Source: Flavobacterium sediminilitoris
Lineage (GTDB): Bacteria; Bacteroidota; Bacteroidia; Flavobacteriales; Flavobacteriaceae
Length of the DNA stretch: 64,000 nucleotides
Assembly: GCF_023008245.1 (NCBI RefSeq)
Contig: NZ_CP090145.1
Span: 2,976,001 to 3,040,000, forward strand
Direction of reading: 5' to 3'
This document shows, piece after piece, positions 1 to 64,000 of the stretch. A program made the position numbers and the translations under genes. A model generated the notes under the pieces. That model was not told the DNA's origin, searched no databases, and was given only the letters and a program-made list of their open reading frames with translations. The number at the start of each line of letters is the position of its first letter. Within the stretch, counting starts at the first letter, position 1.

Positions 1-749
1 ATGGTGTGTGGTGCCATTGCAATATTTATTCTTTCCATTGCATCTTCTATAGCAAAATCTTTTCTATCCATTCTAATGTAGAATCGGTCTATTTTTCCTT
101 CTCTAGGAATCCAAGCAACGTCTGAAGTTTCCGATTGAAAAACAATAATTTCTGGAACTTTTGTAAAATCGGTTTCAAAAACAGCATCGATTACAGCCCA
201 TATAATTTGTGGACGTGAAATTTCAAACGGTATGTTGAAATGGTTTCTAACAAAGGAGTGCGACCCATCGGCTCCAATTAGATAGTTTGATTTTACAATA
301 TCTCCATTAGAAAGGGTACATTCACATCCTTTTTCTGTCACTTGAATAGTTTCTATTTTTGTTTGTCTGATTACAGGAGCATTAATTGCTTTTAGTTTTT
401 CATCTAATAGTTTTTCAATAAATGCTTGTCCTAACATTAAAAAATGTTTGTGGAAACAACCTTCAAGTTCGTCCCACCAATTCGATTGACGAGAGACAAA
501 TTTTCCCTTTTCCCAAATTGAACTGGTGTTGCAGGGTAATCCCTGTGGGTATAGTTCTTTAAATAAATCAACAATTTCTAGTAGTTGCAATGTTCTTGCA
601 TTGAGTGCGTCTGCTCTTCCTACTTCTAATGGTCCTTCCGATTTATCTATTATGGTAGTTTTTAAGCCTGAAAGCGCTGCTAAATAGGCACAAGCTAGTC
701 CTACTGGTCCAGCACCTACTATGAAAATATCTGTTTCTATTGTTCTCAT
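1..749 (-). CDS. Class A FAD-dependent aromatic monooxygenase, 3' end outside window
   Basis: The reading frame starts at 749 and is still open at the window edge, so about 249 residues of the N-terminal part are visible. It begins MRTIETDIFIVGAGPVGLA, a Rossmann dinucleotide-binding motif (GxGxxG), and later has GADGSHSFVR, the second FAD motif of PheA/TfdB/UbiH-type flavoprotein monooxygenases. Such enzymes hydroxylate aromatic rings using NAD(P)H and O2. Its ATG overlaps the TGA of the upstream dioxygenase by 4 bases (ATGA), so translation is probably coupled. As third gene of the isonitrile operon it probably oxidises the isonitrile product or its aromatic ring. This role is inferred. Pseudomonas PvcC is also a flavin hydroxylase, but of a different family as far as I can judge. 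Confidence 0.9.
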   Translation of the reverse strand, partial: MRTIETDIFIVGAGPVGLACAYLAALSGLKTTIIDKSEGPLEVGRADALNARTLQLLEIVDLFKELYPQGLPCNTSSIWEKGKFVSRQSNWWDELEGCFHKHFLMLGQAFIEKLLDEKLKAINAPVIRQTKIETIQVTEKGCECTLSNGDIVKSNYLIGADGSHSFVRNHFNIPFEISRPQIIWAVIDAVFETDFTKVPEIIVFQSETSDVAWIPREGKIDRFYIRMDRKDFAIEDAMERINIAMAPHT

Positions 750-1582
750 TTTGTATATATTAGATGGGGATTGTTTAGTGGAGGTGTTCCAAGTAGTTGT
801 ATGCGTCTAAGATGTCTTGGTGCTCCTTTGGTAAAAGGTTCTCTTCCGTGTAATAATGTACTATTGTCTGAAAACACAATATCTCCTGTTTCCCATTGGT
901 GAGTGTATAGGTATTGTGGTGAATAAAGGGTTTGGTTAAGGTTTTGAATAAAATTTGCCACTTCATCTTCTGGTATGCCTTTTACTTCAAAGCCTGGGTG
1001 ATTTACGAAAGAAGTATCGTTACTGTTTGGTGGTTCACAAAAGCGTATTACTGAATATTCTTTTTCATAGTGTTTATCAATGATTGGAGCTATTGTTTTA
1101 CTATCATAGAACTCCATTTTTCGAGAATATTCACAGGTTATTTTACCCCAATATTCTTTCTCGGTTGCCGATGCGTTTTCTAAAATTTTTTTGGTGTTGG
1201 TAAATGTGGTTCCACCGCCATTATTCTCTCCTGGTGCGTTTACGCAATGAAATACTTGTGTTTCACAAATTTGTTTGCGATACATGCCGTCCCAATGTAG
1301 TGGAATATAGCTATTGTCGAAAATATGATCTTCTGGATTTTCTTTTTCTACAAGTTCTAAGACTTTTCCAAAAGGCCAAAGGCAAATTTCTCCAAATTTC
1401 TCGCAATATTCTGAAAACTCTTCTGCGCTAGCAAAGCTTGTAAAGCCTCTCAAAGCAACTAAATGCTCATTGGATAGGATCTCTCTTAGTTCTTTAATGT
1501 CTAAATCGAGAATATTTGTTTTTTCATTAATCGGTTCGATCAATAGACCGAACGGATTTAATTTTGTTGTTTTAAAGTTCAT
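746..1582 (-). CDS. PvcB/IsnB-like Fe(II)/2-oxoglutarate dioxygenase (TauD/TfdA family)
   Basis: This is a 278-residue TauD/TfdA-family protein. The iron ligands are visible as H96-W-D98 (PLHWDG) and H245 (LLHGREPF), with candidate 2OG-binding arginines in the RHLRR stretch near 260. The start at 1582 (MNFKTTKLNPFG) is preferred. A longer frame from 1645 would overlap the upstream synthase gene, and this start leaves a 13-base gap after its stop. In isonitrile pathways this partner of PvcA/IsnA acts on the amino-acid isonitrile, for example by oxidative decarboxylation to a vinyl isonitrile. The assignment rests on the family motifs together with adjacency to a PvcA homologue. Sequence alone does not separate it from other TauD-like enzymes. 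Confidence 0.88.
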   Translation of the reverse strand: MNFKTTKLNPFGLLIEPINEKTNILDLDIKELREILSNEHLVALRGFTSFASAEEFSEYCEKFGEICLWPFGKVLELVEKENPEDHIFDNSYIPLHWDGMYRKQICETQVFHCVNAPGENNGGGTTFTNTKKILENASATEKEYWGKITCEYSRKMEFYDSKTIAPIIDKHYEKEYSVIRFCEPPNSNDTSFVNHPGFEVKGIPEDEVANFIQNLNQTLYSPQYLYTHQWETGDIVFSDNSTLLHGREPFTKGAPRHLRRIQLLGTPPLNNPHLIYTK

Positions 1583-1595
1583 GTTTTGTTGTTTT

Positions 1596-2597
1596 TTAGT
1601 TTTGTGAAATAAGCTCATAGTGACTAGAACGTCCATATTCGTCAAGTACTAATTTTGAATTTAATTTTTTTACTTCGCTGTGTTTCATTAGTATGAATCC
1701 TTTGTTTGTGTTTACTGCTACTGCGTGCCAAGGTGTTGTCCAAGTTTCTATTCCTAAAAGTTGTATTCCAATTTTTTTGGCACCACAGGCTTGTGGGTGG
1801 ATTGATAAACGAATAGCATCGGGAAACTTTTCTGCAATTAAGTCAGTCCAAGCATTACTTCGTATAATGGCTAAGTAGGCTTTTTCTTTACACTCTTTTT
1901 GTATTGCACTTTTAGATCGTGTTTGCCCAGGGAACATTTGATCTTCAACTAAAAAACGAGTAAGACCACAATACATTCGGTTGGCTTCTATATCATCTGG
2001 ATCTATTGCATCTTTTCCTCCTCTTTTTATTTTATCTTTTAAAAGATTAAGATCTTGACCGTAGTTTTTTAGTAATTCTGTACGTGCTTGATCAAAATCA
2101 TGTATTTTTTTTATATCATCGAGGTTGAATGTTGAAAGTGCTGTTAACTTTAATTCATCTATGAGGCGGTCAATTTCGATTTGATATGCGGTTAAATGTT
2201 CTTCTGAAATGCCCACAATATCACTAAAAACCCTTCCGTCTGAACATATAATTACTTCTGCTCCAGGTTCGTAAATTTCTTGTATTTGTGAGCATAGGTC
2301 ATTTAAAAATTGTAATGCTTGTTTTTCTGCCATGTCTGGAAGATATCCTAAAACTTTGGCTAGGTTGGGAGATTTTCCTGGAAACCCAGGTAATACAAAT
2401 CTTATTTTTTTGTTTTGCATTATTGCTGTAGCCACTTTGTTTTTATGTGGGGCATGACATTTTGGACATTCTGTTGTGCAATTATCTTGACATTCTTCAA
2501 TCATTCTTCGAAATTGCATAACTCTACTTAAAACTGATTTGGCAAGATGGGTTGCTTCATTGGTACTAACGGCTGTTTCCTTTTTGATTTTTTCCAT
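1596..2597 (-). CDS. Isocyanide synthase, PvcA/IsnA (DIT1) family
   Basis: This 333-residue protein has the PvcA/DIT1 hallmark FVLPGFPGKSPN at about residues 67-78. Other family-like stretches are VIICSDGRVFSDIVGI and the C-terminal SIHPQACGAKKIGIQLLG. Characterised members convert the amino group of tyrosine or tryptophan into an isonitrile using ribulose 5-phosphate as the carbon source. The N-terminal cluster CTTECPKCHAPHKNK adds cysteines that could bind metal, a variation I cannot place. It is the first gene of a three-gene operon. No Shine-Dalgarno is visible. The putative promoter lies about 180 bases upstream, next to a palindrome at 2812-2827. The amino-acid substrate cannot be read from the sequence. 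Confidence 0.92.
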   Translation of the reverse strand: MEKIKKETAVSTNEATHLAKSVLSRVMQFRRMIEECQDNCTTECPKCHAPHKNKVATAIMQNKKIRFVLPGFPGKSPNLAKVLGYLPDMAEKQALQFLNDLCSQIQEIYEPGAEVIICSDGRVFSDIVGISEEHLTAYQIEIDRLIDELKLTALSTFNLDDIKKIHDFDQARTELLKNYGQDLNLLKDKIKRGGKDAIDPDDIEANRMYCGLTRFLVEDQMFPGQTRSKSAIQKECKEKAYLAIIRSNAWTDLIAEKFPDAIRLSIHPQACGAKKIGIQLLGIETWTTPWHAVAVNTNKGFILMKHSEVKKLNSKLVLDEYGRSSHYELISQN

Positions 2598-2782
2598 AAT
2601 AATTTGTTTGATAGTTTAAGTGAATTCTAATTATAGGGCGTTTTCTTTTTGTGGATTTGTTGTGTATTGTTTTTTCTTTTTTTAAAAAATGGCAATAATT
2701 ATCCCTTCAAAAAGTTGACTTTTTTAAAATTTTTGTAATTTTTAGAATTTAACTTTGCTTAATTTTTTGTTTGTTTGAAGTA

Positions 2783-2827
2783 CAAAGTTTGTTTTTATGT
2801 GTGTAAAAAACATTGAACTAGTTCAAT
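2783..2827 (-). promoter_or_regulatory. Palindromic operator and putative promoter, copy 1 (isonitrile operon)
   Basis: ATTGAACTAGTTCAAT at 2812-2827 is a perfect 16-bp palindrome. On the minus strand a TTTG -7-like box lies with its distal base at 2783, 36.5 bp from the dyad centre. That places the dyad near -42, the position used by class II Crp/Fnr activators. The same geometry recurs at 3645-3689 and 4926-4970. Confidence 0.7.
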
Positions 2828-2945
2828 AAAAAGGATTGTTTTACTACCTTTTTTAGGGTATTTTGTTTTAAAAAACATTGATAGTTTGTCCTTATTGAAA
2901 AGGGAGTTTGGGTTTGATTTTTTTAAAATAGGAGGGAGTAATACT

Positions 2946-2976
2946 AAAAAAGACTTCTGAGAATATTCAGAAGTCT
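2946..2976 (-). terminator. Rho-independent terminator of the lipoprotein operon
   Basis: A perfect 10-bp stem (AGACTTCTGA with TCAGAAGTCT) has a 6-base loop and is followed on the minus strand by a run of T. It lies about 30 bases after the stop at 3005. Confidence 0.85.
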
Positions 2977-3004
2977 AATGATATTTATTGTTGTTACTAG
3001 TGGT

Positions 3005-3424
3005 TTAATTATTGAATTCGAAACTACCTTCAATAGGTATTCCTGTCCTTTTCCCTCTTGGGCTTTCTTCGTCTGTATAGCTTAAATAAGTGATTACTTT
3101 TTTACTTTTGGTGTCAACTACTTGACTTATTGTTGTTCCATCTATTTCAATCCAATTAATAAAAAATTGATTTTGATTTAACAGGTTGTAATTTACTTTT
3201 TCGTCTCCTTCGGCTATATTTCCTGCACTATCTGTTGTTTTCCAGTGTAGTGTACTATCTGAAATGTAAAAAACTTCTGCTTTTAATTCTGGATAGGTAA
3301 TGATTGCTTTTTTTCCTATAATGCTATAATCATTAGTGGTGGTGGTTGGTAGAATTTCTCCTTCTTTTTTTTCGCAAGCAATAAAAAGTGTTAGGAGGCT
3401 TATTTGTGCTATTATTTTTTTCAT
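3005..3424 (-). CDS. Lipoprotein with a possible MoaF/lipocalin-like domain
   Basis: This is a 139-residue lipoprotein. The signal peptide MKKIIAQISLLTLFIAC ends in a lipobox cysteine at position 17. The stretch FFINWIEIDGTTISQVVD resembles the W-x-E-x-DG-x-TxxHVxD core of MoaF and phenolic-acid-decarboxylase-like small barrels. That similarity was recognised by eye and is tentative. It is the second gene of a small operon, 13 bases after the 60-residue lipoprotein, and is closed by a strong terminator. Its position downstream of the palindrome-bearing promoter makes co-regulation with the isonitrile genes likely. A small lipocalin-like barrel could bind a small aromatic molecule, but that is speculation. 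Confidence 0.8.
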   Translation of the reverse strand: MKKIIAQISLLTLFIACEKKEGEILPTTTTNDYSIIGKKAIITYPELKAEVFYISDSTLHWKTTDSAGNIAEGDEKVNYNLLNQNQFFINWIEIDGTTISQVVDTKSKKVITYLSYTDEESPRGKRTGIPIEGSFEFNN

Positions 3425-3437
3425 GGTTTGAATTTAA

Positions 3438-3620
3438 TTAGGAAATGGATTGTTTGTATTCAATGTTTTTACTTATAATGACTTCTTGATAGAAAGCTCT
3501 TGCAATTGCTACTGAGGATTGAGATTGCTTTTCTTTTACTAAAGAATCATCGTCATTATTACAGCTTATACTACATGTTAACAAAATGGCGATTGATAGT
3601 AGTTTAAAAATGTTCTTCAT
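3438..3620 (-). CDS. Small lipoprotein, 60 residues
   Basis: The start at 3620 (MKNIFKLLSIAILLTCSISC) is chosen because it opens directly into a lipoprotein signal peptide. An upstream in-frame ATG at 3647 would overlap the -7 box. A short acidic linker (NNDDDS) follows the lipobox cysteine, then a featureless tail. No known domain is seen. A decayed relative of its N-terminus occurs at 4786-4905, also just downstream of a palindrome copy. With 3005-3424 it forms a two-gene operon. The transcript would start about 18 bases before the ATG. Confidence 0.75.
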   Translation of the reverse strand: MKNIFKLLSIAILLTCSISCNNDDDSLVKEKQSQSSVAIARAFYQEVIISKNIEYKQSIS

Positions 3621-3644
3621 CTTTATTCTATTTTTTAATGAATG

Positions 3645-3689
3645 CAAAGTTGAGGTTTATTGATGTTATATGCATTGAACAAGTTCAAT
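3645..3689 (-). promoter_or_regulatory. Palindromic operator and putative promoter, copy 2 (lipoprotein operon)
   Basis: ATTGAACAAGTTCAAT at 3674-3689 is palindromic except for its two central bases. On the minus strand CAACTTTGC (a near match to the Bacteroidota TAnnTTTG -7 box) ends with the distal base of TTTG at 3645, exactly 36.5 bp from the dyad centre. The start codon of the small lipoprotein follows 25 bases later. This is the clearest of the three copies. Confidence 0.75.
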
Positions 3690-3698
3690 AAATCATTT

Positions 3699-4292
3699 TT
3701 ACAGTTTGTTTTTTTGACATTTTGTGATTTTTCTGCGAATTTTGCTTAAAAACTCATGACTGATACCAAGATAAGCTGCAACTTGAACATTGGTGAGTCG
3801 TCTGTGAAGTTCAGGGTATTTTTCTATAAAATCAATATAGCGTTGATCTGCTGTTTTGCTAAGATTGTCTATCATTCTTCTTAGTAATGCTACATGCGAT
3901 TTTTGGGTCATTATTCGGAACAATTTTTCTACTTGTGGTAGGTTTTCATAGGCAAATTCTTTGTCTGCATTAGATATTATTAATATTTCGCTATCTTCTA
4001 GTGCTTCAATAAATAAACCAGAGGGTTTTTGATTTGTAAAACTATCAATATCGGTTATCCACCAATCTTCTATAGCAAAATGGAGTACTTGTTTTACTCC
4101 TTTTTTGTCGATGTGGTAAACCTGAAAGAGCCCTTTGTTTACAAATCCTTCAAATTTGCAAATTTCTCCTTTTTGTAATAAAAATTTTTTCTTCTTGATT
4201 TTCTTAATTTTAAATAAATTACAGAATTGATCCATTTCAGTATCGGAAAGGTTTATATGTTTTTGAATGTTTTGTTTAAGTTGGTTTGTCAT
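3699..4292 (-). CDS. Crp/Fnr family transcriptional regulator (paralogue 2)
   Basis: This is a 197-residue Crp/Fnr-type regulator. The N-terminal cyclic-nucleotide-binding fold contains FLLQKGEICKFEGFVNKGLF, and the C-terminal helix-turn-helix is in VQVAAYLGISHEFLSKIRRK. No Fnr-type cysteine cluster is present, so it is not an iron-sulphur oxygen sensor. It is highly similar along its whole length to the regulator at 4981-5562, so the two arose by duplication. Its stop codon lies 10 bases from palindrome copy 2. A TTGAA-N4-TTCAA dyad is the kind of site such a protein binds. Members of this group in Bacteroidota often respond to unknown small molecules. The ligand here is unknown. Confidence 0.92.
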   Translation of the reverse strand: MTNQLKQNIQKHINLSDTEMDQFCNLFKIKKIKKKKFLLQKGEICKFEGFVNKGLFQVYHIDKKGVKQVLHFAIEDWWITDIDSFTNQKPSGLFIEALEDSEILIISNADKEFAYENLPQVEKLFRIMTQKSHVALLRRMIDNLSKTADQRYIDFIEKYPELHRRLTNVQVAAYLGISHEFLSKIRRKITKCQKNKL

Positions 4293-4427
4293 AAAAATTA
4301 TAAGCTAATACTGTGAGTTTATTCGATTGAAATTGTAAAAAAGACTTTGTTTTTTAGTATTCTTCTGTAACGTTTTGTTGGATATAATTTTCAGAATTGT
4401 AATCGTTTATATATGGTAATTTATGAA

Positions 4428-4458
4428 GAGTTCAAGTGTTTATTTGAACTCCTTTTTT
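4428..4458 (+). terminator. Hairpin with plus-strand T run
   Basis: GAGTTCAA and TTGAACTC form an 8-bp stem with an 8-base loop, followed on the plus strand by CCTTTTTTT. No plus-strand gene precedes it, so its role is unclear. Confidence 0.45.
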
Positions 4459-4469
4459 TCCTTTTTCCT

Positions 4470-4568
4470 TTAATTTTTGGTTATTTTGATAGTTTTTTTG
4501 AGATCATTACCTATAGTTTTATAGGAACAATATTGTGGTATTGATCCTGATTTTTGATTAGTTTCCAT
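4470..4568 (-). CDS. Possible 32-residue peptide gene
   Basis: A short frame starts METNQKSGSIPQYCSYKTIG and ends in a lysine-rich tail. It lies downstream of palindrome copy 3 and of the decayed lipoprotein frame. No family is recognised. Its length makes chance occurrence quite possible in such AT-rich DNA, and it is listed only because of its position inside the regulator locus. Confidence 0.25.
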   Translation of the reverse strand: METNQKSGSIPQYCSYKTIGNDLKKTIKITKN

Positions 4569-4785
4569 TTTGATGTTACAAATTTGGAAGTTTGGAAGTT
4601 GTTGGGTTCCAATAACAAACTAGAGTAGTGCGTTATTATGAATTTTTATGTTACTCTAATTTTTTTTGTATTGTAACGTTTACTTGTATAATGATGCTAT
4701 ACTATCCGTAATAGGCTAATGTTATTAGCTTATTATTCCCGTATCTATTTAATTTTTAGAAGTATCACTTCTTGAAATAAACCTT

Positions 4786-4905
4786 TTAGGATTTCGATTT
4801 AAATTTCGATTTGGATTTTGTTTTTAAGAAATTTGAGACATTATTATTACTGTTGTAGCTTATTGAAATAATGTGAATTGATAGTGTTTTAAATGTGTTT
4901 TTCAT
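4786..4905 (-). pseudogene. Decayed paralogue of the small lipoprotein
   Basis: The 39-codon frame begins MKNTFKTLSIHIISISYNSN, clearly related to MKNIFKLLSIAILLTCSISC of the lipoprotein at 3438-3620. The hydrophobic core is broken and the lipobox cysteine is lost. It stands 50 bases downstream of palindrome copy 3, mirroring the spacing at copy 2. This supports a tandem duplication of a regulator, palindrome and lipoprotein unit, with decay of one lipoprotein. Confidence 0.55.
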
Positions 4906-4925
4906 ATTTGAACTTGTTTGTAATA

Positions 4926-4970
4926 CAAATCTCCGATGTATAATTGTAAAAAACATTGAACTAGTTCAAT
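4926..4970 (-). promoter_or_regulatory. Palindromic operator and putative promoter, copy 3
   Basis: ATTGAACTAGTTCAAT at 4955-4970 is a perfect palindrome. About 29 bases around it are identical to copy 1. A minus-strand TTTG has its distal base at 4926, again 36.5 bp from the dyad centre. It precedes the decayed lipoprotein frame. Confidence 0.65.
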
Positions 4971-4980
4971 AAATATAAAC

Positions 4981-5562
4981 TTATTTACTATTTGTAATTT
5001 TTCTACGAATTTTACTTAAAAATTCGTGGCTAATACCTAAATAAGCAGCAATTTGCAGATTACTGAGTCGTAATTGAAGGTCGGGGTATTTTGTTATGAA
5101 ATCGAGATAACGTTGATCAGCTGTTTTACTAAGGTTATCTATCATTCTTCTTTGTAGTGCTACATGTGTTTTTTGTGTCATTATCCGGAACAATTTTTCT
5201 ACTTGCGGCAAATTTTCATAGGCAAATTCCTTATCTTTTTTTGCTATTAAGAGTATTTCGCTGTCTTCAAGTGCTTCAATGAATAGGTTAGAGGGACTTT
5301 GGTTTGTAAAGCTATCAATGTCTGTAACCCACCAGTTTTCAATTGCAAAATAGAGTACTTGTTTTCCTCCTTTTTTGTTAATATGGTAAATGTGAAACAA
5401 TCCTTTGTTTACAAAGCCTTCAAACTTGCAAATTTCTCCTTTTTGTAATAGAAATTTTTTCTTTTTTATTTTCTTTGCTTTAAAGAGGTTGCAAAATTGC
5501 TCTATTTCATTTTCTGAAAAGTTTACGTTACTAAGGATGTTTTGCTTAAGTAGATCTTTCAT
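4981..5562 (-). CDS. Crp/Fnr family transcriptional regulator (paralogue 1)
   Basis: This is a 193-residue Crp/Fnr-type regulator. The start at 5562 (MKDLLKQNILSNVNF) is preferred over a longer frame from 5622 because it aligns with the start of its paralogue at 3699-4292. The cyclic-nucleotide-binding fold (FLLQKGEICKFEGFVNKGLF) and HTH (LQIAAYLGISHEFLSKIRRK) are nearly identical to the paralogue, so both should recognise the same DNA. Palindrome copy 3 begins 11 bases after its stop. An upstream LytTR response regulator gene ends 60 bases before its start. The pair may be redundant, or may form heterodimers responding to different ligands. This is inference. Confidence 0.92.
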   Translation of the reverse strand: MKDLLKQNILSNVNFSENEIEQFCNLFKAKKIKKKKFLLQKGEICKFEGFVNKGLFHIYHINKKGGKQVLYFAIENWWVTDIDSFTNQSPSNLFIEALEDSEILLIAKKDKEFAYENLPQVEKLFRIMTQKTHVALQRRMIDNLSKTADQRYLDFITKYPDLQLRLSNLQIAAYLGISHEFLSKIRRKITNSK

Positions 5563-5622
5563 CAAATATAAATGGATAAGAAGAGAATATTGTTTTGTTA
5601 CAAATTTAATAGAATTTAGCAA

Positions 5623-6375
5623 TTATTTATCTAACCATCTTTTAAATTCGGGCGTAATTGAAGTACTGGTTGTTACTTTATTTTTATAGTTTTTTATTTT
5701 TATAAGTAATCTATCATTGAAATACGTTTCTATTTTTTCAATGTAATTGATGTTTATTATTTCTCCTCTATTTATTTGAAAAAAAGTATTAGGATTTAAT
5801 TCATCAACTAAATCACTTATTTTTTCTCTAAATATATGCTCTTTTCCATTTTCATCAATAGCAACACATTTTCCTGAATCAGATAAAAATGCTGAAATAG
5901 TATTAGCATTTAGAATAGTTATTTCGTTGTTATTTTTAACTATAATTCGTTCTTTATATACTTTGTTTGTTTTAAGTAGAGTATTGGCGATTTTTTCCCA
6001 GTTTATATTTTTTTCTTTTCCTTGTAACGTTTTAAGTTTTTGCATTGCAATTTCAAATCGGCTATAGCTTATAGGTTTTAATAGGTAGCCAATTCCATTT
6101 ACATCAAATGCATCTTGATAGAAAGTGTCATAAGCTGTTGTGAAAATAATAGGACATTTGATAAGATCATTTTTTAATACAGAAAACACATTTCCATCAA
6201 GTAGTTCTATATCTGAAAAAACAAGATCTACCTGATCGTTTTCATTGTACCATTTTTTTATTTCTTCTTTGCTTTTTAAATGGGCAACAATCTCTATTGA
6301 GCTATCAAATTTTTGAAGATGATTACTTATTATTTCAGCATTTAGATCTTCATCTTCAATGATTATAACTTTCAT
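5623..6375 (-). CDS. LytTR-type response regulator
   Basis: This 250-residue protein has an N-terminal receiver domain with the phospho-acceptor D55 (LVFSDIELLDG) and acidic residues at 8-10. Its C-terminal LytTR DNA-binding domain covers about residues 140-250 (ERIIVKNNNEITILNANTIS, FFQINRGEIININYIEKIE). It is encoded 3 bases after the cognate LytS-type kinase, so the two are co-transcribed. Such pairs in Bacteroidota usually control nearby envelope or transport genes. The targets here are not evident. Confidence 0.93.
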   Translation of the reverse strand: MKVIIIEDEDLNAEIISNHLQKFDSSIEIVAHLKSKEEIKKWYNENDQVDLVFSDIELLDGNVFSVLKNDLIKCPIIFTTAYDTFYQDAFDVNGIGYLLKPISYSRFEIAMQKLKTLQGKEKNINWEKIANTLLKTNKVYKERIIVKNNNEITILNANTISAFLSDSGKCVAIDENGKEHIFREKISDLVDELNPNTFFQINRGEIININYIEKIETYFNDRLLIKIKNYKNKVTTSTSITPEFKRWLDK

Positions 6376-6378
6376 AAT

Positions 6379-7398
6379 TTATTTTATAATAGGAATTCTA
6401 ACGAAATATTCTGTTTCTGTCTTTTCAAATTCTAAAGTGCAATTGAATAATAATTTATATTGATCTTTTAAATATTGATTGCCTATGTAAGAACTTGTAT
6501 TTGTTTCTATTGGTTTTAGTTTGTTTTTTATGATAATTGTGTCTTCAATTCGCTCTAAATATACTTCTAAGGGATTATTTTCATTTCCGTAATTATGTTT
6601 TATTGCATTTTCAATACACAATTGTAAAGAGCAAGGTAAGATATAGCCTAATTCGTTTTCTATTTTAATATGTATAGTGTAAGCATTATTAAATCGTTTC
6701 TGAATTAATAATATGTATGATTTTATAAACTTTATTTCTTCGCTCAATGTTACTATTTCTTTTTGATTATGCTTTAAATAGTAGCGATATACATCTGAAA
6801 AATTGTCAATAAAAGTTTCCACTTCGTCAGGTTTCTTTTTGATTAAACTAGATAATATACTTAGGTTATTAAATAAGAAATGTGGTTCTAAATTTTTTTG
6901 TAACATTTTTGATTTAAAAACTTCCTTTTCTTTTTCTAAATGCTCAATATTAACCGCTAGTTTTTTAGAATTTGAAAAATGAAGATAAGCAATAGTATAT
7001 CCACTAATATATAAGTGATTCATTGTTATTCCAAATACTATATTGCCAATTATCATATTAATACTTGTACTGAAATTGTAAATTAAATATCTATAAAGAA
7101 CGTAATAAACACTAACCATTATAGAAAAGATAAATAAGGCTAATAAAAATGTCATTCCAATTTTTATAATTCTTTGAGTGTATATTTTTGAAATAATTTT
7201 CCAAGATAAATAAGTACTTAGAAAGGAAATTATAGAAATAATTATACTAAATATATGACCATCAATGTCATAAAAATCAACACTACCAAATTTTTTAGTT
7301 TGATGGAGTGTATAGGTCTGAATAGTACTTAATATAATTATAATAACTAAAACGACAATACTATTTTTAAGAAGTGAAATAATCTTTGCTTGCTTCAT
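6379..7398 (-). CDS. LytS-like sensor histidine kinase
   Basis: This 339-residue membrane kinase has about four to five N-terminal transmembrane segments (residues 14-145), a short coiled linker, and the His_kinase family box with H173 (EPHFLFNNLSIL). An ATPase domain follows, with CIENAIKHNYG as the N-box. There is no periplasmic sensor domain, so it probably senses through its membrane part. On the minus strand TATATTTG, a perfect -7 box, ends 5 bases before the ATG, so the transcript may be leaderless. It pairs with the LytTR regulator immediately downstream. Confidence 0.92.
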   Translation of the reverse strand: MKQAKIISLLKNSIVVLVIIIILSTIQTYTLHQTKKFGSVDFYDIDGHIFSIIISIISFLSTYLSWKIISKIYTQRIIKIGMTFLLALFIFSIMVSVYYVLYRYLIYNFSTSINMIIGNIVFGITMNHLYISGYTIAYLHFSNSKKLAVNIEHLEKEKEVFKSKMLQKNLEPHFLFNNLSILSSLIKKKPDEVETFIDNFSDVYRYYLKHNQKEIVTLSEEIKFIKSYILLIQKRFNNAYTIHIKIENELGYILPCSLQLCIENAIKHNYGNENNPLEVYLERIEDTIIIKNKLKPIETNTSSYIGNQYLKDQYKLLFNCTLEFEKTETEYFVRIPIIK

Positions 7399-7402
7399 TT
7401 TG

Positions 7403-7410
7403 CAAATATA
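7403..7410 (-). promoter_or_regulatory. -7 box (TATATTTG) of the LytS/LytTR operon
   Basis: It is a perfect match to the Bacteroidota TAnnTTTG -7 element, five bases from the start codon. This implies a very short or absent leader. A convincing -33 element is not visible, because that position falls in the adjacent terminator. Confidence 0.45.
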
Positions 7411-7420
7411 TTGGTTGAAA

Positions 7421-7457
7421 GATAAAAAAGTGCAGCGAATAACTACACTTTTTTATC
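7421..7457. terminator. Bidirectional-looking terminator hairpin
   Basis: GATAAAAAAGTG and CACTTTTTTATC form a perfect 12-bp stem with a 13-base loop. It ends transcription of the minus-strand gene at 7465-8199 just before the kinase promoter. Confidence 0.8.
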
Positions 7458-7464
7458 TTTTAAA

Positions 7465-8199
7465 TTATTTTTCTACTATTAAAAAATCTTTTGTTTCACC
7501 TTTATCGTTTATAGTCTGAAATTTTGGTTCACCTTTATCATCAACATAAATCATCATTTTTAATTGGCCATCTGAATTTGCTATAAATAATCCTTGCGAA
7601 TTTCCTCTTGTTTTACCAAGGAAAACAAGTTGCTTACTGCCATATTTTTTATGAATTTCATTCATCTTTTGTTTTCTTAATTTAACATCTTCAATCTTTT
7701 CAGCTTCAGTTATTAATTCATTACTTTTGCTATAAGTACTTTCTTCTGGGTAATTATTAATTTGTAAACCTCTTTGCGATTGTATTTTGCCTTCTTTAAC
7801 AAATTCTTGATTTGATAATTGTACTACCTGATCATTTTCATATTGATCCATAGATATAGACATTCCAGCTATAATTCCTTCTTCTGTTTTTTTAGATTGG
7901 TATATTAAACCACCACATTCATCTCCTTCATCATTAAAAAATATCATTCCTGATGGTCTTTCTCTTTTTTCTGTATCTTTTCCATTCATTCTCCCTGAAT
8001 GTTGTTTTTCTCTATTACTAATTACCATTCTAATAGTTCCATCATTCTCTAGAATGTTAATTCGTTTCACATTAATTTCTTCAAAACTTTCTATTTTTTT
8101 CATTTTATGAAATGAAAAAAGAAATAGTGACGCCATAATAATTGTCATTAGTGTTGAATAGGCTGTAAGTGCTTTTACTTTTGATGCTGTTGTTCTCAT
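7465..8199 (-). CDS. Membrane-anchored protein of unknown function
   Basis: This 244-residue protein has one N-terminal transmembrane segment (about residues 10-28) and a soluble domain. The domain contains repeated beta-rich motifs such as RINILENDGTIRMVISN and GLFIANSDGQLKMMIYVDDKGE. These resemble each other, suggesting an internal duplication of a strand pair. The protein is likely displayed outside the membrane. I do not recognise a family. It is monocistronic, with its own terminator downstream. Confidence 0.75.
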   Translation of the reverse strand: MRTTASKVKALTAYSTLMTIIMASLFLFSFHKMKKIESFEEINVKRINILENDGTIRMVISNREKQHSGRMNGKDTEKRERPSGMIFFNDEGDECGGLIYQSKKTEEGIIAGMSISMDQYENDQVVQLSNQEFVKEGKIQSQRGLQINNYPEESTYSKSNELITEAEKIEDVKLRKQKMNEIHKKYGSKQLVFLGKTRGNSQGLFIANSDGQLKMMIYVDDKGEPKFQTINDKGETKDFLIVEK

Positions 8200-8347
8200 T
8201 TTTTTTGTTTTTAAATTGATAATTATAAGGCAAATCTACAGGAGCAGCTTTAATTTTAAAATCAAAAAGAGATGAACTGAGGTAAAAATGAAATGAAATA
8301 GGGGAAAAGTAATTTGAAGCTTTTTTATTATTGTTTTTAAAAGAGTA

Positions 8348-8794
8348 TTAGGTTTGCTTTTTCAATTTCATATATAAAATAGGAAAGGGCTTTCCTGAAA
8401 AATCTAATTCTGAACGATTAATAATTTCAAAACCAAAATGTTTGTAAAATCCAACAGCTTGCTCGTTTTGCTCATTCACATCTACATTGGTTATTTTTAG
8501 TTCATTTATAGCATAATGCAATAGTTTTTTGCCAATTCCAATTCCTCTTACATTAGGATGAATAAATAACATTTCTAAATTTTGTTCTGCTACGCCAAGA
8601 AAACCAATAATTTCATTTTGTTCGTTTCTTGCACTTCTCAATTCTACGGCATCTAAATAATTGTTTAAAATGAGCGGTTTAAAATATTGAATATCTTCTT
8701 CTTTTAAAAAATGATGAGTTGCTCTTACTGATGCTTCCCAAACAGCAATAACATTTAAATACTCCGATTTTTGTATTGTATCAATTTTAAACAT
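8348..8794 (-). CDS. GNAT family N-acetyltransferase
   Basis: This 148-residue protein has the GNAT fold. The acetyl-CoA-binding loop is visible in MLFIHPNVRGIGIGKKLLHYA (R/Q-x-x-G-x-G/A type), followed by the AVGFYKHFGFEIINRSE motif near the C-terminus. The AVRATHHF-like N-terminus (VWEASVRATHHFLKEEDI) is typical of small acyltransferases that modify amines or protein N-termini. The substrate is unknown. It is followed by a membrane protein gene ending 12 bases upstream, so the two may be co-transcribed. Confidence 0.9.
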   Translation of the reverse strand: MFKIDTIQKSEYLNVIAVWEASVRATHHFLKEEDIQYFKPLILNNYLDAVELRSARNEQNEIIGFLGVAEQNLEMLFIHPNVRGIGIGKKLLHYAINELKITNVDVNEQNEQAVGFYKHFGFEIINRSELDFSGKPFPILYMKLKKQT

Positions 8795-8806
8795 TGCTTT
8801 TTAAAT

Positions 8807-9376
8807 TTATTTTAATTTATAATATTGTTTAATACTATAGATTATTGCTATAATTAATCCGATAAAACCACCTATATAACTGAAATTATGCATAGAGCTA
8901 ACCATAATGAAGCTATTTGTATCAAGAAGATTTTTTGGAAAGAACCAATGGGAAGGAATATTATTTATAAGGAATATTTTACCATAGAGTAACCCTATGA
9001 AACCTACAAATAATGCAATTCCAGTATTGATAAAAATAGCAATGAATGTTGTTTGTATCATTTGTTTTCCATTTTTATGGATAAACAACCCGATAATTCC
9101 TAAAAAAGAACCAATTATTAAACCAACCCACCATGTTGCAAGTGTTCCTACAATAGTTGCTCCAAATCTAGGGTTTCTTAGTTTTATTTCTGGATTTTCA
9201 ATTGTTCCAATGTTTTCTCCTAATCCCCAATTTTCTAATCCGAATTGAATGAATTTAAATTTTGTATAGTATTCTTCTGAAATTGTATAAGTAATTTGAT
9301 CATGAATAATACCATATAGTCCTCCTAAAAATGGAGAAATAATGATAATTAATAAGAATGCTAAAAATTTATACAT
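8807..9376 (-). CDS. Integral membrane protein, unknown function
   Basis: This 189-residue protein has four predicted transmembrane segments: about residues 3-20, 75-100, 110-135 and 155-180. A soluble loop between the first and second contains FGLENWGLGENIGTIENPEI. No family is recognised. It lies 12 bases upstream of the GNAT gene on the same strand. Confidence 0.7.
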   Translation of the reverse strand: MYKFLAFLLIIIISPFLGGLYGIIHDQITYTISEEYYTKFKFIQFGLENWGLGENIGTIENPEIKLRNPRFGATIVGTLATWWVGLIIGSFLGIIGLFIHKNGKQMIQTTFIAIFINTGIALFVGFIGLLYGKIFLINNIPSHWFFPKNLLDTNSFIMVSSMHNFSYIGGFIGLIIAIIYSIKQYYKLK

Positions 9377-9528
9377 TTTAATAGATACTTAAAATTTATA
9401 TAAGAATTGGATTTATTAGTAATTTTTTTTACAAAAATAACTCTTTTCTGACAAAATATGATTTAGATACTATATGCAGTTATAATTTTTTTTGATACAA
9501 ATTACAAACCAAAAGATATTGTTTTTCG

Positions 9529-9536
9529 TACTTTTG
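9529..9536 (+). promoter_or_regulatory. -7 box (TACTTTTG) upstream of yaaA
   Basis: It matches TAnnTTTG exactly and lies 20 bases before the start codon. No clear -33 element was found at the usual spacing. Confidence 0.4.
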
Positions 9537-9556
9537 AAAAATAGAAAGTTAAGAAT

Positions 9557-10315
9557 ATGAAAATAGTTATATCTCCAGCAAAATCATTAGATTTTGAATC
9601 AAAATTACCAACAAAAGTATTTACACAATCTGATTTTTTATCTAAATCAGAGACCATTCATAAAACCTTAAAAAAGAAAAAACCAAAGCAGTTAATGGAT
9701 TTAATGTCTATTTCTGAAAAATTAGCCGATTTGAATTGGCAACGCAATCAAGATTGGCAAACTCCATTTACTCCAGAAAACGCTCGACCTGCTGTTTATG
9801 CTTTTAATGGAGATGTTTATACGGGCTTAGATGCTTATACTATTCCAACAGATAAATTAGATATTTTACAAGATAGATTACGCATTCTATCAGGTTTGTA
9901 TGGTGTTTTAAAACCATTAGATTTAATGCAACCTTATCGTTTAGAAATGGGTACATCACTAGCAATAGGTGCAAAGAAAAATTTGTATGAATTTTGGAAA
10001 AAAACAATTACAGATGCTTTGAATAAAGAACTTTCAAAAGATGAATTGTTTTTAAATTTAGCCAGTAATGAATATTTTAGTGCGGTTGATACAAAAGCTT
10101 TAAAAGTACCTGTTATTACTCCAGAATTTAAAGATTATAAAGATGGAAAACTAAAAATGATTAGTTTTTTCGCTAAGAAAGCTAGAGGTTTAATGGTGCG
10201 TTATATTATTGATACTAATGCAGAAACAATTGAAGATTTGAAAAAATTCAATTATGAAGGCTATGCTTTTGATGGAAATTTGAGTAAAGGAAATACTTTA
10301 GTTTTTACAAGATAG
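9557..10315 (+). CDS. yaaA: YaaA family peroxide-stress protein
   Basis: This 252-residue protein is full length for the YaaA/DUF328 family. It starts with the typical [15 protein letters not shown] and contains the family stretches [39 protein letters not shown] and [12 protein letters not shown]. The E. coli homologue lowers free iron and limits oxidative DNA and protein damage during peroxide stress. Later work describes DNA binding by a helix-hairpin-helix-like fold. It is a single gene with its own promoter and a strong terminator. Confidence 0.95.
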
Positions 10316-10322
10316 AAATTAT

Positions 10323-10366
10323 AAAAACTACAATTATAAATGATGATTTTTATTATTGTAGTTTTT
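10323..10366 (+). terminator. Terminator of yaaA
   Basis: AAAAACTACAAT and ATTGTAGTTTTT form a perfect 12-bp stem with a 20-base AT-rich loop, directly after the stop codon. Confidence 0.8.
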
Positions 10367-10404
10367 CTTTTTTAATAGCATATTTTTTAACTGTAGAACA
10401 AAGA

Positions 10405-10500
10405 AAAGTATACTTTTTCTAAAAGCGCAATTGTATAAGTTAAAAATAACTTTTTTAAGCGATACTATTTTTATAAAATTGTGCTAACCTCAAAAAACAA
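10405..10500. repeat. Direct repeat R1, left copy
   Basis: About 96 bases are nearly identical, in the same orientation, to 12231-12327 (shared core includes TTAAGCGATACTATTTTTAT). The two copies enclose the outer-membrane protein gene and its neighbour. Each copy is followed by a similar hairpin terminator. Confidence 0.8.
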
Positions 10501-10530
10501 ACCTCTTTTAACGTGATTTAAAAAAGGTTT
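10499..10530. terminator. Hairpin terminator after R1 left copy
   Basis: A 13-bp stem with one mismatch (AAACCTCTTTTAA with TTAAAAAAGGTTT) has a 6-base loop. It lies just downstream of the minus-strand gene at 10549-11439. Confidence 0.65.
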
Positions 10531-10548
10531 ATTTTAAAAAATTAGTTT

Positions 10549-11439
10549 TTAGATGGGTTGCTCAATAGTTACCGATATTTTATTTGGTCTGTGGAGTGGT
10601 TCCCAAATGAGTCTTATAAATGCACTGAAACGTTGGTTTTCCCTTGCAATAGGTATTCCCGTTACAATTCCAAGCATTGTTTGGTTAGTAATTTCAAGTC
10701 GCATTTGCGGTCGTATAGTCATATCAAAATCTTTTTTGTCTATGGTCTTGTTAAGTTCAATTCCTACAAAATTTCTCGTTCCTGTTATCATATAATGAAA
10801 ACTGGTGTTGATATCGTAAGTGGTGTGAAAATGATTGGTTTTAAAATTTTGTTCAATCATTGGACCGGTATAAATTAACGAGTGAAAATTGTTGCCCCAT
10901 CGTTTGGCAACGACCAAAAAGGGGTTATAAACATTTCCTTTTATGAATGGTTTTCCAAAATTCCTAAAGTCGGAAAGTTCAAACTCGTTGATGTAACCGA
11001 TTGCCATTGAAGTGGCTATTTTTTCATTGACAAAAAACGACCATTGGGTTGCCAATTTTATGCTGTTCAGTTTGTTGGATGGCATGGAATCTTTTGGCGT
11101 TCCGTTTATGTCCGAATGAAAGGTAAATGGCAATTCTACTTCAAACCCGAGTCGGTTTATCGGTGCCCATTCGTACTCTACAAGCGCTTCGTATTCATCA
11201 AATTTTAGTTTGTCGGTCATACCAAAACCGAGATTCCATTCTTTTTCGCCCTTTCTCGCTCCAAGGTCTCGTATTAGGTCAATGTATAAAGGTTCTGCGT
11301 GTAGCACTTTTGGCAGTTCGTGGTGCAATTCTACTTCTTCAATGTAAAGGCTGTCTTTTGTAGCGTTGGTTATTTGGGCCAAAACGCAAGTTGATGATGC
11401 CAAAAATAGTAAAGGCATCAAGATTTTTTTGATATTCAT
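10549..11439 (-). CDS. Outer membrane beta-barrel protein (HAEPLYIDL family)
   Basis: This 296-residue secreted protein has the signal peptide MNIKKILMPLLFLASSTCVLA. A conserved HAEPLYIDLIRDLGARKGEKEW motif is split here around HAEPLYIDLI and GARKGEKEWN. The rest is alternating polar and aromatic strands typical of an outer-membrane barrel, ending ISVTIEQPI. I have seen this family in Bacteroidota heavy-metal and conjugative-type loci, but no transporter is present here. It sits with a small acidic protein between two R1 direct repeats, so the pair probably moved as one unit. Its GC content is visibly higher than that of flanking genes. Confidence 0.82.
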   Translation of the reverse strand: MNIKKILMPLLFLASSTCVLAQITNATKDSLYIEEVELHHELPKVLHAEPLYIDLIRDLGARKGEKEWNLGFGMTDKLKFDEYEALVEYEWAPINRLGFEVELPFTFHSDINGTPKDSMPSNKLNSIKLATQWSFFVNEKIATSMAIGYINEFELSDFRNFGKPFIKGNVYNPFLVVAKRWGNNFHSLIYTGPMIEQNFKTNHFHTTYDINTSFHYMITGTRNFVGIELNKTIDKKDFDMTIRPQMRLEITNQTMLGIVTGIPIARENQRFSAFIRLIWEPLHRPNKISVTIEQPI

Positions 11440-11524
11440 TTTCTTGATTTGGTTTTTATAAATGAAAAATGTCGTCTGAGTTTCTTTTACAGAATAGACG
11501 ATTAACTTTTACTTTAAAGGCAAA

Positions 11525-11911
11525 TCAAACTTCGGGTGGAGGACTGAATATTTTACAGAATGCTTGGGAAGCAGGTTCTTTGTAATGTGGTAATATTTTT
11601 TGGGTTGCTTGATATAAAGTGTTTAAATCGTGTTTGAATACAGGATTAAGAACAACCCAATCTATGCTTATTGTCTTTTTCTTGCTGTGTTCTTCAGTAT
11701 CGGGGTCGTCATATTCGGCAATGGCATTTTCAAAGCCGAGCAATTTTTCAATTACAAATTCTACAATGCTTTCTTGTTCGTTATAGGTTAAATCTTCCGG
11801 AATGTGGTTTGGATTTGGGTCGGGATTGTCAATGCTAACATTGAGTAAATGCAAAGCCAATAAGCCCCAAATTAAACGATAAAATGTACTATTTCGGATT
11901 TTGTCTATCAA
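11525..11911 (-). CDS. Small acidic protein often found beside metal-efflux genes in Bacteroidota
   Basis: This 128-residue protein has an N-terminal hydrophobic helix (FYRLIWGLLALHLLNVSI) followed by an Asp/Pro-rich, His-containing region (DNPDPNPNHIPEDLTYNEQ). A second acidic patch is EYDDPDTEEHSKKK. Proteins with this layout occur near CzcA/CusA-type efflux operons, which suggests a periplasmic metal-binding role. This is recall plus inference, not proof. It lies upstream of and in line with the beta-barrel gene, separated by 85 bases. Confidence 0.7.
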   Translation of the reverse strand: MIDKIRNSTFYRLIWGLLALHLLNVSIDNPDPNPNHIPEDLTYNEQESIVEFVIEKLLGFENAIAEYDDPDTEEHSKKKTISIDWVVLNPVFKHDLNTLYQATQKILPHYKEPASQAFCKIFSPPPEV

Positions 11912-11980
11912 TTTCCTTTTGGTGTTTTATATGTTTGCTAACGTTTTTCCACTTGGAGAGGTTGCGAACTTCACAAATAT

Positions 11981-12168
11981 AACAAAAAGGAAAATATTGA
12001 AAAGCGTATTTTTTTGTAAATTTATTCATGTAAGGAAAGAAGAATTTTACTCCACAATTATTTGTTTCGTTTAATTTGTTGGACATGATTTAAACAATAT
12101 CAACTCTTTATTAGTAGAACAGGTGTTTTTAAGTTTGTTCAAAACAGTGTTGAAAATGTGTATAACCA
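11981..12168. repeat. Dispersed repeat R3, copy A
   Basis: It matches 22411-22759 in the same orientation in two blocks: about 105 bases beginning AACAAAAAGG, and about 75 bases ending TGTATAACCA. Copy B carries an extra 150 bases between the blocks. Copy A is the uninterrupted form. It is possibly a miniature element or an insertion-sequence remnant. Confidence 0.7.
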
Positions 12169-12230
12169 AACGCAAGTATCCAAGTAGTGAGACTGATTAA
12201 ACAAGCTAATAAACATTTACTAATGGGAAA

Positions 12231-12327
12231 AAAGTACACCTTTTTCTAAAACCACAATTGTATAAGTTAAAAATGGCTTTTTTAAGCGATACTATTTTTA
12301 TAAAACTGTGCTAACCTCAAAAAATAA
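12231..12327. repeat. Direct repeat R1, right copy
   Basis: This is the partner of 10405-10500, with only a handful of differences over 97 bases. The two copies in direct orientation bracket a 1.7-kb two-gene unit, which could be lost or gained by homologous recombination. Confidence 0.8.
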
Positions 12328-12357
12328 AACTCATTTAAAGTGATTTAAATGAGTTTT
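12326..12357. terminator. Perfect bidirectional terminator hairpin
   Basis: AAAACTCATTTAA and TTAAATGAGTTTT form a perfect 13-bp stem with a 6-base loop. It ends the minus-strand oxidoreductase pseudogene. Confidence 0.8.
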
Positions 12358-12391
12358 ATTTTATTTATTTAGTAGACAACTATGTCGCCAA

Positions 12392-13358
12392 TTAATTATA
12401 TACCATGTTATTTGGTTGTTCTTCTTCTATCTTTATAATTACTTTTCCTACTGTTTTTGATGCTTCAATATAATCATGAGCATTTACAATATCATTAAGC
12501 ATGAATTCTTTGTCAATTTCTACTTTAAGAATGTTTTCTTTCATTAACCTCAAAAGGTCTTTAAGTGCTTCTTGGTTTGGGTGCACTGATACAAATTTTG
12601 CTCGTTTATATCTTAATAATTCCTTTATCATTGTTCCTGTTGGAGTTGTCCCAATATATATCCCATTCGGAGCTAAAAGATGCTTTGTTTTTTTATAAGA
12701 GGTATTAAATACAACATCAAAAATAATATCGAAAGTCGACGTCGTTTTTAGAAAATCTTCATTTTGATAGCTTATAGTAAAATCCGCACCTAGCTGTTTG
12801 CAGAAATCTAGATTTTTGGTACTTGATATACTTGTAACTTTTGCGCCATATGCTTTTGCTATCTGGTATGGCTATATGACCAACTCCACTGCTTCCACCA
12901 TTGATTAAAACCCTATCATTCTTTTTCAGACCGCTTAATTTTAATAGTGCTAACCATGCAGTTGTTCCAGCCATTGGTAATCCAGCTACCTGATTAATAG
13001 GAATGTTATTAGGGATTTTAACTACACTATCTGCTTTTACAACAATATATTCACAAAGAGAACCTCCTTCAAAATTACCTAACAATCTGACAACTTTATC
13101 TCCAATATTTAAATTTTTAATATCATTTGATTTCTCTTCAATAATGCCAACAACATCAAACCCTTGTTTTGTTCTTGGTTTTATTAAACCTGAAACTAAT
13201 CTAAAGTCACCTTTGCGATTTTTCCAATCTATTGCATTTAAAGAAGAGTAACATATTCTAATTAGTAACGAATTTTTCTTTCTTATACTAGGTTTTTCTG
13301 TTTCTTCGATTTTTAAGACACTACTGTTCCCGTAATTACTGTATAAAACTTGTTTCAT
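12392..13358 (-). pseudogene. Frameshifted NADP-dependent medium-chain dehydrogenase / quinone oxidoreductase
   Basis: The N-terminal part (from 13358, MKQVLYSNYGNSSVLKIEET) carries the GroES-like domain and the cofactor motif INGGSSGVGHIAI. The frame then shifts near 12866. Removing one base from the CC pair after ATA restores QIAKAYGAKVTSISSTKN and runs through the Rossmann fold into the C-terminal fragment (SKTVGKVIIKIEEEQP) ending at 12392. The two pieces together would give a normal ~320-residue MDR-family reductase. Either the gene is recently dead or there is an assembly error. A Crp-like gene directly upstream is the likely regulator. No zinc-ligand motif is seen, as usual for quinone reductases. 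Confidence 0.85.
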
Positions 13359-13417
13359 TATCTATATTTTTTGCAAATATAGATTCAAGTTTTAATGTAA
13401 TTATTGGTATATACCAA

Positions 13418-13990
13418 CTATTCGATTACCACATTATTAAATAGTTTTGAAAAATTTGTTGGATTCATACCTAAAAAATTAGCAATGTCTTTATGAGGTA
13501 TAGAATTAATAAGGTGTGCATTATATCGCATGAAATCTTTATATTTTTCCTCAATAGAATAAGTTGACTGCTTAATAAACCTATCTGTTATATTGTTTAC
13601 TAATCCCATTAGTGCTTCAATTAAAAAATCTTGGATATCTTTATGTTTAGTGGTTTGATTAATAAAGTTATCATATGATATTCTATAGAATTTACTGTCC
13701 GTAATGCATTCAAAATAGTACTTCGACGGTTTTTGTGTTAGAAAAGATTCTGGAGCACACGTAAAATGATTAGCTTGAGTAAAAGAAATAATGCATTGTC
13801 TTTTATCAACAAAATAATAGGCTTTTTGAACACCTGATATGGTAAAATATAAATATTTATCTTTCTTTTCGGGTATGGATAAAATAGAGTTTTTAGAGAA
13901 CGAAACAATCTCAAATTGAGCAACAAAGTCATTAAGAGCAGTAATAGATACTTTATGTGTATCTGTTATTATTTTTTTAAGTTCTTCCAT
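13418..13990 (-). CDS. Crp/Fnr family transcriptional regulator
   Basis: This 190-residue protein has an N-terminal cyclic-nucleotide-binding-like fold (KKDKYLYFTISGVQKAYYFVDKRQ). Its C-terminal HTH (HKDIANFLGMNPTNFSKLFN) is shorter than that of the pair at 3.7-5.6 kb, and it is only distantly related to them. It is on the same strand as and 60 bases upstream of the reductase pseudogene, a common regulator-target pairing in Bacteroidota. With the reductase broken, it may now lack its main target. Confidence 0.88.
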   Translation of the reverse strand: MEELKKIITDTHKVSITALNDFVAQFEIVSFSKNSILSIPEKKDKYLYFTISGVQKAYYFVDKRQCIISFTQANHFTCAPESFLTQKPSKYYFECITDSKFYRISYDNFINQTTKHKDIQDFLIEALMGLVNNITDRFIKQSTYSIEEKYKDFMRYNAHLINSIPHKDIANFLGMNPTNFSKLFNNVVIE

Positions 13991-14582
13991 ATTTTATTCT
14001 TGTTAATCGCCCTCTTCGAATACCTCTCAACGTGTTGCCACTATATTCCTGTGGTGTTAACTGAAAATTGAGCCATTACAAATATAGACAAACTTTGGGA
14101 AATCGGAAGATTTTTCCAGGCGAAAATCGGCCAAACTATTGAGTGTAGGAGCTGTTAAGGCTTGTTGCTTTTTTAAATTGCTACGTGAATTCGATGCGAA
14201 TTTAACGCAAAGTAATTTCAAAATTTATGTGGAAAGTAATTCCATAATCAATTTTCAATGTTTATTTGGAATTTTCCTTTTCGATTATCGACAAAGTTTA
14301 GAAAAAGTTAGCGTAAAGTTTTCAAACGTATTTTCAAATTGCAGTTATCTGCTTAAGTTCGGGAGCATTTCCACAACGGTCTCTCATATAAGCGTAGTGT
14401 GGGATAAAGAAGCCGAAACTTCTGTTTTCGCTCGAACTCAAGTGATCCATTTTTATATTGGTTAGTTTTATTCTATTAATATGCAAGTGATAGCGATGTA
14501 ACAAGTATGAACTTTCACTTTTTTGCTGAAACTCATGCTATTTATAACCTTTGTTGTGTATAGTCTTTTGTTTTCATTTTAG
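13991..14582. other. Non-coding spacer carrying repeat R2 copy A
   Basis: About 590 bases hold repeat R2 (from 14051) and further partly palindromic sequence, with a GCCACTA motif near 14038 like those at the 5' sides of other units in this region. A plus-strand frame at 14139-14465 lies inside repeat sequence and is not accepted as a gene. Confidence 0.6.
14051..14260. repeat. Direct repeat R2, copy A
   Basis: The first 125 bases (starting GTGGTGTTAACTGAAAATTG) are almost identical to 15703-15828, and weaker similarity continues to about 14260. The two copies are in direct orientation and enclose a DUF7000-like gene and a flavin-binding-family gene. Confidence 0.8.
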
Positions 14583-15071
14583 TTAATTCAATGTTTTCAA
14601 ATAGTCCAATATTTCGTCCGAAGCCTTCATCATTTGGGTTTCTATTTGTTCGATTAGTTTGTCTAAATTGTCAAAATCAGGATTTTTTACAATAATGCTC
14701 TCAAGAATTGAATATTTAGGCATTTCAGTTTTGTCTTTATTCCACTTTGTGTTTTTTGATAACTCCCAATATTTTTGTTGAATTGGTTTTGTATTTCCAA
14801 GTAACCATACCTCGAATCTCATTTCCATATGATTTAGAATAAGTCCGAATTTTAGTTTTTTACTTTTTAAAAAATCGTTTGAATAGTAGAAATATGTAAA
14901 GTCTAAATATCCGTGAAGAATTCCAGTAAATGAATAGTGGTCAGAAAGACTTTTAATAAAATCCGTTCTTAATTTCATAACAAACTTTACTAACTCGTTA
15001 TATGCAATTAATATGTCTCCTTTTTTTAATTGTTCTTTATAAATTGAAATATATTTGTTTAAATTTTCCAT
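14583..15071 (-). CDS. DUF7000-like protein
   Basis: This is a 162-residue soluble protein. The pattern IYKEQLKKGDILIAYNELVKFVMKLR, HGYLDFTYFYYSND and MRFEVWLLGNTKPIQQKYWEL matches my recollection of the DUF7000 family. Members are common in Bacteroidota accessory regions and have no assigned function. It lies alone between R2 copies with the PNPOx-like gene and has long non-coding flanks, as expected of a cassette-type gene. Confidence 0.72.
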   Translation of the reverse strand: MENLNKYISIYKEQLKKGDILIAYNELVKFVMKLRTDFIKSLSDHYSFTGILHGYLDFTYFYYSNDFLKSKKLKFGLILNHMEMRFEVWLLGNTKPIQQKYWELSKNTKWNKDKTEMPKYSILESIIVKNPDFDNLDKLIEQIETQMMKASDEILDYLKTLN

Positions 15072-15167
15072 TTCTATTTTTATAAAATTTTTAAGTGCAC
15101 GATTTTGTTAGCTTAATCAGAATGTCTAGTATAATTACGGTTATATATTGTTCGTAGCTGTTTTTTT

Positions 15168-15653
15168 TCATAATTCTGCCGTCATTTTTCCAAGGTTTAT
15201 TTTTTCGGCTTTGGTGAACTTTATTTCACGAACAAACTCCATTTTTTTCCATAAGTATGTGTTTCCTTTAAGTCCGTTGGTAATTTTCATTCTGCGGTTT
15301 AGTCGTGCAATTTCCTTTTCGGTTGCCATTCTTTTTTCTCCGAGCTCTCCATAGAGTTTAATTGCAGGAAAGTCCGTAAACTTTTCTTTAAATAACGACT
15401 TAATCCAAAAAATCAGTCCACTATTCACTCCGAGTAGGCATACTTTTGGGTTTATCTTTGCGTGTTCTGGTAATTTTGACGGAAATTTCTCAAAGTAAAA
15501 TCCAGTTTGGTTGTCATTAAGGAATAATGATCCGATTGGCGTTATGGTGGGATTATTTTCTGAATCGACCGAAGCGATTGAAATATAAAAGTTTGAACTG
15601 AAACTTTTATTAAAATGCTTTCTGATTTTATCCCAATTCGTTTTTATGTCCAT
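15168..15653 (-). CDS. Pyridoxamine 5'-phosphate oxidase family (flavin-binding split barrel) protein
   Basis: This is about 161 residues from the start at 15653 (MDIKTNWDKIRKHFNKSFSS). A longer frame from 15692 is possible. The FYISIASVDSENNPTITPIGSLFL stretch and PEHAKINPKVCLLGVNSG are typical of small PNPOx-like proteins that bind FMN or F420 and reduce or bind small molecules. No catalytic specificity can be inferred. Its stop codon lies 8 bases from GTTCGTAGCTG, a variant of the core found at other gene ends in this region. Confidence 0.82.
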   Translation of the reverse strand: MDIKTNWDKIRKHFNKSFSSNFYISIASVDSENNPTITPIGSLFLNDNQTGFYFEKFPSKLPEHAKINPKVCLLGVNSGLIFWIKSLFKEKFTDFPAIKLYGELGEKRMATEKEIARLNRRMKITNGLKGNTYLWKKMEFVREIKFTKAEKINLGKMTAEL

Positions 15654-16073
15654 TCGAAGTTCTGTTTTTAGCTTGATGCCAACATTTTGCAATTATACTT
15701 TAGTGGTGTTAACTGAAAATTGAGCCATTACAAATATAGACAAACTTTGGGAAATCGGAAGATTTTTCCAGGCGAAAATTGACCAAGTTATTGAGTGTAG
15801 GAGCTGTTAAGGCTTGTTGCTTTTTTAAGTCAGTTGCCTGAATTCGGTACGGAAAAGTAATTCTGCAATCAATTTTCAAAGCTCGTACGGAGTTCAGTAT
15901 TTCAATTTTCTATGTGCTGATTTTAACGTATCGATTTACTTTCTGCGTTCGCTCGATATTCAGTGTTACGTTTATTGATAAAGTTCGGAAAAATTAAACG
16001 TAAAGTTTGCAACTTAAATGAAAAAATTAACTGTAATAGTTTTATTTCTTATGTATCAAATGCAAATATCATT
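15654..16073. other. Non-coding spacer carrying repeat R2 copy B
   Basis: About 420 bases hold R2 copy B (15703-15880) followed by partly palindromic AT-rich sequence. No gene is seen. Confidence 0.6.
15703..15880. repeat. Direct repeat R2, copy B
   Basis: The first 126 bases match copy A at 14051 with few differences. The similarity then degrades but continues to about 15880 (AAGTAATTCTGCAATCAATT). Confidence 0.8.
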
Positions 16074-16853
16074 TTAACGAATAGGCATTAATGTGTCAGC
16101 CTTACTAATTGTGAAATTAATTTGAGGATAAGTAAAATTAATGCTTCTGTTTTCTTGACTTCTTAACATAAAAAACTCTTTCTTTTGATTTTCGTCAGCT
16201 AATTCAAGTAAACTTCCACATGAAAGGTATGGCATTTTATTTTTAAATTTAATAAAGGTTTTAGATTCTCTAAAAGTTATACCTAACCATCTATTATCAG
16301 TTTGTTTTTCTTTCTGATTTAGTGTTGAATCTAAGATGATTTTATGTGAAAAGTTTGTATTAGCTTTTACTGAAAATAGTACAAATGAATTATGCGTTAA
16401 AGAAATATCAAATTCTTCATTTGTGGTCTTATTCTGTATTTTTAATATTCTAATATGTGGTTTCTCTAACTTGCTAGGTTTTTCATAGCATGAGAATAAT
16501 CCGATATAAGAATCATCTACTAAATCGAGACATTGGTCAGAATGGTATTTCATTTTAGAGTATGAGTTGTCATAGATTTCAATTAAAGCATTGTTAAACT
16601 TAATTTCAGGAAAATACACAAAATTACTATTAATACTTTTTATTATTTTACTATGCAAATCAGAGAATTCATGAGATGGAATGTTATATTGAGTCGTTGT
16701 TCTAACAATAGGAATACCTTTATCACTTGCCTTAACTAAATGATTTCCAATCCTACCTTTTCCAACATTTTCAAAATTGATTTGTGTGGATAATTCATTG
16801 AAGAGATTATGTTCAAATGGTAATGTTATTTTTTTAAATTCATTTTGATTCAT
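16074..16853 (-). CDS. Divergent AlkB-like Fe(II)/2OG dioxygenase A
   Basis: This 259-residue protein has all the AlkB-type active-site signatures. H104-S-D106 (KYHSDQ) and H170 (FSHKI) would bind iron, and R188 with R195 (NRWLGITFRES) would bind 2-oxoglutarate. The nucleotide-recognition lid differs from that of the standard AlkB at 18319. It carries an extra C-terminal region with LSCGSLLELADENQKKEF, which is unlike canonical AlkB. It lies 10 bases downstream of a second protein with the same signature arrangement, so the two likely act together. Substrates could be modified nucleic acid, peptide or small molecule. DNA/RNA demethylation is only an inference from family. Confidence 0.8.
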   Translation of the reverse strand: MNQNEFKKITLPFEHNLFNELSTQINFENVGKGRIGNHLVKASDKGIPIVRTTTQYNIPSHEFSDLHSKIIKSINSNFVYFPEIKFNNALIEIYDNSYSKMKYHSDQCLDLVDDSYIGLFSCYEKPSKLEKPHIRILKIQNKTTNEEFDISLTHNSFVLFSVKANTNFSHKIILDSTLNQKEKQTDNRWLGITFRESKTFIKFKNKMPYLSCGSLLELADENQKKEFFMLRSQENRSINFTYPQINFTISKADTLMPIR

Positions 16854-16863
16854 CTGTAATCGT

Positions 16864-18090
16864 TTAATATATGGGTTTTTGATAATCTCCAGAATTCATA
16901 CTGAAGTGAACTATACCATAATCTATATTTTTTTCAGTTTTATTTTCTTTATAATAAGAATCTCTTAAATCCTCCATGTTCTCATTATTCATGAGTTCTA
17001 ATGGAATTAAATTCCCATTTTCCTTTATGTAGGTTTTATTATTTTCATATACTGCCTCTAAGTTTGAACAACGGATTACATAGCCCATTCTTATAGGAGT
17101 TTTATCGATATTTAATACAGAAGGTTTTATTTCATGCGTGTAAAGTCTATTCGTAGAAAGTGGTATTGAAAAAACAGAATTTGGGTATAAGGTTACACTA
17201 AATTCCTTAACTAAAGATTCATCTTTGACTGTTTTTTTTAGCTTAAAGAAAAGTCTGGTTAATCCACTCGATTTTTTGTAAACCCAATCAAACTTATCTG
17301 TTTTTGAAGGTGACAATTGATCAAAATTTATTTTATCATAAAAAGTACAAAACGTTATAAGACCTTCTTTTGCCATATCTTTAGTTTTATCTGAATGAGC
17401 ACTAATTTTTGCTTTGACTTCTTTTGAATTTAAGTCATTTTTTTTGTTTAAATAAATTTGTGCAAGCACATGATTCAATTCTGTTTTTTTCTCAAAATCA
17501 AATTTTATGGCTTCATTTAGAGAGTCAATAATTAGGTTATCAGTTTTTCTGAAATTATCTGTTGGACCTGTTAAGTTACTTGAACACCTTAATAGATGAA
17601 AATTTAGAGATTCATTTTCTCCTTTTATTTGTTTTGTAATTTGACTTAAATAAATTCCTTTTCTCAAAGCCATTGATTCTTTGTTTGACTCTGTTAAATT
17701 TTGAAACTCGTGTTCTGATTCTATTTTTTCAAAAAAATCATCATTATCGAAAAACCGTCTATAATAAACTCCTGCATCATGTATATTTATTGGCACTTGT
17801 CCAAGTCCAATTATTGAAAAATTTTTAGTTGTTAAATCTTCATAATTTGAAGATAAATCTCTGACTATAAAAATTGATTTTGTTTCATTTTTTAAATGTT
17901 TAGTATCTCCAATTGCGTAAAGTCTTACTTGGTTTTGAATCTTTGGAATTTCTGAAAGTTTTTTTACAACTATACCACAAAAATTATTTACTAGATATTT
18001 TAAATCGTCTGAATCATCGTTCTCTTTTGATAAGTCAATTAAGTAATTTTTGTTTTTAGATATGCTATTTTCAAAGTCAAATTTATTCAT
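16864..18090 (-). CDS. Large AlkB-like Fe(II)/2OG dioxygenase B
   Basis: This 408-residue protein has an N-terminal extension of roughly 200 residues of unknown fold. A C-terminal half then has H232-S-D234 (ISAHSDKTKDM), H319 (RLYTHEIKPS) and R334/R340 (RMGYVIRCS), the same H-x-D...H...R-x5-R spacing as AlkB-like oxygenases. It also has the NxxLAQIYLNKKNDL substrate-loop stretch often seen before the H-x-D. It heads a two-gene operon with dioxygenase A. I know of no characterised system made of this pair. Both proteins keep every catalytic residue, so both are probably active. Confidence 0.75.
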   Translation of the reverse strand: MNKFDFENSISKNKNYLIDLSKENDDSDDLKYLVNNFCGIVVKKLSEIPKIQNQVRLYAIGDTKHLKNETKSIFIVRDLSSNYEDLTTKNFSIIGLGQVPINIHDAGVYYRRFFDNDDFFEKIESEHEFQNLTESNKESMALRKGIYLSQITKQIKGENESLNFHLLRCSSNLTGPTDNFRKTDNLIIDSLNEAIKFDFEKKTELNHVLAQIYLNKKNDLNSKEVKAKISAHSDKTKDMAKEGLITFCTFYDKINFDQLSPSKTDKFDWVYKKSSGLTRLFFKLKKTVKDESLVKEFSVTLYPNSVFSIPLSTNRLYTHEIKPSVLNIDKTPIRMGYVIRCSNLEAVYENNKTYIKENGNLIPLELMNNENMEDLRDSYYKENKTEKNIDYGIVHFSMNSGDYQKPIY

Positions 18091-18258
18091 TATGTTTAGA
18101 TTCTACAAGGTTTTGTTTAATTGTGAGTAACGGTCTGTGTACATGTGTCAGGAACGGAAAAAGAAGCGGAAACTTTCAAATTTGCACTGATCTAAGCAAA
18201 ACCGAATTTTTTATTTGCTAATTTACATTTTTCAAAGTAAATAAAAAATGATTTTTAC

Positions 18259-18325
18259 GATATAGAAAACCGAAACTTCAATTTAGCACAACCTGCTTTT
18301 GCTCATATACGATGTTAGCTACAGT
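18259..18325. repeat. Cassette-end repeat R4, copy A
   Basis: About 67 bases (containing CCGAAACTTCAATTTAGCAC and ending GTTAGCTACAG) match 24484-24552. It sits exactly at the 3' end of the AlkB gene, whose stop codon overlaps the terminal core. The parallel with the S41 peptidase gene suggests a recombination site at gene ends. Confidence 0.7.
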
Positions 18326-18936
18326 TCTTTTTCTTCAATCGTTCTGAATGTTAAGTTTACTCTCAGTTTTGTTACTTTTTTGGTGGGTGGAAGTCTATGC
18401 AACCAATTTGTTTGCGTGGTGTTTTTCATTACTAATAAACTTCCGTGTTGTAGCATAATTTCTACTTTTTCTTTGACTTGTTTGTGTTTAAAAGCAAATT
18501 TTCGTTCTGCTCCGAAACTCAATGAACCGATTGCTCCATCTTTCTTTAAATCGGTTTCACTATCGCTGTGCCAAGCCATTCCTTCATTTCCATTGTGATA
18601 TAGATTAAGCAAACATGAGTTAAAAGTTTCGCTTGTTTCTTTTTCAATTAATATTTTTAATTCTAACAGTTCTTTTGTCCAAGGCAAAGCGTATTTTGAA
18701 GTATTGGAATAAGTGTATTTAAAAGGCTTGTCGCCATACCAAGCAACTTTTCGTTTGGTAATGATTTTCTTTCCGAAAATAATAGCTTCATCATTGCGCC
18801 ATTCGATAGTTTCCAATAGTTTTTTAAGATAGAAATCTGCTTGCTCTTTTTCTAAAATTTGTCCGTGATAATTGACAGTTCCGTCTTGTGGTAACCAATT
18901 TTTTGTTTTGTCTATAGTTGGGTTAAATAAGTCCAT
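18319..18936 (-). CDS. AlkB-type alpha-ketoglutarate-dependent dioxygenase
   Basis: This 205-residue protein is close in size and sequence to the AlkB/ALKBH2-3 family. H123-S-D125 (AWHSDSE) and H180 (NWLHRLPP) bind iron, and R192 and R198 (RVNLTFR) bind 2OG. The nucleotide-recognition segment (KVAWYGDKPFKYTYSNTS) is typical. Such enzymes reverse 1-methyladenine and 3-methylcytosine damage. Its ATG lies inside the Ada-domain gene (14-base overlap), so it is the last member of a tightly coupled alkylation-response operon. Confidence 0.93.
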   Translation of the reverse strand: MDLFNPTIDKTKNWLPQDGTVNYHGQILEKEQADFYLKKLLETIEWRNDEAIIFGKKIITKRKVAWYGDKPFKYTYSNTSKYALPWTKELLELKILIEKETSETFNSCLLNLYHNGNEGMAWHSDSETDLKKDGAIGSLSFGAERKFAFKHKQVKEKVEIMLQHGSLLVMKNTTQTNWLHRLPPTKKVTKLRVNLTFRTIEEKEL

Positions 18937-19168
18937 TCTTCCATTTTTTGTATTCTGTTTTCATACAATGTCCGCAAGGTCGAAAGTCGTTTTCAATAGC
19001 TTCTTTCTCTGTCATAAAGAAAACTCTGTTTTCTCTTTTCATTCGTTTGCCAGATTTGCAGTTGAGTAAACCGTAAATTTTTAGTTTAATATTACCCCCT
19101 AAACCAATTTTCTGTTGTTTGATTTTACTTTGCAAATCGCTATCGGATATTTCGCTGTGCCTTATCAT
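18923..19168 (-). CDS. Small Ada metal-binding-domain protein
   Basis: This is 81 residues from the start at 19168 (MIRHSEISDSDLQSK). A longer frame reaching 19540 only overlaps the dioxygenase gene and is rejected. It resembles the N-terminal Ada domain: LLNCKSGKRM followed by FFMTEKEAIENDFRPCGHCM. It has three cysteines rather than the four zinc-binding cysteines of E. coli Ada, and stand-alone versions are common in Bacteroidota. Methyl-phosphotriester sensing is possible but uncertain. It starts 2 bases after the stop of the 2OG dioxygenase and overlaps alkB. Confidence 0.85.
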   Translation of the reverse strand: MIRHSEISDSDLQSKIKQQKIGLGGNIKLKIYGLLNCKSGKRMKRENRVFFMTEKEAIENDFRPCGHCMKTEYKKWKNGLI

Positions 19169-19170
19169 TA

Positions 19171-19878
19171 TTAACTTAAAGCATCGTGAAAAATAATTCC
19201 CAAAGTAAAACGCTCGCCCGATTTTACTTCGCTTACACCGTGTTTCATATTTACCCGATAATAACCTTTCGTTCCTTTTTCGGGTTTGAAATTGGTCGTA
19301 AAAATCAGCATATCGCCTTTTCTCGGTTTTAGAACTATGGCTTTGGATTGTGCTCTTGGAATTTGCTGTGTCAATACAAATTCGCCACCTGTAAAATCTT
19401 GATCGGGTTCGTTTAAAAACAAAACTGTTTGAATGGGAAAATAAATATCTCCATATAAATCCTGATGTAATGTATTGAAACCGCCTTTGCCGTATTTCAA
19501 AATCAAAACAGTTGCTTTTTGTTGTTCGTTTTGGTGGCATTGTTGTAATAATTCTGCGTGTTCCAATGGAAATTGCTTGTCAATATTTAACGCCCTAAAC
19601 CACGTATTTGCAATGGGTGCAAGTTGCGGATAAATGTTTGTTCTGATTTGCTGAATAATTTCGGGCAACGGATAGTTGAAATACTTGTATTCGCCTAAAC
19701 CAAAACGGTAGCGTTCCATTACTACCGTTTTTCTGTAAGTGTTTGGGTTGTTATATTCTGCTTTCAATGCATCGCATTGTTGGTCTGACAACAGATTGGG
19801 AAGAATGGCATAACCGTTTGTGTGCATTGTTTCAGTTATGTTTTGCCAATCTGCTTCCTGTAACTTTTGCTTTATCAT
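19171..19878 (-). CDS. 2OG-Fe(II) oxygenase of the alkylation-response operon
   Basis: This 235-residue protein has H138-Q-D140 (TLHQDLYGD), H213 (VNMKHGVSEV) and R223 (GERFTLGIIFHDA), the prolyl-hydroxylase-like 2OG oxygenase signature. It is unlike AlkB in sequence. Its ATGA start overlaps the stop of the SDR gene, and the Ada-domain gene follows within 2 bases, so it is translated as part of one operon. Proteins of this type recur beside ada in many bacteria, and a direct role in alkylation repair is inferred from that linkage. GC content is clearly higher than in flanking DNA. Confidence 0.9.
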   Translation of the reverse strand: MIKQKLQEADWQNITETMHTNGYAILPNLLSDQQCDALKAEYNNPNTYRKTVVMERYRFGLGEYKYFNYPLPEIIQQIRTNIYPQLAPIANTWFRALNIDKQFPLEHAELLQQCHQNEQQKATVLILKYGKGGFNTLHQDLYGDIYFPIQTVLFLNEPDQDFTGGEFVLTQQIPRAQSKAIVLKPRKGDMLIFTTNFKPEKGTKGYYRVNMKHGVSEVKSGERFTLGIIFHDALS

Positions 19879-20627
19879 CTTATTACTGAAATTCCTGCGT
19901 CCACTGTTAATTCTGTGCCGTGAATGTAACTGGCTTCCTGCGATGCAAGGAACAATACTGCGTTAGCGATTTCGGTAGGTTCGCCTAATCTTTTAAAAGG
20001 TATCGTTGGAACAATTCCTTGCAAAGCACCTGCAATTTGTTCAGCATTCAAGCCTGTATTATTAAAGATGTTGGTTTTGATGTGTCCAGGACTAATGCCG
20101 TTTACACGGATACCTTTTTCCGTGAACTCTGAAGCAAAAGTTTTGATGAATGACTGCACTGCTGATTTTGCTGCTGAATAAACAGAAAAATTTGGTGTTC
20201 CAAATTCTGTAACAAATGAAGTATTGAATACAACAGCACTTCCGTTTTTCATTAAAGGCAAGATTTGCTGAACGGTAAAAAATGTTCCTTTTACCAACAA
20301 ATTGAACAACTCGTCAAAATGGACTTCATCTGCAAACTCAACAGGAGCAAACTTTCCATAACCAGCATTGGCAAAAAGCAAATCAATGTTTTCCGTATAC
20401 TGTTTTACTTGTTCCTGCAAAAGCAATATGTCTTTCATATTACCTGCGTTTGAAACGATGCCAAATGCATTTGTTCTTAATTGTTCTACGGCTTTGTTTA
20501 CGGTTTCGGCACTTCGTCCTGTAATGATTACTTTACCACCTTCGTTGATGAATTGTTGGGCTGTGGCAAATCCCATTCCGTTTGTTCCGCCTGTTATCAG
20601 TGCGAATTTGTCTTTAAATCTTTGCAT
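19875..20627 (-). CDS. Short-chain dehydrogenase/reductase (SDR)
   Basis: This 250-residue classical SDR has the cofactor motif TGGTNGMGFA (residues 13-22), NAG in LFANAGYGK, and the catalytic Ser and YxxxK in VYSAAKSA. The C-terminus is FLASQEASYIHGTELTVDAG. It reduces or oxidises an unknown carbonyl or alcohol with NAD(P)H. It is second in the alkylation-response operon, 68 bases after ada and overlapping the 2OG oxygenase by 4 bases. It may be a passenger rather than a repair enzyme. Confidence 0.93.
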   Translation of the reverse strand: MQRFKDKFALITGGTNGMGFATAQQFINEGGKVIITGRSAETVNKAVEQLRTNAFGIVSNAGNMKDILLLQEQVKQYTENIDLLFANAGYGKFAPVEFADEVHFDELFNLLVKGTFFTVQQILPLMKNGSAVVFNTSFVTEFGTPNFSVYSAAKSAVQSFIKTFASEFTEKGIRVNGISPGHIKTNIFNNTGLNAEQIAGALQGIVPTIPFKRLGEPTEIANAVLFLASQEASYIHGTELTVDAGISVIR

Positions 20628-20695
20628 TATTTTTTTGTTTTAAAATTCTGATGCAAAGATTGCAATGTATGCTGTGGCAGAAAACCCGAAACTTG

Positions 20696-21547
20696 CTACA
20701 TTTCCAAAATATCGGTTTTTGCACTTTCCCAACCGATGATAGCTGTCTTTCGTGTATTGCCCCACATATAACCGCCAATATTGCCCGTTGATTGGATAAC
20801 ACGATGACAAGGAATAAGAAACGCAACGGGATTGTTACCGATAGCCGTGCCAACGGCTCTGGAAGCATTTACGTTGCCGATTTGTTCGGCAATGTTGCCG
20901 TAAGTAGAAAGTTGCCCCATTGGAATTTTCAAAAGTGTTTCCCAAACTTTCAACTGAAAATCTGTGCCTTTTAAATGCAATTTAATTTCAGGTAATTTAT
21001 TCCAATCGTTTTGGAAAATGAACAACGCATTTTGTTGTATTAAATCTAATTTTCGCTGAAATGTTGCGTTGGGAAATTTTTGTTTAAGGTCGTTTAATGC
21101 GTTGGTTTCACCATCGTTGAAAGCCATATAGCAAACGCCTTTTGTGGTTGAAGCAACAATCAAATTCCCAAAAGGACTTTCTGCAAAACTGTAATTGATA
21201 GAAAGATTTTTTGCACCGTTTTTATATTCGGCTGGTGTCATTCCCTCAATGTTTACAAATAAATCGTGCAGCCGTCCTGTGCCTGAAAGCCCTGTTTCAA
21301 AAGCGGTGTCAAAAAGTGTAGCTTGTCGGTCAGTCAATAATTTTTTAGCGTGTTCAATGCTGATGTATTGCAAAAACTTTTTGGGTGTTGTTCCTGCCCA
21401 TTCGCTAAATAAACGCTGAAAATGAAACGGACTTAAATGCACTTGTTCGGCAACTTCGTCCAAATTTGGTTGCTCTTTGAAATTGTCCTTTATATAATCA
21501 ATCGCTTCCGCAATTCGATTATAATTGAGTTGTTGTTGCTCGTTCAT
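20696..21547 (-). CDS. Ada-like bifunctional regulator / O6-methylguanine-DNA methyltransferase
   Basis: This 283-residue protein has an AraC-type HTH in residues 1-110 (LDEVAEQVHLSPFHFQRLFSEW). An alkyltransferase domain follows, with the acceptor cysteine C247 in IPCHRVI and the recognition helix SRAVGTAIGNNPV. The N-terminal Ada zinc domain is missing, and a separate gene at 18923-19168 may supply it. The split arrangement suggests that the operon as a whole replaces a full Ada protein. It is the first gene of a five-gene operon with SDR, 2OG oxygenase, Ada domain and AlkB, and probably activates it. Confidence 0.93.
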   Translation of the reverse strand: MNEQQQLNYNRIAEAIDYIKDNFKEQPNLDEVAEQVHLSPFHFQRLFSEWAGTTPKKFLQYISIEHAKKLLTDRQATLFDTAFETGLSGTGRLHDLFVNIEGMTPAEYKNGAKNLSINYSFAESPFGNLIVASTTKGVCYMAFNDGETNALNDLKQKFPNATFQRKLDLIQQNALFIFQNDWNKLPEIKLHLKGTDFQLKVWETLLKIPMGQLSTYGNIAEQIGNVNASRAVGTAIGNNPVAFLIPCHRVIQSTGNIGGYMWGNTRKTAIIGWESAKTDILEM

Positions 21548-21685
21548 TGTCCTGAATTTTATAATGCAAATGTCCGAATGGTTTTGCTTTTATAAAATCC
21601 GAAACTTGCTATGTTTTTGTCAAAGTGTTTTTTTGCAGACGTTTTTTAGAGTTATAGCTAAGGTTTCGTCTTTAGTTTGCTGCTT

Positions 21686-21693
21686 GTGGCAGT
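21686..21693. other. Core motif GTGGCAGT at a gene 3' end
   Basis: This is one of at least four cores at or just beyond stop codons on this strand (others at 18314, 23435 and 24541). It lies 3 bases from the stop of the gene at 21696. It fits the cassette-boundary model described for this region. Confidence 0.5.
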
Positions 21694-21695
21694 TT

Positions 21696-22187
21696 TTATT
21701 TATAGCATAAATTACCATTTTCTTCATTTAGATATTTTCTAAATTTATTCAAAACTTCAGAATATTGATTTTTATCGAAGATTATTTCACTCGAATTCAT
21801 AAACCATTGTACATTTTTTCCAATTGATTTAGGCATATTTTCACCATTCCCAATATCTAAGCCAAACCTTTTCCAATATACATAATTATTATCTGTTACT
21901 GTTTCCGCAATTATTACATCGCAAAGTAAATCTAAATCTTCTCCACACATTAGAATAGGTAAAAATGTAGTTTGATCTATTTCTGGTAAAGTTCTTTTCC
22001 ATATAGTTTCTCTTTCAGAAGGATTGCTTAGCCAATTTAAGAAGGTACTCACTAGACCTTTTTTTATTTCAATATTTAAATTTTTAAGAATCGTTTCTTC
22101 CAAAGAAATGCCATCTATTAAAATATCATAATAGTTATAATTTGTAAATGGATTTACTAAAATATTTGTTTCTATTCTGCTTATCAT
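21696..22187 (-). CDS. Hypothetical protein, cassette-type
   Basis: This is 163 residues from the start at 22187 (MISRIETNILVNPFTNYNYY). An upstream ATG at 22208 falls inside the repeat core GCCACTAA and is rejected. The domain contains ILMCGEDLDLLCDVIIAETV and YVYWKRFGLDIGN, reminiscent of small immunity-type proteins, but I cannot assign a family. It is flanked on both sides by the core motif (GTGGCAG at the 3' side, GCCACTAA at the 5' side), making it a clear single-gene unit. Confidence 0.7.
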   Translation of the reverse strand: MISRIETNILVNPFTNYNYYDILIDGISLEETILKNLNIEIKKGLVSTFLNWLSNPSERETIWKRTLPEIDQTTFLPILMCGEDLDLLCDVIIAETVTDNNYVYWKRFGLDIGNGENMPKSIGKNVQWFMNSSEIIFDKNQYSEVLNKFRKYLNEENGNLCYK

Positions 22188-22193
22188 AAAATT

Positions 22194-22395
22194 GCCACTA
22201 AAGGTCAAGTATAAGCGCAGTAGCGGAGAAGAAAAACTTGAGTTTTTCGTTTAGTAACTGTTTAGCCAAAACCTTATTTTATTTACTAATTTACAAAAAA
22301 GGAAATGAGAATAAGGTTTTGGTGGTGTAAAAAAATACAGACTTTGGTTCAGGCTCTTTCCCCGCTATTGCATTTATACAATGTGCTTGTTCCAC
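22194..22395. repeat. attC-like nested inverted repeat
   Basis: The outer arms are 18 bp with three mismatches (GTATAAGCGCAGTAGCGG pairs with CCGCTATTGCATTTATAC). The inner arms are a perfect 13 bp (CCAAAACCTTATT with AATAAGGTTTTGG). The element begins GCCACTAA directly upstream of a gene start. A long, bulged, strand-foldable palindrome between same-strand genes is what integron attC sites look like, but the exact R'/R'' cores were not found. Confidence 0.55.
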
Positions 22396-22410
22396 AACTC
22401 TCTCAAAGAT

Positions 22411-22759
22411 AACAAAAAGGATATATTGAAAAGCGTATTTTTTGTAAAATTCTTCATGTAAGAAAAGAAGAATTGTATTCCACAATTATTTGTTTGGGTT
22501 AATTTGTTAGATCTAGTTCCAGAAGATAATTTATATATATAATTACTAACCGAACTCGATTTACATTTTATTTATAAATCTACTCAAAAATGCTATGAAA
22601 AAGAAGGACAGAAGAGTATTGATTCCGTTGTGTTTTTCAAGATTTTGTTGGAAAGGTTATTTAAACAACATCAACTCTCTATTAGCAAAACATGTGTTTT
22701 ATATAGAGATGAAGTATTTTTAAGTTTCTTCAAAGTAGTGTTGAAAATGTGTGTAACCA
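22411..22759. repeat. Dispersed repeat R3, copy B (interrupted)
   Basis: It matches copy A at 11981-12168 in two blocks: 22411-22508, and about 22660-22759. About 150 bases without a counterpart separate them. The second block also has a small extra segment near 22700. Confidence 0.7.
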
Positions 22760-22782
22760 CTTTGTTTTTACAAAAATGGTTT

Positions 22783-23271
22783 TTATTTCTTTTTAGGTTT
22801 CATTACTTTTCTTAATGTTTTAACCCACCAACTCCATTCACTCCTTTTTTTGTCCTTTGTAAACTGGTTTTCAACCTTATCAAATGCGTCTTCAATATAA
22901 GCGTTGTGTAGCCAACGAATTGCTAACATCCATTTTAAAGTCGCTAAACCTGTTGTTGTCATATCAATAATATGTGAAATTTCAGTTTTTTTTGGCTCTA
23001 ACTCATTTATGTCAAATCTGTGATAACCATTAAAACCTGTCAAGTCAAACTGAAAAGTGATTGATTTTTCAGGCTGATAATCTGTTACAAAATATGTAAT
23101 TGGTCCGTGTCCACCTTTTGAACCAACTTGTAACCCATTATCCAACTTCATCGGTGACCATTTGTCTGTTGCTAACATCAAATCATTGTCGGTCGCCAAA
23201 GTATTGAATAACTTAACAAGTTCGGTCTTTGGTTGTTGAATTTCTCTTTTATGGATATTTATTACTTTCAT
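22783..23271 (-). CDS. SRPBCC-family (START-like) protein
   Basis: This is about 162 residues from the start at 23271 (MKVINIHKREIQQPKTELVK). A start at 23310 is possible. The pattern of an N-terminal strand, KLFNTLATDNDLML, the GGHGPITYFVTDYQPEKSITFQF strands and a long C-terminal helix (WLHNAYIEDAFDKVENQF) is typical of SRPBCC ligand-binding folds. The ligand and role are unknown. It lies between an R3 repeat and a palindromic spacer, as a single-gene unit. Confidence 0.8.
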   Translation of the reverse strand: MKVINIHKREIQQPKTELVKLFNTLATDNDLMLATDKWSPMKLDNGLQVGSKGGHGPITYFVTDYQPEKSITFQFDLTGFNGYHRFDINELEPKKTEISHIIDMTTTGLATLKWMLAIRWLHNAYIEDAFDKVENQFTKDKKRSEWSWWVKTLRKVMKPKKK

Positions 23272-23318
23272 TTTCTTTGTTGAATAGTCATATTGGTTAC
23301 TGTTGTCCATAAATTACG

Positions 23319-23440
23319 TACAGTGTTCTCACGTTTCTAGACGTTTGCAAGTTATGAAAACGAGTATTTTAGACTAAACGAAAATACGACAAAAAACGGT
23401 AATTCCACTAAATTTGCAAATGTCTAGAATGTGTGTTGGC
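23319..23440. repeat. attC-like inverted repeat in spacer
   Basis: TTCTAGACGTTTGCAA at 23335-23350 pairs with 23414-23429 over 16 bp with one mismatch, around a 63-base centre. The 3' end reads GTGTGTTGGCAG, a variant of the cassette core, next to the stop of the gene at 23449. Its overall size of about 110 bp is within the attC range. Confidence 0.55.
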
Positions 23441-23448
23441 AGAAGTAA

Positions 23449-24399
23449 TCATCTTAAGTCTACGATATCTCCGTTTGTATAAATTATTTTAGAAACATTA
23501 TAAACGCTTCTACCTGATTCTTTAATTTTGCCGTCATCATCCATTTTTTGTTTAGTTTCGATGTCGCAAATTAACTTTGTGCCGTTAGAAAAACTTAAAT
23601 TTTTATTGAGTATTAAATTTTTAAAATCATCATCTTTTAATTTAAAAGTAATATTTTGATTATTGTAAATAGCTTTCCAGCTCATACGGTTTCTCTTAAG
23701 AACAGGCGAAACTATTTCTAAAGTTACATTTTCCTTGTATTCCGGCTCTACTACTGTTTCTTTAACAATAAAAAGATTAAAGTCAGAACGTGGTACAATT
23801 TTTTCAATTGATTTTGGTTCAAAATTTTCATTAAGTTCTTGAGTGGAAATTTTTTCAATTTTACCTTCTTTTGATAAAAATGTATAAAATTTGGATTTAG
23901 AAATTTTAACTTTATTATTTTCAGAAATATAAATTGCTAATGAATCAATTAATTCTTGTGTAACAACAAATTCTTCTTCATTTTTTAAATTTGTTTTTAG
24001 AGCTTCTAGACTATCTTTCTCAAAATCTTGTTTTAATTTCTTAATTTGTAGATCTAAAAATTCATTTTTCTTTTTTTCTGTTTCTGAATCTGTATTTATA
24101 GAGTTGGATATAACATCTGAAATTACGGATCCTATTATTGATGCTAAAAAACTTCCTACAACAATTATTTTTGCTCTATTTTTCTTTTTATTTATGAATT
24201 TATATACTGATTTTATTCCACCTTCTTCAAGAGCGAAAGTTTCAACAGATATTTCTAAACCTAAAATATTTGATACTTCTTCTAAAATTTTGAGTAATTC
24301 TCCTTCAACTTTATTTAATATTTTCGCATCCATCGAATGCGAATTATTACTCAAGTAATAATGAATTTGCAAGATTTCAGAATCAGTAATTTTCTCCAT
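23449..24399 (-). CDS. Membrane-associated hypothetical protein
   Basis: This 316-residue protein has an N-terminal helical part (residues 1-70), one hydrophobic segment at about 77-98 (AKIIVVGSFLASIIGSVISD) and a coiled-coil stretch at about 105-140. Its C-terminal beta-rich domain is at about 200-316 (VSPVLKRNRMSWKAIYNNQ). It has no signal peptide. I do not recognise the family. The layout (cytosolic sensor-like part plus membrane segment, single gene in a variable region) would fit a defence or toxin-type protein, but that is speculation. Confidence 0.7.
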   Translation of the reverse strand: MEKITDSEILQIHYYLSNNSHSMDAKILNKVEGELLKILEEVSNILGLEISVETFALEEGGIKSVYKFINKKKNRAKIIVVGSFLASIIGSVISDVISNSINTDSETEKKKNEFLDLQIKKLKQDFEKDSLEALKTNLKNEEEFVVTQELIDSLAIYISENNKVKISKSKFYTFLSKEGKIEKISTQELNENFEPKSIEKIVPRSDFNLFIVKETVVEPEYKENVTLEIVSPVLKRNRMSWKAIYNNQNITFKLKDDDFKNLILNKNLSFSNGTKLICDIETKQKMDDDGKIKESGRSVYNVSKIIYTNGDIVDLR

Positions 24400-24483
24400 T
24401 TTTATTTTATAATTTATTAGTTCTACTTCTGTAAATATAATTTATATTTCAAAGTGATTTTTATATATTTTATGCTTTTTTGC

Positions 24484-24552
24484 GACATAGAAAATCGAAA
24501 CTTCGATTTAGCACTTAACCCGCTCTTGCACATGCATGATGTTAGTGGCAGT
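24484..24552. repeat. Cassette-end repeat R4, copy B
   Basis: It matches 18259-18325. It ends GTTAGTGGCAGTTA, whose last bases are the stop codon of the S41 peptidase gene. The reverse complement GCCACTAAC occurs at 25533-25541 on the other side of that gene, so the peptidase unit is bounded by inverted cores. Confidence 0.7.
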
Positions 24553-25487
24553 TATTTTTTGTTTATATAGTTTAAAGTTTCATTCAGCCAATCATTTGAT
24601 GTTAGTTTTACATCTGGAATTACACCTTTTGCCTCAATAGACTTACCTTCATAAGTTACAATTTCACAAACAGGAACATACATAAAATATTCTCCCATAG
24701 AAACCATAGTTACTGGATTTCCTGCACCAGCTGTTGTTTGTCCAAGAATTGTAGCCCTTTGCATTTCTTGAGCGATAAAGGCAAAATATTCGGAAGCTGA
24801 ACCTGTGTTATTAGAGGTAATAATGTAAAGTGGAATTTCAAAAAACTTAGGTGCATCCGAATAGTTGTAAGCGACTTCACTTTGATACCAATTTTCTTCT
24901 CCAACACATTTCTTCATTAATAAACTTTGGTAACTTTGGTCTTCATACAAATGATAATTGATAAAACCACCACTTCGTCCATCTCCACCAGGATTTTCTG
25001 AAATGTCTATAATAAGTTTATCAACTCCTTCAAGAAAAACTAAAGCACTTTTTATTTTTCTAAAAGCTTCGTCATTTGCAATACATCTATCCCATTTTAT
25101 GTAACCAATATTGTTTTCCAAAATCTTAACTTCAGTAAACCCTCCATTAAAATTTTGCTTTGGTGTTTCCTTTATTGGGTCTTTTTCAATGTTTGGCTTA
25201 GATTTTCCAATATAAAAATGGATATCGTTTGTTTGGTTTCTGAGTAACAAAGTCAATTTTTTAGTTAATGAATCTGTTGGGATATTATAAAATTCACTTT
25301 TTTTCAGTTTCTTTTTAAAAATACTATTCAATGCTTTTGCCTTTTCAGAGTCAAAGTAATTTTGTTCAAGATTATTACATATTTGATTTACGAGCTCATC
25401 TGTTTCTAATTTTGTTAAAGTCTTGCTTTTTTGTGCAAAAGTAAAAAAGCAATTGCATAATAGAATGGTTAATATAATTTTTTTCAT
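24552..25487 (-). CDS. Secreted S41-family peptidase
   Basis: This 311-residue protein has a signal peptide (MKKIILTILLCNCFFTFAQ). The tail-specific protease / IRBP-like core runs from NIGYIKWDRCIANDEAFR through IIDISENPGGDGRSGG. The nucleophile Ser is in TSNNTGSASEYFAF, followed by TTAGAGNPV and the C-terminal KSIEAKGVIPDV. No PDZ domain is present. It is probably exported and may cleave or bind peptides. It is a single gene enclosed by inverted GTTAGTGGC cores (24541-24549 and 25533-25541), the best-delimited cassette-like unit in the window. Confidence 0.9.
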   Translation of the reverse strand: MKKIILTILLCNCFFTFAQKSKTLTKLETDELVNQICNNLEQNYFDSEKAKALNSIFKKKLKKSEFYNIPTDSLTKKLTLLLRNQTNDIHFYIGKSKPNIEKDPIKETPKQNFNGGFTEVKILENNIGYIKWDRCIANDEAFRKIKSALVFLEGVDKLIIDISENPGGDGRSGGFINYHLYEDQSYQSLLMKKCVGEENWYQSEVAYNYSDAPKFFEIPLYIITSNNTGSASEYFAFIAQEMQRATILGQTTAGAGNPVTMVSMGEYFMYVPVCEIVTYEGKSIEAKGVIPDVKLTSNDWLNETLNYINKK

Positions 25488-25532
25488 TTAGTTTCTATGT
25501 TGAGTTTGATTTCTACTTCGACTGTTATAATT

Positions 25533-25600
25533 GCCACTAACTAGTTTATAAGCGTACAAATCAAACTAGTTTTATCCCTAATTGGCATGTTATGCACATG
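25533..25600. repeat. Inverted-repeat element beside the relic integrase
   Basis: It starts GCCACTAAC and contains AACTAGTTT at 25539-25547 pairing perfectly with AAACTAGTT at 25563-25571. It lies between the integrase remnant and the first cassette-like gene, the position expected of an attI or first attC site. Confidence 0.5.
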
Positions 25601-25628
25601 TTTTTGTTTGAATTTATGCGTATAATTT

Positions 25629-26345
25629 TTAATTATGTAATACAAATATAAAAATATTTGCTGCATATCGAATGGATTGATAATGTTTTTCAATGATGTG
25701 CTGCTGACGTGTGTATATCATTGTTATTTTTGGGCTACTGTGCCCTAATAAATCTTGAATGTAGCGCAAATCACTTCCGTTTTCTAATAAATGTGTGGCA
25801 AAACTATGACGAAGTGTGTGCAAAGTAATTTGTTTTGTAATTCCCGCTTTTTTTGCAGATTTGTGTAATACAGATTGTGCACTTCTACTGCTATATTGTT
25901 CTCCATATTGTCCTTCAAACAAGAATGTTTTGGGCTTGTAAATGGTGTAGTATTCTTTTAGTAATACTAAAACTTTTGTTGATAATAGGGTATATCGATC
26001 TTTTTTACCTTTTGCATTTTTAACATGAATCAACATTCTTTGACTATCACTATCAATAATTTTCATGTTTATTGCTTCACTGATCCGGAGACCCGAGGAG
26101 TAAATTAGGGCTAATAATGTTTTGTGTTTTATATTGGTAATTAAATCGATAAGTTTGAAGGTTTCTTCTTTGCTTAAAACGTTTGGTAATGTTTTTACAT
26201 TTTTAGGACGGTGAAGCTCTGCTATAACCATTTTTGAATCATGAATAATTTTAAAGAATGATTTAATAGAATTGATGGTTTGGTTTTGATAAGATGCCGA
26301 AAAATTATTGTTAATAATAGATTCAATAGCTATTGTGGACGGTTG
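25629..26345 (-). pseudogene. Degenerate tyrosine recombinase/integrase
   Basis: The catalytic domain is recognisable: SSGLRISEA, LHTLRHSFATHLL, YIQDLLGHSSPK and the nucleophile Tyr in MIYT. The frame is open upstream of the first ATG (26231) and reads ASYQNQTINSIKSFF, part of the N-terminal SAM-like domain. A stop at 26346-26348 then cuts off the rest. After the catalytic Tyr the frame also breaks. Inserting two bases in the TATA run restores YTHVSSTSLKNIINPFDMQ, the normal end of this family. The protein is thus truncated at both ends and probably inactive. It stands at the end of the cassette-like region and is oriented like the cassettes. Confidence 0.82.
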
Positions 26346-26543
26346 TTAGTAGACAATTTTATTTTTAGGAAAAGTTGTGACAATTTTTTTTTATTTTTTT
26401 TGTTTTGTCACAAATCTGTGACAAAATTATTTTCATGAATATGAATTGTCACGGATTTGTGACAAAACTTTTTTAAGTTAACTATTTTGTCACAGTTTTT
26501 GATTGGATATAATTTAGTAGCATTTAACTTAATATAGTAGATT
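26232..26543. other. Spacer with phased dyad sites upstream of the HTH gene
   Basis: Apart from the open 5' remnant of the integrase, this region holds four related sites at a strict 41-bp period (26376 to 26494), followed by the leader of the HTH gene. Confidence 0.6.
26376..26494. promoter_or_regulatory. Array of GTCACA-N4-TGTGAC operators at 41-bp period
   Basis: TGTGAC occurs at 26376, 26417 and 26458, and GTCAC at 26407, 26448 and 26489, each exactly 41 bases apart. Site 2 is a full dyad with extended T/A flanks (26403-26426), site 3 (26446-26467) has one arm altered, and sites 1 and 4 are half-sites. Four helical turns between sites would put all bound proteins on one face of the DNA. 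They probably serve the HTH gene that starts 50 bases downstream. Confidence 0.75.
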
Positions 26544-27065
26544 ATGAAGAAACGTAAAATATTTAAAACACCGATGTTGTTTTCTCAGGAAGAAATGGCA
26601 ATGTTACTGGGTATTACCAGAAGTCAATGGGCAATGTTTGAAATTGGACAACGTGATATTCCTAGTAGTGCCAAATTGAAATTAGCAACTTTAATTAAAG
26701 GCGTTAATGTGCTGTCAAAGGTTGCTACTAAAGAATTGCCTCATCATAAAATTCAGCAAAGCAAAAAAGAAGAAATACTATATACTCAATTAAAGGAGAA
26801 TAGGTTACAACAATTGATAATAGAAAGAAAGCTAGCAAAATTGAAGAAAAATTATCAGGAAGCAGAAAATACATTGCAGTTTGTGGCTCTTTTGAAAGGA
26901 AATAAAAATATTACTGTTAGGGAAGAAGCAGTTTTAAATGTAGTGCAAGCTAAAGCGTTAGTTGTATTAGATCGAAATGGTTTGCATTTACAGTTAGAGC
27001 AACAATTGAGATTGAGTACTCTTGATGCGCAGACAAAATTTATTGAGAGAGAGATGGGAGAGTGA
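26544..27065 (+). CDS. HTH (XRE/Cro-like) DNA-binding protein with coiled-coil tail
   Basis: This 173-residue protein has an N-terminal XRE-type HTH (FSQEEMAMLLGITRSQWAMFEIGQRDIPSSAKLKL). A long helical, probably coiled-coil region (residues 80-173, e.g. QLKENRLQQLIIERKLAKLK) follows, suggesting oligomerisation. The phased operator array directly upstream points to autoregulation by a cooperatively binding oligomer. It is on the opposite strand to the cassette-like region and may mark its edge. No known family was recognised beyond the HTH. Confidence 0.85.
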   Translation: MKKRKIFKTPMLFSQEEMAMLLGITRSQWAMFEIGQRDIPSSAKLKLATLIKGVNVLSKVATKELPHHKIQQSKKEEILYTQLKENRLQQLIIERKLAKLKKNYQEAENTLQFVALLKGNKNITVREEAVLNVVQAKALVVLDRNGLHLQLEQQLRLSTLDAQTKFIEREMGE

Positions 27066-27279
27066 GTTTATTGGTTTTCTATTGTGGTGAGGATAAGTTT
27101 TTGAGAATTACAAAAACGGTACTAAACTATTTTAAACTTCCTTAATTTTCAAATTTGAAACAAAAAAAGATCTAGTAAAAACGTGTATCCTTTTATTTTC
27201 GTATAAATTTTAACTTAAAATTAAAATTTTTCTTACAGAAAGTTAAACTTGTTTTAAACTTGAAAATTCTGGCACGCTG

Positions 27280-27295
27280 TGGCACTTGGTTTGTA
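27280..27295 (+). promoter_or_regulatory. Possible sigma-54 promoter
   Basis: TGGCACTTGGTTTGTA agrees with the -24/-12 consensus TGGCAC-N5-TTGCA at all fixed positions but one. It lies 38 bases upstream of the start codon at 27334. No bacterial enhancer-binding protein is encoded in the window. Confidence 0.45.
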
Positions 27296-27333
27296 AGACT
27301 CTTAGTAGTATTAATCTTTAAATTTTTATTATT

Positions 27334-27744
27334 ATGAGTTATTCAATTAGTAATGTAACAGAGTTAGCAGATTGCGACGTGTTACTAACATGGGCAGGGA
27401 AAGAGAAAGCTGAATTAGAATTCAAAAGGCTTTTTGAGGAGCGTTTGACTACGAAGTATGGAAATACTTCGATAGAGGTGGAAGCAGTATTACAAGGGGT
27501 TATTATAGAGATAGCAGCAATTGATACTATTATTAATGTATTACCAGAAGGATCTGCAAAAGAGGAACAAATTAAGAACAAAGTAAAGTTAGAATACAAG
27601 AAATTCTTACTTGAAAATCGTAAGGAGAGTTATGGTACGGTAGCTTTGTTACAAAAGGAGTTAGATCTTGAACGAATAGGTAAGGAGCTAGAAGAGGTTG
27701 ATGCTTTTATAGCAATTGTTACAGCTCATAAAGCTACTTTGTAA
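27334..27744 (+). CDS. Small helical hypothetical protein
   Basis: This 136-residue all-helical protein has no signal peptide, with charged heptad-like stretches (KEKAELEFKRLFEERLTTKYG, trimmed here to its central residues, and LLQKELDLERIGKELEEVDAF). No family is recognised. It has its own sigma-54-like promoter and a very strong terminator, so it is probably expressed as a single abundant transcript. The preceding HTH gene ends 268 bases upstream. Confidence 0.72.
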   Translation: MSYSISNVTELADCDVLLTWAGKEKAELEFKRLFEERLTTKYGNTSIEVEAVLQGVIIEIAAIDTIINVLPEGSAKEEQIKNKVKLEYKKFLLENRKESYGTVALLQKELDLERIGKELEEVDAFIAIVTAHKATL

Positions 27745-27765
27745 ATGAGAAACATTTTAAAATGG

Positions 27766-27805
27766 AAAAGGGTTGCCCTGGAATGGGGCAACCCTTTTAT
27801 TTTTT
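27766..27805 (+). terminator. Strong terminator after 27334-27744
   Basis: AAAAGGGTTGCCC and GGGCAACCCTTTT form a perfect 13-bp GC-rich stem with a 7-base loop, followed by TTTTTT. Confidence 0.92.
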
Positions 27806-28325
27806 TAAGTTATAATCTTTTTAGGTGTAATTTGTTATTGATAAAATTTTTCTCGTTAGTTTCAGTGGTTTTCGATAGAAAATTGCATCGAGAATAAGGA
27901 AAAAGTCATAAAAAAAAAATAGTTCTTTATATACGTCTATTTCGAATTAACGAAATGAATATTATGTGTATATTTTACGTTATTTAGAGCGCAAAGCGTA
28001 TTTATAGCTTGTTTCATTTCTCTATACAAAAAATACAATTTTAAGGTTTAGTACAGTTTTGTTTGGAAAAAAGCCCATTCTACTGTGGTTTTTCTGAAAC
28101 TTTTCCAAACATGTCTAGAATAAAAAACTATAAATCTGTATTAAAACATTTAAAATCAGTCAAATTTCTATTTAAAATCACTAATACTAATATAAGTAGT
28201 TTTTAAAAATAGTAAACTAGTTTGTATATATGAGTTGTTAAGTGGAATTGTTCAACATAAGGTTTGGATATGTTCATGACATACTTTTCTTAAAAGGAAA
28301 AATAGTATAAAATTTAAAAAGAAGA
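27806..28325. other. AT-rich spacer, no gene seen
   Basis: These 520 bases have no open frame of note on either strand and no clear hairpin or repeat. They separate convergent genes. Confidence 0.6.
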
Positions 28326-29141
28326 CTATAAATTTAGTTGCAAAGCTTTTTTATAGTTATAATTGTTTTTGTCTTTTAAAATAATTGTTTTCATTTCTTT
28401 TGCTTTCTCTTTGTTGTTTGTTTTTAAGTATAACAATAAAGAATACCAATAACCTTTTGAATGTTCTTCAAAATCAGTTAGTTTGGCTACGTTTTCAAAA
28501 GCGTTTAAAGCATTTTCATTTTCGTTTAATTGGTCATAACTAGCTCCTATATAGAGAAGAGAATAAGGATACAATTTGTCATTTTTAGGTATTGTTTTAA
28601 AAGATTCAATAGCCTTGTAATAGTCTTTCTTTTTAAAATGGATTTCTCCTTTTGAAAAGTTATTTTCAGTATCTCCTTTTGTTGTAAATGAAGGTAGGTT
28701 TTCCCAGTTTACGTTATCATTATAATACTCTTGTAAGCTAGGTTTACTATTGATTAAAAATAATGTAGTGGTTAATAATATAGCTATGGAAGCTGCAATA
28801 TAATAGTATAAGTGTTTTTTTCTACTTTTTTTAATAGTAGGTTTTTCAGCTATGTAAGTTTTGCCTGCTTGACGTATTTTATTTGAAAGAGCTTGTATTT
28901 CCTTGCTTTTTAATGTTTCTTTTAGTTGGTGTAATGTTTCCTCATCTACTTCTAATGGCACACTATTTTTTGTAGGAGTATGGTGCATGGCATATAATTG
29001 TTTTTGAATTATTACTTCTTCTCGTAATAATTCATCAGCAAACATCTTTTCTTCAAAAGCCTTATGTTTGGCTTCTGTCAATGTACCTTTTAGGTATTGC
29101 TCTATTTCTTCTAGTATTTCTATGGTTATTGCTCTCCCCAT
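28326..29141 (-). CDS. TPR membrane protein, likely partner of the ECF sigma factor
   Basis: This 271-residue protein has an N-terminal cytosolic part (residues 1-105) with the QYLKGTLTEAKHKAFEEKMFADE pattern typical of anti-sigma-like zf-less domains in Bacteroidota. A single transmembrane helix lies at about 111-130 (YYYIAASIAILLTTTLFLI). The periplasmic part has three TPR-like repeats (FSKGEIHFKKKDYYKAIESF, YPYSLLYIGASYDQLNENEN). Its ATG overlaps the sigma gene by 16 bases. It probably holds or releases the sigma factor in response to an envelope signal. Confidence 0.85.
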   Translation of the reverse strand: MGRAITIEILEEIEQYLKGTLTEAKHKAFEEKMFADELLREEVIIQKQLYAMHHTPTKNSVPLEVDEETLHQLKETLKSKEIQALSNKIRQAGKTYIAEKPTIKKSRKKHLYYYIAASIAILLTTTLFLINSKPSLQEYYNDNVNWENLPSFTTKGDTENNFSKGEIHFKKKDYYKAIESFKTIPKNDKLYPYSLLYIGASYDQLNENENALNAFENVAKLTDFEEHSKGYWYSLLLYLKTNNKEKAKEMKTIILKDKNNYNYKKALQLNL

Positions 29142-29686
29142 TTTATCATTTTTTGAAACTTACTGTCTGATTTTATAAGTTCAATTAATTTAGTTCTACA
29201 TTTAAAAACGCGTTGCCTTACGGTATTAATACTGGCATAAGAATGTTCTATTACAATTTCTTCATAAGAAAGACCATTAAAATAACTACTTAATATGTCT
29301 TTGCAGTTTGTTGATAAAACATTAAATTTAGCTAAGTAAAAATCAAAACATTGTTGTTCTAAGATAAAAGAGCTTAAATCAGTTTCTTTTTCTTCTAGTG
29401 TAAGAATATCAGTTTTTATTACCTTGTTTCTTAAGGTTTTTTTCCAAATATTTTTACAAACAACAAATAAATAAGCCTCAAAAGATTGTATGATTGTCTT
29501 TTTTTCTTTTTGTGTAACTATAATATATAATAAAGCATCATGAAAAACATCTAAGGCATCTTCTTCCTTTCCTTTATTAGATAAGATAAAAGAGGCTATT
29601 TTAGGATATATTTTTGAATAAATTTCTTTTATAACAACATCTTCACCTTGTATAAGTGCATTGATATATCGCTCTGTGTTTTCCAT
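29126..29686 (-). CDS. RNA polymerase ECF-type sigma-70 factor
   Basis: This 186-residue protein has a sigma-2 region (EDALDVFHDALLYIIVTQ, AYLFVVCKNIWKKTLR) and a sigma-4 region (CKDILSSYFNGLSYEEIVIE, followed by the ASINTVRQRVFKCRTKL HTH). It is co-transcribed with the TPR membrane protein, which should act as its regulator. It is divergent from the secreted protease, CHAT protease and T9SS protein genes, which are its natural candidate targets. Confidence 0.92.
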   Translation of the reverse strand: MENTERYINALIQGEDVVIKEIYSKIYPKIASFILSNKGKEEDALDVFHDALLYIIVTQKEKKTIIQSFEAYLFVVCKNIWKKTLRNKVIKTDILTLEEKETDLSSFILEQQCFDFYLAKFNVLSTNCKDILSSYFNGLSYEEIVIEHSYASINTVRQRVFKCRTKLIELIKSDSKFQKMIKWGEQ

Positions 29687-29999
29687 TTATCTAATTGTAT
29701 AGGTAATGTAAAAGAAATAGATCGTAATAATTAAGTATATTTAAATAAAAGTTAGTTATAAGCATGTAAAATTATATTTTTTGTATAGAAAAAGTTAATA
29801 GATTCATTTTTGTTTTATACAATAAGGTAAAAATACATAAATATTTTACATTGTAATTAAGATAAGTATAAATATAAAAAGAAGGATAAATTTATAAAAC
29901 ACATTGAAATGGAGTGTTTGTAAAATAAAGATTCAAAAATATTGGGTAATATTTTAGATAAAATAACCCTATTAAAAGTAATTAAAAAAAACTAAAAAT
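29687..29999. other. Divergent promoter region between sigma factor and protease
   Basis: This is a 313-base, extremely AT-rich spacer without genes. It must contain the promoters of both the sigma operon (minus) and the S8 peptidase (plus). No pair of matching -35/-10 motifs was recognised by eye. Confidence 0.5.
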
Positions 30000-31316
30000 A
30001 TGAGAGAATTAAAAAAAATCACAATGCTTTTGCTTTTAGCTATTGCTTTTTTTTCATGTGAAAAAGAAGACTCTTTTTTGAAAGATTCCAATACTCAGAA
30101 TGAACTTTTAAAAGGAACAAATAGTGCTAATGAAAGAATTAATAGAAGAAATAAGCCTGTTTATTCTAGTGATAAACTTATTGTGCAATTTGCAGGAGGA
30201 ACACCTAATTCTGTAAAAGCAGGATTACGTACATTTTATGGAGTAACAAATTATGAATTATGTAAACATTGTAGTGACGATACTATTGAATTATGGATGT
30301 TTGGTGGATCAATAGATATTGAACCTAAAAAATCAGCTATTGAGCAAGGCAGTGGAGGTGGAATTGAAGCAATTATAGATGTAGATTATGAATTCACTTT
30401 TGGTATAGACTTAAGTAATCCTAATATAGGGACAGCTTTAGATTATAGCTATATATCTTACATAAAATCTAGTAATGATGGCGTTACTATTGCAGTTCTT
30501 GATACAGGGATTGCTCCTACGATAGGAGAAGGTACTTCTCCTGTTTTTACAGAGCCTTTTTTGTACAACGCTTCCGATGATGGAAATGAACTTATCTTTT
30601 CGGGTTGGGATTTTGTAAACAGCGATGCCAATTGTTTTGACGATAATAATGGACGACATGGAACAGTTGTGTCTTCTATCATAACTAAAATTTTAAATGG
30701 AAATAATCCTGCAATTCCACATCAAATAATGCCTTTGAAAGTGTGTGATGAATATGGAAAAGCTAGTTATTTTAATTTTTTATGCGCTACTAGTTTTGGT
30801 TTAGAACATGCTGAAATATTGCAAATGAGCTTAGGATGGTATGATGATGGTTTTGGAGATTTTGTAGCAACTATATTTTCAAGTTTGGTAGCAGCAAAAC
30901 CTGAAGTATTAATTATTACTTCCGCAGGAAATATATCCAATAATAACGATTTCTGGGCACATTATCCATCAGGTTATGAACATAATAATATTATTGCTGT
31001 AGCTGCTTCTAATAAAAATACAATACTCGATTTCCCTTTTGGAGAGTCAAATATTGCCACTTTTTCAAATTATGGAGTCACTAGTGTCGATTTTTTTGCG
31101 AAAGGTGAAAATATTCCATTTTTAGGGTATGAAATGAGAGGTACTTCTTTTGCAGCTCCTATAGTTGCAGCAGTTGCAGCCAGAAAGAAATATGAAAATC
31201 CTACTTTTAGTGCTAGTCAAATTAAAAATCTTTTAATTAATGAAGGAATACCATGTCCTATTAGTTTTGATTCTCTTAAAAAGGTAAAATATAATAAAAT
31301 TATTATGCCATATTAG
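30000..31316 (+). CDS. Lipoprotein subtilisin-like S8 peptidase
   Basis: This is a 438-residue lipoprotein (MRELKKITMLLLLAIAFFSC, lipobox Cys at position 20). It has an N-terminal pro-region and a subtilase domain with the complete triad: D168 (IAVLDTGIAP), H220 (GRHGTVVSS) and S383 (GTSFAAPIVAA). The pro-region (VYSSDKLIVQFAGGTPNSVK) resembles a fervidolysin-like prodomain. It is probably anchored outside the cell and could cut and activate partners. The CHAT protease and T9SS protein genes follow on the same strand. A large hairpin separates it from the CHAT gene. Confidence 0.92.
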   Translation: MRELKKITMLLLLAIAFFSCEKEDSFLKDSNTQNELLKGTNSANERINRRNKPVYSSDKLIVQFAGGTPNSVKAGLRTFYGVTNYELCKHCSDDTIELWMFGGSIDIEPKKSAIEQGSGGGIEAIIDVDYEFTFGIDLSNPNIGTALDYSYISYIKSSNDGVTIAVLDTGIAPTIGEGTSPVFTEPFLYNASDDGNELIFSGWDFVNSDANCFDDNNGRHGTVVSSIITKILNGNNPAIPHQIMPLKVCDEYGKASYFNFLCATSFGLEHAEILQMSLGWYDDGFGDFVATIFSSLVAAKPEVLIITSAGNISNNNDFWAHYPSGYEHNNIIAVAASNKNTILDFPFGESNIATFSNYGVTSVDFFAKGENIPFLGYEMRGTSFAAPIVAAVAARKKYENPTFSASQIKNLLINEGIPCPISFDSLKKVKYNKIIMPY

Positions 31317-31332
31317 TAGTAAAAGAAGAGAG

Positions 31333-31387
31333 ACAAGCAAAATTTAAGATGTAATTTTAAAAAACAGATTAGTTTTGCTTGTTTTTT
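31333..31387 (+). terminator. Hairpin between S8 peptidase and CHAT genes
   Basis: ACAAGCAAAA and TTTTGCTTGT form a perfect 10-bp stem with a 30-base loop and a following T run. It ends only 25 bases before the CHAT start, so it may set the ratio of the two proteins by partial read-through. Confidence 0.65.
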
Positions 31388-31412
31388 CATAAATTACGTG
31401 GAAAAAATAGCC

Positions 31413-34178
31413 ATGTTTTCTTTTATAAAAAAGATTTTTCTTTTTCTTTTATTCTGCTCCTATACTGCTTTTTCTCAGAATGAATTAGCACAAGAAATAG
31501 ATGCAATATTGCAAACAGAGCATCCAGATAAGGAAGTTGGTAATAAAGAAAAACTACAACAGCTATTGTATTTACTTTCTAAACAAAATAAAACAACTAA
31601 AACACCTCAACTAGGAAATTTATATGCCGAAATAGGGAAATATTATTATAAAAACAAGAGTAATGAAAAGGCAATTGTAATGCTTAAAAAAGCTCTTCAG
31701 ATTCAAGAGTTGTATAAGAAAGAATCGTTAGAAATACTTAATAAAACTAGAAACAACTTAGCCTGGATTTATTCTTATGAAGGAAGAGAAAGTGAACGTT
31801 ATAAAGTATTAGAACAATTATTACATGATGATGGAAATGATAAATATACCTTAAATGCAGGTATTGATGTAGCAGTTTTAGAAACTAAAAAAGGTGACTT
31901 TTATTCAGGATTAAATAGATTAAATGTTCTGTTAGCTAGAAATAATGCTATTGATGAAGAAATAAGATTACGCACAGTTATTGTTTGGATTTATGGAAAG
32001 ATGTATGAAAATGTTTTTGCTTCAAAAAGACCTTCCGATTTTCAAATAGTAAAGAAGCATCAATTAAAAATTGAAAAAGAATTTAATAATACGTCTTTAA
32101 ATACGAATGATTTATATACTGCTTATAATAATTTAGCCAATGTATATGATGCTTTTGGAGATACTGAGACAGCCTTACAATTATATTCAAAAGTAGAATC
32201 GTATTATAAAACACAAGGTGATATAGATAAAAGTTTAACCGCTTTAAATAATATAGGGCTTCTGTATTCTAAACAGGGGAAGCACAAACAAGCTACACGT
32301 TGTTATCAAGAAGTAATTCATGGTGCTACAGCTATAGCTCAGATTGCCACCGCTTATGATAACACGGGATATTTTTTAAATACCAATGTACCTTTAGATA
32401 AAATTCCTTATTTTCAAAAAGCCATACAAATTCTTTTAGAACAAAAAGAAACAACATTTACAGTTCCTTCTTTGGCAATAATTAGAGAATCAGGCTATCA
32501 ACAAGATCTATTAGTGTATTTAGTAGATTTAGCCTATCATTATGTTGAAGCTTATAAAAAAGACGGAAACAAGGCTTATTTGTTCCAAGCTAAAGCAGTT
32601 TTATATCGTATAGATGAGTTAGTGTCTCTTATGCGATATGAAAGTAATACGGAACAGTCTAAATTGTTTTGGATTGAAAAAGGAGTAAATACTTATATGT
32701 TAGCAGTAGAAGTGTGCTACGGTTTAAAAAAGCCAGATGAAGCGTTTTATTTTATGGAAAAAAACAAGGCTTTGTTGCTGCAAGAAAACATTAAACTATT
32801 TCAAGCAAAATTAGAATTAGAAGTACCTAAATCTTTACAGGAACGCGAATATAAATTGCACTATGAATTAATGGCCTTGAATAAACAATTTCAAGAATAT
32901 CCTAATGATCATTTATTAAAACAAAAATATAGTAAAAAGCATAAAGAATTTCAGCAGTTCATGGATTCATTACAGCAAAAATATCCTGATTATGTAAAAA
33001 TTAAAAAAGAAATCGAAACAATTACTATAGATAAAGCCATTGCTACAACCATTTCAAACGAAGATTGTTTTGTAACCTATATTTTAAATGAAAAAGAAGG
33101 GTATGGTATTTTTTGTACAGCCAAAGAAAAGATAATGTTTAAAATTTCTGATGTTCCTGCTTTTCAAAAGAATTTAGTTGTTTTAAAAGATTATATGAAA
33201 CAGCCTATTTTAGATAAGAACGAAATGGTTCATTTTAAACAATTGGGTTATGACGTTTTTAAATCACTATTCCCTTTTAAAGGTGCATTAGAAAAAATAA
33301 CAAATAAAAAAATAATCATTGTCCCTGATGACACGTTATTAAACTTGCCATTTGAAGCCTTGCCTATTCGAACGAATGGAGTTCTGTCTGAAAATTATTT
33401 GGTATCTATAGCAGAAGTATCTTATTTGCAATCGTTTTCTGTTTTTGAAAAAATAAAGCAGAAAGAAAACAAACCTGCAAAAAAACTCTTAGCAATGGCT
33501 CCTTATCAATTTGAAAATAAAGCATTGCAGGAGTTATTACGCTCTAAAGAAGCTATGGAAGCCTTAGGTGTTTATCAATCATCTGATATTTTTACGGGAA
33601 AACAAGCCACAAAAGAAAACTTCTATAAATACAGTTCAGATTATGAAATTATTCATTTAAATACGCATGCTGGTATTGATAGTATTACTCAAACACCTTG
33701 GATATCATTTCAAAAAAATCAATTAACACTCAATGAATTATATGGTATTAATAGTCAAGCTGAATTGGTTATTTTAGATGCTTGTAAGACAAATGATGGC
33801 GAATTTGCTTCAGGAGAAGGAATAATTAGCTTGTCAAGAGGTTTTTTCTACAATGGATCAAAAAGCGTATTGGCATCTTTATGGAATGTTAATGAAAAAG
33901 CAGGAAATGAAATTATAGATGCTTTTTATGCTAAATTAAAACAAGGGAAATCGAAATCAAAAGCGCTACAATTGGCAAAAACAAAATATTTAAAAGAGCA
34001 TCAATTTTCAGAAGTATTACCTTATTATTGGGCTTCTTTTACTCTTACAGGAGACACAGAATCTATAAATATTTCTAAAAAAATGTCTTATGTGGAAATA
34101 CTATTTATTGTTTTACTATTGGGATTGGTTTTAGGGTATTTATACTATAAGAAAAAAAGATTCTTTTTAAAAAAATAA
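31413..34178 (+). CDS. Secreted/membrane TPR-CHAT caspase-like protease
   Basis: This is 921 residues from the start at 31413 (MFSFIKKIFLFLLFCSYTAFS), which gives a clean signal peptide. A start at 31398 is possible. The N-terminal half is tetratricopeptide repeats (YAEIGKYYYKNKSNEKAIVM, AYNNLANVYDAFGDTETALQ, ALNNIGLLYSKQGKHKQATR). The C-terminal CHAT domain contains H752 (HLNTHAGID) and C791 (LVILDACKT), the expected dyad. One transmembrane helix (about residues 885-907, VEILFIVLLLGLVLGYLYY) and a basic tail follow. The catalytic domain therefore faces the periplasm, unlike cytosolic CHAT proteases of CRISPR or gasdermin systems. Its substrate is unknown. Confidence 0.92.
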   Translation: MFSFIKKIFLFLLFCSYTAFSQNELAQEIDAILQTEHPDKEVGNKEKLQQLLYLLSKQNKTTKTPQLGNLYAEIGKYYYKNKSNEKAIVMLKKALQIQELYKKESLEILNKTRNNLAWIYSYEGRESERYKVLEQLLHDDGNDKYTLNAGIDVAVLETKKGDFYSGLNRLNVLLARNNAIDEEIRLRTVIVWIYGKMYENVFASKRPSDFQIVKKHQLKIEKEFNNTSLNTNDLYTAYNNLANVYDAFGDTETALQLYSKVESYYKTQGDIDKSLTALNNIGLLYSKQGKHKQATRCYQEVIHGATAIAQIATAYDNTGYFLNTNVPLDKIPYFQKAIQILLEQKETTFTVPSLAIIRESGYQQDLLVYLVDLAYHYVEAYKKDGNKAYLFQAKAVLYRIDELVSLMRYESNTEQSKLFWIEKGVNTYMLAVEVCYGLKKPDEAFYFMEKNKALLLQENIKLFQAKLELEVPKSLQEREYKLHYELMALNKQFQEYPNDHLLKQKYSKKHKEFQQFMDSLQQKYPDYVKIKKEIETITIDKAIATTISNEDCFVTYILNEKEGYGIFCTAKEKIMFKISDVPAFQKNLVVLKDYMKQPILDKNEMVHFKQLGYDVFKSLFPFKGALEKITNKKIIIVPDDTLLNLPFEALPIRTNGVLSENYLVSIAEVSYLQSFSVFEKIKQKENKPAKKLLAMAPYQFENKALQELLRSKEAMEALGVYQSSDIFTGKQATKENFYKYSSDYEIIHLNTHAGIDSITQTPWISFQKNQLTLNELYGINSQAELVILDACKTNDGEFASGEGIISLSRGFFYNGSKSVLASLWNVNEKAGNEIIDAFYAKLKQGKSKSKALQLAKTKYLKEHQFSEVLPYYWASFTLTGDTESINISKKMSYVEILFIVLLLGLVLGYLYYKKKRFFLKK

Positions 34179-34202
34179 AGAACTTTAAAAAGTTCATTTT
34201 TT

Positions 34203-34236
34203 AAACTCAGCAAGCACTTTGTTGGGTTATTTTTTG
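34203..34236 (+). terminator. Probable terminator after the CHAT gene
   Basis: AACTCAGCAA pairs with TTGTTGGGTT through two G-T pairs, with a 6-base loop and a following T run. Confidence 0.6.
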
Positions 34237-34369
34237 GGTAATGAATTTTAATTTTTCACACTTAGATATAGATCGATCTAAGTGGTGGAACCCGAAAAAC
34301 CATTTAAAAGAGTAGGGAACAAACAACTTTATTTAATTTTTTAAGTTAAATAATGCAAAACAGTATATC

Positions 34370-36136
34370 ATGAAAAAACTATTTTATTTATTAATTATTA
34401 TTCCCTTTATGTGTATTGGGCAAATGCCAAATCTGGTTGTTAATCCCGATTTTGAACAGGGTTCTATTCCTAATTTACCAGGACAAATAAGTTATGCTAC
34501 AGGCTGGAATGATCAATGTACAGATCCGTTAATGTTTACAAATGGAGGTGCAGGAGTAGATTTGTTAGACAGATCTTCTTCAAACCCTAGTTTAAAAGTT
34601 CCTACAAATCTTTGGGGAAGTATAGATGAAAGAACAGGAGATAGGCGATATGCTCATTTATGGCAAACACAAAATGCAGGACCATTAGGTAATCAGCTTG
34701 CAGGAGAACGATTAAAAGGGAGTTTAACAACATCTTTGGCTACAGGTGATTATAGAGTGTGCTTTTGGGGAGCTAGAGCAACAACAAGTTTATTATCTTT
34801 AGATAATCCATATCAAATTGTAGAAGTTTACCTTGTTAATAATAATAACTGTGAAACTAGTGGAAAATTAATATTGACTACAGCAAATATGACCTATGAT
34901 GGTGGAGGTAACTCTATTTGGAGGTTATATTGTGCAAATTTTACTATTTCTTCTTCTGAAGCAGGACAGTTTAATAAAATTCTATTTAAAATAAAAACAC
35001 CACCTAACACACCGAGTTATCGTCATAAGCAATCTGTGTATATAGATGAAGTAAGTATAACGAAAGGTTGTGAAGATATAGTATTAAATCTACCAAATGA
35101 AATTGAAGTTTGTGATAATAATTTTGAAGAATTATGTGGACCATATAGTACATTTCCTACTCCTATTTATACTTATGAATGGTGGGGACCTCATCCTACA
35201 TTACCAGTAAGTACTCTTTTATCTACATCAAGGTGCTTTACGCCTAATCGTTATGGAAGTTATAAGTTTAAAATAACAGATCAAAATGGATGTACTACCG
35301 AACATATTATTACAATTAAAAAACCTAAAATAGTGCTGCCAGAGATTGCAAATATTGAATGGTGTCCTGGTGTTTCAAAAGATCCTATTTTTGCAGGATG
35401 GCCTACTAATCCTTTTATAGGTTATAACTGTGATTATTCAATTCAATGGACTTTTAATGGTTCAATTTTAGGTGGATATAACGATTACCGTATTCCTTTT
35501 CAAGGTGAAGGTGTTTATTGTGTTTTAGTAACATTTTCAGATTATTCAGTAGAGAAGTGTTTTACTGCCACAAAATGTTGTAAACCAAAAACTGAGTTTG
35601 CAGTAAGTTGGTATGCAGGAGCAAATCCACACACTATCACAGTGTCTAATTATGTTGCCAATATTGGAGATTATGATTCAGAAACATTCTATGTATATAA
35701 AGATTGTAATAATGATGGAAACTCTGGACCTTGGACCTTAGTAAATTCGATATCAAGAAGTAGTAATTTTAATACTCCATTACATTTTGAAAATTTAGAT
35801 CCAAATTGTGCTTATAAAATAGTACATGCCGTATCAAAAATATGTTTAAGACAATCTTTTATTCATACAGAATATGTAGGAGGTAATTTAGGAAAAATAG
35901 TTTTTTCTTTATCACCTAATCCAGCTATTGATAGGGTAACTATAAGTATTGAAGATTATAACTCAACGCTTAATTATCTTCTTTCTATTTATGATTTTTC
36001 AGGGAATAAGCTAGAAGAAAAGAATATTAATTTGTCAAGAACTTCTATTAATATTTCTAATTATAATAAAGGAATCTATTTTATTAAGGTTTCTAATGGA
36101 AAAGAAACTGAAACTTTGAAACTAGTAAAAGAATAG
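34370..36136 (+). CDS. T9SS type A sorting-domain protein
   Basis: This 588-residue protein has a signal peptide (MKKLFYLLIIIPFMCIG). The large N-terminal region is beta-rich and cysteine-containing, with a carbohydrate-binding or jelly-roll-like look (residues 20-240, NLVVNPDFEQGSIPNLPG), and two Ig-like segments follow. The C-terminal sorting domain has FSLSPNPAIDRVTISIED, IYDFSGNKLEE and GIYFIKVSNGKETETLKLVK. It is therefore exported by the type IX system to the cell surface or medium. It follows the CHAT gene and may be the effector or substrate of the upstream proteases. No enzymatic domain is evident. Confidence 0.9.
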   Translation: MKKLFYLLIIIPFMCIGQMPNLVVNPDFEQGSIPNLPGQISYATGWNDQCTDPLMFTNGGAGVDLLDRSSSNPSLKVPTNLWGSIDERTGDRRYAHLWQTQNAGPLGNQLAGERLKGSLTTSLATGDYRVCFWGARATTSLLSLDNPYQIVEVYLVNNNNCETSGKLILTTANMTYDGGGNSIWRLYCANFTISSSEAGQFNKILFKIKTPPNTPSYRHKQSVYIDEVSITKGCEDIVLNLPNEIEVCDNNFEELCGPYSTFPTPIYTYEWWGPHPTLPVSTLLSTSRCFTPNRYGSYKFKITDQNGCTTEHIITIKKPKIVLPEIANIEWCPGVSKDPIFAGWPTNPFIGYNCDYSIQWTFNGSILGGYNDYRIPFQGEGVYCVLVTFSDYSVEKCFTATKCCKPKTEFAVSWYAGANPHTITVSNYVANIGDYDSETFYVYKDCNNDGNSGPWTLVNSISRSSNFNTPLHFENLDPNCAYKIVHAVSKICLRQSFIHTEYVGGNLGKIVFSLSPNPAIDRVTISIEDYNSTLNYLLSIYDFSGNKLEEKNINLSRTSINISNYNKGIYFIKVSNGKETETLKLVKE

Positions 36137-36156
36137 TTTTCTTTTTTCAATACAAG

Positions 36157-36195
36157 AATATCTGATTGTAGCATTGCTATAATCGGATATTTTTA
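36157..36195 (+). terminator. Terminator of the T9SS gene
   Basis: AATATCTGATTGTAG folds against CTATAATCGGATATT (one G-T pair and one mismatch), followed by TTTTATTT. Confidence 0.8.
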
Positions 36196-36358
36196 TTTAG
36201 TAATTGAACCTTCTATTTTATAGATTAAATTATTTAATTGATATTTAGTTGTATTTTTATGTATAAAAATTAATAAATCATATTTTTTTACAAAAATAAA
36301 TGATGAATCCATAATTTAAATTGTGCTAATTTAATATATTTATGCAAAATTTATATAT

Positions 36359-36778
36359 ATGGAGATAGTTGCTTGTCCAAAATGTCAAAATACTAAAGTT
36401 GTAAAAAGCGGAATTATAAAGGAAAGACAACGTTATTTGTGCAAATCATGTACTTATTATTTCACAGTAAATAAAGTAGGGAAGAAGATAGACGACTATT
36501 ATGTAACTAAAGCACTACAACTATATTTAGAAGGATTAAGCTATAGAGAAATTGAACGTATTATAGGTGTTTCTCATGTATCAATTAGTAATTGGGTAAA
36601 AGAATTTAAAATAAAGAAACCTCCACATCCTAATTATCATCCTAGCTATAAGATATTTAAGCATGCAGAATTAGTGGAATATTTAAAGAATAAAGACCAA
36701 TTATCTGGTGCAGGAATGATTATTACAGAGTTAGGAGATAAATTTATGTTAATAAAATGGGAACGTTTTAAAGATTAA
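36359..36778 (+). CDS. Domesticated transposase-like (InsA-type) zinc-ribbon/HTH protein
   Basis: This 139-residue protein has a zinc ribbon (CPKCQNTKVVKSG, YLCKSCTYYFTV) followed by an HTH (LEGLSYREIERIIGVSHVSISNWV), the architecture of IS1-type InsA and IS1595-like N-termini. No catalytic domain, terminal inverted repeat or partner ORF is present. The frame is intact, and it ends with a short C-terminal domain (LSGAGMIITELGDKFMLIKW). This suggests a host gene. It lies just upstream of the acetate-type porin and symporter genes on the same strand and may regulate them. This is inference from position. Confidence 0.85.
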   Translation: MEIVACPKCQNTKVVKSGIIKERQRYLCKSCTYYFTVNKVGKKIDDYYVTKALQLYLEGLSYREIERIIGVSHVSISNWVKEFKIKKPPHPNYHPSYKIFKHAELVEYLKNKDQLSGAGMIITELGDKFMLIKWERFKD

Positions 36779-36876
36779 CTATACTTACTTTACATTTATA
36801 TATATACTTTATTACAGGATTGGAAAATAATTCTAAAATTTGGTTGAATCAAAAACAAACAATCAAATTTTATAGT

Positions 36877-38112
36877 ATGAGAAAAATGTTGATTATTACT
36901 GGATTATTTCTTTCAATTTTGGGATACTCACAAGGGTCTCCAGATTATGAAGGAGGCTTAAAAGTAAAAATAAATGAAGATGGTTCTAAATATTTTAGAA
37001 TCATATCATGGGCGCAGTTTTGGGCGCAACATAATTCAGACAGACCTTTAGATGTTAATGGCAATGAACAAGCCGATTTAAATTTTAGTTTGCGTAGAGC
37101 AAGGCTTCTATTGTATGCGCAAGTGAGTAAAGATTTCTTAATCCTAACACATTTTGGATTAAACAGTTTAAATGCTGATAACATGAGCCCAACAGGAACA
37201 GGAGATGCTTCGCAACTATTTTTTCATGATGTTTGGGCGCAATATAGCTTAGGAAAAAATCACGCTATAGGAGGTGGGTTGCATTATTGGAATGGTATTT
37301 CTCGTTTAAATAATCAGAGTACATTAAATTTCATGACACTGGACAATCAAAGACAATCATGGGCCACGCTGGGTTTGTCAGATCAATTTGCTCGTCATTT
37401 AGGGGTTTATTTAAAAGGATCTTTCGGAAAATTACAATATAGAGTTTCTGTTAATGAAGCAGAAACCAATAATTTACAAGCAAGTACTACTCCTGTAAAT
37501 GGAGGAAGTGCAACTTATACAGGGAGACGTTTATTAGGATCAAAAGAAGCAGGAAAAACCTATTCGGGCTATTTTGAATATGGTTTTTTAGATAGTGAGA
37601 GTAATTTTTTACCATATAAAGTAGGTTCTTATGTGGGAAGTAAAAAAATATTTAATGTAGGTGCTGGTTTTTTTATGCATCCAAAAGGTTCTGTTATTGC
37701 AGATGCATCAGGTACTTTAAAAGGTGAAGATGTAAACATTCTTGCAGTAGATGCATTTTATGATGCACCAATAGGAAATAATGGTGGTGCAATAACAGCT
37801 TATGCTTTGTATCAAAATACCGATTATGGAAAAGATTTTAGATTAGGTACTACTTATGAAACAGGATCTATGCTTCATGCACATATAGGTTATGTATTAC
37901 CTGTAAAAACTAAAACAAAGTTTCAACCTTATTTGTCTTATGATGATAGAAAAATAGACGCTATTAATGACAATGCTTCTCAATTAGGTATTGGAACTAA
38001 TTTCTATTTAAGTGGACATAATTCTAAGATTACATTAGAATATCAAACGTTAAAATACGCACAAAATGATGCTGTAAATACACTTACACTTCAGGCTATG
38101 ATTTATCTATAA
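36877..38112 (+). CDS. Outer membrane porin of the acetate uptake operon
   Basis: This is 411 residues from the start at 36877 (MRKMLIITGLFLSILGYSQG), which yields a signal peptide. The longer frame uses TTG at 36820 and is rejected. It resembles OprO/OprP-type barrels: FRIISWAQFWAQHNSD, SLRRARLLLYAQVSKDFLILTHFG and repeated amphipathic strands to the C-terminal LQAMIYL. It is followed after 24 bases by the DUF4212 gene and then the sodium symporter, so it probably lets their substrate through the outer membrane. Confidence 0.88.
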   Translation: MRKMLIITGLFLSILGYSQGSPDYEGGLKVKINEDGSKYFRIISWAQFWAQHNSDRPLDVNGNEQADLNFSLRRARLLLYAQVSKDFLILTHFGLNSLNADNMSPTGTGDASQLFFHDVWAQYSLGKNHAIGGGLHYWNGISRLNNQSTLNFMTLDNQRQSWATLGLSDQFARHLGVYLKGSFGKLQYRVSVNEAETNNLQASTTPVNGGSATYTGRRLLGSKEAGKTYSGYFEYGFLDSESNFLPYKVGSYVGSKKIFNVGAGFFMHPKGSVIADASGTLKGEDVNILAVDAFYDAPIGNNGGAITAYALYQNTDYGKDFRLGTTYETGSMLHAHIGYVLPVKTKTKFQPYLSYDDRKIDAINDNASQLGIGTNFYLSGHNSKITLEYQTLKYAQNDAVNTLTLQAMIYL

Positions 38113-38136
38113 AATCTCAATTAAAATAAAATTATT

Positions 38137-38394
38137 ATGAGCGATCAAAAACACGCAACAGCGTACTGGAAGGAAAACTTAAGATACCTTCTCATACTAT
38201 TAAGTATATGGTTTATTGTTTCTTATGGAGCAGGAATACTTTTTAAAGATCTGTTAAACGAAATAAAAATAGGAGGTTTTCCATTAGGCTTTTGGTTTGC
38301 CCAACAAGGATCTATTTATGTGTTTGTCGTTCTCATTTTTGTCTATGTTAGGTTAATGAATAAGCTAGACAAGAAATATGGATATGACGAATAA
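38137..38394 (+). CDS. DUF4212 symporter small subunit
   Basis: This 85-residue protein has two transmembrane helices (YLLILLSIWFIVSYGAGILF and YVFVVLIFVYVRLMNKLD) and the family loop GGFPLGFWFAQQGS. DUF4212 proteins are the small partner of VC_2705-type sodium/solute symporters. The large subunit gene begins 25 bases downstream. Neither half is expected to work alone. Confidence 0.94.
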   Translation: MSDQKHATAYWKENLRYLLILLSIWFIVSYGAGILFKDLLNEIKIGGFPLGFWFAQQGSIYVFVVLIFVYVRLMNKLDKKYGYDE

Positions 38395-38419
38395 AAACTA
38401 ATACTTTAAAGAAAAAATC

Positions 38420-40174
38420 ATGGATGTACAAAATTGGACATATATAATTGTAGGCATTACGTTTGCCATATACATAGGAATTGCTATTTGGTCTAGAGCT
38501 GGTTCCACAAAAGAGTTTTATGTAGCAGGAGGAGGTGTTTCTCCATTAGCGAATGGAATGGCAACAGCAGCTGACTGGATGTCTGCGGCTTCGTTTATTT
38601 CAATGGCAGGTATTATTTCATTCGCAGGCTATGATGGAGCTGTTTACCTTATGGGTTGGACAGGTGGTTATGTATTACTAGCATTGTTATTAGCTCCTTA
38701 TTTACGAAAATTTGGAAAGTTTACAGTTCCTGATTTCATAGGAGAGCGCTATTATTCAAAAACGGCTCGATCAGTTGCTGTTTTCTGTGCTTTAATTGTA
38801 TCGTTTACTTATGTAGCAGGACAAATGCGAGGTGTAGGTGTTGTATTCTCTCGTTTTTTAGAAGTAGAAATTGAAACAGGAGTTGTTATTGGAATGATTA
38901 TCGTATTATTTTATGCTGTTTTAGGAGGAATGAAAGGTATTACATATACTCAAGTGGCACAATATTGTGTTTTAATATTCGCTTTTATGGTACCTGCTAT
39001 TTTTATCTCTATTCAAATGACAGGTAATCCAATTCCGCAATTAGGAATGGGCAGCACGGTTACAGGTTCAGATACATATTTACTAGATAAATTAAACGGA
39101 TTATCTACCGAATTAGGTTTTGCAGAATATACTTCGGGTTCTAAATCAATGATTGATGTTTTTGCTATTACTTTAGCATTGATGGTAGGAACAGCAGGAT
39201 TGCCACATGTTATTGTTCGTTTCTTTACTGTGAAAAAAGTACGCGATGCTCGTAAATCTGCTGGATGGGCTTTATTGTTAATTGCTATTCTATATACAAC
39301 GGCTCCTGCGGTTTCCGTTTTCGCAAAAGCAAATCTTATTGATACAGTTAACGATAAAAACTATGCCGATATGCCGCAATGGTTTACTAACTGGGAAAAA
39401 ACAGGTCTACTAAAATATGAAGATAAAAATGGAGATGGTAAAATACAGTATTACAATGATAAATCAAAAGATGCAGCTTTTATAACGGCATCAGAAACGA
39501 AAGGATTAAAAGGAAATGAGTTAACTATTGATAATGATATTATGGTATTGGCTAATCCTGAAATTGCCAAATTGCCAAATTGGGTTATTGCTTTAGTAGC
39601 AGCCGGAGCTTTAGCAGCCGCTTTGTCAACTGCTGCTGGATTGTTATTGGTTATTTCATCTTCTGTTTCTCATGATTTAATTAAGAAAATGATTAATCCA
39701 TCTATTTCTGAAAAGGGTGAATTATGGGCAGCTCGTGGTGCAGCGACTGTAGCAGTTGTAATTGCGGGTTATTTTGGAATTAATCCACCTGGTTTTGTAG
39801 CAGCAGTAGTCGCTTTAGCTTTCGGATTAGCAGCCGCTTCATTCTTTCCTGCTATTATTTTAGGAATCTTTCATAAGAAAATGAATAAAGAAGGTGCTAT
39901 TGCGGGTATGATAGTGGGAATGTTGTTAATGCTATATTATATGATGAAATTTAAATTTGGACTATTTGATGGGGGTAAAGAAGCTGTTGCAGGCTTAAAA
40001 GAGTCATGGTGGTTTGGTATTTCACCAGAAGGTTTTGGTACAATTGCTATGATTGTGAACTTTATAGTTGCTTTTATTGTAAATAAATTTACTCCAGAAC
40101 CACCAGCAGATGTACAGGATATTGTAGAGAATATAAGAATCCCTTCGGGAGCTGGTGAAGCAACAGGACATTAA
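38420..40174 (+). CDS. Sodium/solute symporter large subunit (VC_2705/ActP-like)
   Basis: This 584-residue protein has about 13 transmembrane helices of the SSS family. Hallmarks are GSTKEFYVAGGGVSPLANGMA, TAADWMSAASFISMAG and AAGALAAALSTAAGLLLVIS. A soluble insertion at about residues 320-370 contains DKNGDGKIQYYNDKSKDA, an EF-hand-like calcium loop. Such transporters usually carry short-chain monocarboxylates such as acetate. The downstream acetyl-CoA synthetase supports that choice. It is followed by two hairpins. Confidence 0.93.
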   Translation: MDVQNWTYIIVGITFAIYIGIAIWSRAGSTKEFYVAGGGVSPLANGMATAADWMSAASFISMAGIISFAGYDGAVYLMGWTGGYVLLALLLAPYLRKFGKFTVPDFIGERYYSKTARSVAVFCALIVSFTYVAGQMRGVGVVFSRFLEVEIETGVVIGMIIVLFYAVLGGMKGITYTQVAQYCVLIFAFMVPAIFISIQMTGNPIPQLGMGSTVTGSDTYLLDKLNGLSTELGFAEYTSGSKSMIDVFAITLALMVGTAGLPHVIVRFFTVKKVRDARKSAGWALLLIAILYTTAPAVSVFAKANLIDTVNDKNYADMPQWFTNWEKTGLLKYEDKNGDGKIQYYNDKSKDAAFITASETKGLKGNELTIDNDIMVLANPEIAKLPNWVIALVAAGALAAALSTAAGLLLVISSSVSHDLIKKMINPSISEKGELWAARGAATVAVVIAGYFGINPPGFVAAVVALAFGLAAASFFPAIILGIFHKKMNKEGAIAGMIVGMLLMLYYMMKFKFGLFDGGKEAVAGLKESWWFGISPEGFGTIAMIVNFIVAFIVNKFTPEPPADVQDIVENIRIPSGAGEATGH

Positions 40175-40271
40175 TTTTATAAATCAAAAAGGAAAAGGAA
40201 ACATAATGGTGTAATGAATTATTTTAATGCGCTATTTTCCTTTTTAATTAATAGTTATGATTATTAGCACT

Positions 40272-40306
40272 AAAAATCGCTGTAAATATAATACAGCGAT
40301 TTTTTT
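40272..40306 (+). terminator. Terminator of the porin-symporter operon
   Basis: AAAAATCGCTGTA and TACAGCGATTTTT form a perfect 13-bp stem with a 7-base loop and a T run. Confidence 0.88.
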
Positions 40307-40351
40307 AGGTTAAAAAGATATATTGTATTTTTAAGCAGATAAATCAGTAAA

Positions 40352-40546
40352 ATGAAAAAACGACATCAACAAAAATTAGTTGTATTAACGGTTTTTATTT
40401 TTTTAGCGCTAAATCTCCCTTTGTTACTATTATTTGATAGTAGTGATGCATTGTTAGGAATTCCTATATTTTACATATATGTGTTTTCAATTTGGTCGCT
40501 TTCAATTTTAATATCCATTATAATTGTTAATAGATATTATGAATAG
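40352..40546 (+). CDS. Small two-helix membrane protein coupled to the symporter-kinase
   Basis: This 64-residue protein has two transmembrane helices (VVLTVFIFLALNLPLLLLF and FYIYVFSIWSLSILISIIIV). Its stop overlaps the start of the symporter-kinase gene by 8 bases (ATGAATAG), so translation is coupled. By analogy with the DUF4212 small subunit next door, it may be an accessory subunit of the SSS-type sensor domain. No family name is recognised. Confidence 0.82.
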   Translation: MKKRHQQKLVVLTVFIFLALNLPLLLLFDSSDALLGIPIFYIYVFSIWSLSILISIIIVNRYYE

Positions 40547-43229
40547 TATTACATTAATCTTTATTCTATTAGTTTACCTTCTTTTTCTTTTCTTTATTGC
40601 ACATTGGGCAGAAAAGAAAGAAAATTTAAAATGGGCTAATAACTCGTATGTATATTCCTTTTCATTAGCAGTGTATTGCACGGCTTGGACATATTATGGA
40701 AGTATTGGTGTAGCAGCAAATTCAGGATTAAATTATTTAACCATTTATGTAGGTCCTATTATCATTATTCCTGCTTGGATTATTATTTTAAGAAAAATTA
40801 TTCGTATATCTCGATTAAATAATGTGTCTAGTATTGCTGATTTTATTTCACTTCGCTATGGTAATAGCCGGTTTTTAGGAGCTATTGTAACGATTGTGTG
40901 TTTAACTGCTATTTTGCCTTATATAGCTTTGCAATTAAAGGCTATTTCAGAAACTTTTCATGTAGTTACAAGAACAACAGAAGATTCTTTAGTGTTTTTT
41001 GATACAACAACTTATGTGGCTATTGCATTAGCTTTGTTTGCTTCTTATTATGGAACGCGCTATGTGGATGCTTCAGAAAAAAGAAAAGGAATTATTACGG
41101 CTGTGGCTATGGAAAGCATACTTAAATTATTGTTTTTTATAATCATTGGTATTTATGTTACGTATTTTGTTTTTGATGGATTTGAAGATATTTATGCAAA
41201 AGCTTCTGTTTTAGAAAATTTTGAACAGAAAAATACAATAGGCGGATTAGAGCAAGGGATGAATTGGTTTTTTCTATGTATGTTATCTTTATTTGCAATT
41301 TTTTTATTACCTAGGCAATTTCATGTTTCAGTAGTAGAAAATAATAGAGAAAGACATATTAAAACTGCTCTTTGGTTATTTCCATTGTATTTGTTAATCT
41401 TTAATGTATTTGTTTATCCTATTGCTTGGGGAGGCAATGTGCTTTTTGATGGAGATTCTAAAAACGCAGATACCTATTCGTTATTAATTCCTCAATATTT
41501 TAATAATACTTTTTTAACTATTATTGTATTTCTTGGAGGTTTTTCGGCTGCTATTTCTATGATTATTGTATCTAGTATTAGCTTGTCTACAATGCTAAGT
41601 AATAATTTATTAATTCCATATACTTTCTTAGGGAAATTAAAAAATGAAGAGCAAGTCATTAATAATAAAAAGATAGTCAATATTAGAAAAATAGGAATCT
41701 TTTCATTGATTATCATTTCTTATTTAATTTATCGCTTTTTTGCATTAGATTATAGTTTAGGATCAATAGGGTTAGTTTCATTTGTTATTATTGGTCAATT
41801 GGCACCTGCATTTTTTGGTGCTTTGTTTTGGAGAAGAGGTTCGCGTTTAGGTGCTATTTGGGGAATTATTATAGGTTTTGCTGTGTGTTTTTACACATTG
41901 TTAATTCCATATTCTTTTGGAATAACAAATGCAGCTAATACTTTTATTGCAACAGGGTTTATGAATATCGATTTTTTAAAACCGCTAGCTTTGTTTGGGT
42001 TAGATTATTTATCGCCTATTTCTCATGCCTTTTTTTGGAGTATGTTTTTTAACGTAATGACCTATTTTGCTGTTTCGGTAAGCTTTAAAGGAAATTATCG
42101 CGAACGCAATTATGCAGAAATGTATATTGATATAGATAAATATAGCATGAATCATGAAAATGCTTTTGTATGGAAAGGAACTGCTTATACAAGAGATATA
42201 GAAAAAGTACTCATTAAGTTTTTAGGTGTAGAAAGAACCAATAGAGCTTTAAATATATTTAATGTTAAATATAATGTAGATAAAAATCAGGAATTAGCAG
42301 ATGCACGCTTGGTAAAATTTGCAGAAAATTTATTGACAGGTCACATAGGAACAGCATCAGCACGTATTCTAATTTCGAGTGTAGTAAAAGAAGAAAAAGT
42401 AACACTACCCGAAGTATTGAAGATTTTAGAAGAATCAAATGAAACTATTTTAATTAATAAAAAACTAACTGAAACATCTAATGAGTTAAAAAAAATAACA
42501 GCACAATTGCAAAATGCAAATGAAAATTTAATAACGAAAGACAAACAAAAAGATGAGTTTTTAGATACGGTAACACACGAACTTAGAACACCTATAACTG
42601 CAATAAGAGCAGCTAGTGAAATTTTAATTGATGATGATGATATTCCTGAAACTTTAAAAAAACAATTTCTTCAAAATATTATTTCAGAATCGGACAGACT
42701 CAATCGATTAATTGATAAAATACTCGATTTAGAAAAATTTGAAACAGGAAAACAAACATTAAATCTAACAGAAAATAATTTAAATGAAACTATTTTAAAA
42801 ACAATTGAACCCTTACAACAATTAATTAAAAATAAAGGAATTACTTTGCATTTTGAAAATGAAACAACCTTCTCCTTTTTTTATGATGAAGATAGAATAG
42901 TACAAGTAATAACAAATTTACTTTCAAATGCTATTAAATTTTGTCCAGATGATAATGGAATAATTAACATTAGGATTAAGAACAAAAAAGAAGAATATGA
43001 AGTTTCAATTTTAGATAATGGAAAAGGAGTAAACATAAATGACTTTGAAAACATTTTTGACAAATTTTATCAATCAAATAATCAAAATATAAAAAAACCA
43101 GTAGGAAGTGGTTTAGGATTAGCTATTTGTAAACAAATTATAGAACTGCATCAAGGAAAAATTTGGGGACAAAATAACGATAAAAATGGTGCTTGCTTTA
43201 CTTTTACATTGCCCAAAATAAATGTTTAA
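40539..43229 (+). CDS. Sodium-symporter-like sensor histidine kinase (CbrA-like)
   Basis: This is 896 residues from the start at 40539 (MNSITLIFILLVYLLFLFF). A 13-helix SSS transporter module (residues 1-520) includes WTYYGSIGVAANSGLNYLT and SSIADFISLRYGNSRFLGA. A coiled linker leads to a kinase core with the H box DTVTHELRTPITA, N box NLLSNAIKFC and G boxes DNGKGVNI and GSGLGLAICK. No attached receiver domain is present. A stand-alone receiver follows 16 bases downstream. CbrA of Pseudomonas has the same transporter-kinase fusion. The ligand is probably acetate or a related acid, inferred from the neighbours. Confidence 0.94.
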   Translation: MNSITLIFILLVYLLFLFFIAHWAEKKENLKWANNSYVYSFSLAVYCTAWTYYGSIGVAANSGLNYLTIYVGPIIIIPAWIIILRKIIRISRLNNVSSIADFISLRYGNSRFLGAIVTIVCLTAILPYIALQLKAISETFHVVTRTTEDSLVFFDTTTYVAIALALFASYYGTRYVDASEKRKGIITAVAMESILKLLFFIIIGIYVTYFVFDGFEDIYAKASVLENFEQKNTIGGLEQGMNWFFLCMLSLFAIFLLPRQFHVSVVENNRERHIKTALWLFPLYLLIFNVFVYPIAWGGNVLFDGDSKNADTYSLLIPQYFNNTFLTIIVFLGGFSAAISMIIVSSISLSTMLSNNLLIPYTFLGKLKNEEQVINNKKIVNIRKIGIFSLIIISYLIYRFFALDYSLGSIGLVSFVIIGQLAPAFFGALFWRRGSRLGAIWGIIIGFAVCFYTLLIPYSFGITNAANTFIATGFMNIDFLKPLALFGLDYLSPISHAFFWSMFFNVMTYFAVSVSFKGNYRERNYAEMYIDIDKYSMNHENAFVWKGTAYTRDIEKVLIKFLGVERTNRALNIFNVKYNVDKNQELADARLVKFAENLLTGHIGTASARILISSVVKEEKVTLPEVLKILEESNETILINKKLTETSNELKKITAQLQNANENLITKDKQKDEFLDTVTHELRTPITAIRAASEILIDDDDIPETLKKQFLQNIISESDRLNRLIDKILDLEKFETGKQTLNLTENNLNETILKTIEPLQQLIKNKGITLHFENETTFSFFYDEDRIVQVITNLLSNAIKFCPDDNGIINIRIKNKKEEYEVSILDNGKGVNINDFENIFDKFYQSNNQNIKKPVGSGLGLAICKQIIELHQGKIWGQNNDKNGACFTFTLPKINV

Positions 43230-43244
43230 ACAAAAAAGTTAAGA

Positions 43245-43607
43245 ATGAAAAAGATACTTATTGTAGATGACGAACCTAATATTATTATGTCTCTTGAATA
43301 TACATTTAAGAAAAATAATTTTGAAGTGTTTATAGCACGAGATGGACAAGAAGCATTAGATATATTAAAAAATCAAATACCAGATGTTATTATTCTTGAT
43401 GTGATGATGCCAAATGTAGATGGTTATGCAACACTTGAAGAAATTAACAATGATAAAAAATTAGATAATTGTAAGGTTATCTTTTTATCAGCAAAAAATA
43501 AAGAATCAGACATTCAAAGAGGAATAGACTTAGGAGCAAGCGCTTATATGACAAAACCTTTCTCATTAAAAAAATTAGTAGATAAAGTAAAAGAATTACT
43601 AGAATAG
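43245..43607 (+). CDS. Single-domain response regulator (receiver only)
   Basis: This is a 120-residue receiver domain with D52 (VIILDVMMPN), the acidic pair DDE at 8-10 and K102 (MTKPFSLKK). It has no output domain, so it must pass its signal through protein contacts. It lies directly after the symporter-kinase and before acs. How the signal reaches DNA is not evident. The zinc-ribbon/HTH protein at 36359 is one candidate. Confidence 0.93.
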   Translation: MKKILIVDDEPNIIMSLEYTFKKNNFEVFIARDGQEALDILKNQIPDVIILDVMMPNVDGYATLEEINNDKKLDNCKVIFLSAKNKESDIQRGIDLGASAYMTKPFSLKKLVDKVKELLE

Positions 43608-43793
43608 AACTTATAATTTAAATAAAACAGTAATAAAATGTGAATTGTAAAAAAAATAGTTTCTTACATTGAATATTATTTAATCATAGATAGGTATTCA
43701 ACTAATAGAACTATAGCAATTTAGCAACATAAAATTTATTTCTTGTTATAGAATTATTATCTTTACACTTCGATTAAACAAAACGTACAATAT

Positions 43794-45704
43794 ATGAGCT
43801 ATTATAAAATTAAAGACTTAGAGAATTACTTTAAAATGTATAAGAAATCGGTTCGTGAGCCTAGAAAATTTTGGGATAAAATAGCCGATGAAAATTTTAT
43901 TTGGTACCAACAATGGGACAAAGTCTTTGAGTTTAACATGGAGGAAGCTCAATTTAAATGGTTTGTTAATGCGAAATTAAATATTACGAAAAACTGTATT
44001 GATCGTCACTTAAATAAAAGAGGGGATAAAACAGCCATTATTTTCGAACCAAATAATCCTGATGAAGAAGCGCAACATATAACGTACAATGAGTTATATG
44101 AAAAAGTTGCAAAAATGGCCAACGTTTTAAAAGAACAAGGAATTAAAAAAGGAGATAGAGTTTGTATTTATTTGCCTATGATTCCAGAATTAGCCATTGC
44201 AGTTTTAGCTTGTGCTAGAATAGGAGCCGTTCACTCAGTCATTTTTGCAGGTTTCTCTGCGTCAGCAGTAGCAACAAGAATAAATGATAGCGAATGTAAA
44301 ATGGTTATTACTTCAGATGGAGGATATAGAGGAAATAAAGTAATTGATTTAAAAAGTATTGTTGACGAATCATTATTTAATTGCTCATGTGTTGAAAAAG
44401 TACTAGTTGTAAAACGTACTGGTGGAAATGTGATTATGAAAGAAGGAAGAGATATTTGGTTACAACCTCTTTTAGATGAAGCACTTGGTAATCATGTTGC
44501 AGAAATTATGGATGCAGAAGACCCTTTGTTTATTCTTTATACTTCAGGTTCTACAGGTAAACCAAAAGGAATGGTACATACTACCGCAGGATATATGGTG
44601 TCTACAGCTTATACTTTTAAAAATGTATTTAGCTATGAAGAAGACGATGTATATTGGTGTACAGCCGATATAGGTTGGATAACAGGTCATTCATATATAT
44701 TATATGGACCACTTTTAAATGGAGCTACTACAGTTATTTTTGAAGGAATTCCGTCTTATCCAGATCATAGTCGTTTTTGGGAAGTAATAGAAAAACATAA
44801 GGTAAATCAATTCTATACAGCTCCTACAGCTATTAGAGCTTTAGCAAAAGAAAGTGTAGAATACATACAACGTTTTCAGTTTAAAAGTTTAAAAGTTATT
44901 GGATCTGTTGGAGAACCAATAAACGAAGAAGCATGGCACTGGTATAATGACCATGTAGGTGGCAAAAGATGTCCACTAGTAGATACTTGGTGGCAGACTG
45001 AAACAGGTGGAATTATGATTTCTCCAATTCCTTTCGTAACACCTACAAAACCAACTTATGCATCTTTACCTTTACCAGGTATTCAACCTGTTTTAATGGA
45101 TGAATTACGTAATGAAATTGAAGGTAATCAGGTAACCGGAAGTTTGTGTATTAAATTCCCTTGGCCATCAATGGCAAGAACTATTTGGGGCGATCACCAA
45201 CGATATAAAGACACCTATTTCACAGCTTTTCCTGGAAAATACTTCACAGGAGATGGTGCTTTGAGAGATGAGGTTGGATATTATAGAATTACAGGTAGAG
45301 TAGATGATGTTATCATTGTTTCAGGACACAATTTAGGAACAGCTCCTATTGAAGATAATATAAATGAGCATCCAGCAGTTGCAGAAAGTGCTATCGTAGG
45401 ATTCCCTCATGATGTAAAAGGAAATGCTTTATATGGGTTTATTATCTTAAAAGAATCTGGAGAAAATAGAGATAAAGAAAATCTGACCAGAGAAATTAAC
45501 CAATTAATATCAGAACAAATAGGACCTATTGCAAAACTAGATAAAATTCAATTTGTAAAAGGTTTACCAAAAACACGATCAGGTAAAATTATGAGAAGAA
45601 TATTAAGAAAAATAGCAGAAGGAGACTTTGCTAATTTTGGAGATACATCTACTTTATTAAATCCGGAATGTGTGGAAGAAATTAAAAACGGAAGAATAGA
45701 ATAA
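43794..45704 (+). CDS. acs: Acetyl-CoA synthetase
   Basis: This 636-residue protein is full length for Acs. It has the AMP-binding core YTSGSTGKPKGMVHT, the acetate/acyl pocket region WWQTETGGIM, ITGRVDDVIIVSGHNLGTA, and the conserved C-terminal lysine motif PKTRSGKIMRR, site of regulatory acetylation. It converts acetate, ATP and CoA to acetyl-CoA. It closes the acetate module, 186 bases after the receiver gene, with its own promoter region and a strong terminator. Confidence 0.97.
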   Translation: MSYYKIKDLENYFKMYKKSVREPRKFWDKIADENFIWYQQWDKVFEFNMEEAQFKWFVNAKLNITKNCIDRHLNKRGDKTAIIFEPNNPDEEAQHITYNELYEKVAKMANVLKEQGIKKGDRVCIYLPMIPELAIAVLACARIGAVHSVIFAGFSASAVATRINDSECKMVITSDGGYRGNKVIDLKSIVDESLFNCSCVEKVLVVKRTGGNVIMKEGRDIWLQPLLDEALGNHVAEIMDAEDPLFILYTSGSTGKPKGMVHTTAGYMVSTAYTFKNVFSYEEDDVYWCTADIGWITGHSYILYGPLLNGATTVIFEGIPSYPDHSRFWEVIEKHKVNQFYTAPTAIRALAKESVEYIQRFQFKSLKVIGSVGEPINEEAWHWYNDHVGGKRCPLVDTWWQTETGGIMISPIPFVTPTKPTYASLPLPGIQPVLMDELRNEIEGNQVTGSLCIKFPWPSMARTIWGDHQRYKDTYFTAFPGKYFTGDGALRDEVGYYRITGRVDDVIIVSGHNLGTAPIEDNINEHPAVAESAIVGFPHDVKGNALYGFIILKESGENRDKENLTREINQLISEQIGPIAKLDKIQFVKGLPKTRSGKIMRRILRKIAEGDFANFGDTSTLLNPECVEEIKNGRIE

Positions 45705-45722
45705 AAAATAAATAATGACTAT

Positions 45723-45757
45723 AAAAAACTGCTTCTCAAAAGGAAGCAGTTTTTTTA
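45723..45757 (+). terminator. Terminator of acs
   Basis: AAAAAACTGCTTC and GAAGCAGTTTTTT form a perfect 13-bp stem with a 7-base loop and T run. Confidence 0.92.
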
Positions 45758-45801
45758 TATCCATAATTCAATTATATTTGGTGAGCAAAAACAAATAAAT
45801 T

Positions 45802-48237
45802 ATGAAAAAAAGTATCGTGTTCTTCTTCTTTATAGCTTTTAATTTATATGCACAAGTCCCTCATAGACCTACAATGGAAGTGGCAGACGAAATAGGAGTT
45901 AAAGCTCCAAGAGAATCAGGAAATCGATATTCTATTTTTAGAGATAAAGAAAATAAAGTAGGTTATAAAAGAAATGATACGGTTATTATAAAACCTATTT
46001 ATGATGAAATTGATTTTAGACAATCTGTTTTAGTACTAAGAAAAGATAAAAAAAGAGGTGTTGCCAATAGAAATGGAGAAATACTAATTCCTATTACCTT
46101 AGATTCAGTTTATGTAGATTATAATACTGATGCTATTATAGTTTGTGATAAAGGAAAATATGGTTCTTTTGATGATAAAGGAAATAGTATTTTGCCTATA
46201 AAATATCCTAAAATAGTTTATTCAAATCCAGTTAGTAATGTATCTTTAGTTAAAAATGAAAAAGAAAACACATTAGATATTTACTTATTTGATAAAAAAA
46301 CAAAATACACAAGCAACGCTATTTTTCTGTTTACTAATGCTATGTTTTTTAGTCATGAAGGAAAGTATGGTCTTTTTATTGATGGAAAGCAAACATTAGA
46401 TTTTGAATATGATGCTATTTCTATTGATGGAAAGCCCATTGGCAGTAGTTACACTCATTTGATTAATAAAAATAAGTTTGTTTCACAAAAGAAATACCTA
46501 AATATCTATATCGTTGAAAAAGATAAAAAATTCGGAGTCAATTTTCAAGAAAAAGTTATTTTTCCTGTTGAATTAGACAAAGCGTCTTACGATAATATTA
46601 GACAAATTGTACAAGTAGAAAAAGGAAAGTTAAAAGGAGCTTACTTAGTAAATTCAAAAAAGATAATAGAGCCTAAATATCAAAACATTTATTTAGATGG
46701 AACTCAGTACATTGAATTAAAGGAAAATAATAAAGTAGGGATGTTTACTTATGCTTTAGATACTGTTATTCCTATTGCTTATGATGACATTCAAATACAA
46801 GGATTTAATTCAGGATTTAAAGTAATGAATAATAATAAAAAGGGATGGTTCTCTAGAAAAGGAGAAGAAATAATACCAATAATTTATGATGATATAGAAG
46901 ACTTTTCGTTGAGTAATTTAAAAGATGTTTTCTCTGTTAAACAAGATGGAAAATATGGACTTATTAATAAAAAAAATGAAGTCTTAATTCCAGTACAATA
47001 CGAGCATATATTTGATAAATCAGATTTACTATTTGTAGTTACTCCAGAACCAGAGCGTAAATTCGGATTATATAATTCATATGGAAAAGAAATATTGCCA
47101 GCAGTCTATGATTTTATTACAGATACAGATATACAAAAAAGTAAAACAATTCTAGCTGTAAGAAACGGAAAATACACATTAGTAGATGAAAAATTAAAAA
47201 TAATTTTTCCAGATGAAATAATAGAACATTCTTATTTACTGGATACTAATTTATTAAAAACACCACCATCAATTCATGATAATGCTTATTTAAGATTAAA
47301 AAACATTAAAAATAGAGTAGGTCTTTTTAATGAACATACTGGAAAATTAGAAATTCCTTTTGAATATGATGATATAATACAAGAATGTATTATGGATGGA
47401 AAAACATTATTTTTAACCTTAAAGAAAGGAAAATATGGCATTATAGATAATAAGAATACTGTTTTAATACCAAATTCTTATGATAATTTAGATTTAACCT
47501 TTCAAAATTATAACGAAGAGTATAAAATATTTCCCGCTCAAAAAAAAGGAAAATATGGTTTAATTGATAATCATAATAAAGTAATACTACCTTTTCAGTA
47601 TGAACATATTGCTAAATTGAGCTATGATAATCTATTTAAAGCTAAAAAAGATGGAAAATACTCATTAATAGATGAAAAAGGTACAATTCTAAATGCAGGA
47701 CCATTTGATGATATTGCAAACTTTGAAGAAGATGAAACCTTAACGTTCTATAAGGGAGACATGAAAGTGATGAATAAAAAAGGAATTTTTACAGGATTAC
47801 AAGGTAAAATGGATATTCATGAAGGCTATGCTACTTTTGATATATTAAAAGAAGAATTAATCAAAGCTTTAGACAGTAAAGAAGACGATTTATTGAAAAC
47901 ATTTGCTAATAATATAGCACCATCTAAACATCTTTTATTTTATATCAATAAAAGTAGACCAGACAAGAATGATTTACTCTATTTGAATATTGAAGATATA
48001 AAAGAAAAATATTTTCAAAACCTATTAGAATTTAAATATCAAAAGTGGAATAATTATTATAAAAAATCTTCTTTAACAAAAGTGGTAGATTACACCATTT
48101 ATTCAAGTGGAATTGTAACCAATAGAAGAGCTACTGATTGGGCCTTTGGAGATAGTTTCTTAGAAAAATTACTTCGAAATTCACTAAAAGTAAACGGTTA
48201 TTGGATTAGTACATATTTTATGTATAGTAGATTTTAG
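45802..48237 (+). CDS. Secreted WG-repeat protein
   Basis: This 811-residue protein has a signal peptide (MKKSIVFFFFIAFNLYAQ). It has at least ten WG-type repeats of about 40-60 residues with cores such as GKYGLINKKNEVLIPVQYE, GKYGIIDNKNTVLIPNSYD and GKYGLIDNHNKVILPFQYE. WG repeats form beta-rich scaffolds, usually for protein interaction. The C-terminal 150 residues are different and end WISTYFMYSRF. It is a single gene, probably periplasmic or outer-membrane-exposed. Confidence 0.93.
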   Translation: MKKSIVFFFFIAFNLYAQVPHRPTMEVADEIGVKAPRESGNRYSIFRDKENKVGYKRNDTVIIKPIYDEIDFRQSVLVLRKDKKRGVANRNGEILIPITLDSVYVDYNTDAIIVCDKGKYGSFDDKGNSILPIKYPKIVYSNPVSNVSLVKNEKENTLDIYLFDKKTKYTSNAIFLFTNAMFFSHEGKYGLFIDGKQTLDFEYDAISIDGKPIGSSYTHLINKNKFVSQKKYLNIYIVEKDKKFGVNFQEKVIFPVELDKASYDNIRQIVQVEKGKLKGAYLVNSKKIIEPKYQNIYLDGTQYIELKENNKVGMFTYALDTVIPIAYDDIQIQGFNSGFKVMNNNKKGWFSRKGEEIIPIIYDDIEDFSLSNLKDVFSVKQDGKYGLINKKNEVLIPVQYEHIFDKSDLLFVVTPEPERKFGLYNSYGKEILPAVYDFITDTDIQKSKTILAVRNGKYTLVDEKLKIIFPDEIIEHSYLLDTNLLKTPPSIHDNAYLRLKNIKNRVGLFNEHTGKLEIPFEYDDIIQECIMDGKTLFLTLKKGKYGIIDNKNTVLIPNSYDNLDLTFQNYNEEYKIFPAQKKGKYGLIDNHNKVILPFQYEHIAKLSYDNLFKAKKDGKYSLIDEKGTILNAGPFDDIANFEEDETLTFYKGDMKVMNKKGIFTGLQGKMDIHEGYATFDILKEELIKALDSKEDDLLKTFANNIAPSKHLLFYINKSRPDKNDLLYLNIEDIKEKYFQNLLEFKYQKWNNYYKKSSLTKVVDYTIYSSGIVTNRRATDWAFGDSFLEKLLRNSLKVNGYWISTYFMYSRF

Positions 48238-48314
48238 TACTTGTAAAAATCAATACAGATGAAGGATTATTCTTAAAAAAAGAGTAACTTTATAGTTTCA
48301 ATATTTAGTGAAAA

Positions 48315-48887
48315 ATGGATACTGTAAAGTCACAACTTCCCAAAGAATCTTTGTTAAATGTAAACAAACAATCATATCATTATATTGATAGTTTTCAAGG
48401 TTCTATAATAGACAAAGAAGATATAATATTACCAATTGATGTTTTAAAAGCATTTTTTAACACAAGCCCTAAATGGATTGAAACGTTATTTACTTTTAGA
48501 AATAAGTTAGTACGTGTTTTTGGATTAAAAATCACAAATAAAATTCAAAACAAGAAAGAAATAGTTGCTAATTTAAAAGGAGAGCCTGATGAACAAATAG
48601 GTATTTTTAAAATTTTTGAAACAAGTAATCAAGAAATTGTTTTAGGAGAAAATGATAAACACCTTAACTTCCGAGTATCTTTATTCATAGAAAAAAATAA
48701 AGCAAACATAACGCAAAAGCAAATCACAATTACAACGACAGTTGTTTTTAATAATTGGTTTGGAAAATTATACTTCTTTCCAGTAAAACCTTTTCATAAA
48801 ATAATTGTTCCCGTAATGCTAAAAGAAACGATTAAAAATTTAAACCAGAAAATAGAAGCCAACTATAATGAAAGTACAAAATATTAA
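48315..48887 (+). CDS. DUF2867-family protein
   Basis: This 190-residue protein carries the DUF2867 pattern: YHYIDSFQGSIIDKEDIILP, VLKAFFNTSPKWIETLFTFRN and the C-terminal NNWFGKLYFFPVKPFHKIIV. The family has a START-like small-molecule-binding look but no known function. It overlaps the following cupin gene by 20 bases, so the two are translationally linked. Confidence 0.88.
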   Translation: MDTVKSQLPKESLLNVNKQSYHYIDSFQGSIIDKEDIILPIDVLKAFFNTSPKWIETLFTFRNKLVRVFGLKITNKIQNKKEIVANLKGEPDEQIGIFKIFETSNQEIVLGENDKHLNFRVSLFIEKNKANITQKQITITTTVVFNNWFGKLYFFPVKPFHKIIVPVMLKETIKNLNQKIEANYNESTKY

Positions 48888-49227
48888 TCAGAAGTTAGAA
48901 CTTTTTTCAGAACACTGGAGTCCAAAAATAGTAGGAGAACTAAACGGACAATATGTTAAATTAGTAAAACTAAAAGGAGAATTTGTCTGGCATAAACACG
49001 ATAATGAAGACGAATTATTTTTCGTTATTAAAGGTGTTTTAAAAATGGAATTTAGAGACAAAACAGTAATAATAAATGAAAATGAATTTTTAATTATCCC
49101 AAAAGGAGTAGAACATAAACCTGTTGCAGATGAAGAAGTTTCTGTAATGCTTTTTGAACCAGCAACAACTTTAAATACAGGTAATATCGAAAATAAACGT
49201 ACAAAACACCAACTCGATAAAATATAA
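48868..49227 (+). CDS. Small cupin-domain protein
   Basis: This 119-residue single cupin has metal-ligand motifs WHKHDNEDELFFVIKG (H-x-H-x4-E) and IPKGVEHKPVADEEV (third His). It is close in type to the many cupins that bind metal and small acids or sugars. The start overlaps the DUF2867 gene, and a P-loop protein follows 8 bases later. No specific reaction can be assigned. Confidence 0.93.
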   Translation: MKVQNINQKLELFSEHWSPKIVGELNGQYVKLVKLKGEFVWHKHDNEDELFFVIKGVLKMEFRDKTVIINENEFLIIPKGVEHKPVADEEVSVMLFEPATTLNTGNIENKRTKHQLDKI

Positions 49228-49234
49228 TAAATAT

Positions 49235-49723
49235 ATGATACATCTTATAGTAGGAAATACAGGTTCTGGAAAAACTACTTATGCAAATAAACTAAAACAA
49301 GAAAATAAAGGGATTATATTTTCAATAGATAAATGGAATAATACGTTATTTTTATCAGATAAGAAAGAAGAAGATGGGTTAGAGTGGTTTTTAGAAAGAA
49401 TCAATCGTGCAGAAACTTTAATAATGGATCTAATCATCCAATTAGAAAATGCCAATACCCATAGTATTCTTGATTTAGGATTATCGAAAAAAGAACATAG
49501 AGATAAATTTAAAAAATTTGCAATTTCAAACGGATATGAAATAAGGCTTCATTTTCTAGATATTTCAAAAGAAATCCGATGGGAAAGAGTAAAACAGCGT
49601 AATAATGAAAAAGGAGTTAGTTATGAATTTGATGTTTCGCAAGCTGATTTTGATTTCATGGAAACTTGGTTTGAAAAACCTAATGATGATGAACTGAAAG
49701 ATGGAATTATAATTAGAACATAA
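49235..49723 (+). CDS. P-loop ATP-binding protein (zeta/AAA kinase-like)
   Basis: This 162-residue protein begins MIHLIVGNTGSGKTTYANKL, a Walker A motif. It has a DKW motif after the second strand (FSIDKWNNTLF) and a lid-like region (RWERVKQRNNEKGVSYEFDV). The layout is that of small polynucleotide- or metabolite-kinases and AAA_33-type proteins. It is third in a small operon with DUF2867 and cupin genes. Confidence 0.9.
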   Translation: MIHLIVGNTGSGKTTYANKLKQENKGIIFSIDKWNNTLFLSDKKEEDGLEWFLERINRAETLIMDLIIQLENANTHSILDLGLSKKEHRDKFKKFAISNGYEIRLHFLDISKEIRWERVKQRNNEKGVSYEFDVSQADFDFMETWFEKPNDDELKDGIIIRT

Positions 49724-49747
49724 TTAAAAAAAGTAAAAGTATAAGGA

Positions 49748-50041
49748 TTAGTCCTTGAGAATCTCAATTACTTTTCCATATACTTGCTTGGTCCAACCGT
49801 TTATATGTCCGTGATTGTTGCCTATTTGTAAGCCTCTTCTTTCGTTTTTCGCTTTTACTAAATGCGTATACACGTTGCCTCTTACTTTACAATACACTAT
49901 ATCACCTACATTACATTCTTCCCAACTTGTGGGTGCTAATCGAACAGCTTGCTTGGACTTTAAAATAGGTAACATACTGTTACCGGCTTCTCGAGAAACA
50001 ATGGTTTCTCCCTCTAATAGTTTTTGAATTTTGATATTCAT
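49748..50041 (-). CDS. S24/S26 (LexA/UmuD-like) peptidase-fold protein
   Basis: This is 97 residues from the start at 50041 (MNIKIQKLLEGETIVSREAG). A longer frame from 50089 is less likely. It has the catalytic Ser context GNSMLPILKSKQAV and downstream strands IVYCKVRGNVYTHLVKAKNE that could supply the Lys. No HTH is attached, so it is not a LexA-type repressor by itself. The promoter region carries the same 19-bp dyad found before the RNA ligase and TatD genes, tying it to the RNA-repair regulon. Confidence 0.82.
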   Translation of the reverse strand: MNIKIQKLLEGETIVSREAGNSMLPILKSKQAVRLAPTSWEECNVGDIVYCKVRGNVYTHLVKAKNERRGLQIGNNHGHINGWTKQVYGKVIEILKD

Positions 50042-50118
50042 TTTTAATAATTTATTGTTTTGGAAACGAAGATTTTTCTTTATTTTCAAAGCAATACTTT
50101 GCCTATTAGATTATGGTA

Positions 50119-50160
50119 CAAAATAAAAACACTCCTGCGTAATTATTTTACGTAGGAGTG
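50119..50160 (-). promoter_or_regulatory. RNA-repair dyad operator, copy 1 (within a larger hairpin)
   Basis: TGCGTAATTATTTTACGTA at 50136-50154 is one copy of the 19-bp dyad TACGYAA-N5-TTRCGTA. A minus-strand TTTG lies with its distal base at 50119, 26 bp from the dyad centre, as at the other two copies. Flanking bases extend it to a 13-bp stem (50130-50142 with 50148-50160) that may also act as a terminator. Confidence 0.72.
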
Positions 50161-50191
50161 AAATTTGTATTTTGTAAAATGTGCTTATATT

Positions 50192-51442
50192 TTATTCAAT
50201 TCCTTTCTCTAAACTTATTTTTTTAACTTTCGATAAATTATAAGTTATTCCAAAAAAGTGTCCAAATTTGAATTGAGTTTGCGTTGGTATTGTTCCTGAA
50301 TCACCAAGGTTATAAGAATTACCAACATTATAGGAATCTGCAATTCTTTCTACTTTTCCCATAGCAAGACCTGTTGTAAAAATAATACGCTCTTGTTTCC
50401 CTAATATAGCTCCAACACCTAACAAAAATTGAAACTTTTGATTGGCAGTTAGAGCTGCTCCAAAATTGATTGAAGGGACTATCCAAGAATTCATTCTTAT
50501 ATAAGTATTTACAGTAGAACCAAAAGCAAAATCATAGTCACCTCTATTTTTTAAAGTAATAATTTTATTTCCTGGAACTGTCAAATCATCCTTTGTGTCA
50601 AATTCACGATCATAAACTGAACTAAAAAATATCCCTGCACTGACATCAATTTTTAAACCCCCTTTAATCCAAATATTATAGGGCTTAGATGCAAAATTGA
50701 CATCTTCTTCTTTTGTTTCTTTGTCAAAACGTTTCAATTTAAATTCTATGGCATCAATATTTTGACCTTGAATATCAATTGGTAAGATGTATTGCTCTAA
50801 ATTAAAACTAAATAATTTTTTTATAATATTTCCAGTGCTTTTTTCAGCTTTATCTTTTGTTTTTAGTAAGCTTTTTTGTGTACTTAAATATTTGGCATCC
50901 TTTTTAAAATCTTCCAATTCATTGATTTGTTTATAATTAAATCCGTAAATCTTTTTACTAATTTTAAGAAATAATTCTCTTTTATCTTTATAATCATTTT
51001 CTTTTAGTACATCTTTTTGTTTCAAAATTTCATAGAGAGTTTCTACTTCAATATTTAATGAGTCAATGTATTCATTTAGTTTTTTATTATTGTCTATAAT
51101 ATTTTGAATAGTAGTTGTTGTCTCAATTAATTCTTTAATCTCTTCTTGTGAATTTTCATTATTTTTAACTTCATCAAGTTCTTTTTTTAGTTGTTTTTCA
51201 TCGTTAAAATAGGAAATACTTTTTGTGTTTATCTTATAATCATATTTTAATGGATTTCCATTTATTAATTGAATTGAAATCATATTTTTTGGTTTAACAG
51301 AAAGCCATTTAAAGTTATTTGTATTTGAAATACTATTTTCATTTGGCTTACCTAAATCGATCTTTATTATTTTGGTTTTTACTTGGCTATAACCAATAAT
51401 TCCAAAGAATAAAAAATATAGGATAAATGTTGTTGTTTTCAT
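50192..51442 (-). CDS. Secreted protein, probably outer-membrane barrel with coiled-coil region
   Basis: This 416-residue protein has a signal peptide (MKTTTFILYFLFFGIIGYSQ), a long helical/coiled-coil stretch at about residues 85-200 (ELDEVKNNENSQEEIKELIE), and a C-terminal beta-rich half. The latter (AGIFFSSVYDREF, FLLGVGAILGKQERIIFTTG, HFFGITYNLSKV) looks like an outer-membrane barrel. It is the last of three minus-strand genes divergent from the NarL-type two-component operon. No family is recognised. Confidence 0.78.
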   Translation of the reverse strand: MKTTTFILYFLFFGIIGYSQVKTKIIKIDLGKPNENSISNTNNFKWLSVKPKNMISIQLINGNPLKYDYKINTKSISYFNDEKQLKKELDEVKNNENSQEEIKELIETTTTIQNIIDNNKKLNEYIDSLNIEVETLYEILKQKDVLKENDYKDKRELFLKISKKIYGFNYKQINELEDFKKDAKYLSTQKSLLKTKDKAEKSTGNIIKKLFSFNLEQYILPIDIQGQNIDAIEFKLKRFDKETKEEDVNFASKPYNIWIKGGLKIDVSAGIFFSSVYDREFDTKDDLTVPGNKIITLKNRGDYDFAFGSTVNTYIRMNSWIVPSINFGAALTANQKFQFLLGVGAILGKQERIIFTTGLAMGKVERIADSYNVGNSYNLGDSGTIPTQTQFKFGHFFGITYNLSKVKKISLEKGIE

Positions 51443-51461
51443 AATATTAAAATTTTAATTG

Positions 51462-52211
51462 TTATTTTTTTAATTTGAATTCTCCTCCTTTTATGAGCCA
51501 TGAAATACCAAAGCATTCTACAGCAATAGTTTCTAGCCAAAAAGTAAGATGATGGGTTTTGTGAAAGTCATGAAATGAATTAGGAACAATTTTATTAAAA
51601 TAGTCGCTTCCTAAAAAGATTAAGATTATTGAAAAAATCATTATGACTCCAAGAATTCTATATATTTTATGTCTAAAATCAATTTGTTTTTTTGAATCTT
51701 CATAACCCTCACTTGTTTTTGTAAATCGAAAAATTGACATATAGGCTAACGACAATAAGAAAATTCCTGCGGATATGTAATGAGTGATTTCTCTAGTAGG
51801 GTCTTTTTCTAAAATAGTAATTATATGTTTTTTTGAAATATTTAAACAACCTTGTAGTAAGCTATCTGTGGGTAATAAAACAACAAGTAATGCAGAGATT
51901 CCTGTAATTGAAGAGATTATAAAATCGATGAAAACATTTCCTTTATACACAATAAAGAAAATAGCTAGTAAAGACATTATGGCAATAAATAGAGGACCCG
52001 ATTTTGTATAATAATAATGACTTATTGAAGGGAGTAATTCTTCTAAATCATCGGTTAAATAAAGTAGTAGAGGTAGTAATAAAGGCAATAGAATGCCTAA
52101 TATACCTATTAACCTTCGTAGCGTATAAGTACTTTTTAGCCATATATCTTTATCAGTATTATAATTAATATTAAGTAACTCATATTTATTGTTATGAATA
52201 GAGGTTTTCAT
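51462..52211 (-). CDS. Six-helix membrane protein (DUF998-like topology)
   Basis: This 249-residue protein has about six to seven transmembrane helices (LIGILGILLPLLLPLLLYL, GPLFIAIMSLLAIFFIVY, FIISSITGISALLVVLLPT, and others). A C-terminal FWLETIAVECFGISWLIKGG motif is also present. The topology recalls DUF998-type proteins, but the match is not certain. It lies 19 bases upstream of the barrel gene and 11 bases after the collar-domain gene, in one operon. Confidence 0.78.
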   Translation of the reverse strand: MKTSIHNNKYELLNINYNTDKDIWLKSTYTLRRLIGILGILLPLLLPLLLYLTDDLEELLPSISHYYYTKSGPLFIAIMSLLAIFFIVYKGNVFIDFIISSITGISALLVVLLPTDSLLQGCLNISKKHIITILEKDPTREITHYISAGIFLLSLAYMSIFRFTKTSEGYEDSKKQIDFRHKIYRILGVIMIFSIILIFLGSDYFNKIVPNSFHDFHKTHHLTFWLETIAVECFGISWLIKGGEFKLKK

Positions 52212-52222
52212 AATATTATGAT

Positions 52223-53485
52223 TTAATTAATTCTAACATAATAGTATACTGTAACATTTTTAGGTCTTGTTTCAGAACCACCTTTAGAATCAGTTTTTAA
52301 TTGTAGATATCCGGCCCAATTACCTGGATCAAGGTCTTCGCTAGCAGGATAACCATGATTTCTATGCCCTAATGTTAGTTTTTCAGTTGTATGAAAATGT
52401 GATTCGAAAATATCCTTTTGAAAATCACCTGCAACTCTATTTTGACCATCAACATCTTTTTGTTGCTCACTTACTTGATTTGTATAAAAAGGATCAAATT
52501 GATTTAACCCTCTTAAAAAAACACCTCGAAGATCTGGTGTATTAGACCTACCTGTTTTTCTTGTATACTTAGAAGTAGAAATAGTTCTTCCATCGGCAGG
52601 TGCCCATTTAGACTTGCTTGCATCCCAAGCACTAGAACTAACATTTTCAGTAATTTGAGAAAAACTATTCCAATCTAAAATAGAAGTAATTATTGATCCT
52701 ACTGGAAATTCTTTTTCAAAGCCAACATCGCTTCTTTCTACTAGATAAACTAAATTTTCTCTATCCGTATTTATGGATAAAATCAATTCGTTTTCAGGAT
52801 ATCTTTCACAGGAGATACTTATTTGATCGGGAATGTTTTCTCCAATAGCTATACCTTGTATGATTTTTGTACTCCCAATAACTTTAAAATCTTTAACTTT
52901 AGGCATAGGGTCTGTGCTTATACTTTTTTTATACTTAATATTGAAGATTACATTTTTTGGCGTTTCTATAATGTTTTCTATAAAAAAGCCACTTTTTTGA
53001 TTAATAGTAACACACTGAACATAAGCTTTTGCTAATTCAACATCTGGTACAGCAGTAACTGAAGATTTATAAAACTTTTCATCGATTTGCAATGATTTTG
53101 CTATCCTAATTTTTTCTTGAAATTTATCTATTTCATTTTCAGAGGCACCAAAATCAAGACCAATTTCTGAAATTAAACCAGATTCTCCTACTGGAATAAC
53201 TCCATTAACTCCTAAATTCCATTTGTTAGATTTAAAATGATCTTTAAAAGTTTGTGATTCAAAATATGTTTTTAAATCACTGTTAAACGAACTGGTTTCT
53301 GTTTTTAAAATATATTTATAAAGACCATCTTTTAATATTGGTAAACAATCATTATTTTGAGAATAAGTAATATTTAAGGCAAGAAGTGAAAGTAATAAAA
53401 AAGTAATTTTTACTTGATTATAAAATAATAAGATGTGGTTTAAATAAAAGTAATTAGCTTTTACTTGTTTTTCATTTTTTTTCAT
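52223..53485 (-). CDS. Secreted protein with phage tail-collar-like C-terminus
   Basis: This 420-residue protein has a long-n-region signal peptide (hydrophobic core VKITFLLLSLLALNITYS). The N-terminal half is unassigned. The C-terminus looks like a phage tail-collar/fibre-tip domain: VGSIITSILDWNSF, WAPADGRTI, PDLRGVFLRGLNQ, ESHFHTT and GGSETRPKNVTVYYYVRIN. There are no other phage genes around, so this is a bacterial surface protein that has captured the domain. It is the first gene of the operon that diverges from the two-component genes. Confidence 0.82.
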   Translation of the reverse strand: MKKNEKQVKANYFYLNHILLFYNQVKITFLLLSLLALNITYSQNNDCLPILKDGLYKYILKTETSSFNSDLKTYFESQTFKDHFKSNKWNLGVNGVIPVGESGLISEIGLDFGASENEIDKFQEKIRIAKSLQIDEKFYKSSVTAVPDVELAKAYVQCVTINQKSGFFIENIIETPKNVIFNIKYKKSISTDPMPKVKDFKVIGSTKIIQGIAIGENIPDQISISCERYPENELILSINTDRENLVYLVERSDVGFEKEFPVGSIITSILDWNSFSQITENVSSSAWDASKSKWAPADGRTISTSKYTRKTGRSNTPDLRGVFLRGLNQFDPFYTNQVSEQQKDVDGQNRVAGDFQKDIFESHFHTTEKLTLGHRNHGYPASEDLDPGNWAGYLQLKTDSKGGSETRPKNVTVYYYVRIN

Positions 53486-53539
53486 GATTTTAAAGTTTTA
53501 GTTATTGTTTCAAAGGTATCTACACAACACTATACCAAT

Positions 53540-53563
53540 CAATTACCCTTTCGGGTGATATTG
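53540..53563. promoter_or_regulatory. Operator copy 1 (ACCC-N4-GGGT) in the divergent promoter
   Basis: This is a 24-bp site containing ACCCTTTCGGGT. It is the mirror image of 53632-53655 with a single mismatch. It lies 55 bases before the collar gene start. The site is likely bound by the NarL-type regulator encoded next door. Confidence 0.75.
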
Positions 53564-53631
53564 GTTACATTCCAATTCTTTTTTAAATAGTTTATTTCTT
53601 TTAAGATTTGTACATTTATTACTAATTTCCT

Positions 53632-53655
53632 CAATATCACCCAAAAGGGTAATTG
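53632..53655. promoter_or_regulatory. Operator copy 2 (ACCC-N4-GGGT) in the divergent promoter
   Basis: This 24-bp inverted copy of 53540-53563 lies 46 bases before the response regulator start. Together the two sites face both promoters symmetrically, with centres 92 bp apart. Confidence 0.75.
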
Positions 53656-53701
53656 TGTATGATTTGTTTATTGCTCAACTTTGTCCTGAAAATGTAACAA
53701 C

Positions 53702-54331
53702 ATGAAAATTAGAATTGCCATAGTAGAAGATGATAAAAACTATAACCAAGCTTTGAAGAAGATCATCGATTTTCAAAAAGATATGGAATGTGTAGCTCAA
53801 TTTTATAATGGCAAAACGGCTTTATCAGAATTGGAAGATTTAGAACCAGACGTGGTTTTAATGGATATTCAATTACAAGATCTATCAGGTATTGATATTG
53901 TGTTTCAATTGACAGAAACAATGCCTAACACTACTTTTGTAATGTGTACGAGTTTTGAAAATGATGAGAAAATATTTTCAGCCTTGCGTGCAGGTGCTAG
54001 TGGTTATCTCGTAAAAGGAGAACCAATGGATAAAATTATACAAGCCATACAAGAAGCTCATAAAGGAGGTGCACCCATGAGTTTTGCGATTGCCAAACGT
54101 GTTTTACATCATTTTCAAGAATCTAAAATACAGATTCAAAGTATTGCGTTACTTACCGTAACCGAAAAAGAAGTCCTAGAATTGCTAGCACAAGGGCTGC
54201 TCTACAAAGAAATTGCCGATAAAAAGTGTGTCACCATTGACACCATTAAAAAGCATATTGGCAATATTTATAGAAAGTTGCAGGTAAACAACAAAATTGA
54301 AGCGATTAATAAGTTAAACCACAAAAAATAG
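53702..54331 (+). CDS. NarL/LuxR-type response regulator
   Basis: This 209-residue protein has a receiver domain with D55 (VVLMDIQLQD) and a LuxR-type HTH at about 145-205 (LTVTEKEVLELLAQGLLYKE, TIDTIKKHIGNIYRKLQV). Its cognate kinase is the HisKA_3-type protein encoded three genes downstream. The symmetric ACCC-N4-GGGT operators upstream are its likely binding sites, so it should regulate both its own operon and the divergent envelope genes. Confidence 0.94.
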   Translation: MKIRIAIVEDDKNYNQALKKIIDFQKDMECVAQFYNGKTALSELEDLEPDVVLMDIQLQDLSGIDIVFQLTETMPNTTFVMCTSFENDEKIFSALRAGASGYLVKGEPMDKIIQAIQEAHKGGAPMSFAIAKRVLHHFQESKIQIQSIALLTVTEKEVLELLAQGLLYKEIADKKCVTIDTIKKHIGNIYRKLQVNNKIEAINKLNHKK

Positions 54332-54336
54332 AAATT

Positions 54337-55044
54337 ATGGGTAAGCAAAAATTACAAGAGAAAAGTATTAATAAAGCATTTTTGGATATATTAAAAATTG
54401 ATTTCCTTGATATCATGCCTGATGAAAGATTTCAACCAAGACATATAAGATTAGAAAACAAGAATATTAAAAACATGAAATATAATTTTTCAATCAATGC
54501 AGAAAGTTTTATTAACAAAATAATTGATTCTTATAAGAGTTTAGATGTTAAAATAAAAAATATTACAAACTACTTTAAAATCCACTTCATTGAAGATGAT
54601 AATAAAAAACTTTCTATTTGTTTTTCTATTTCTTCATTAGAAAATATGGAAATAGGTGAAGAAGACATTTTTTTTAAAATTGATGGTAATGATGAATTAG
54701 AAAAACTTGAAAAAGATAATAATGGAGAAATACCATATTTTAAAAAAAGGCGTCAAGGATTTCAAGATAATTTACTAAAAGATATTAATTTAAATACTAA
54801 AATTAATGGTCAAGAAATGGAAAATACTGAAGTAATTAGTTTTAAACTTAAAGACGTTTATTTGTTTATCATTAGTCATTTTTTATTAGAAAATGATTAT
54901 TCAAAGCTATATTTTCAAATGATAATTTTTGAGGAAGAATTTAGCGAAAAAAAGTATCGAAATAAATTGAGTTGTGTTGTTCGTGCAAAAAATAATTATC
55001 AAAAGCAAGGCGAAGCCTTCGATTTCGGAACTATTTACCCATAA
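54337..55044 (+). CDS. Hypothetical cytosolic protein in the two-component operon
   Basis: This 235-residue protein has no signal peptide or membrane segment. It has mixed alpha/beta composition with stretches LSICFSISSLENMEIGEEDI and NKLSCVVRAKNNYQKQGEAF. No family is recognised. It lies 5 bases after the response regulator and 3 bases before the next gene, so it is a fixed part of the operon. Confidence 0.75.
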   Translation: MGKQKLQEKSINKAFLDILKIDFLDIMPDERFQPRHIRLENKNIKNMKYNFSINAESFINKIIDSYKSLDVKIKNITNYFKIHFIEDDNKKLSICFSISSLENMEIGEEDIFFKIDGNDELEKLEKDNNGEIPYFKKRRQGFQDNLLKDINLNTKINGQEMENTEVISFKLKDVYLFIISHFLLENDYSKLYFQMIIFEEEFSEKKYRNKLSCVVRAKNNYQKQGEAFDFGTIYP

Positions 55045-55047
55045 CAC

Positions 55048-55692
55048 ATGGAAATATTACAACTTTTATATTTAAGTTGTTTACTAGTAACAACAACAAA
55101 AGCACTAGTTTTGAGCTTGAAGTATTTCCTTCGAGCTCAAAACTTTTTAGTAATTTATTTAGTAATCACACTTTTTTTAGAAGTTTTTGGATTGATTAAA
55201 ACCCATCTGAAACAATTTGACTATGCTATTTATTTTAATCTTTATGCTGTTTTTTGCATTATTTTCTTTAGTTTTTATTTCTCAAAGGTTTTCATTGGAA
55301 TATTAAAAAAAATACTCCTAATAGTAAGTTGTATTTTATTATGCTATATCTTTTTTTATGTTGATTTTCTAAGCCAACAATTTATAACTGAATTGGGAAT
55401 ATTAGTTGCTCTATTTTATATTTTTAATGCTATTTTATGGTTTTATCAAAAACTAAAACTACCTGTTGAAGAAAAAATCACTAATGATCCTAACTTTTGG
55501 ATTGCAACAGCTTTGCTTTTATGGAGTACGTATATTATTTTTAGATTTACACCCATGTATTTATTTGAAAAAGAGGATTTGTTTTTCTTAGGAATTTTAA
55601 GAAAAATAAGCTTAGTAGTTAATTTGGTAATGTATTTATTATTTTATATAGCTTTAGTAAAATATGGAGCTATAGCTAAAAAAGTAAACTAA
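55048..55692 (+). CDS. Six- to seven-helix membrane protein, likely sensor partner
   Basis: This 214-residue protein is almost wholly membrane-embedded (about seven helices: LLYLSCLLVTTTKALVL, FLVIYLVITLFLEVFGLI, LFLIVSCILLCYIFF, and others). Its stop shares a base with the start of the histidine kinase gene. The kinase itself has only one membrane helix, so this protein may be the actual sensor that the kinase reads. This is inference from coupling and topology. Confidence 0.82.
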   Translation: MEILQLLYLSCLLVTTTKALVLSLKYFLRAQNFLVIYLVITLFLEVFGLIKTHLKQFDYAIYFNLYAVFCIIFFSFYFSKVFIGILKKILLIVSCILLCYIFFYVDFLSQQFITELGILVALFYIFNAILWFYQKLKLPVEEKITNDPNFWIATALLLWSTYIIFRFTPMYLFEKEDLFFLGILRKISLVVNLVMYLLFYIALVKYGAIAKKVN

Positions 55693-56486
55693 TGAACGAA
55701 CTTCCACACGAAATAAAGCTTACCTATATCATTGCTATCATTGTAATGCTACTTTTTGTTGGGTTTATCATTATGGTGGTTTTTGTTTATAATAAAAAGC
55801 AACTGATTCAGCAGCAGGAAAATAAAATTAAAGAGAGTGAGTTCCAAAATCAATTATTACAAAAGGAATTAGAGCGTCAAAAAGCGATACAAGTAGAAAG
55901 AGAGCGTATTTCACAAGATATGCATGATGATTTAGGTGCTGGAATTTCGGCTATAAAGTTACAAGCTGAATTCTTAAAATATAAAATTAAAGAGGAAAGT
56001 TATATTGAAGATTTAGAAGCCATTATTACCACTTCGGAAGATATGAATTTGGCTATGCGAGAAATTCTTTGGAGTTTAAATTCTCAGCATGATACTATTG
56101 GTAACTTTATAGACTATACTAGTTTGTATGTTGAGCGTTTTTTAGATAAAACAGGAATAACATTACAATTGGATTCCAATATAATAGAGAGCGAAACCAA
56201 TTTGCCTGTAAAAGCTAGAAGAAATCTTTTCTTAGTAGTTAAAGAAGCGGTTCATAATGTTTATAAACACAGTCAAGCAAAAAACATAAACATTCAATTT
56301 AAACAAACATCAGTTGATTTTAAGGTTGAGGTAATTGATGATGGCATTGGCTTGTCTGAGGCAATTAAAAAAGGAAATGGCTTAACCAATATGGAATTGA
56401 GAATGGAAAAAATTGATGGTAAATTTGAAATTAGTAAAACAACAAAAGGAACTCATTTGTTATTTCAATATACCTTTACAGCTTAA
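55692..56486 (+). CDS. HisKA_3-type sensor histidine kinase
   Basis: This 264-residue protein has one N-terminal membrane helix (about 10-33), a short coiled coil, and the dimerisation box with H78 (ERERISQDMHDDLGAGI). An ATPase domain follows (VKEAVHNVYKHSQA, DDGIGLSEAIKKGNGLTNM). No sensor domain is present, consistent with sensing through the preceding membrane protein. It is the last gene of the operon and runs 4 bases into the convergent tatD gene. Confidence 0.93.
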   Translation: MNELPHEIKLTYIIAIIVMLLFVGFIIMVVFVYNKKQLIQQQENKIKESEFQNQLLQKELERQKAIQVERERISQDMHDDLGAGISAIKLQAEFLKYKIKEESYIEDLEAIITTSEDMNLAMREILWSLNSQHDTIGNFIDYTSLYVERFLDKTGITLQLDSNIIESETNLPVKARRNLFLVVKEAVHNVYKHSQAKNINIQFKQTSVDFKVEVIDDGIGLSEAIKKGNGLTNMELRMEKIDGKFEISKTTKGTHLLFQYTFTA

Positions 56487-57283
56487 ATCCTAAAGAAATC
56501 TTTTGCGTTTTTTGTAGTTGCCAAAGCTACTTCTTCCAAAGAAATCCCTTTAAAATGAGCAACAGTTTGTGCAACATAAGGTAGAAAAGCAGGTTCATTT
56601 CTACGTTCGTGATACTTGGTAAGACTTGTTTTAGGAACATTTTTGGGTAACATAAAAGGAGCATCGGTCTCAATCATTATTTTGTCTAATGGAACATACT
56701 TTACTACTTCTTCTAAATGAGCAAATCGTTTGGTATCGTTAATAGCTCCTGTGAAACCTAAATAAAATCCGTTATCTAGATACGTTTTGGCTTCTTGTAA
56801 AGTTCCTGTAAAACAATGTACAATTGCTTTTGGCAATTGCGGTAAATAGTCTTTAGTTACAGCCATGAAACGTGTAAAAGCAGCTCTTTCATGTAAGAAA
56901 AGCGGTTTTTGTACTTCGACTGCTAATGCTAATTGCGTTCGATAACACTTTTCTTGTTGGTCTCGTGGTGAAAAATCCCTGTCAAAATCGAGTCCGCATT
57001 CTCCAACAGCAACTACGTGTGGTAATTGTACTAATTTTCGAAGCTCTGAAATACTTTGGTTATTAAAACTTTTAGCATCATGCGGATGAATGCCAGCGGT
57101 TGAAAATAGGGTAGAAGGGTATTCTTTTGCTATTGTAGCTGCTGTTTTACTACCCTGTACACTTGTTCCTGTCAGTATCATTTGCGATACGTCATTGTCT
57201 AAAGCATTTTGAATGATAGTGTCTGTATCATTCTGGAATTGCCTATTTGTTAGGTTGATTCCGATGTCTATGTAATTCTTCAT
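56483..57283 (-). CDS. TatD-family metal-dependent hydrolase
   Basis: This is 266 residues from the start at 57283 (MKNYIDIGINLTNRQFQNDT). The longer frame would run back through a palindromic repeat and is rejected. Family motifs include AGIHPHDAK, VAVGECGLDFDRDFSP, LFLHERAAF, HCFTGTLQEAKTYLDNG and MIETDAPFMLPK. TatD proteins are metal-dependent 3'-5' exonucleases or deoxyribonucleases, also active on RNA. A copy of the RNA-repair dyad lies upstream, suggesting co-regulation with the ligase. Confidence 0.94.
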   Translation of the reverse strand: MKNYIDIGINLTNRQFQNDTDTIIQNALDNDVSQMILTGTSVQGSKTAATIAKEYPSTLFSTAGIHPHDAKSFNNQSISELRKLVQLPHVVAVGECGLDFDRDFSPRDQQEKCYRTQLALAVEVQKPLFLHERAAFTRFMAVTKDYLPQLPKAIVHCFTGTLQEAKTYLDNGFYLGFTGAINDTKRFAHLEEVVKYVPLDKIMIETDAPFMLPKNVPKTSLTKYHERRNEPAFLPYVAQTVAHFKGISLEEVALATTKNAKDFFRI

Positions 57284-57301
57284 ATTTATTATTTTATATT
57301 T

Positions 57302-57336
57302 TATATCTGACAGGTTTTTAAAACCTGTCAGATATA
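57302..57336. repeat. Perfect palindrome with ACCTGTCAGAT arms
   Basis: TATATCTGACAGGTTTT folds perfectly against its complement. A related sequence is at 61295-61323 (CCTGACAGG). It is probably a flavobacterial palindromic repeat rather than a gene-specific site, and it lies in the tatD leader. Confidence 0.75.
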
Positions 57337-57343
57337 GTTGCAA

Positions 57344-57379
57344 CAAATATTAGTAGGAAGTACGCAATTATTTTACGTT
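57344..57379 (-). promoter_or_regulatory. RNA-repair dyad operator, copy 2 (tatD)
   Basis: TACGCAATTATTTTACGTT at 57361-57379, with a minus-strand TTTG whose distal base is at 57344, 26 bp from the dyad centre. It has the same geometry as at 50119 and 60366. Confidence 0.7.
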
Positions 57380-57397
57380 GATACAATATTTAATAAA

Positions 57398-57853
57398 TTA
57401 TTCTAAATTAGTCCATTCTTTGTTTTGGAAATCCCAATATAATTGATTTTTAAAATTCATTTCCAATAAAAATTCAAATCCTTCTTGTAAAGAATTACCT
57501 AATTTAGAGAGCATTTCATCGTATAAATAAATAGTTAAATTGTTATCACATAAGATCATGGTATTTTCTTTTAACCAATCTCCAATTTTATATAATTCAA
57601 CATCGCATAAGTTTTTAAAAATTATAGTTTGATTTTTTAATAATCTAGTAGAAAAATCATATTCGTTAAAATGATCACTTTCATAAGGTTTTAAAATTAA
57701 ATCTCCATATTCAAATAAAAAATTTCTAATGGTTTCTGGAAAATGTTTCAAATCTTTTACTTTTAAATATCGATTACTTATATCTCTATTTTCATACCAA
57801 CCTGCTTTTATAAAAGATGTTTTTAATTTTTCATTTAATATAATCTTTTCCAT
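57398..57853 (-). CDS. SUKH-3-like immunity protein
   Basis: This 151-residue protein begins with the SUKH-3 pattern KTSFIKAGWYENRDIS and has PETIRNFLFEYGDLILKPYE and a terminal LLEMNFKNQLYWDFQN. SUKH-3 proteins usually neutralise nuclease toxins. No toxin gene is adjacent, so here it may have been recruited to the RNA-repair neighbourhood. It lies 5 bases after the upstream gene on the same strand. Confidence 0.8.
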   Translation of the reverse strand: MEKIILNEKLKTSFIKAGWYENRDISNRYLKVKDLKHFPETIRNFLFEYGDLILKPYESDHFNEYDFSTRLLKNQTIIFKNLCDVELYKIGDWLKENTMILCDNNLTIYLYDEMLSKLGNSLQEGFEFLLEMNFKNQLYWDFQNKEWTNLE

Positions 57854-57858
57854 TTTAT

Positions 57859-58542
57859 TTACTCATTTAAAAATTGTTCCAGAAAACCTATAAATTGCTT
57901 TCCATCGCTACTCCATCGCATGCCTTGTCCGTTTGCAATTCTAATTTCGTAAACTAAACCGTGTTTGTAATGAAAAAAAACATTCCACCAAGTTTGATTT
58001 TCTATAATATAATCAATTTGCTTCTTTATCGTAATTTCTTTTTCTTTCTGATTACCTTTTAAAGTTTCGAAAATGCTTTCTGGATAACGACCTACATGCT
58101 TTTCCCAAGCTTTTACTACTACTGTTGTTTCTTTGTTTAAAGGTAGAAAGCAACTCTCTAATAGTATATTTCGCAAAGGAGGAATAGCTGTTTCATCTTG
58201 CATACTTGCAGAAGTAATACGTTGCCCCATGAGTAATAACAATTCTTTAAAAGGAGTTTTTTCAAGTAGTTGACTAACAATTTTTGGTTCAACAAACTCA
58301 TTTTCATTAGCAAACACCTTTTTAAATTGGTTCAAAGCTTTTGCAAAATCTTGTTGTATTTCTTCTTCAAAATAGGGCAATCTGGTTTCGCTTGATGTCG
58401 AGTTTAATTGAATAAACAATTGTTTGGCAAAAAAAGACATCATCTCATCTTGTAGAAGAGCTTGATGTTTTATCGCCCAATCTTCTGAAATAAAGGCCTT
58501 TGCTGCTACCAGTGTTTTATGTAAGTTTTCTTGGGTGATCAT
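57859..58542 (-). CDS. Hypothetical protein in RNA-repair cluster
   Basis: This 227-residue protein is helical, soluble and without known motifs (e.g. KELLLLMGQRITSASMQDET, QTWWNVFFHYKHGLVYEIRI). It is encoded 5 bases before the SUKH-3-like gene and 7 bases after the DUF434-like gene, so the three form one operon. The function is unknown. Confidence 0.75.
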   Translation of the reverse strand: MITQENLHKTLVAAKAFISEDWAIKHQALLQDEMMSFFAKQLFIQLNSTSSETRLPYFEEEIQQDFAKALNQFKKVFANENEFVEPKIVSQLLEKTPFKELLLLMGQRITSASMQDETAIPPLRNILLESCFLPLNKETTVVVKAWEKHVGRYPESIFETLKGNQKEKEITIKKQIDYIIENQTWWNVFFHYKHGLVYEIRIANGQGMRWSSDGKQFIGFLEQFLNE

Positions 58543-58549
58543 TATCTGG

Positions 58550-59257
58550 TTAAAAAATCGTTTTACTGTCTATTTTTGTTTCAATTAAATAGGATGTCAA
58601 ATTAAACCAATTAATTGCTTTATCCAAAACAATTCCGTCAGAAGAAGCTACTATTTGATTGGAGTTTACAAGGGCTTGATCGGCATTATCTTCTAAGATT
58701 ACTTGCCAATTTAAATTATGGTCTGACGCTTTAGCTTCTATTTTAGCTTTAATTCGTCCACTGTTTGAAACTTGTTTATCGAAAATCCAAACGAGTCGCT
58801 GTAATTTACTTTCATTGTAAAAATGTACTACTAAATCAATAGCCTTTTCGGTTTGACTGACGGTTTTATAATTCCCATGAACGCTCGATAAATCGCGATA
58901 ACAAGTATCTTGTCCTTTGAAAATGTATCCATTAGACAAGGTACTTTCTAATAAAATTAGAATATTGAATCCATCGATTACTAGTGTTTTGTTTTCCAAG
59001 GTCTCAAATACTACTTCTTTTGCTTTACGAATTCTTAATTGTTCGTTAGAAGCACTCATGCCTTGTACAGCTTTTTGTTGGCGACTGGCTAATTTATAAC
59101 GTGTTCCTACAGTAAACAAGGCATTTTTCTCAGAATAACCTCTGGTTAATAGATAATTCATATCGACTAGGGCTTCTTTTAGGCTTTCTTTGAATTTGGG
59201 TGTGCCAAAAAAGAAATCGTCTTTGGCTTCTTTTCCTCTATTGCTTTGTTTTGACAT
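58550..59257 (-). CDS. DUF434/DUF5616-like protein (NYN/PIN-like fold)
   Basis: This 235-residue protein has an N-terminal helical domain (KEALVDMNYLLTRGYSEKNA). The C-terminal domain begins VIDGFNILILLESTL and includes VWIFDKQVSNSGRIKAKIE and EDNADQALVNSNQIVASSDG. Conserved acidic residues in these strands resemble NYN/PIN-type nucleases. I recall this as DUF434 plus DUF5616. It lies next to RNA ligases, so RNA cleavage or binding is plausible but not shown. Confidence 0.8.
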   Translation of the reverse strand: MSKQSNRGKEAKDDFFFGTPKFKESLKEALVDMNYLLTRGYSEKNALFTVGTRYKLASRQQKAVQGMSASNEQLRIRKAKEVVFETLENKTLVIDGFNILILLESTLSNGYIFKGQDTCYRDLSSVHGNYKTVSQTEKAIDLVVHFYNESKLQRLVWIFDKQVSNSGRIKAKIEAKASDHNLNWQVILEDNADQALVNSNQIVASSDGIVLDKAINWFNLTSYLIETKIDSKTIF

Positions 59258-59326
59258 GATTGTTTACTATTCTATGGTTGCAATTGAAATACAATAAGGT
59301 ATTTTATGAATGATAATTTTCTTTTT

Positions 59327-60346
59327 TTATTCCTCTTCACTATTCATAAATGGTTTTTCAAAAGTAGGACGAATTCTTTTCCAAATTTCGTGATCGTAAC
59401 TTTTGTTATCGAGCATTAAAAACAAAACTGCTGGAAATTGACAAGTATAAAAATAAACTGCTGTCTCTTTACGTGTTTCTAATATTTTAAAATCGTTTTT
59501 GCATTGTTCTTCAATTACTTGAAACTCTTTATTTAAAGTTTTAATTACATTTTTTACCCAGTTAAAAAACTCGTCTGGAACGTGCTCTAGCATAGCATCT
59601 AAAGGTTGTTTTTCTTTTAGATGTTCCCAAATATCAATACTTGTTAGTTGAGTAATAATACGATGCAAACGAACGTATTCATCAAATTTCACTTTCAATC
59701 GGAAACCGTTTTCAAACTTAATAACAAAACCTTCTTTGTTGTCATTTTGCAAACTTTTTAAAAAGGCAATATCTTTGATTCCATCATATTTTTCAACAAT
59801 TGGGAAACCAATGTCTTCTAAAGGCAATTCTACACCTGTTTGCGTATCAATGATACCTAATAAAACCAAAGCTTCTGTAGCACCATAATCTAAAACAATT
59901 CTATTTTCTGGATAAATAATTTCAAAAAGGTAGGTTTTGGATGTATCTAAACGTGACCAAATTTCTTTATAAGTCGAATGTAACATTTCCGTTGCTTTAA
60001 TGGCTTGATCGCTTGTAAAGGAGCCTCTACTCGCTATATATGGTTTTTTTTCAATCCAATATAAAATACCTAATGAACCATCCATTTTGTCATACACTTC
60101 AAAAGAGGTCTTTGGAATTTCTACACCTTCTTGTTCGCCCAAATTAAAAAACTTAGGAAAAGGTCTCGCAACAATATTTTGATTACCATCCATAATAATG
60201 CCACGACAGGCTAAGGTTACTTCGTTCCAAAGTTTTTCAAACTGTGTTGTTTGAGTATAGTTATAGATGTACAAATCCTGCTCAGGATGTTTGTTGCTCT
60301 TGATATAACCTTCTAAAATCATTTGGTTTAATAACGTAGTATTCAT
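59327..60346 (-). CDS. T4 Rnl1-like RNA ligase
   Basis: This 339-residue protein has the covalent nucleotidyltransferase signature. K87 is in EVYDKMDGSLGIL (motif I, KxDGS), TYLFEIIYPENRIV is motif III, NKEGFVIKF is motif IV and RLKVKF is motif V. The N-terminal ACRGIIMD element is typical of the Rnl1 family. The enzyme would join RNA 5'-phosphate and 3'-hydroxyl ends with ATP, as T4 Rnl1 does for cleaved tRNA. Its promoter carries the RNA-repair dyad. Neighbours supply the kinase/phosphatase needed to prepare ends. Confidence 0.94.
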   Translation of the reverse strand: MNTTLLNQMILEGYIKSNKHPEQDLYIYNYTQTTQFEKLWNEVTLACRGIIMDGNQNIVARPFPKFFNLGEQEGVEIPKTSFEVYDKMDGSLGILYWIEKKPYIASRGSFTSDQAIKATEMLHSTYKEIWSRLDTSKTYLFEIIYPENRIVLDYGATEALVLLGIIDTQTGVELPLEDIGFPIVEKYDGIKDIAFLKSLQNDNKEGFVIKFENGFRLKVKFDEYVRLHRIITQLTSIDIWEHLKEKQPLDAMLEHVPDEFFNWVKNVIKTLNKEFQVIEEQCKNDFKILETRKETAVYFYTCQFPAVLFLMLDNKSYDHEIWKRIRPTFEKPFMNSEEE

Positions 60347-60365
60347 TTCTTATTATTTTACGGTA

Positions 60366-60401
60366 CAAAGATGAAATACATGTACGTAATTATTTTGCGT
60401 A
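60366..60401 (-). promoter_or_regulatory. RNA-repair dyad operator, copy 3 (RNA ligase)
   Basis: TACGTAATTATTTTGCGTA at 60383-60401, with a minus-strand TTTG whose distal base is at 60366, 26 bp from the dyad centre. A partial second match (ATTATTTTACGG) lies nearer the start codon at 60351-60362. The dyad would overlap the -33 position, so repression is the simplest reading. Confidence 0.75.
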
Positions 60402-60464
60402 ATACTTCAACGGATTAAAATCACGTTGCTACAATATGGGTCGTCTCTACGAGACTTGTATGTT

Positions 60465-61175
60465 TTAAAGTTCTGCGGTGACTTTCATTTTTGGTACTTC
60501 CACTTCAATAACAGCAATGAATTGAGTAACAAATTGTTGAATTGTTTCCATCTTTGTATTGGGTAATCGTTTTAAAAAAGGTTCTAATTCTGGAAAATAG
60601 GCAACAATTTCTTGCTTACTATACACTTCTACACCGTCATATAAAGCAAGTGTTTGCCCCAATTGAAAAGCCATTGACTTTTTTAAATCTAAAGCATTAC
60701 TTCCTTTACCAAAATCTTCAACTGTATTAAAATCAATTGTTTTCAAGGCTTCTATTTTAACATAAATATCTTGTTTTAGAGACTGTTTTACGATTGTTCT
60801 GTATTGTGTTTTAGAGATAAAGGATAACAACATTCGCAAACAACGAATCATTTTCAAGTGAATATCTCGTTTTACAACATTAGTAATTCGATTATCAAAA
60901 TCTTGTTGGTGCAAATGAAAAGTTCTTAGAATAGCATTGTTCAATTCGTCCGCTGTTCCTTTGTAAACCTGAATAATTTGACCGTTTTCACAAACCGCAA
61001 GATTGGCATTGATTGTTTTGGTTGGATATTTTTCAACTAATTGAGCGCTTAATTTTTTACTTAAAGCTAATTTATTAGCAATGGTTTCTGGCATTTTCTC
61101 AATGAAGAAAACCACATCACAATCTAATGAATCGACAGAACCGAAAAAATGATAAGGAGAATTAGTATTTTTCAT
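60465..61175 (-). CDS. Nucleotidyltransferase-like protein of RNA-repair cluster
   Basis: This is 236 residues from the start at 61175 (MKNTNSPYHFFGSVDSLDCD). A start at 61208 would lie in a palindromic repeat. The GS-x-DSLDCDVVFFIE element is the active-site signature of pol-beta-type minimal nucleotidyltransferases (GS then D-x-D). A helical C-terminal part follows. It may add or repair RNA 3' ends, or modify tRNA. This is inferred from fold motif and from neighbours. It lies between the RNA ligase and the polynucleotide kinase on the same strand. Confidence 0.78.
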   Translation of the reverse strand: MKNTNSPYHFFGSVDSLDCDVVFFIEKMPETIANKLALSKKLSAQLVEKYPTKTINANLAVCENGQIIQVYKGTADELNNAILRTFHLHQQDFDNRITNVVKRDIHLKMIRCLRMLLSFISKTQYRTIVKQSLKQDIYVKIEALKTIDFNTVEDFGKGSNALDLKKSMAFQLGQTLALYDGVEVYSKQEIVAYFPELEPFLKRLPNTKMETIQQFVTQFIAVIEVEVPKMKVTAEL

Positions 61176-61200
61176 GAGATGCTTAATTTTCACACTCAAA

Positions 61201-61323
61201 CTTGTCATGCTGGAAGCATCTCATTAGTTGCTCACATATTTGTTTGCGGAATTACTAATGAGACCCTTACAGGGTGACAAGATTGTGTCATAATACCTGT
61301 TAGGGTTTTGAAACCTGACAGGT
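61201..61323. repeat. Two flavobacterial palindromic repeats in tandem
   Basis: First, an imperfect inverted repeat at 61201-61281 with arms CTTGTCA...CTCATTAGT and ACTAATGAGA...TGACAAG. Second, a hairpin at 61295-61323 with arms ACCTGTTAGG and CCTGACAGGT, related to 57302-57336. They form the spacer between two genes and may serve as a terminator. Confidence 0.65.
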
Positions 61324-61332
61324 GTAAAGTTT

Positions 61333-62235
61333 TTAAAAATTCCCGTAATATACTTGGAAACAAGGTAGTTTTAAATCATTTCTCCACATATCAACTACTT
61401 GGTTTCTATCGTCTAATACAAATTCGATGAAATATTTGTTACGAATTTCGGTATCGAATAATTCCGTTTTAATTACGCTATCTTTTCGGCTGTCTTTACT
61501 TTTTCGCATGAATAAATGATCGTATTCAATGTTGTATTTTTCCAAAAATCGTAACGTAGGTTCTTTGTATTTATCTTCTCTTCCTGAAAGTAAAATAATT
61601 GTATGTCCTATGTTTTTATAATTTTTTAAGATATTCGCAACGGGTTCATTCAACAAATCTTCATCACATTTACTAGCATCAAAAGGGTTTCTTCCGTTCA
61701 TTAAGGCTAATGTTCCATCTAAATCACAAATTATAGCTTTTGGTAATGAAGTATCTTGCGCTCCGTATTCTAAATCTTTTCGTCTAATTTTTTTTATTGG
61801 TTCGAAATCGAAATTCGTTTTCAGGTTTTCCAATTGTTTGAACATGTTTTCAATAACTGGTTTTGGTACTACTCGAGTACGTTTTGCGTTACGATCTAAC
61901 AGTTCGTCTAAAGGAACGTCAAACAATTTGAATTCAATGTTGGCTAAATCACTATATTCTTTAATGGCTGTCTTGATATAGTCTTTTTTGGTATGACAAT
62001 TATCCAAAACTACATTCCAGCCGTTAGATAATAGCGTTTTCACTTGCTCATGAACCATTTTAGTAATCATTTTCTCTACAGTATCATCTGTTTTTTCCTG
62101 GAATTGTGAAAATCGGATTTCATCTCGACTTACTCGAAATGTTTTTGGCTCTGATTTTACAAGCCATTCGGCAAACGTACTTTTTCCAGATGCTGGACAA
62201 CCTATTAGTAGTGTTAGTTTTGGTGTTTTTTTCAT
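61333..62235 (-). CDS. T4 Pnk-like polynucleotide kinase/phosphatase
   Basis: This 300-residue protein has an N-terminal 5'-kinase with P-loop GCPASGKST (residues 12-20), D-x-C in VVLDNCHTKKDY and lid RNAKRTRVV. Its C-terminal HAD phosphatase has D171-L-D173-G-T (ICDLDGTLA) and VLDDRNQVVDMWR. The order matches bacteriophage T4 Pnk, which removes 2',3'-cyclic or 3'-phosphates and adds 5'-phosphates so that RNA ligase can seal tRNA breaks. With two ligases beside it, a complete break-healing and sealing pathway is encoded here. Confidence 0.95.
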   Translation of the reverse strand: MKKTPKLTLLIGCPASGKSTFAEWLVKSEPKTFRVSRDEIRFSQFQEKTDDTVEKMITKMVHEQVKTLLSNGWNVVLDNCHTKKDYIKTAIKEYSDLANIEFKLFDVPLDELLDRNAKRTRVVPKPVIENMFKQLENLKTNFDFEPIKKIRRKDLEYGAQDTSLPKAIICDLDGTLALMNGRNPFDASKCDEDLLNEPVANILKNYKNIGHTIILLSGREDKYKEPTLRFLEKYNIEYDHLFMRKSKDSRKDSVIKTELFDTEIRNKYFIEFVLDDRNQVVDMWRNDLKLPCFQVYYGNF

Positions 62236-62306
62236 TTTATATTTTTTTTGAATACGAATTGTACTTCTTATTCATGTTATTCTTTTATTTTTAAATTTCC
62301 TCGATT

Positions 62307-62411
62307 TACGTCACTTCGAGTGCGAAGCGTATCGAGAAGTTTTGTATTCATTACACGAGTTCTCGATACATTTCTATTCCGTTACACTCCACAAAATACT
62401 CGAACTGAAGT
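62307..62411. repeat. REP-like repeat, copy 1
   Basis: This is a ~105-bp element starting TACGTCACTTCGAGTGCGAA, with internal inverted arms (TATCGAGAA with TTCTCGATA; CACTTCGAGT with ACTCGAACTG). It is closely matched at 63643-63748. The two copies flank the second RNA ligase gene in direct orientation. Confidence 0.85.
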
Positions 62412-62420
62412 TAAAAAAAG

Positions 62421-63605
62421 CTATAATCTTGGATCTAACGTTTTTTCAATTTCTTCGTTATTGATTCGTTTTAACAACAATAATTTCATTAAATAGTTCT
62501 CTGCATTCAAGGATTTATATGGAATTTCTAACATTTGTTGGTTAATTTCCCAACCATTGATAGACTGTTCTAATTTTCTTTTGATGTTCCTGCGTTCTAA
62601 ATAATAGTCAAAATTAGCATTAAAATTGATTCCGTAAATCATCGTGAGATAATTGTTGTTTCTTACTTTAAAGCAAGGTGGCAATCCTTTTACATAACTT
62701 TTCGCTGGTTTTATCATAATACCTTCCTCGTTTTCAGTAGTTAACGTATTAAAAAAATCATATATTTTAGCTAAATTATCGGCTTCATTTTCGGGTGTAA
62801 AATTCAAATGTAAAAAGACATCGTCATTTACTAATGTATAGGTTAAATTACTATTCGGAAGCGTTTCTTTACCGTCATTATGTACTACTTTTAAAATATT
62901 GAAGGGTTTAAAATGTAAACTATCTTCTTTACCAAACGTATCAATTTGTTTTTTAAAAATGGCTAATGATTCCTTTTGTTTTGGAATATCGACTACTTTC
63001 AAATTAGCAATAGCATCGTATTGTCTTATAACGTGACTTGGATATTTTTCTTTTAACTCTTTATTTTTCAATACTTTATTGTCTTCAAGATACTTAATAT
63101 AGCTTTCTGAAGCTTTAACTGTATTAATTTTACGATACAAATTACTATTTTCTAAATAATTGGTATGTGTTTCCAAAGCGTCATGATAGGCATTGTATTC
63201 TCTTTCGATTAATCCACCTCCTAAAATGCTCCATGGCAATAATTCTGAAGCGATAATTAGCGTATCAAAATCAGGATATTGAATTAGCATTTTTTGGTGT
63301 AGCTCTTTCAAACTATTTTTAGCTATTTCCAAATCGATATGTTCTATTTTATGACCGTTTCTAGAAATAAAATAGGTGTCTGCTAAATTCCGTTTTAGAT
63401 AAATACTACAATACGAACCCATGTACTTTTTTTGTACTACAATTTCGGTTTGATTTTCACGCAAGAAGAATTTTACTGCTTGCCGAATGCTTTCTATTTC
63501 GCTACTCTCCATATATTTCGGAGCTGGTGAAATGGTTGGTGCAAAATCGTTTATTTGATTGTTACTGAACCATTCTATTCTTTTTTTTATTTTTATGTCG
63601 ATCAT
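62421..63605 (-). CDS. Second RNA ligase-family nucleotidyltransferase
   Basis: This 394-residue protein has the ligase motif I K60-Y-M-G-S (VVQKKYMGSYCSIYLKR). Further motifs are a motif III-like LIIASELLPWSILGGGL, motif IV NEEGIMIKP and motif V PCFKVRNNNYLTMIYG. It has M in place of the usual D in KxDG, as in bacterial Pnkp ligases (KxMGS). It differs from the Rnl1-like protein at 59327 and may seal a different set of ends. Its gene is bracketed by two REP-like repeats. Confidence 0.88.
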   Translation of the reverse strand: MIDIKIKKRIEWFSNNQINDFAPTISPAPKYMESSEIESIRQAVKFFLRENQTEIVVQKKYMGSYCSIYLKRNLADTYFISRNGHKIEHIDLEIAKNSLKELHQKMLIQYPDFDTLIIASELLPWSILGGGLIEREYNAYHDALETHTNYLENSNLYRKINTVKASESYIKYLEDNKVLKNKELKEKYPSHVIRQYDAIANLKVVDIPKQKESLAIFKKQIDTFGKEDSLHFKPFNILKVVHNDGKETLPNSNLTYTLVNDDVFLHLNFTPENEADNLAKIYDFFNTLTTENEEGIMIKPAKSYVKGLPPCFKVRNNNYLTMIYGINFNANFDYYLERRNIKRKLEQSINGWEINQQMLEIPYKSLNAENYLMKLLLLKRINNEEIEKTLDPRL

Positions 63606-63642
63606 TTTTTAGTGATTAGTGATGTTGTTATTATTTATATGC

Positions 63643-63748
63643 TACGTCACTTCGAGTGCGAAGCGTATCGAGAAGTTTTTTTCAGTTCACGAGTTCTCGA
63701 TACATTTTTAATTCCACTTTGTTTCATTAAAAACACTCGAACTGACGT
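63643..63748. repeat. REP-like repeat, copy 2
   Basis: This ~106-bp element is nearly identical to 62307-62411 in its first half and has the same terminal arms. It lies between the ligase gene and the partial gene at the window end. Confidence 0.85.
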
Positions 63749-63755
63749 CCTAAAT

Positions 63756-64000
63756 TTACTGTTTGTAAACAATCATGGCGCTTGTTGGATAAACTCCGTT
63801 AACGCAATCTCCAATGCCATGATATTCCGTTTTATTTGGAAATATCGAAGCGATTAAGTTGATGAATTCTTGTTTCGTTAATTCGAAATCGTGGTCGTCA
63901 TGACGAAATTCTTCTGTCATTTCATAGTTTACGTTGAATTCGCTATTAGGAGTCGTGATAAACAAGGTTGTAAAATGAATGTTCTCTTTTATCCAATACA
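63756..64000 (-). CDS. Hypothetical protein, 5' end outside window
   Basis: The frame is open to the window edge. The visible C-terminal 80 or so residues include YWIKENIHFTTLFITTPNSE, EEFRHDDHDFELTKQEFINL and GDCVNGVYPTSAMIVYKQ. No family is recognised. It is on the same strand as the RNA-repair genes and may begin that operon. Confidence 0.75.
   Translation of the reverse strand, partial: YWIKENIHFTTLFITTPNSEFNVNYEMTEEFRHDDHDFELTKQEFINLIASIFPNKTEYHGIGDCVNGVYPTSAMIVYKQ

Follow-up and report, generated by a model that had tools for sequence, protein, structure and literature searches.

The dyads described here, found in a window of 64,000 nucleotides (the whole stretch of Flavobacterium sediminilitoris DNA analyzed), are probably the sites of a presumably damage-sensing WYL-domain activator that would switch on a scattered RNA-repair regulon in flavobacteria and related bacteria. 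The sites, their spacing, their targets, and the co-occurrence and adjacency of the WYL gene are results obtained at the sequence level. As originally predicted, the dyad TACGYAA-N5-TTRCGTA was located at 50136, 57361, and 60383, with 1, 1, and 0 mismatches, respectively. With at most one mismatch, three matches were found in the window versus 0.01 expected, and at least three occurred in 0 of 100 shuffles. With up to three mismatches the count was at chance level (8 versus 9.07 expected), and therefore only close matches are meaningful. The central 5 bp, which the original prediction had left unspecified, were also conserved, giving TACGYAATTATTTTRCGTA on the plus strand. In all three copies, a minus-strand TTTG begins 14 nt past the dyad end; the claimed 26 bp from the dyad center corresponds to the far edge of TTTG, its first T lying at 23 nt. 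The sequence said to be common to two copies, TTTGTACC, is present at dyads 50136 and 60383. The dyad was considered as an RNA hairpin and rejected by eye; it was read as a DNA element because positions 5 and 15 would often form C-A mismatches in RNA. The promoter elements are as follows.

50136..50154, minus strand: dyad 1, TACGTAAAATAATTACGCA in the direction of transcription (pattern match and shuffles)
50119..50122, minus strand: -7 element TTTG of promoter 1 (spacing from the dyad; named after the promoter description in PMC6847099)
57361..57379, minus strand: dyad 2, AACGTAAAATAATTGCGTA in the direction of transcription (pattern match and shuffles)
57344..57347, minus strand: -7 element TTTG of promoter 2 (spacing from the dyad)
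60383..60401, minus strand: dyad 3, TACGCAAAATAATTACGTA in the direction of transcription (pattern match and shuffles)
60366..60369, minus strand: -7 element TTTG of promoter 3 (spacing from the dyad)

The genome-wide search for the dyad with TTTG revealed a class of eight promoters before RNA-repair and linked genes; the refuting possibility, a widespread repeat with no link to gene starts, was not borne out. At up to three mismatches, the dyad with its conserved center had 17 matches in the whole genome, 8 of which formed the promoter class, in a single orientation and in two clusters (genome positions 3026136, 3033361, 3036383, 3041075, 3045116, 3045873, 3373989, and 3375775). TTTG followed at a distance of 14 in five of these promoters and 15 in three. 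Among the nine matches outside the class, six were inspected; TTTG was found at 15 in one (L009, genome position 1700354) and at 13 in another (L008), and the other four had no TTTG at 13 to 16. The genes behind the eight promoters encode RNA ligases, Hen1, Pnkp, TatD, the S24-like protein, and a RING-protein operon, and tRNA-like RNAs are present in two of the leaders. Rfam matched only a T-arm fragment in the L014 leader, as tmRNA and below the cut-off (13.9 bits). This leader folded more stably than shuffles (z = -2.72), and the L013 leader as a whole did not (z = -0.29).

The genes of the window that lie behind the dyads are listed below.

49748..50041, minus strand: S24-like protein, 97 aa from ATG, resembling the UmuD'/LexA catalytic domain, no HTH
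56483..57283, minus strand: TatD-family nuclease gene, ATG at 57283 (PF01026)
59327..60346, minus strand: T4 Rnl1-type RNA ligase, the gene next to dyad 3 and first of its run (PF09511; TIGR02308 match below cut-off)
58550..59257, minus strand: DUF434-DUF5616 protein, in the gene run behind dyad 3 (domain search)
57859..58542, minus strand: p227, unknown protein in the run behind dyad 3 (relatives adjoin rtcB/tatD in locus L126)
57398..57853, minus strand: SUKH-3-like protein, end of the run behind dyad 3 (PF14433)
63756..64000, minus strand: 3' part of the Hen1 gene (whole gene at 3039756-3041033 of the genome), the first one downstream of the dyad at genome position 3041075
62421..63605, minus strand: Pnkp-type RNA ligase, probably in the Hen1 operon (PF16542)
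61333..62235, minus strand: polynucleotide kinase-phosphatase (Pnkp), probably in the Hen1 operon (PF25109 and AAA_33)
60465..61208, minus strand: p247, unknown protein, probably in the Hen1 operon (relatives adjoin Hen1/ligase in locus L103)

The genome encodes RNA ligases, Pnkp, Hen1, and RlaP, and relatives encode RtcB and TROVE; with a ligase, end-healing and end-modifying enzymes, and a nucleotidyltransferase, this gene set is an RNA-repair system. Proteins p227, p247, p180, and p193 gave no matches in Pfam and NCBIfam searches. A further genome of this genus (G541) also had the dyad at the syntenic S24-like gene, the tatD-containing operon, and rtcB. The part of the original prediction that joined RNA repair genes, tatD, and the S24-like gene in one regulon stood; a LexA/UmuD-like protein as its regulator was abandoned. 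The RNA-repair survey of Burroughs and Aravind (2016) reportedly covers ligases, end-healing enzymes, nucleotidyltransferases, TROVE, Band-7, and tRNA-like RNAs; to our knowledge, it gives no operator or regulon map, and it may mention WYL neighbors. The literature search, which did not extend to this main survey, turned up neither an operator nor a regulator of Bacteroidota RNA repair.

The TTTG box is the -7 element, a name taken from PMC6847099, and the dyad center lies at -31/-32. Across the collected sites, TTTG was at 14 to 15 in 200 of the 205 boxed sites, and 20 of 220 dyads lacked the box. Position -12 was usually off consensus, with A replacing T-12 in 147/160 and 35/40 cases and T-12 kept in two of the eight promoters of this genome. 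The orientation of the A-rich dyad center was nearly constant. All boxes found were of the TTTG -7 type; an RtcR-controlled rtc operon would be marked by a sigma-54 promoter. The placement of the site over the -33 region, as first proposed, was confirmed, but the term operator hints at repression, and the geometry fits an activator better. According to PMC6847099, F. johnsoniae promoters in general show little sign of a -33 element, and therefore the absence of this element here lends weak support to activation.

The candidate binder, a WYL-domain regulator of 350 aa, is encoded about 270 kb from the dyads, outside the window (C1:3313922-3314974; minus strand, 3923-4975 of locus L048), and its gene is followed by that of RlaP. 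The protein matched PF13280 (WYL) and PF25583 (WCX), both above the cut-off; no Pfam HTH match was obtained, and N-terminal helices appear in a low-confidence model (pLDDT 62, pTM 0.30). With this poor model, Foldseek placed DriD and PafBC as the nearest solved folds (E of about 1e-11, TM 0.25 to 0.42). Among 101 genomes of the genus, the strict site occurred in 36, the WYL regulator (at least 60% identity to the one studied here) in 36, and both in 35 (Fisher 7.6e-25). Six genomes with a WYL protein of merely 45 to 51% identity had no strict site; in genome G546, the site was present and the WYL regulator was not found. Among 199 genomes of the family, 35 had a WYL match, and these included all 10 genomes with the site (8.6e-9). 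Since the genomes share ancestry, these co-occurrence P values are indicative only. Around loci found by the DNA pattern alone, the WYL gene was nearby in eight of nine. The targets identified were rtcB, RNA ligase, Hen1, Pnkp, TROVE, and RING. In loci around WYL relatives, the dyad was present in 25/30 versus 1.3 expected and missing from 5; phylum-wide, it was present in 23/27 WYL loci and missing from 4. TTTG at the right distance was found in only 18/30 and 14/27 of these loci, respectively. The dyad with TTTG was present in 80/80 named loci around the WYL gene, a set selected by WYL. No dyad was found before the WYL gene or rtcB of the genome studied here.

The closest parallel is DriD, the WYL activator of Caulobacter crescentus, which has WYL and WCX domains and whose consensus ATACGAC(X)7GTCGTAT has a 19-bp TACG-N11-CGTA frame and overlaps -35 at a fixed distance from -10 in non-optimal core promoters, as described in PMC12340889. 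The dyad shares this frame and was read as an activator site and not as a LexA-type operator. The site over the -35/-33 position, the fixed distance to -10/-7, and the poor core elements appear to place the dyad promoters with those of the DriD/PafBC kind. Unlike here, where RNA-repair genes and RNAs are the apparent targets and promoters are of the Bacteroidota type, DriD is described as serving the DNA-damage response with an ssDNA ligand (PMC12340889). Mycobacterial PafBC, a top fold match, is likewise a WYL activator working with the housekeeping holoenzyme, but it is a heterodimer, triggered by ssDNA, for DNA-damage genes (PMC11804915). The rsr-yrlBA-rtcBA operon of Salmonella similarly brings RtcB, a Ro60-like protein, and RNAs with tRNA-like domains under one activator; however, this RtcR is a CARF-AAA+ protein of one operon, in contrast to a WYL protein, a scattered regulon, and -7 TTTG promoters (PMC7790460).

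The same WYL protein could instead repress from the dyad until freed by a ligand, like BrxR and CapW. Both are WYL proteins acting on inverted repeats with a 5-bp spacer, as described for BrxR (PMC9122601), both were among the fold matches of the model, and a protein bound at the dyad would obstruct polymerase. Nevertheless, we consider repression unlikely: the BrxR site is reported downstream of its promoter (PMC9122601), whereas the dyad keeps a fixed 14 to 15 from -7, the orientation of its center and the off-consensus -12 speak against it, and the activators DriD and PafBC were better fold matches. BrxR and CapW also differ in repressing phage-defense genes (PMC9122601). Very improbable is another binder such as the NarL-like response regulator encoded at 53702-54331 of the window, alongside its histidine kinase; the regulator gene sits between dyads 1 and 2 and near sites in syntenic G541, and palindromic sites suit such regulators, but its relatives occurred in 0/9 site-anchored and 3/80 WYL-anchored loci, compared with 8/9 and 80/80 (the 80 being WYL-selected) for WYL. 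Least credible of all is the S24-like protein as the LexA/UmuD-type regulator of the set: its gene has a dyad and its predicted fold weakly resembles the catalytic domains of LexA and UmuD' (best E 1e-3), but its relatives occurred in just 2/9 site-anchored and 1/80 WYL-anchored loci, and a His, invariant with four homologs aligned, occupies the presumed place of the catalytic Lys. The Ser lies in GNSMLP, and searching solved structures by sequence gave no placement for the protein. The 97-aa protein lacks the DNA-binding part of a LexA/SOS repressor, and therefore it is a regulon target and not the regulator, which is likely the WYL protein outside the window.

For the WYL activator, the following mechanism is suggested. 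Probably as a homodimer, it would dock on each dyad, centered at -31/-32 and covering the position of the -33 element, and would aid initiation by the housekeeping polymerase at promoters that mostly carry a nonconsensus -7 box. A single signal, presumably a nucleic acid bound by the WYL domain, would thereby induce in this genome the RNA ligases, Hen1, Pnkp, tatD, the S24-like gene, the RING-protein operon, and tRNA-like RNAs, and in related genomes rtcB, TROVE/Ro60, and a Band-7 gene. By analogy with DriD and PafBC, which sense single-stranded DNA, we tentatively propose a phylum-wide RNA-damage response, an SOS analog for RNA, in which the WYL domain may act as a direct sensor of broken RNA (cleaved tRNA or RNA ends). 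Repair enzymes would then be induced together with tRNA-mimic RNAs of repeated hairpins, in places with a circularly permuted tRNA-like fold.

The site, the promoter geometry, and the candidate activator allow a genome-scale listing of RNA-repair genes, which takes in the uncharacterized p227, p247, p180, p193, and RING protein as well as new RNAs. With a defined site and a candidate activator, the inducing signal becomes testable. Should broken RNA prove to be the inducer, RNA damage would have its own sensor, from a class of proteins that the cited accounts of DriD and PafBC have so far linked to single-stranded DNA.

The inverted repeat TACGYAA-N5-TTRCGTA predicted at window positions 50136, 57361 and 60383 was confirmed, and these three dyads are the only window matches with at most one mismatch (3 versus 0.01 expected; 0/100 shuffles reached 3). 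At up to three mismatches, the count in the window equals chance (8 versus 9.07). The common promoter geometry also held, with a minus-strand TTTG (-7 box) beginning 14 nt past the dyad in 3/3. The genome-wide search suggested in the original prediction was run on the 3.9-Mb single contig of F. sediminilitoris and found the dyad with TTTG in 8 places, in the same orientation and in two clusters, with a spacing of 14 nt in five and 15 nt in three. The spacer is conserved as well, and the motif read along transcription is TACGYRRAATARYTRCGYA, from which the first base deviates in 2/8 copies. The dyad TACGCAAGATATTTATGTA at genome 1700354 (locus L009), whose TTTG lies at 15 nt, is weaker and either a ninth site or a chance match. 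At window 57308-57332, another inverted repeat (CTGACAGGTTTTTAAAACCTGTCAG) separates the tatD ATG from its -7 box. The gene set behind the dyads is a real regulon; its members, with operon membership defined by strand and spacing only, are as follows (p180, p193 and p247 are proteins without an assigned family).

Dyad promoter at window 50136: S24-like gene
Dyad promoter at window 57361: tatD
Dyad promoter at window 60383: RNA ligase run
One dyad promoter: Hen1, Pnkp-type ligase, Pnkp and p247
Dyad promoter at genome 3045116, locus L013, minus strand: p180
One dyad promoter, locus L013: p193
Dyad promoter at genome 3373989, locus L014, minus strand: leader RNA and RING-protein operon
Dyad promoter, locus L014: second leader, then secreted protein

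The downstream part of the L014 operon comprises genes for an RNase-T exonuclease, an endonuclease V-like protein and MoxR-vWA-beta-propeller proteins. Upstream of it lie genes for a T4 Rnl2-type ligase and an RLIG1-type protein, and a scan found no strong dyad in front of these. The rtcB gene (L163:5005-7814, minus strand) has no dyad, whereas rtcB of many relatives has one; it is followed by a small protein, PrfH-like by eye. TROVE had no match in the genome. The S24-like protein, a member of the regulon, has 97 aa, with a Ser within GNSMLP and a His invariant across four homologues. Its structure model (pLDDT 74.5, built from two sequences) was matched best by catalytic domains of LexA and UmuD', at E-values no better than 1e-3 and TM-scores near 0.6. 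A NarL-like response regulator and histidine kinase lie between the first two dyads (window 53702-56486), with synteny in the related genome G541.

The leader between dyad 3373989 and the RING gene (747 aa, MXAN_6230/SCO0854-like) spans L014:9500-9935 on the minus strand (genome about 3373500-3373935) and contains an interrupted tRNA-like sequence and five GGTCAA-N7-TTACTTC units, one imperfect; four of the five exact genome-wide matches to the unit are located in it. The Rfam tRNA model scored relatives of this RNA above cut-off (45-50 bits) but not the F. sediminilitoris copy, and ARAGORN found no tRNA in L042, a relative's locus. Pairing was analyzed in 40 RING-leader RNAs with 3-5 units each (191 units). 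Units four and five form hairpins, GGUCAA-stem-UUACUUC-loop-stem'-N-AUUAY, paired at 259/266 and 230/231 positions, respectively, and covarying among relatives; when the register was shifted by one position, 34-42% paired, and when it was shifted by two, 8% and 70%. Pairing was weaker in unit one (231/273 positions), above shuffles in unit three in a first test and not above shuffles in unit two, all in the 40 RNAs. In the leader of dyad 3045116 (L013:4773-4905, minus strand), before p180, related units flank an apparent tRNA-like fold that is circularly permuted, with a GAGA loop closing it. This leader and the one before a relative's rtcB (L097:6400-7480, minus strand) seem to contain such folds, with the 3' half before the 5' half; ARAGORN accepted the L013 halves and the similar L097 halves only after rotation and with some coordinates wrapping round the ends, which makes the evidence weak. 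A known parallel is Salmonella YrlA RNA, which has a tRNA-like domain and lies beside rtcBA (PMC7790460). A further tRNA-like leader type with its own dyad promoter occurs before a Band-7 gene (L090:9059-9324, minus strand) and before a second dyad (L121:8149-8415, minus strand).

Around relatives of a WYL protein, the dyad was present in 25/30 loci versus 1.3 expected from shuffling (maximum 5 in 200 rounds), 18 of the 25 having TTTG at 12-17 nt. A phylum-wide sample of 27 further loci contained the dyad in 23 and TTTG as well in 14; several phylum-level relatives carry CATTG-like letters at the TTTG position. For the best 80 of 469 named-genome WYL relatives, almost all of which carry the name Flavobacterium, 80/80 loci had one or more dyads with TTTG; the TTTG box was found at 200/220 dyads, a spacing of 14 or 15 nt in 200/205 boxed sites, and the T-arm and unit at 71/71 sites preceding the RING gene. 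First genes after the 205 boxed sites in these best 80 loci encode the rtcB family (47), RING protein (42), RNA ligase (13), Hen1 (8) and, less often, others; 66 were unlabelled and 15 sites had no gene within 900 nt. The unlabelled genes include a 505-aa protein with TROVE and Ro60 vWA domains in Pfam and a 365-aa Band-7 protein, each identified from a single member (L083 and L090, respectively). In locus L126, a single dyad precedes rtcB, a small ORF, S24-like, tatD, DUF434-DUF5616 and p227 (no assigned family) in that order, an arrangement that accounts for the dyad being common to these genes in the window. Genome G541 has dyads before S24-like, before the operon containing tatD and before rtcB, and its WYL gene and the dyad of the tatD operon are some 2.5 kb apart. 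In one Flavobacterium, a HEPN AbiV-type protein (L103:4328-4957, minus strand) is encoded behind the RING gene region, adjoining a dyad.

The WYL protein is a well-supported candidate regulator of the dyad regulon. Strict motif with TTTG occurred in 10/199 family genomes, and a control search gave no matches. A WYL-domain protein (about 340-520 aa) was encoded nearby in 8/9 foreign site regions opened, as were rtcB-like genes in 8/9; in the ninth region (G176) the WYL gene is on a different contig. The F. sediminilitoris ortholog (350 aa, C1:3313922-3314974) shows 63-64% identity, and an RlaP gene comes next. In 101 genus genomes, the strict site was found in 36, a WYL ortholog (at least 60% identity) in 36 and both in 35 (Fisher 7.6e-25, indicative given the shared ancestry of the genomes). 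Of the exceptions, G564 has variant-centre dyads adjoining the WYL gene and rtcB, and in G546 no WYL was found despite a site, which precedes a 365-aa protein resembling by eye the Band-7 protein of L090. Six genomes whose only WYL is 45-51% identical had no strict site. Some WYL orthologs lie within open frames of about 520-640 aa (L047:4397-5962; L068-L077), the L047 protein having a long C-terminal extension. Flavo-1 RNA (RF01705) occurs at L042:12851-12941, immediately preceding the WYL gene, and at L039:17616-17705.

From the TAHHTTTG numbering of mapped F. johnsoniae promoters (T-8 T-7 T-6 G-5; PMC6847099), the dyad has its centre at -31 or -32 and covers the -33 region, as originally predicted. 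In the best 80 of 469 named-genome loci, A replaces T at -12 in 147/160 promoters with spacing 15 and 35/40 with spacing 14, and A-11 is retained in 159/160 and 40/40; the 8 F. sediminilitoris promoters have T-12 in two and A-11 in seven. Constant spacing, orientation and the off-consensus -7 box would be in keeping with an activator placed at -35, and judged from sequence the mechanism is probably activating. Against the argument from poor promoters, a -33 element is hardly evident in F. johnsoniae promoters generally, as described in that same paper. DriD, with the consensus ATACGAC(X)7GTCGTAT, is described as overlapping -35 at a constant distance in poor promoters and triggered by ssDNA (PMC12340889); the 19-bp TACG-N11-CGTA frame is common to both motifs. 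PafBC is described as acting by sigma adaptation, also with an ssDNA trigger (PMC11804915). With a weak WYL model (pLDDT 62, pTM 0.30), the best Foldseek matches were the activators DriD and PafBC (E about 1e-11), followed by the repressors CapW and BrxR (about 5e-7 and weaker), at TM-scores of 0.2-0.4; by profile alone, PafC was matched at E 0.0017 and DriD-like entries at 0.08-0.24.

Control of RNA repair by a putative WYL activator resembling DriD would be a new combination of known parts, and a literature search, conducted without the main RNA-repair survey, found no paper describing it.
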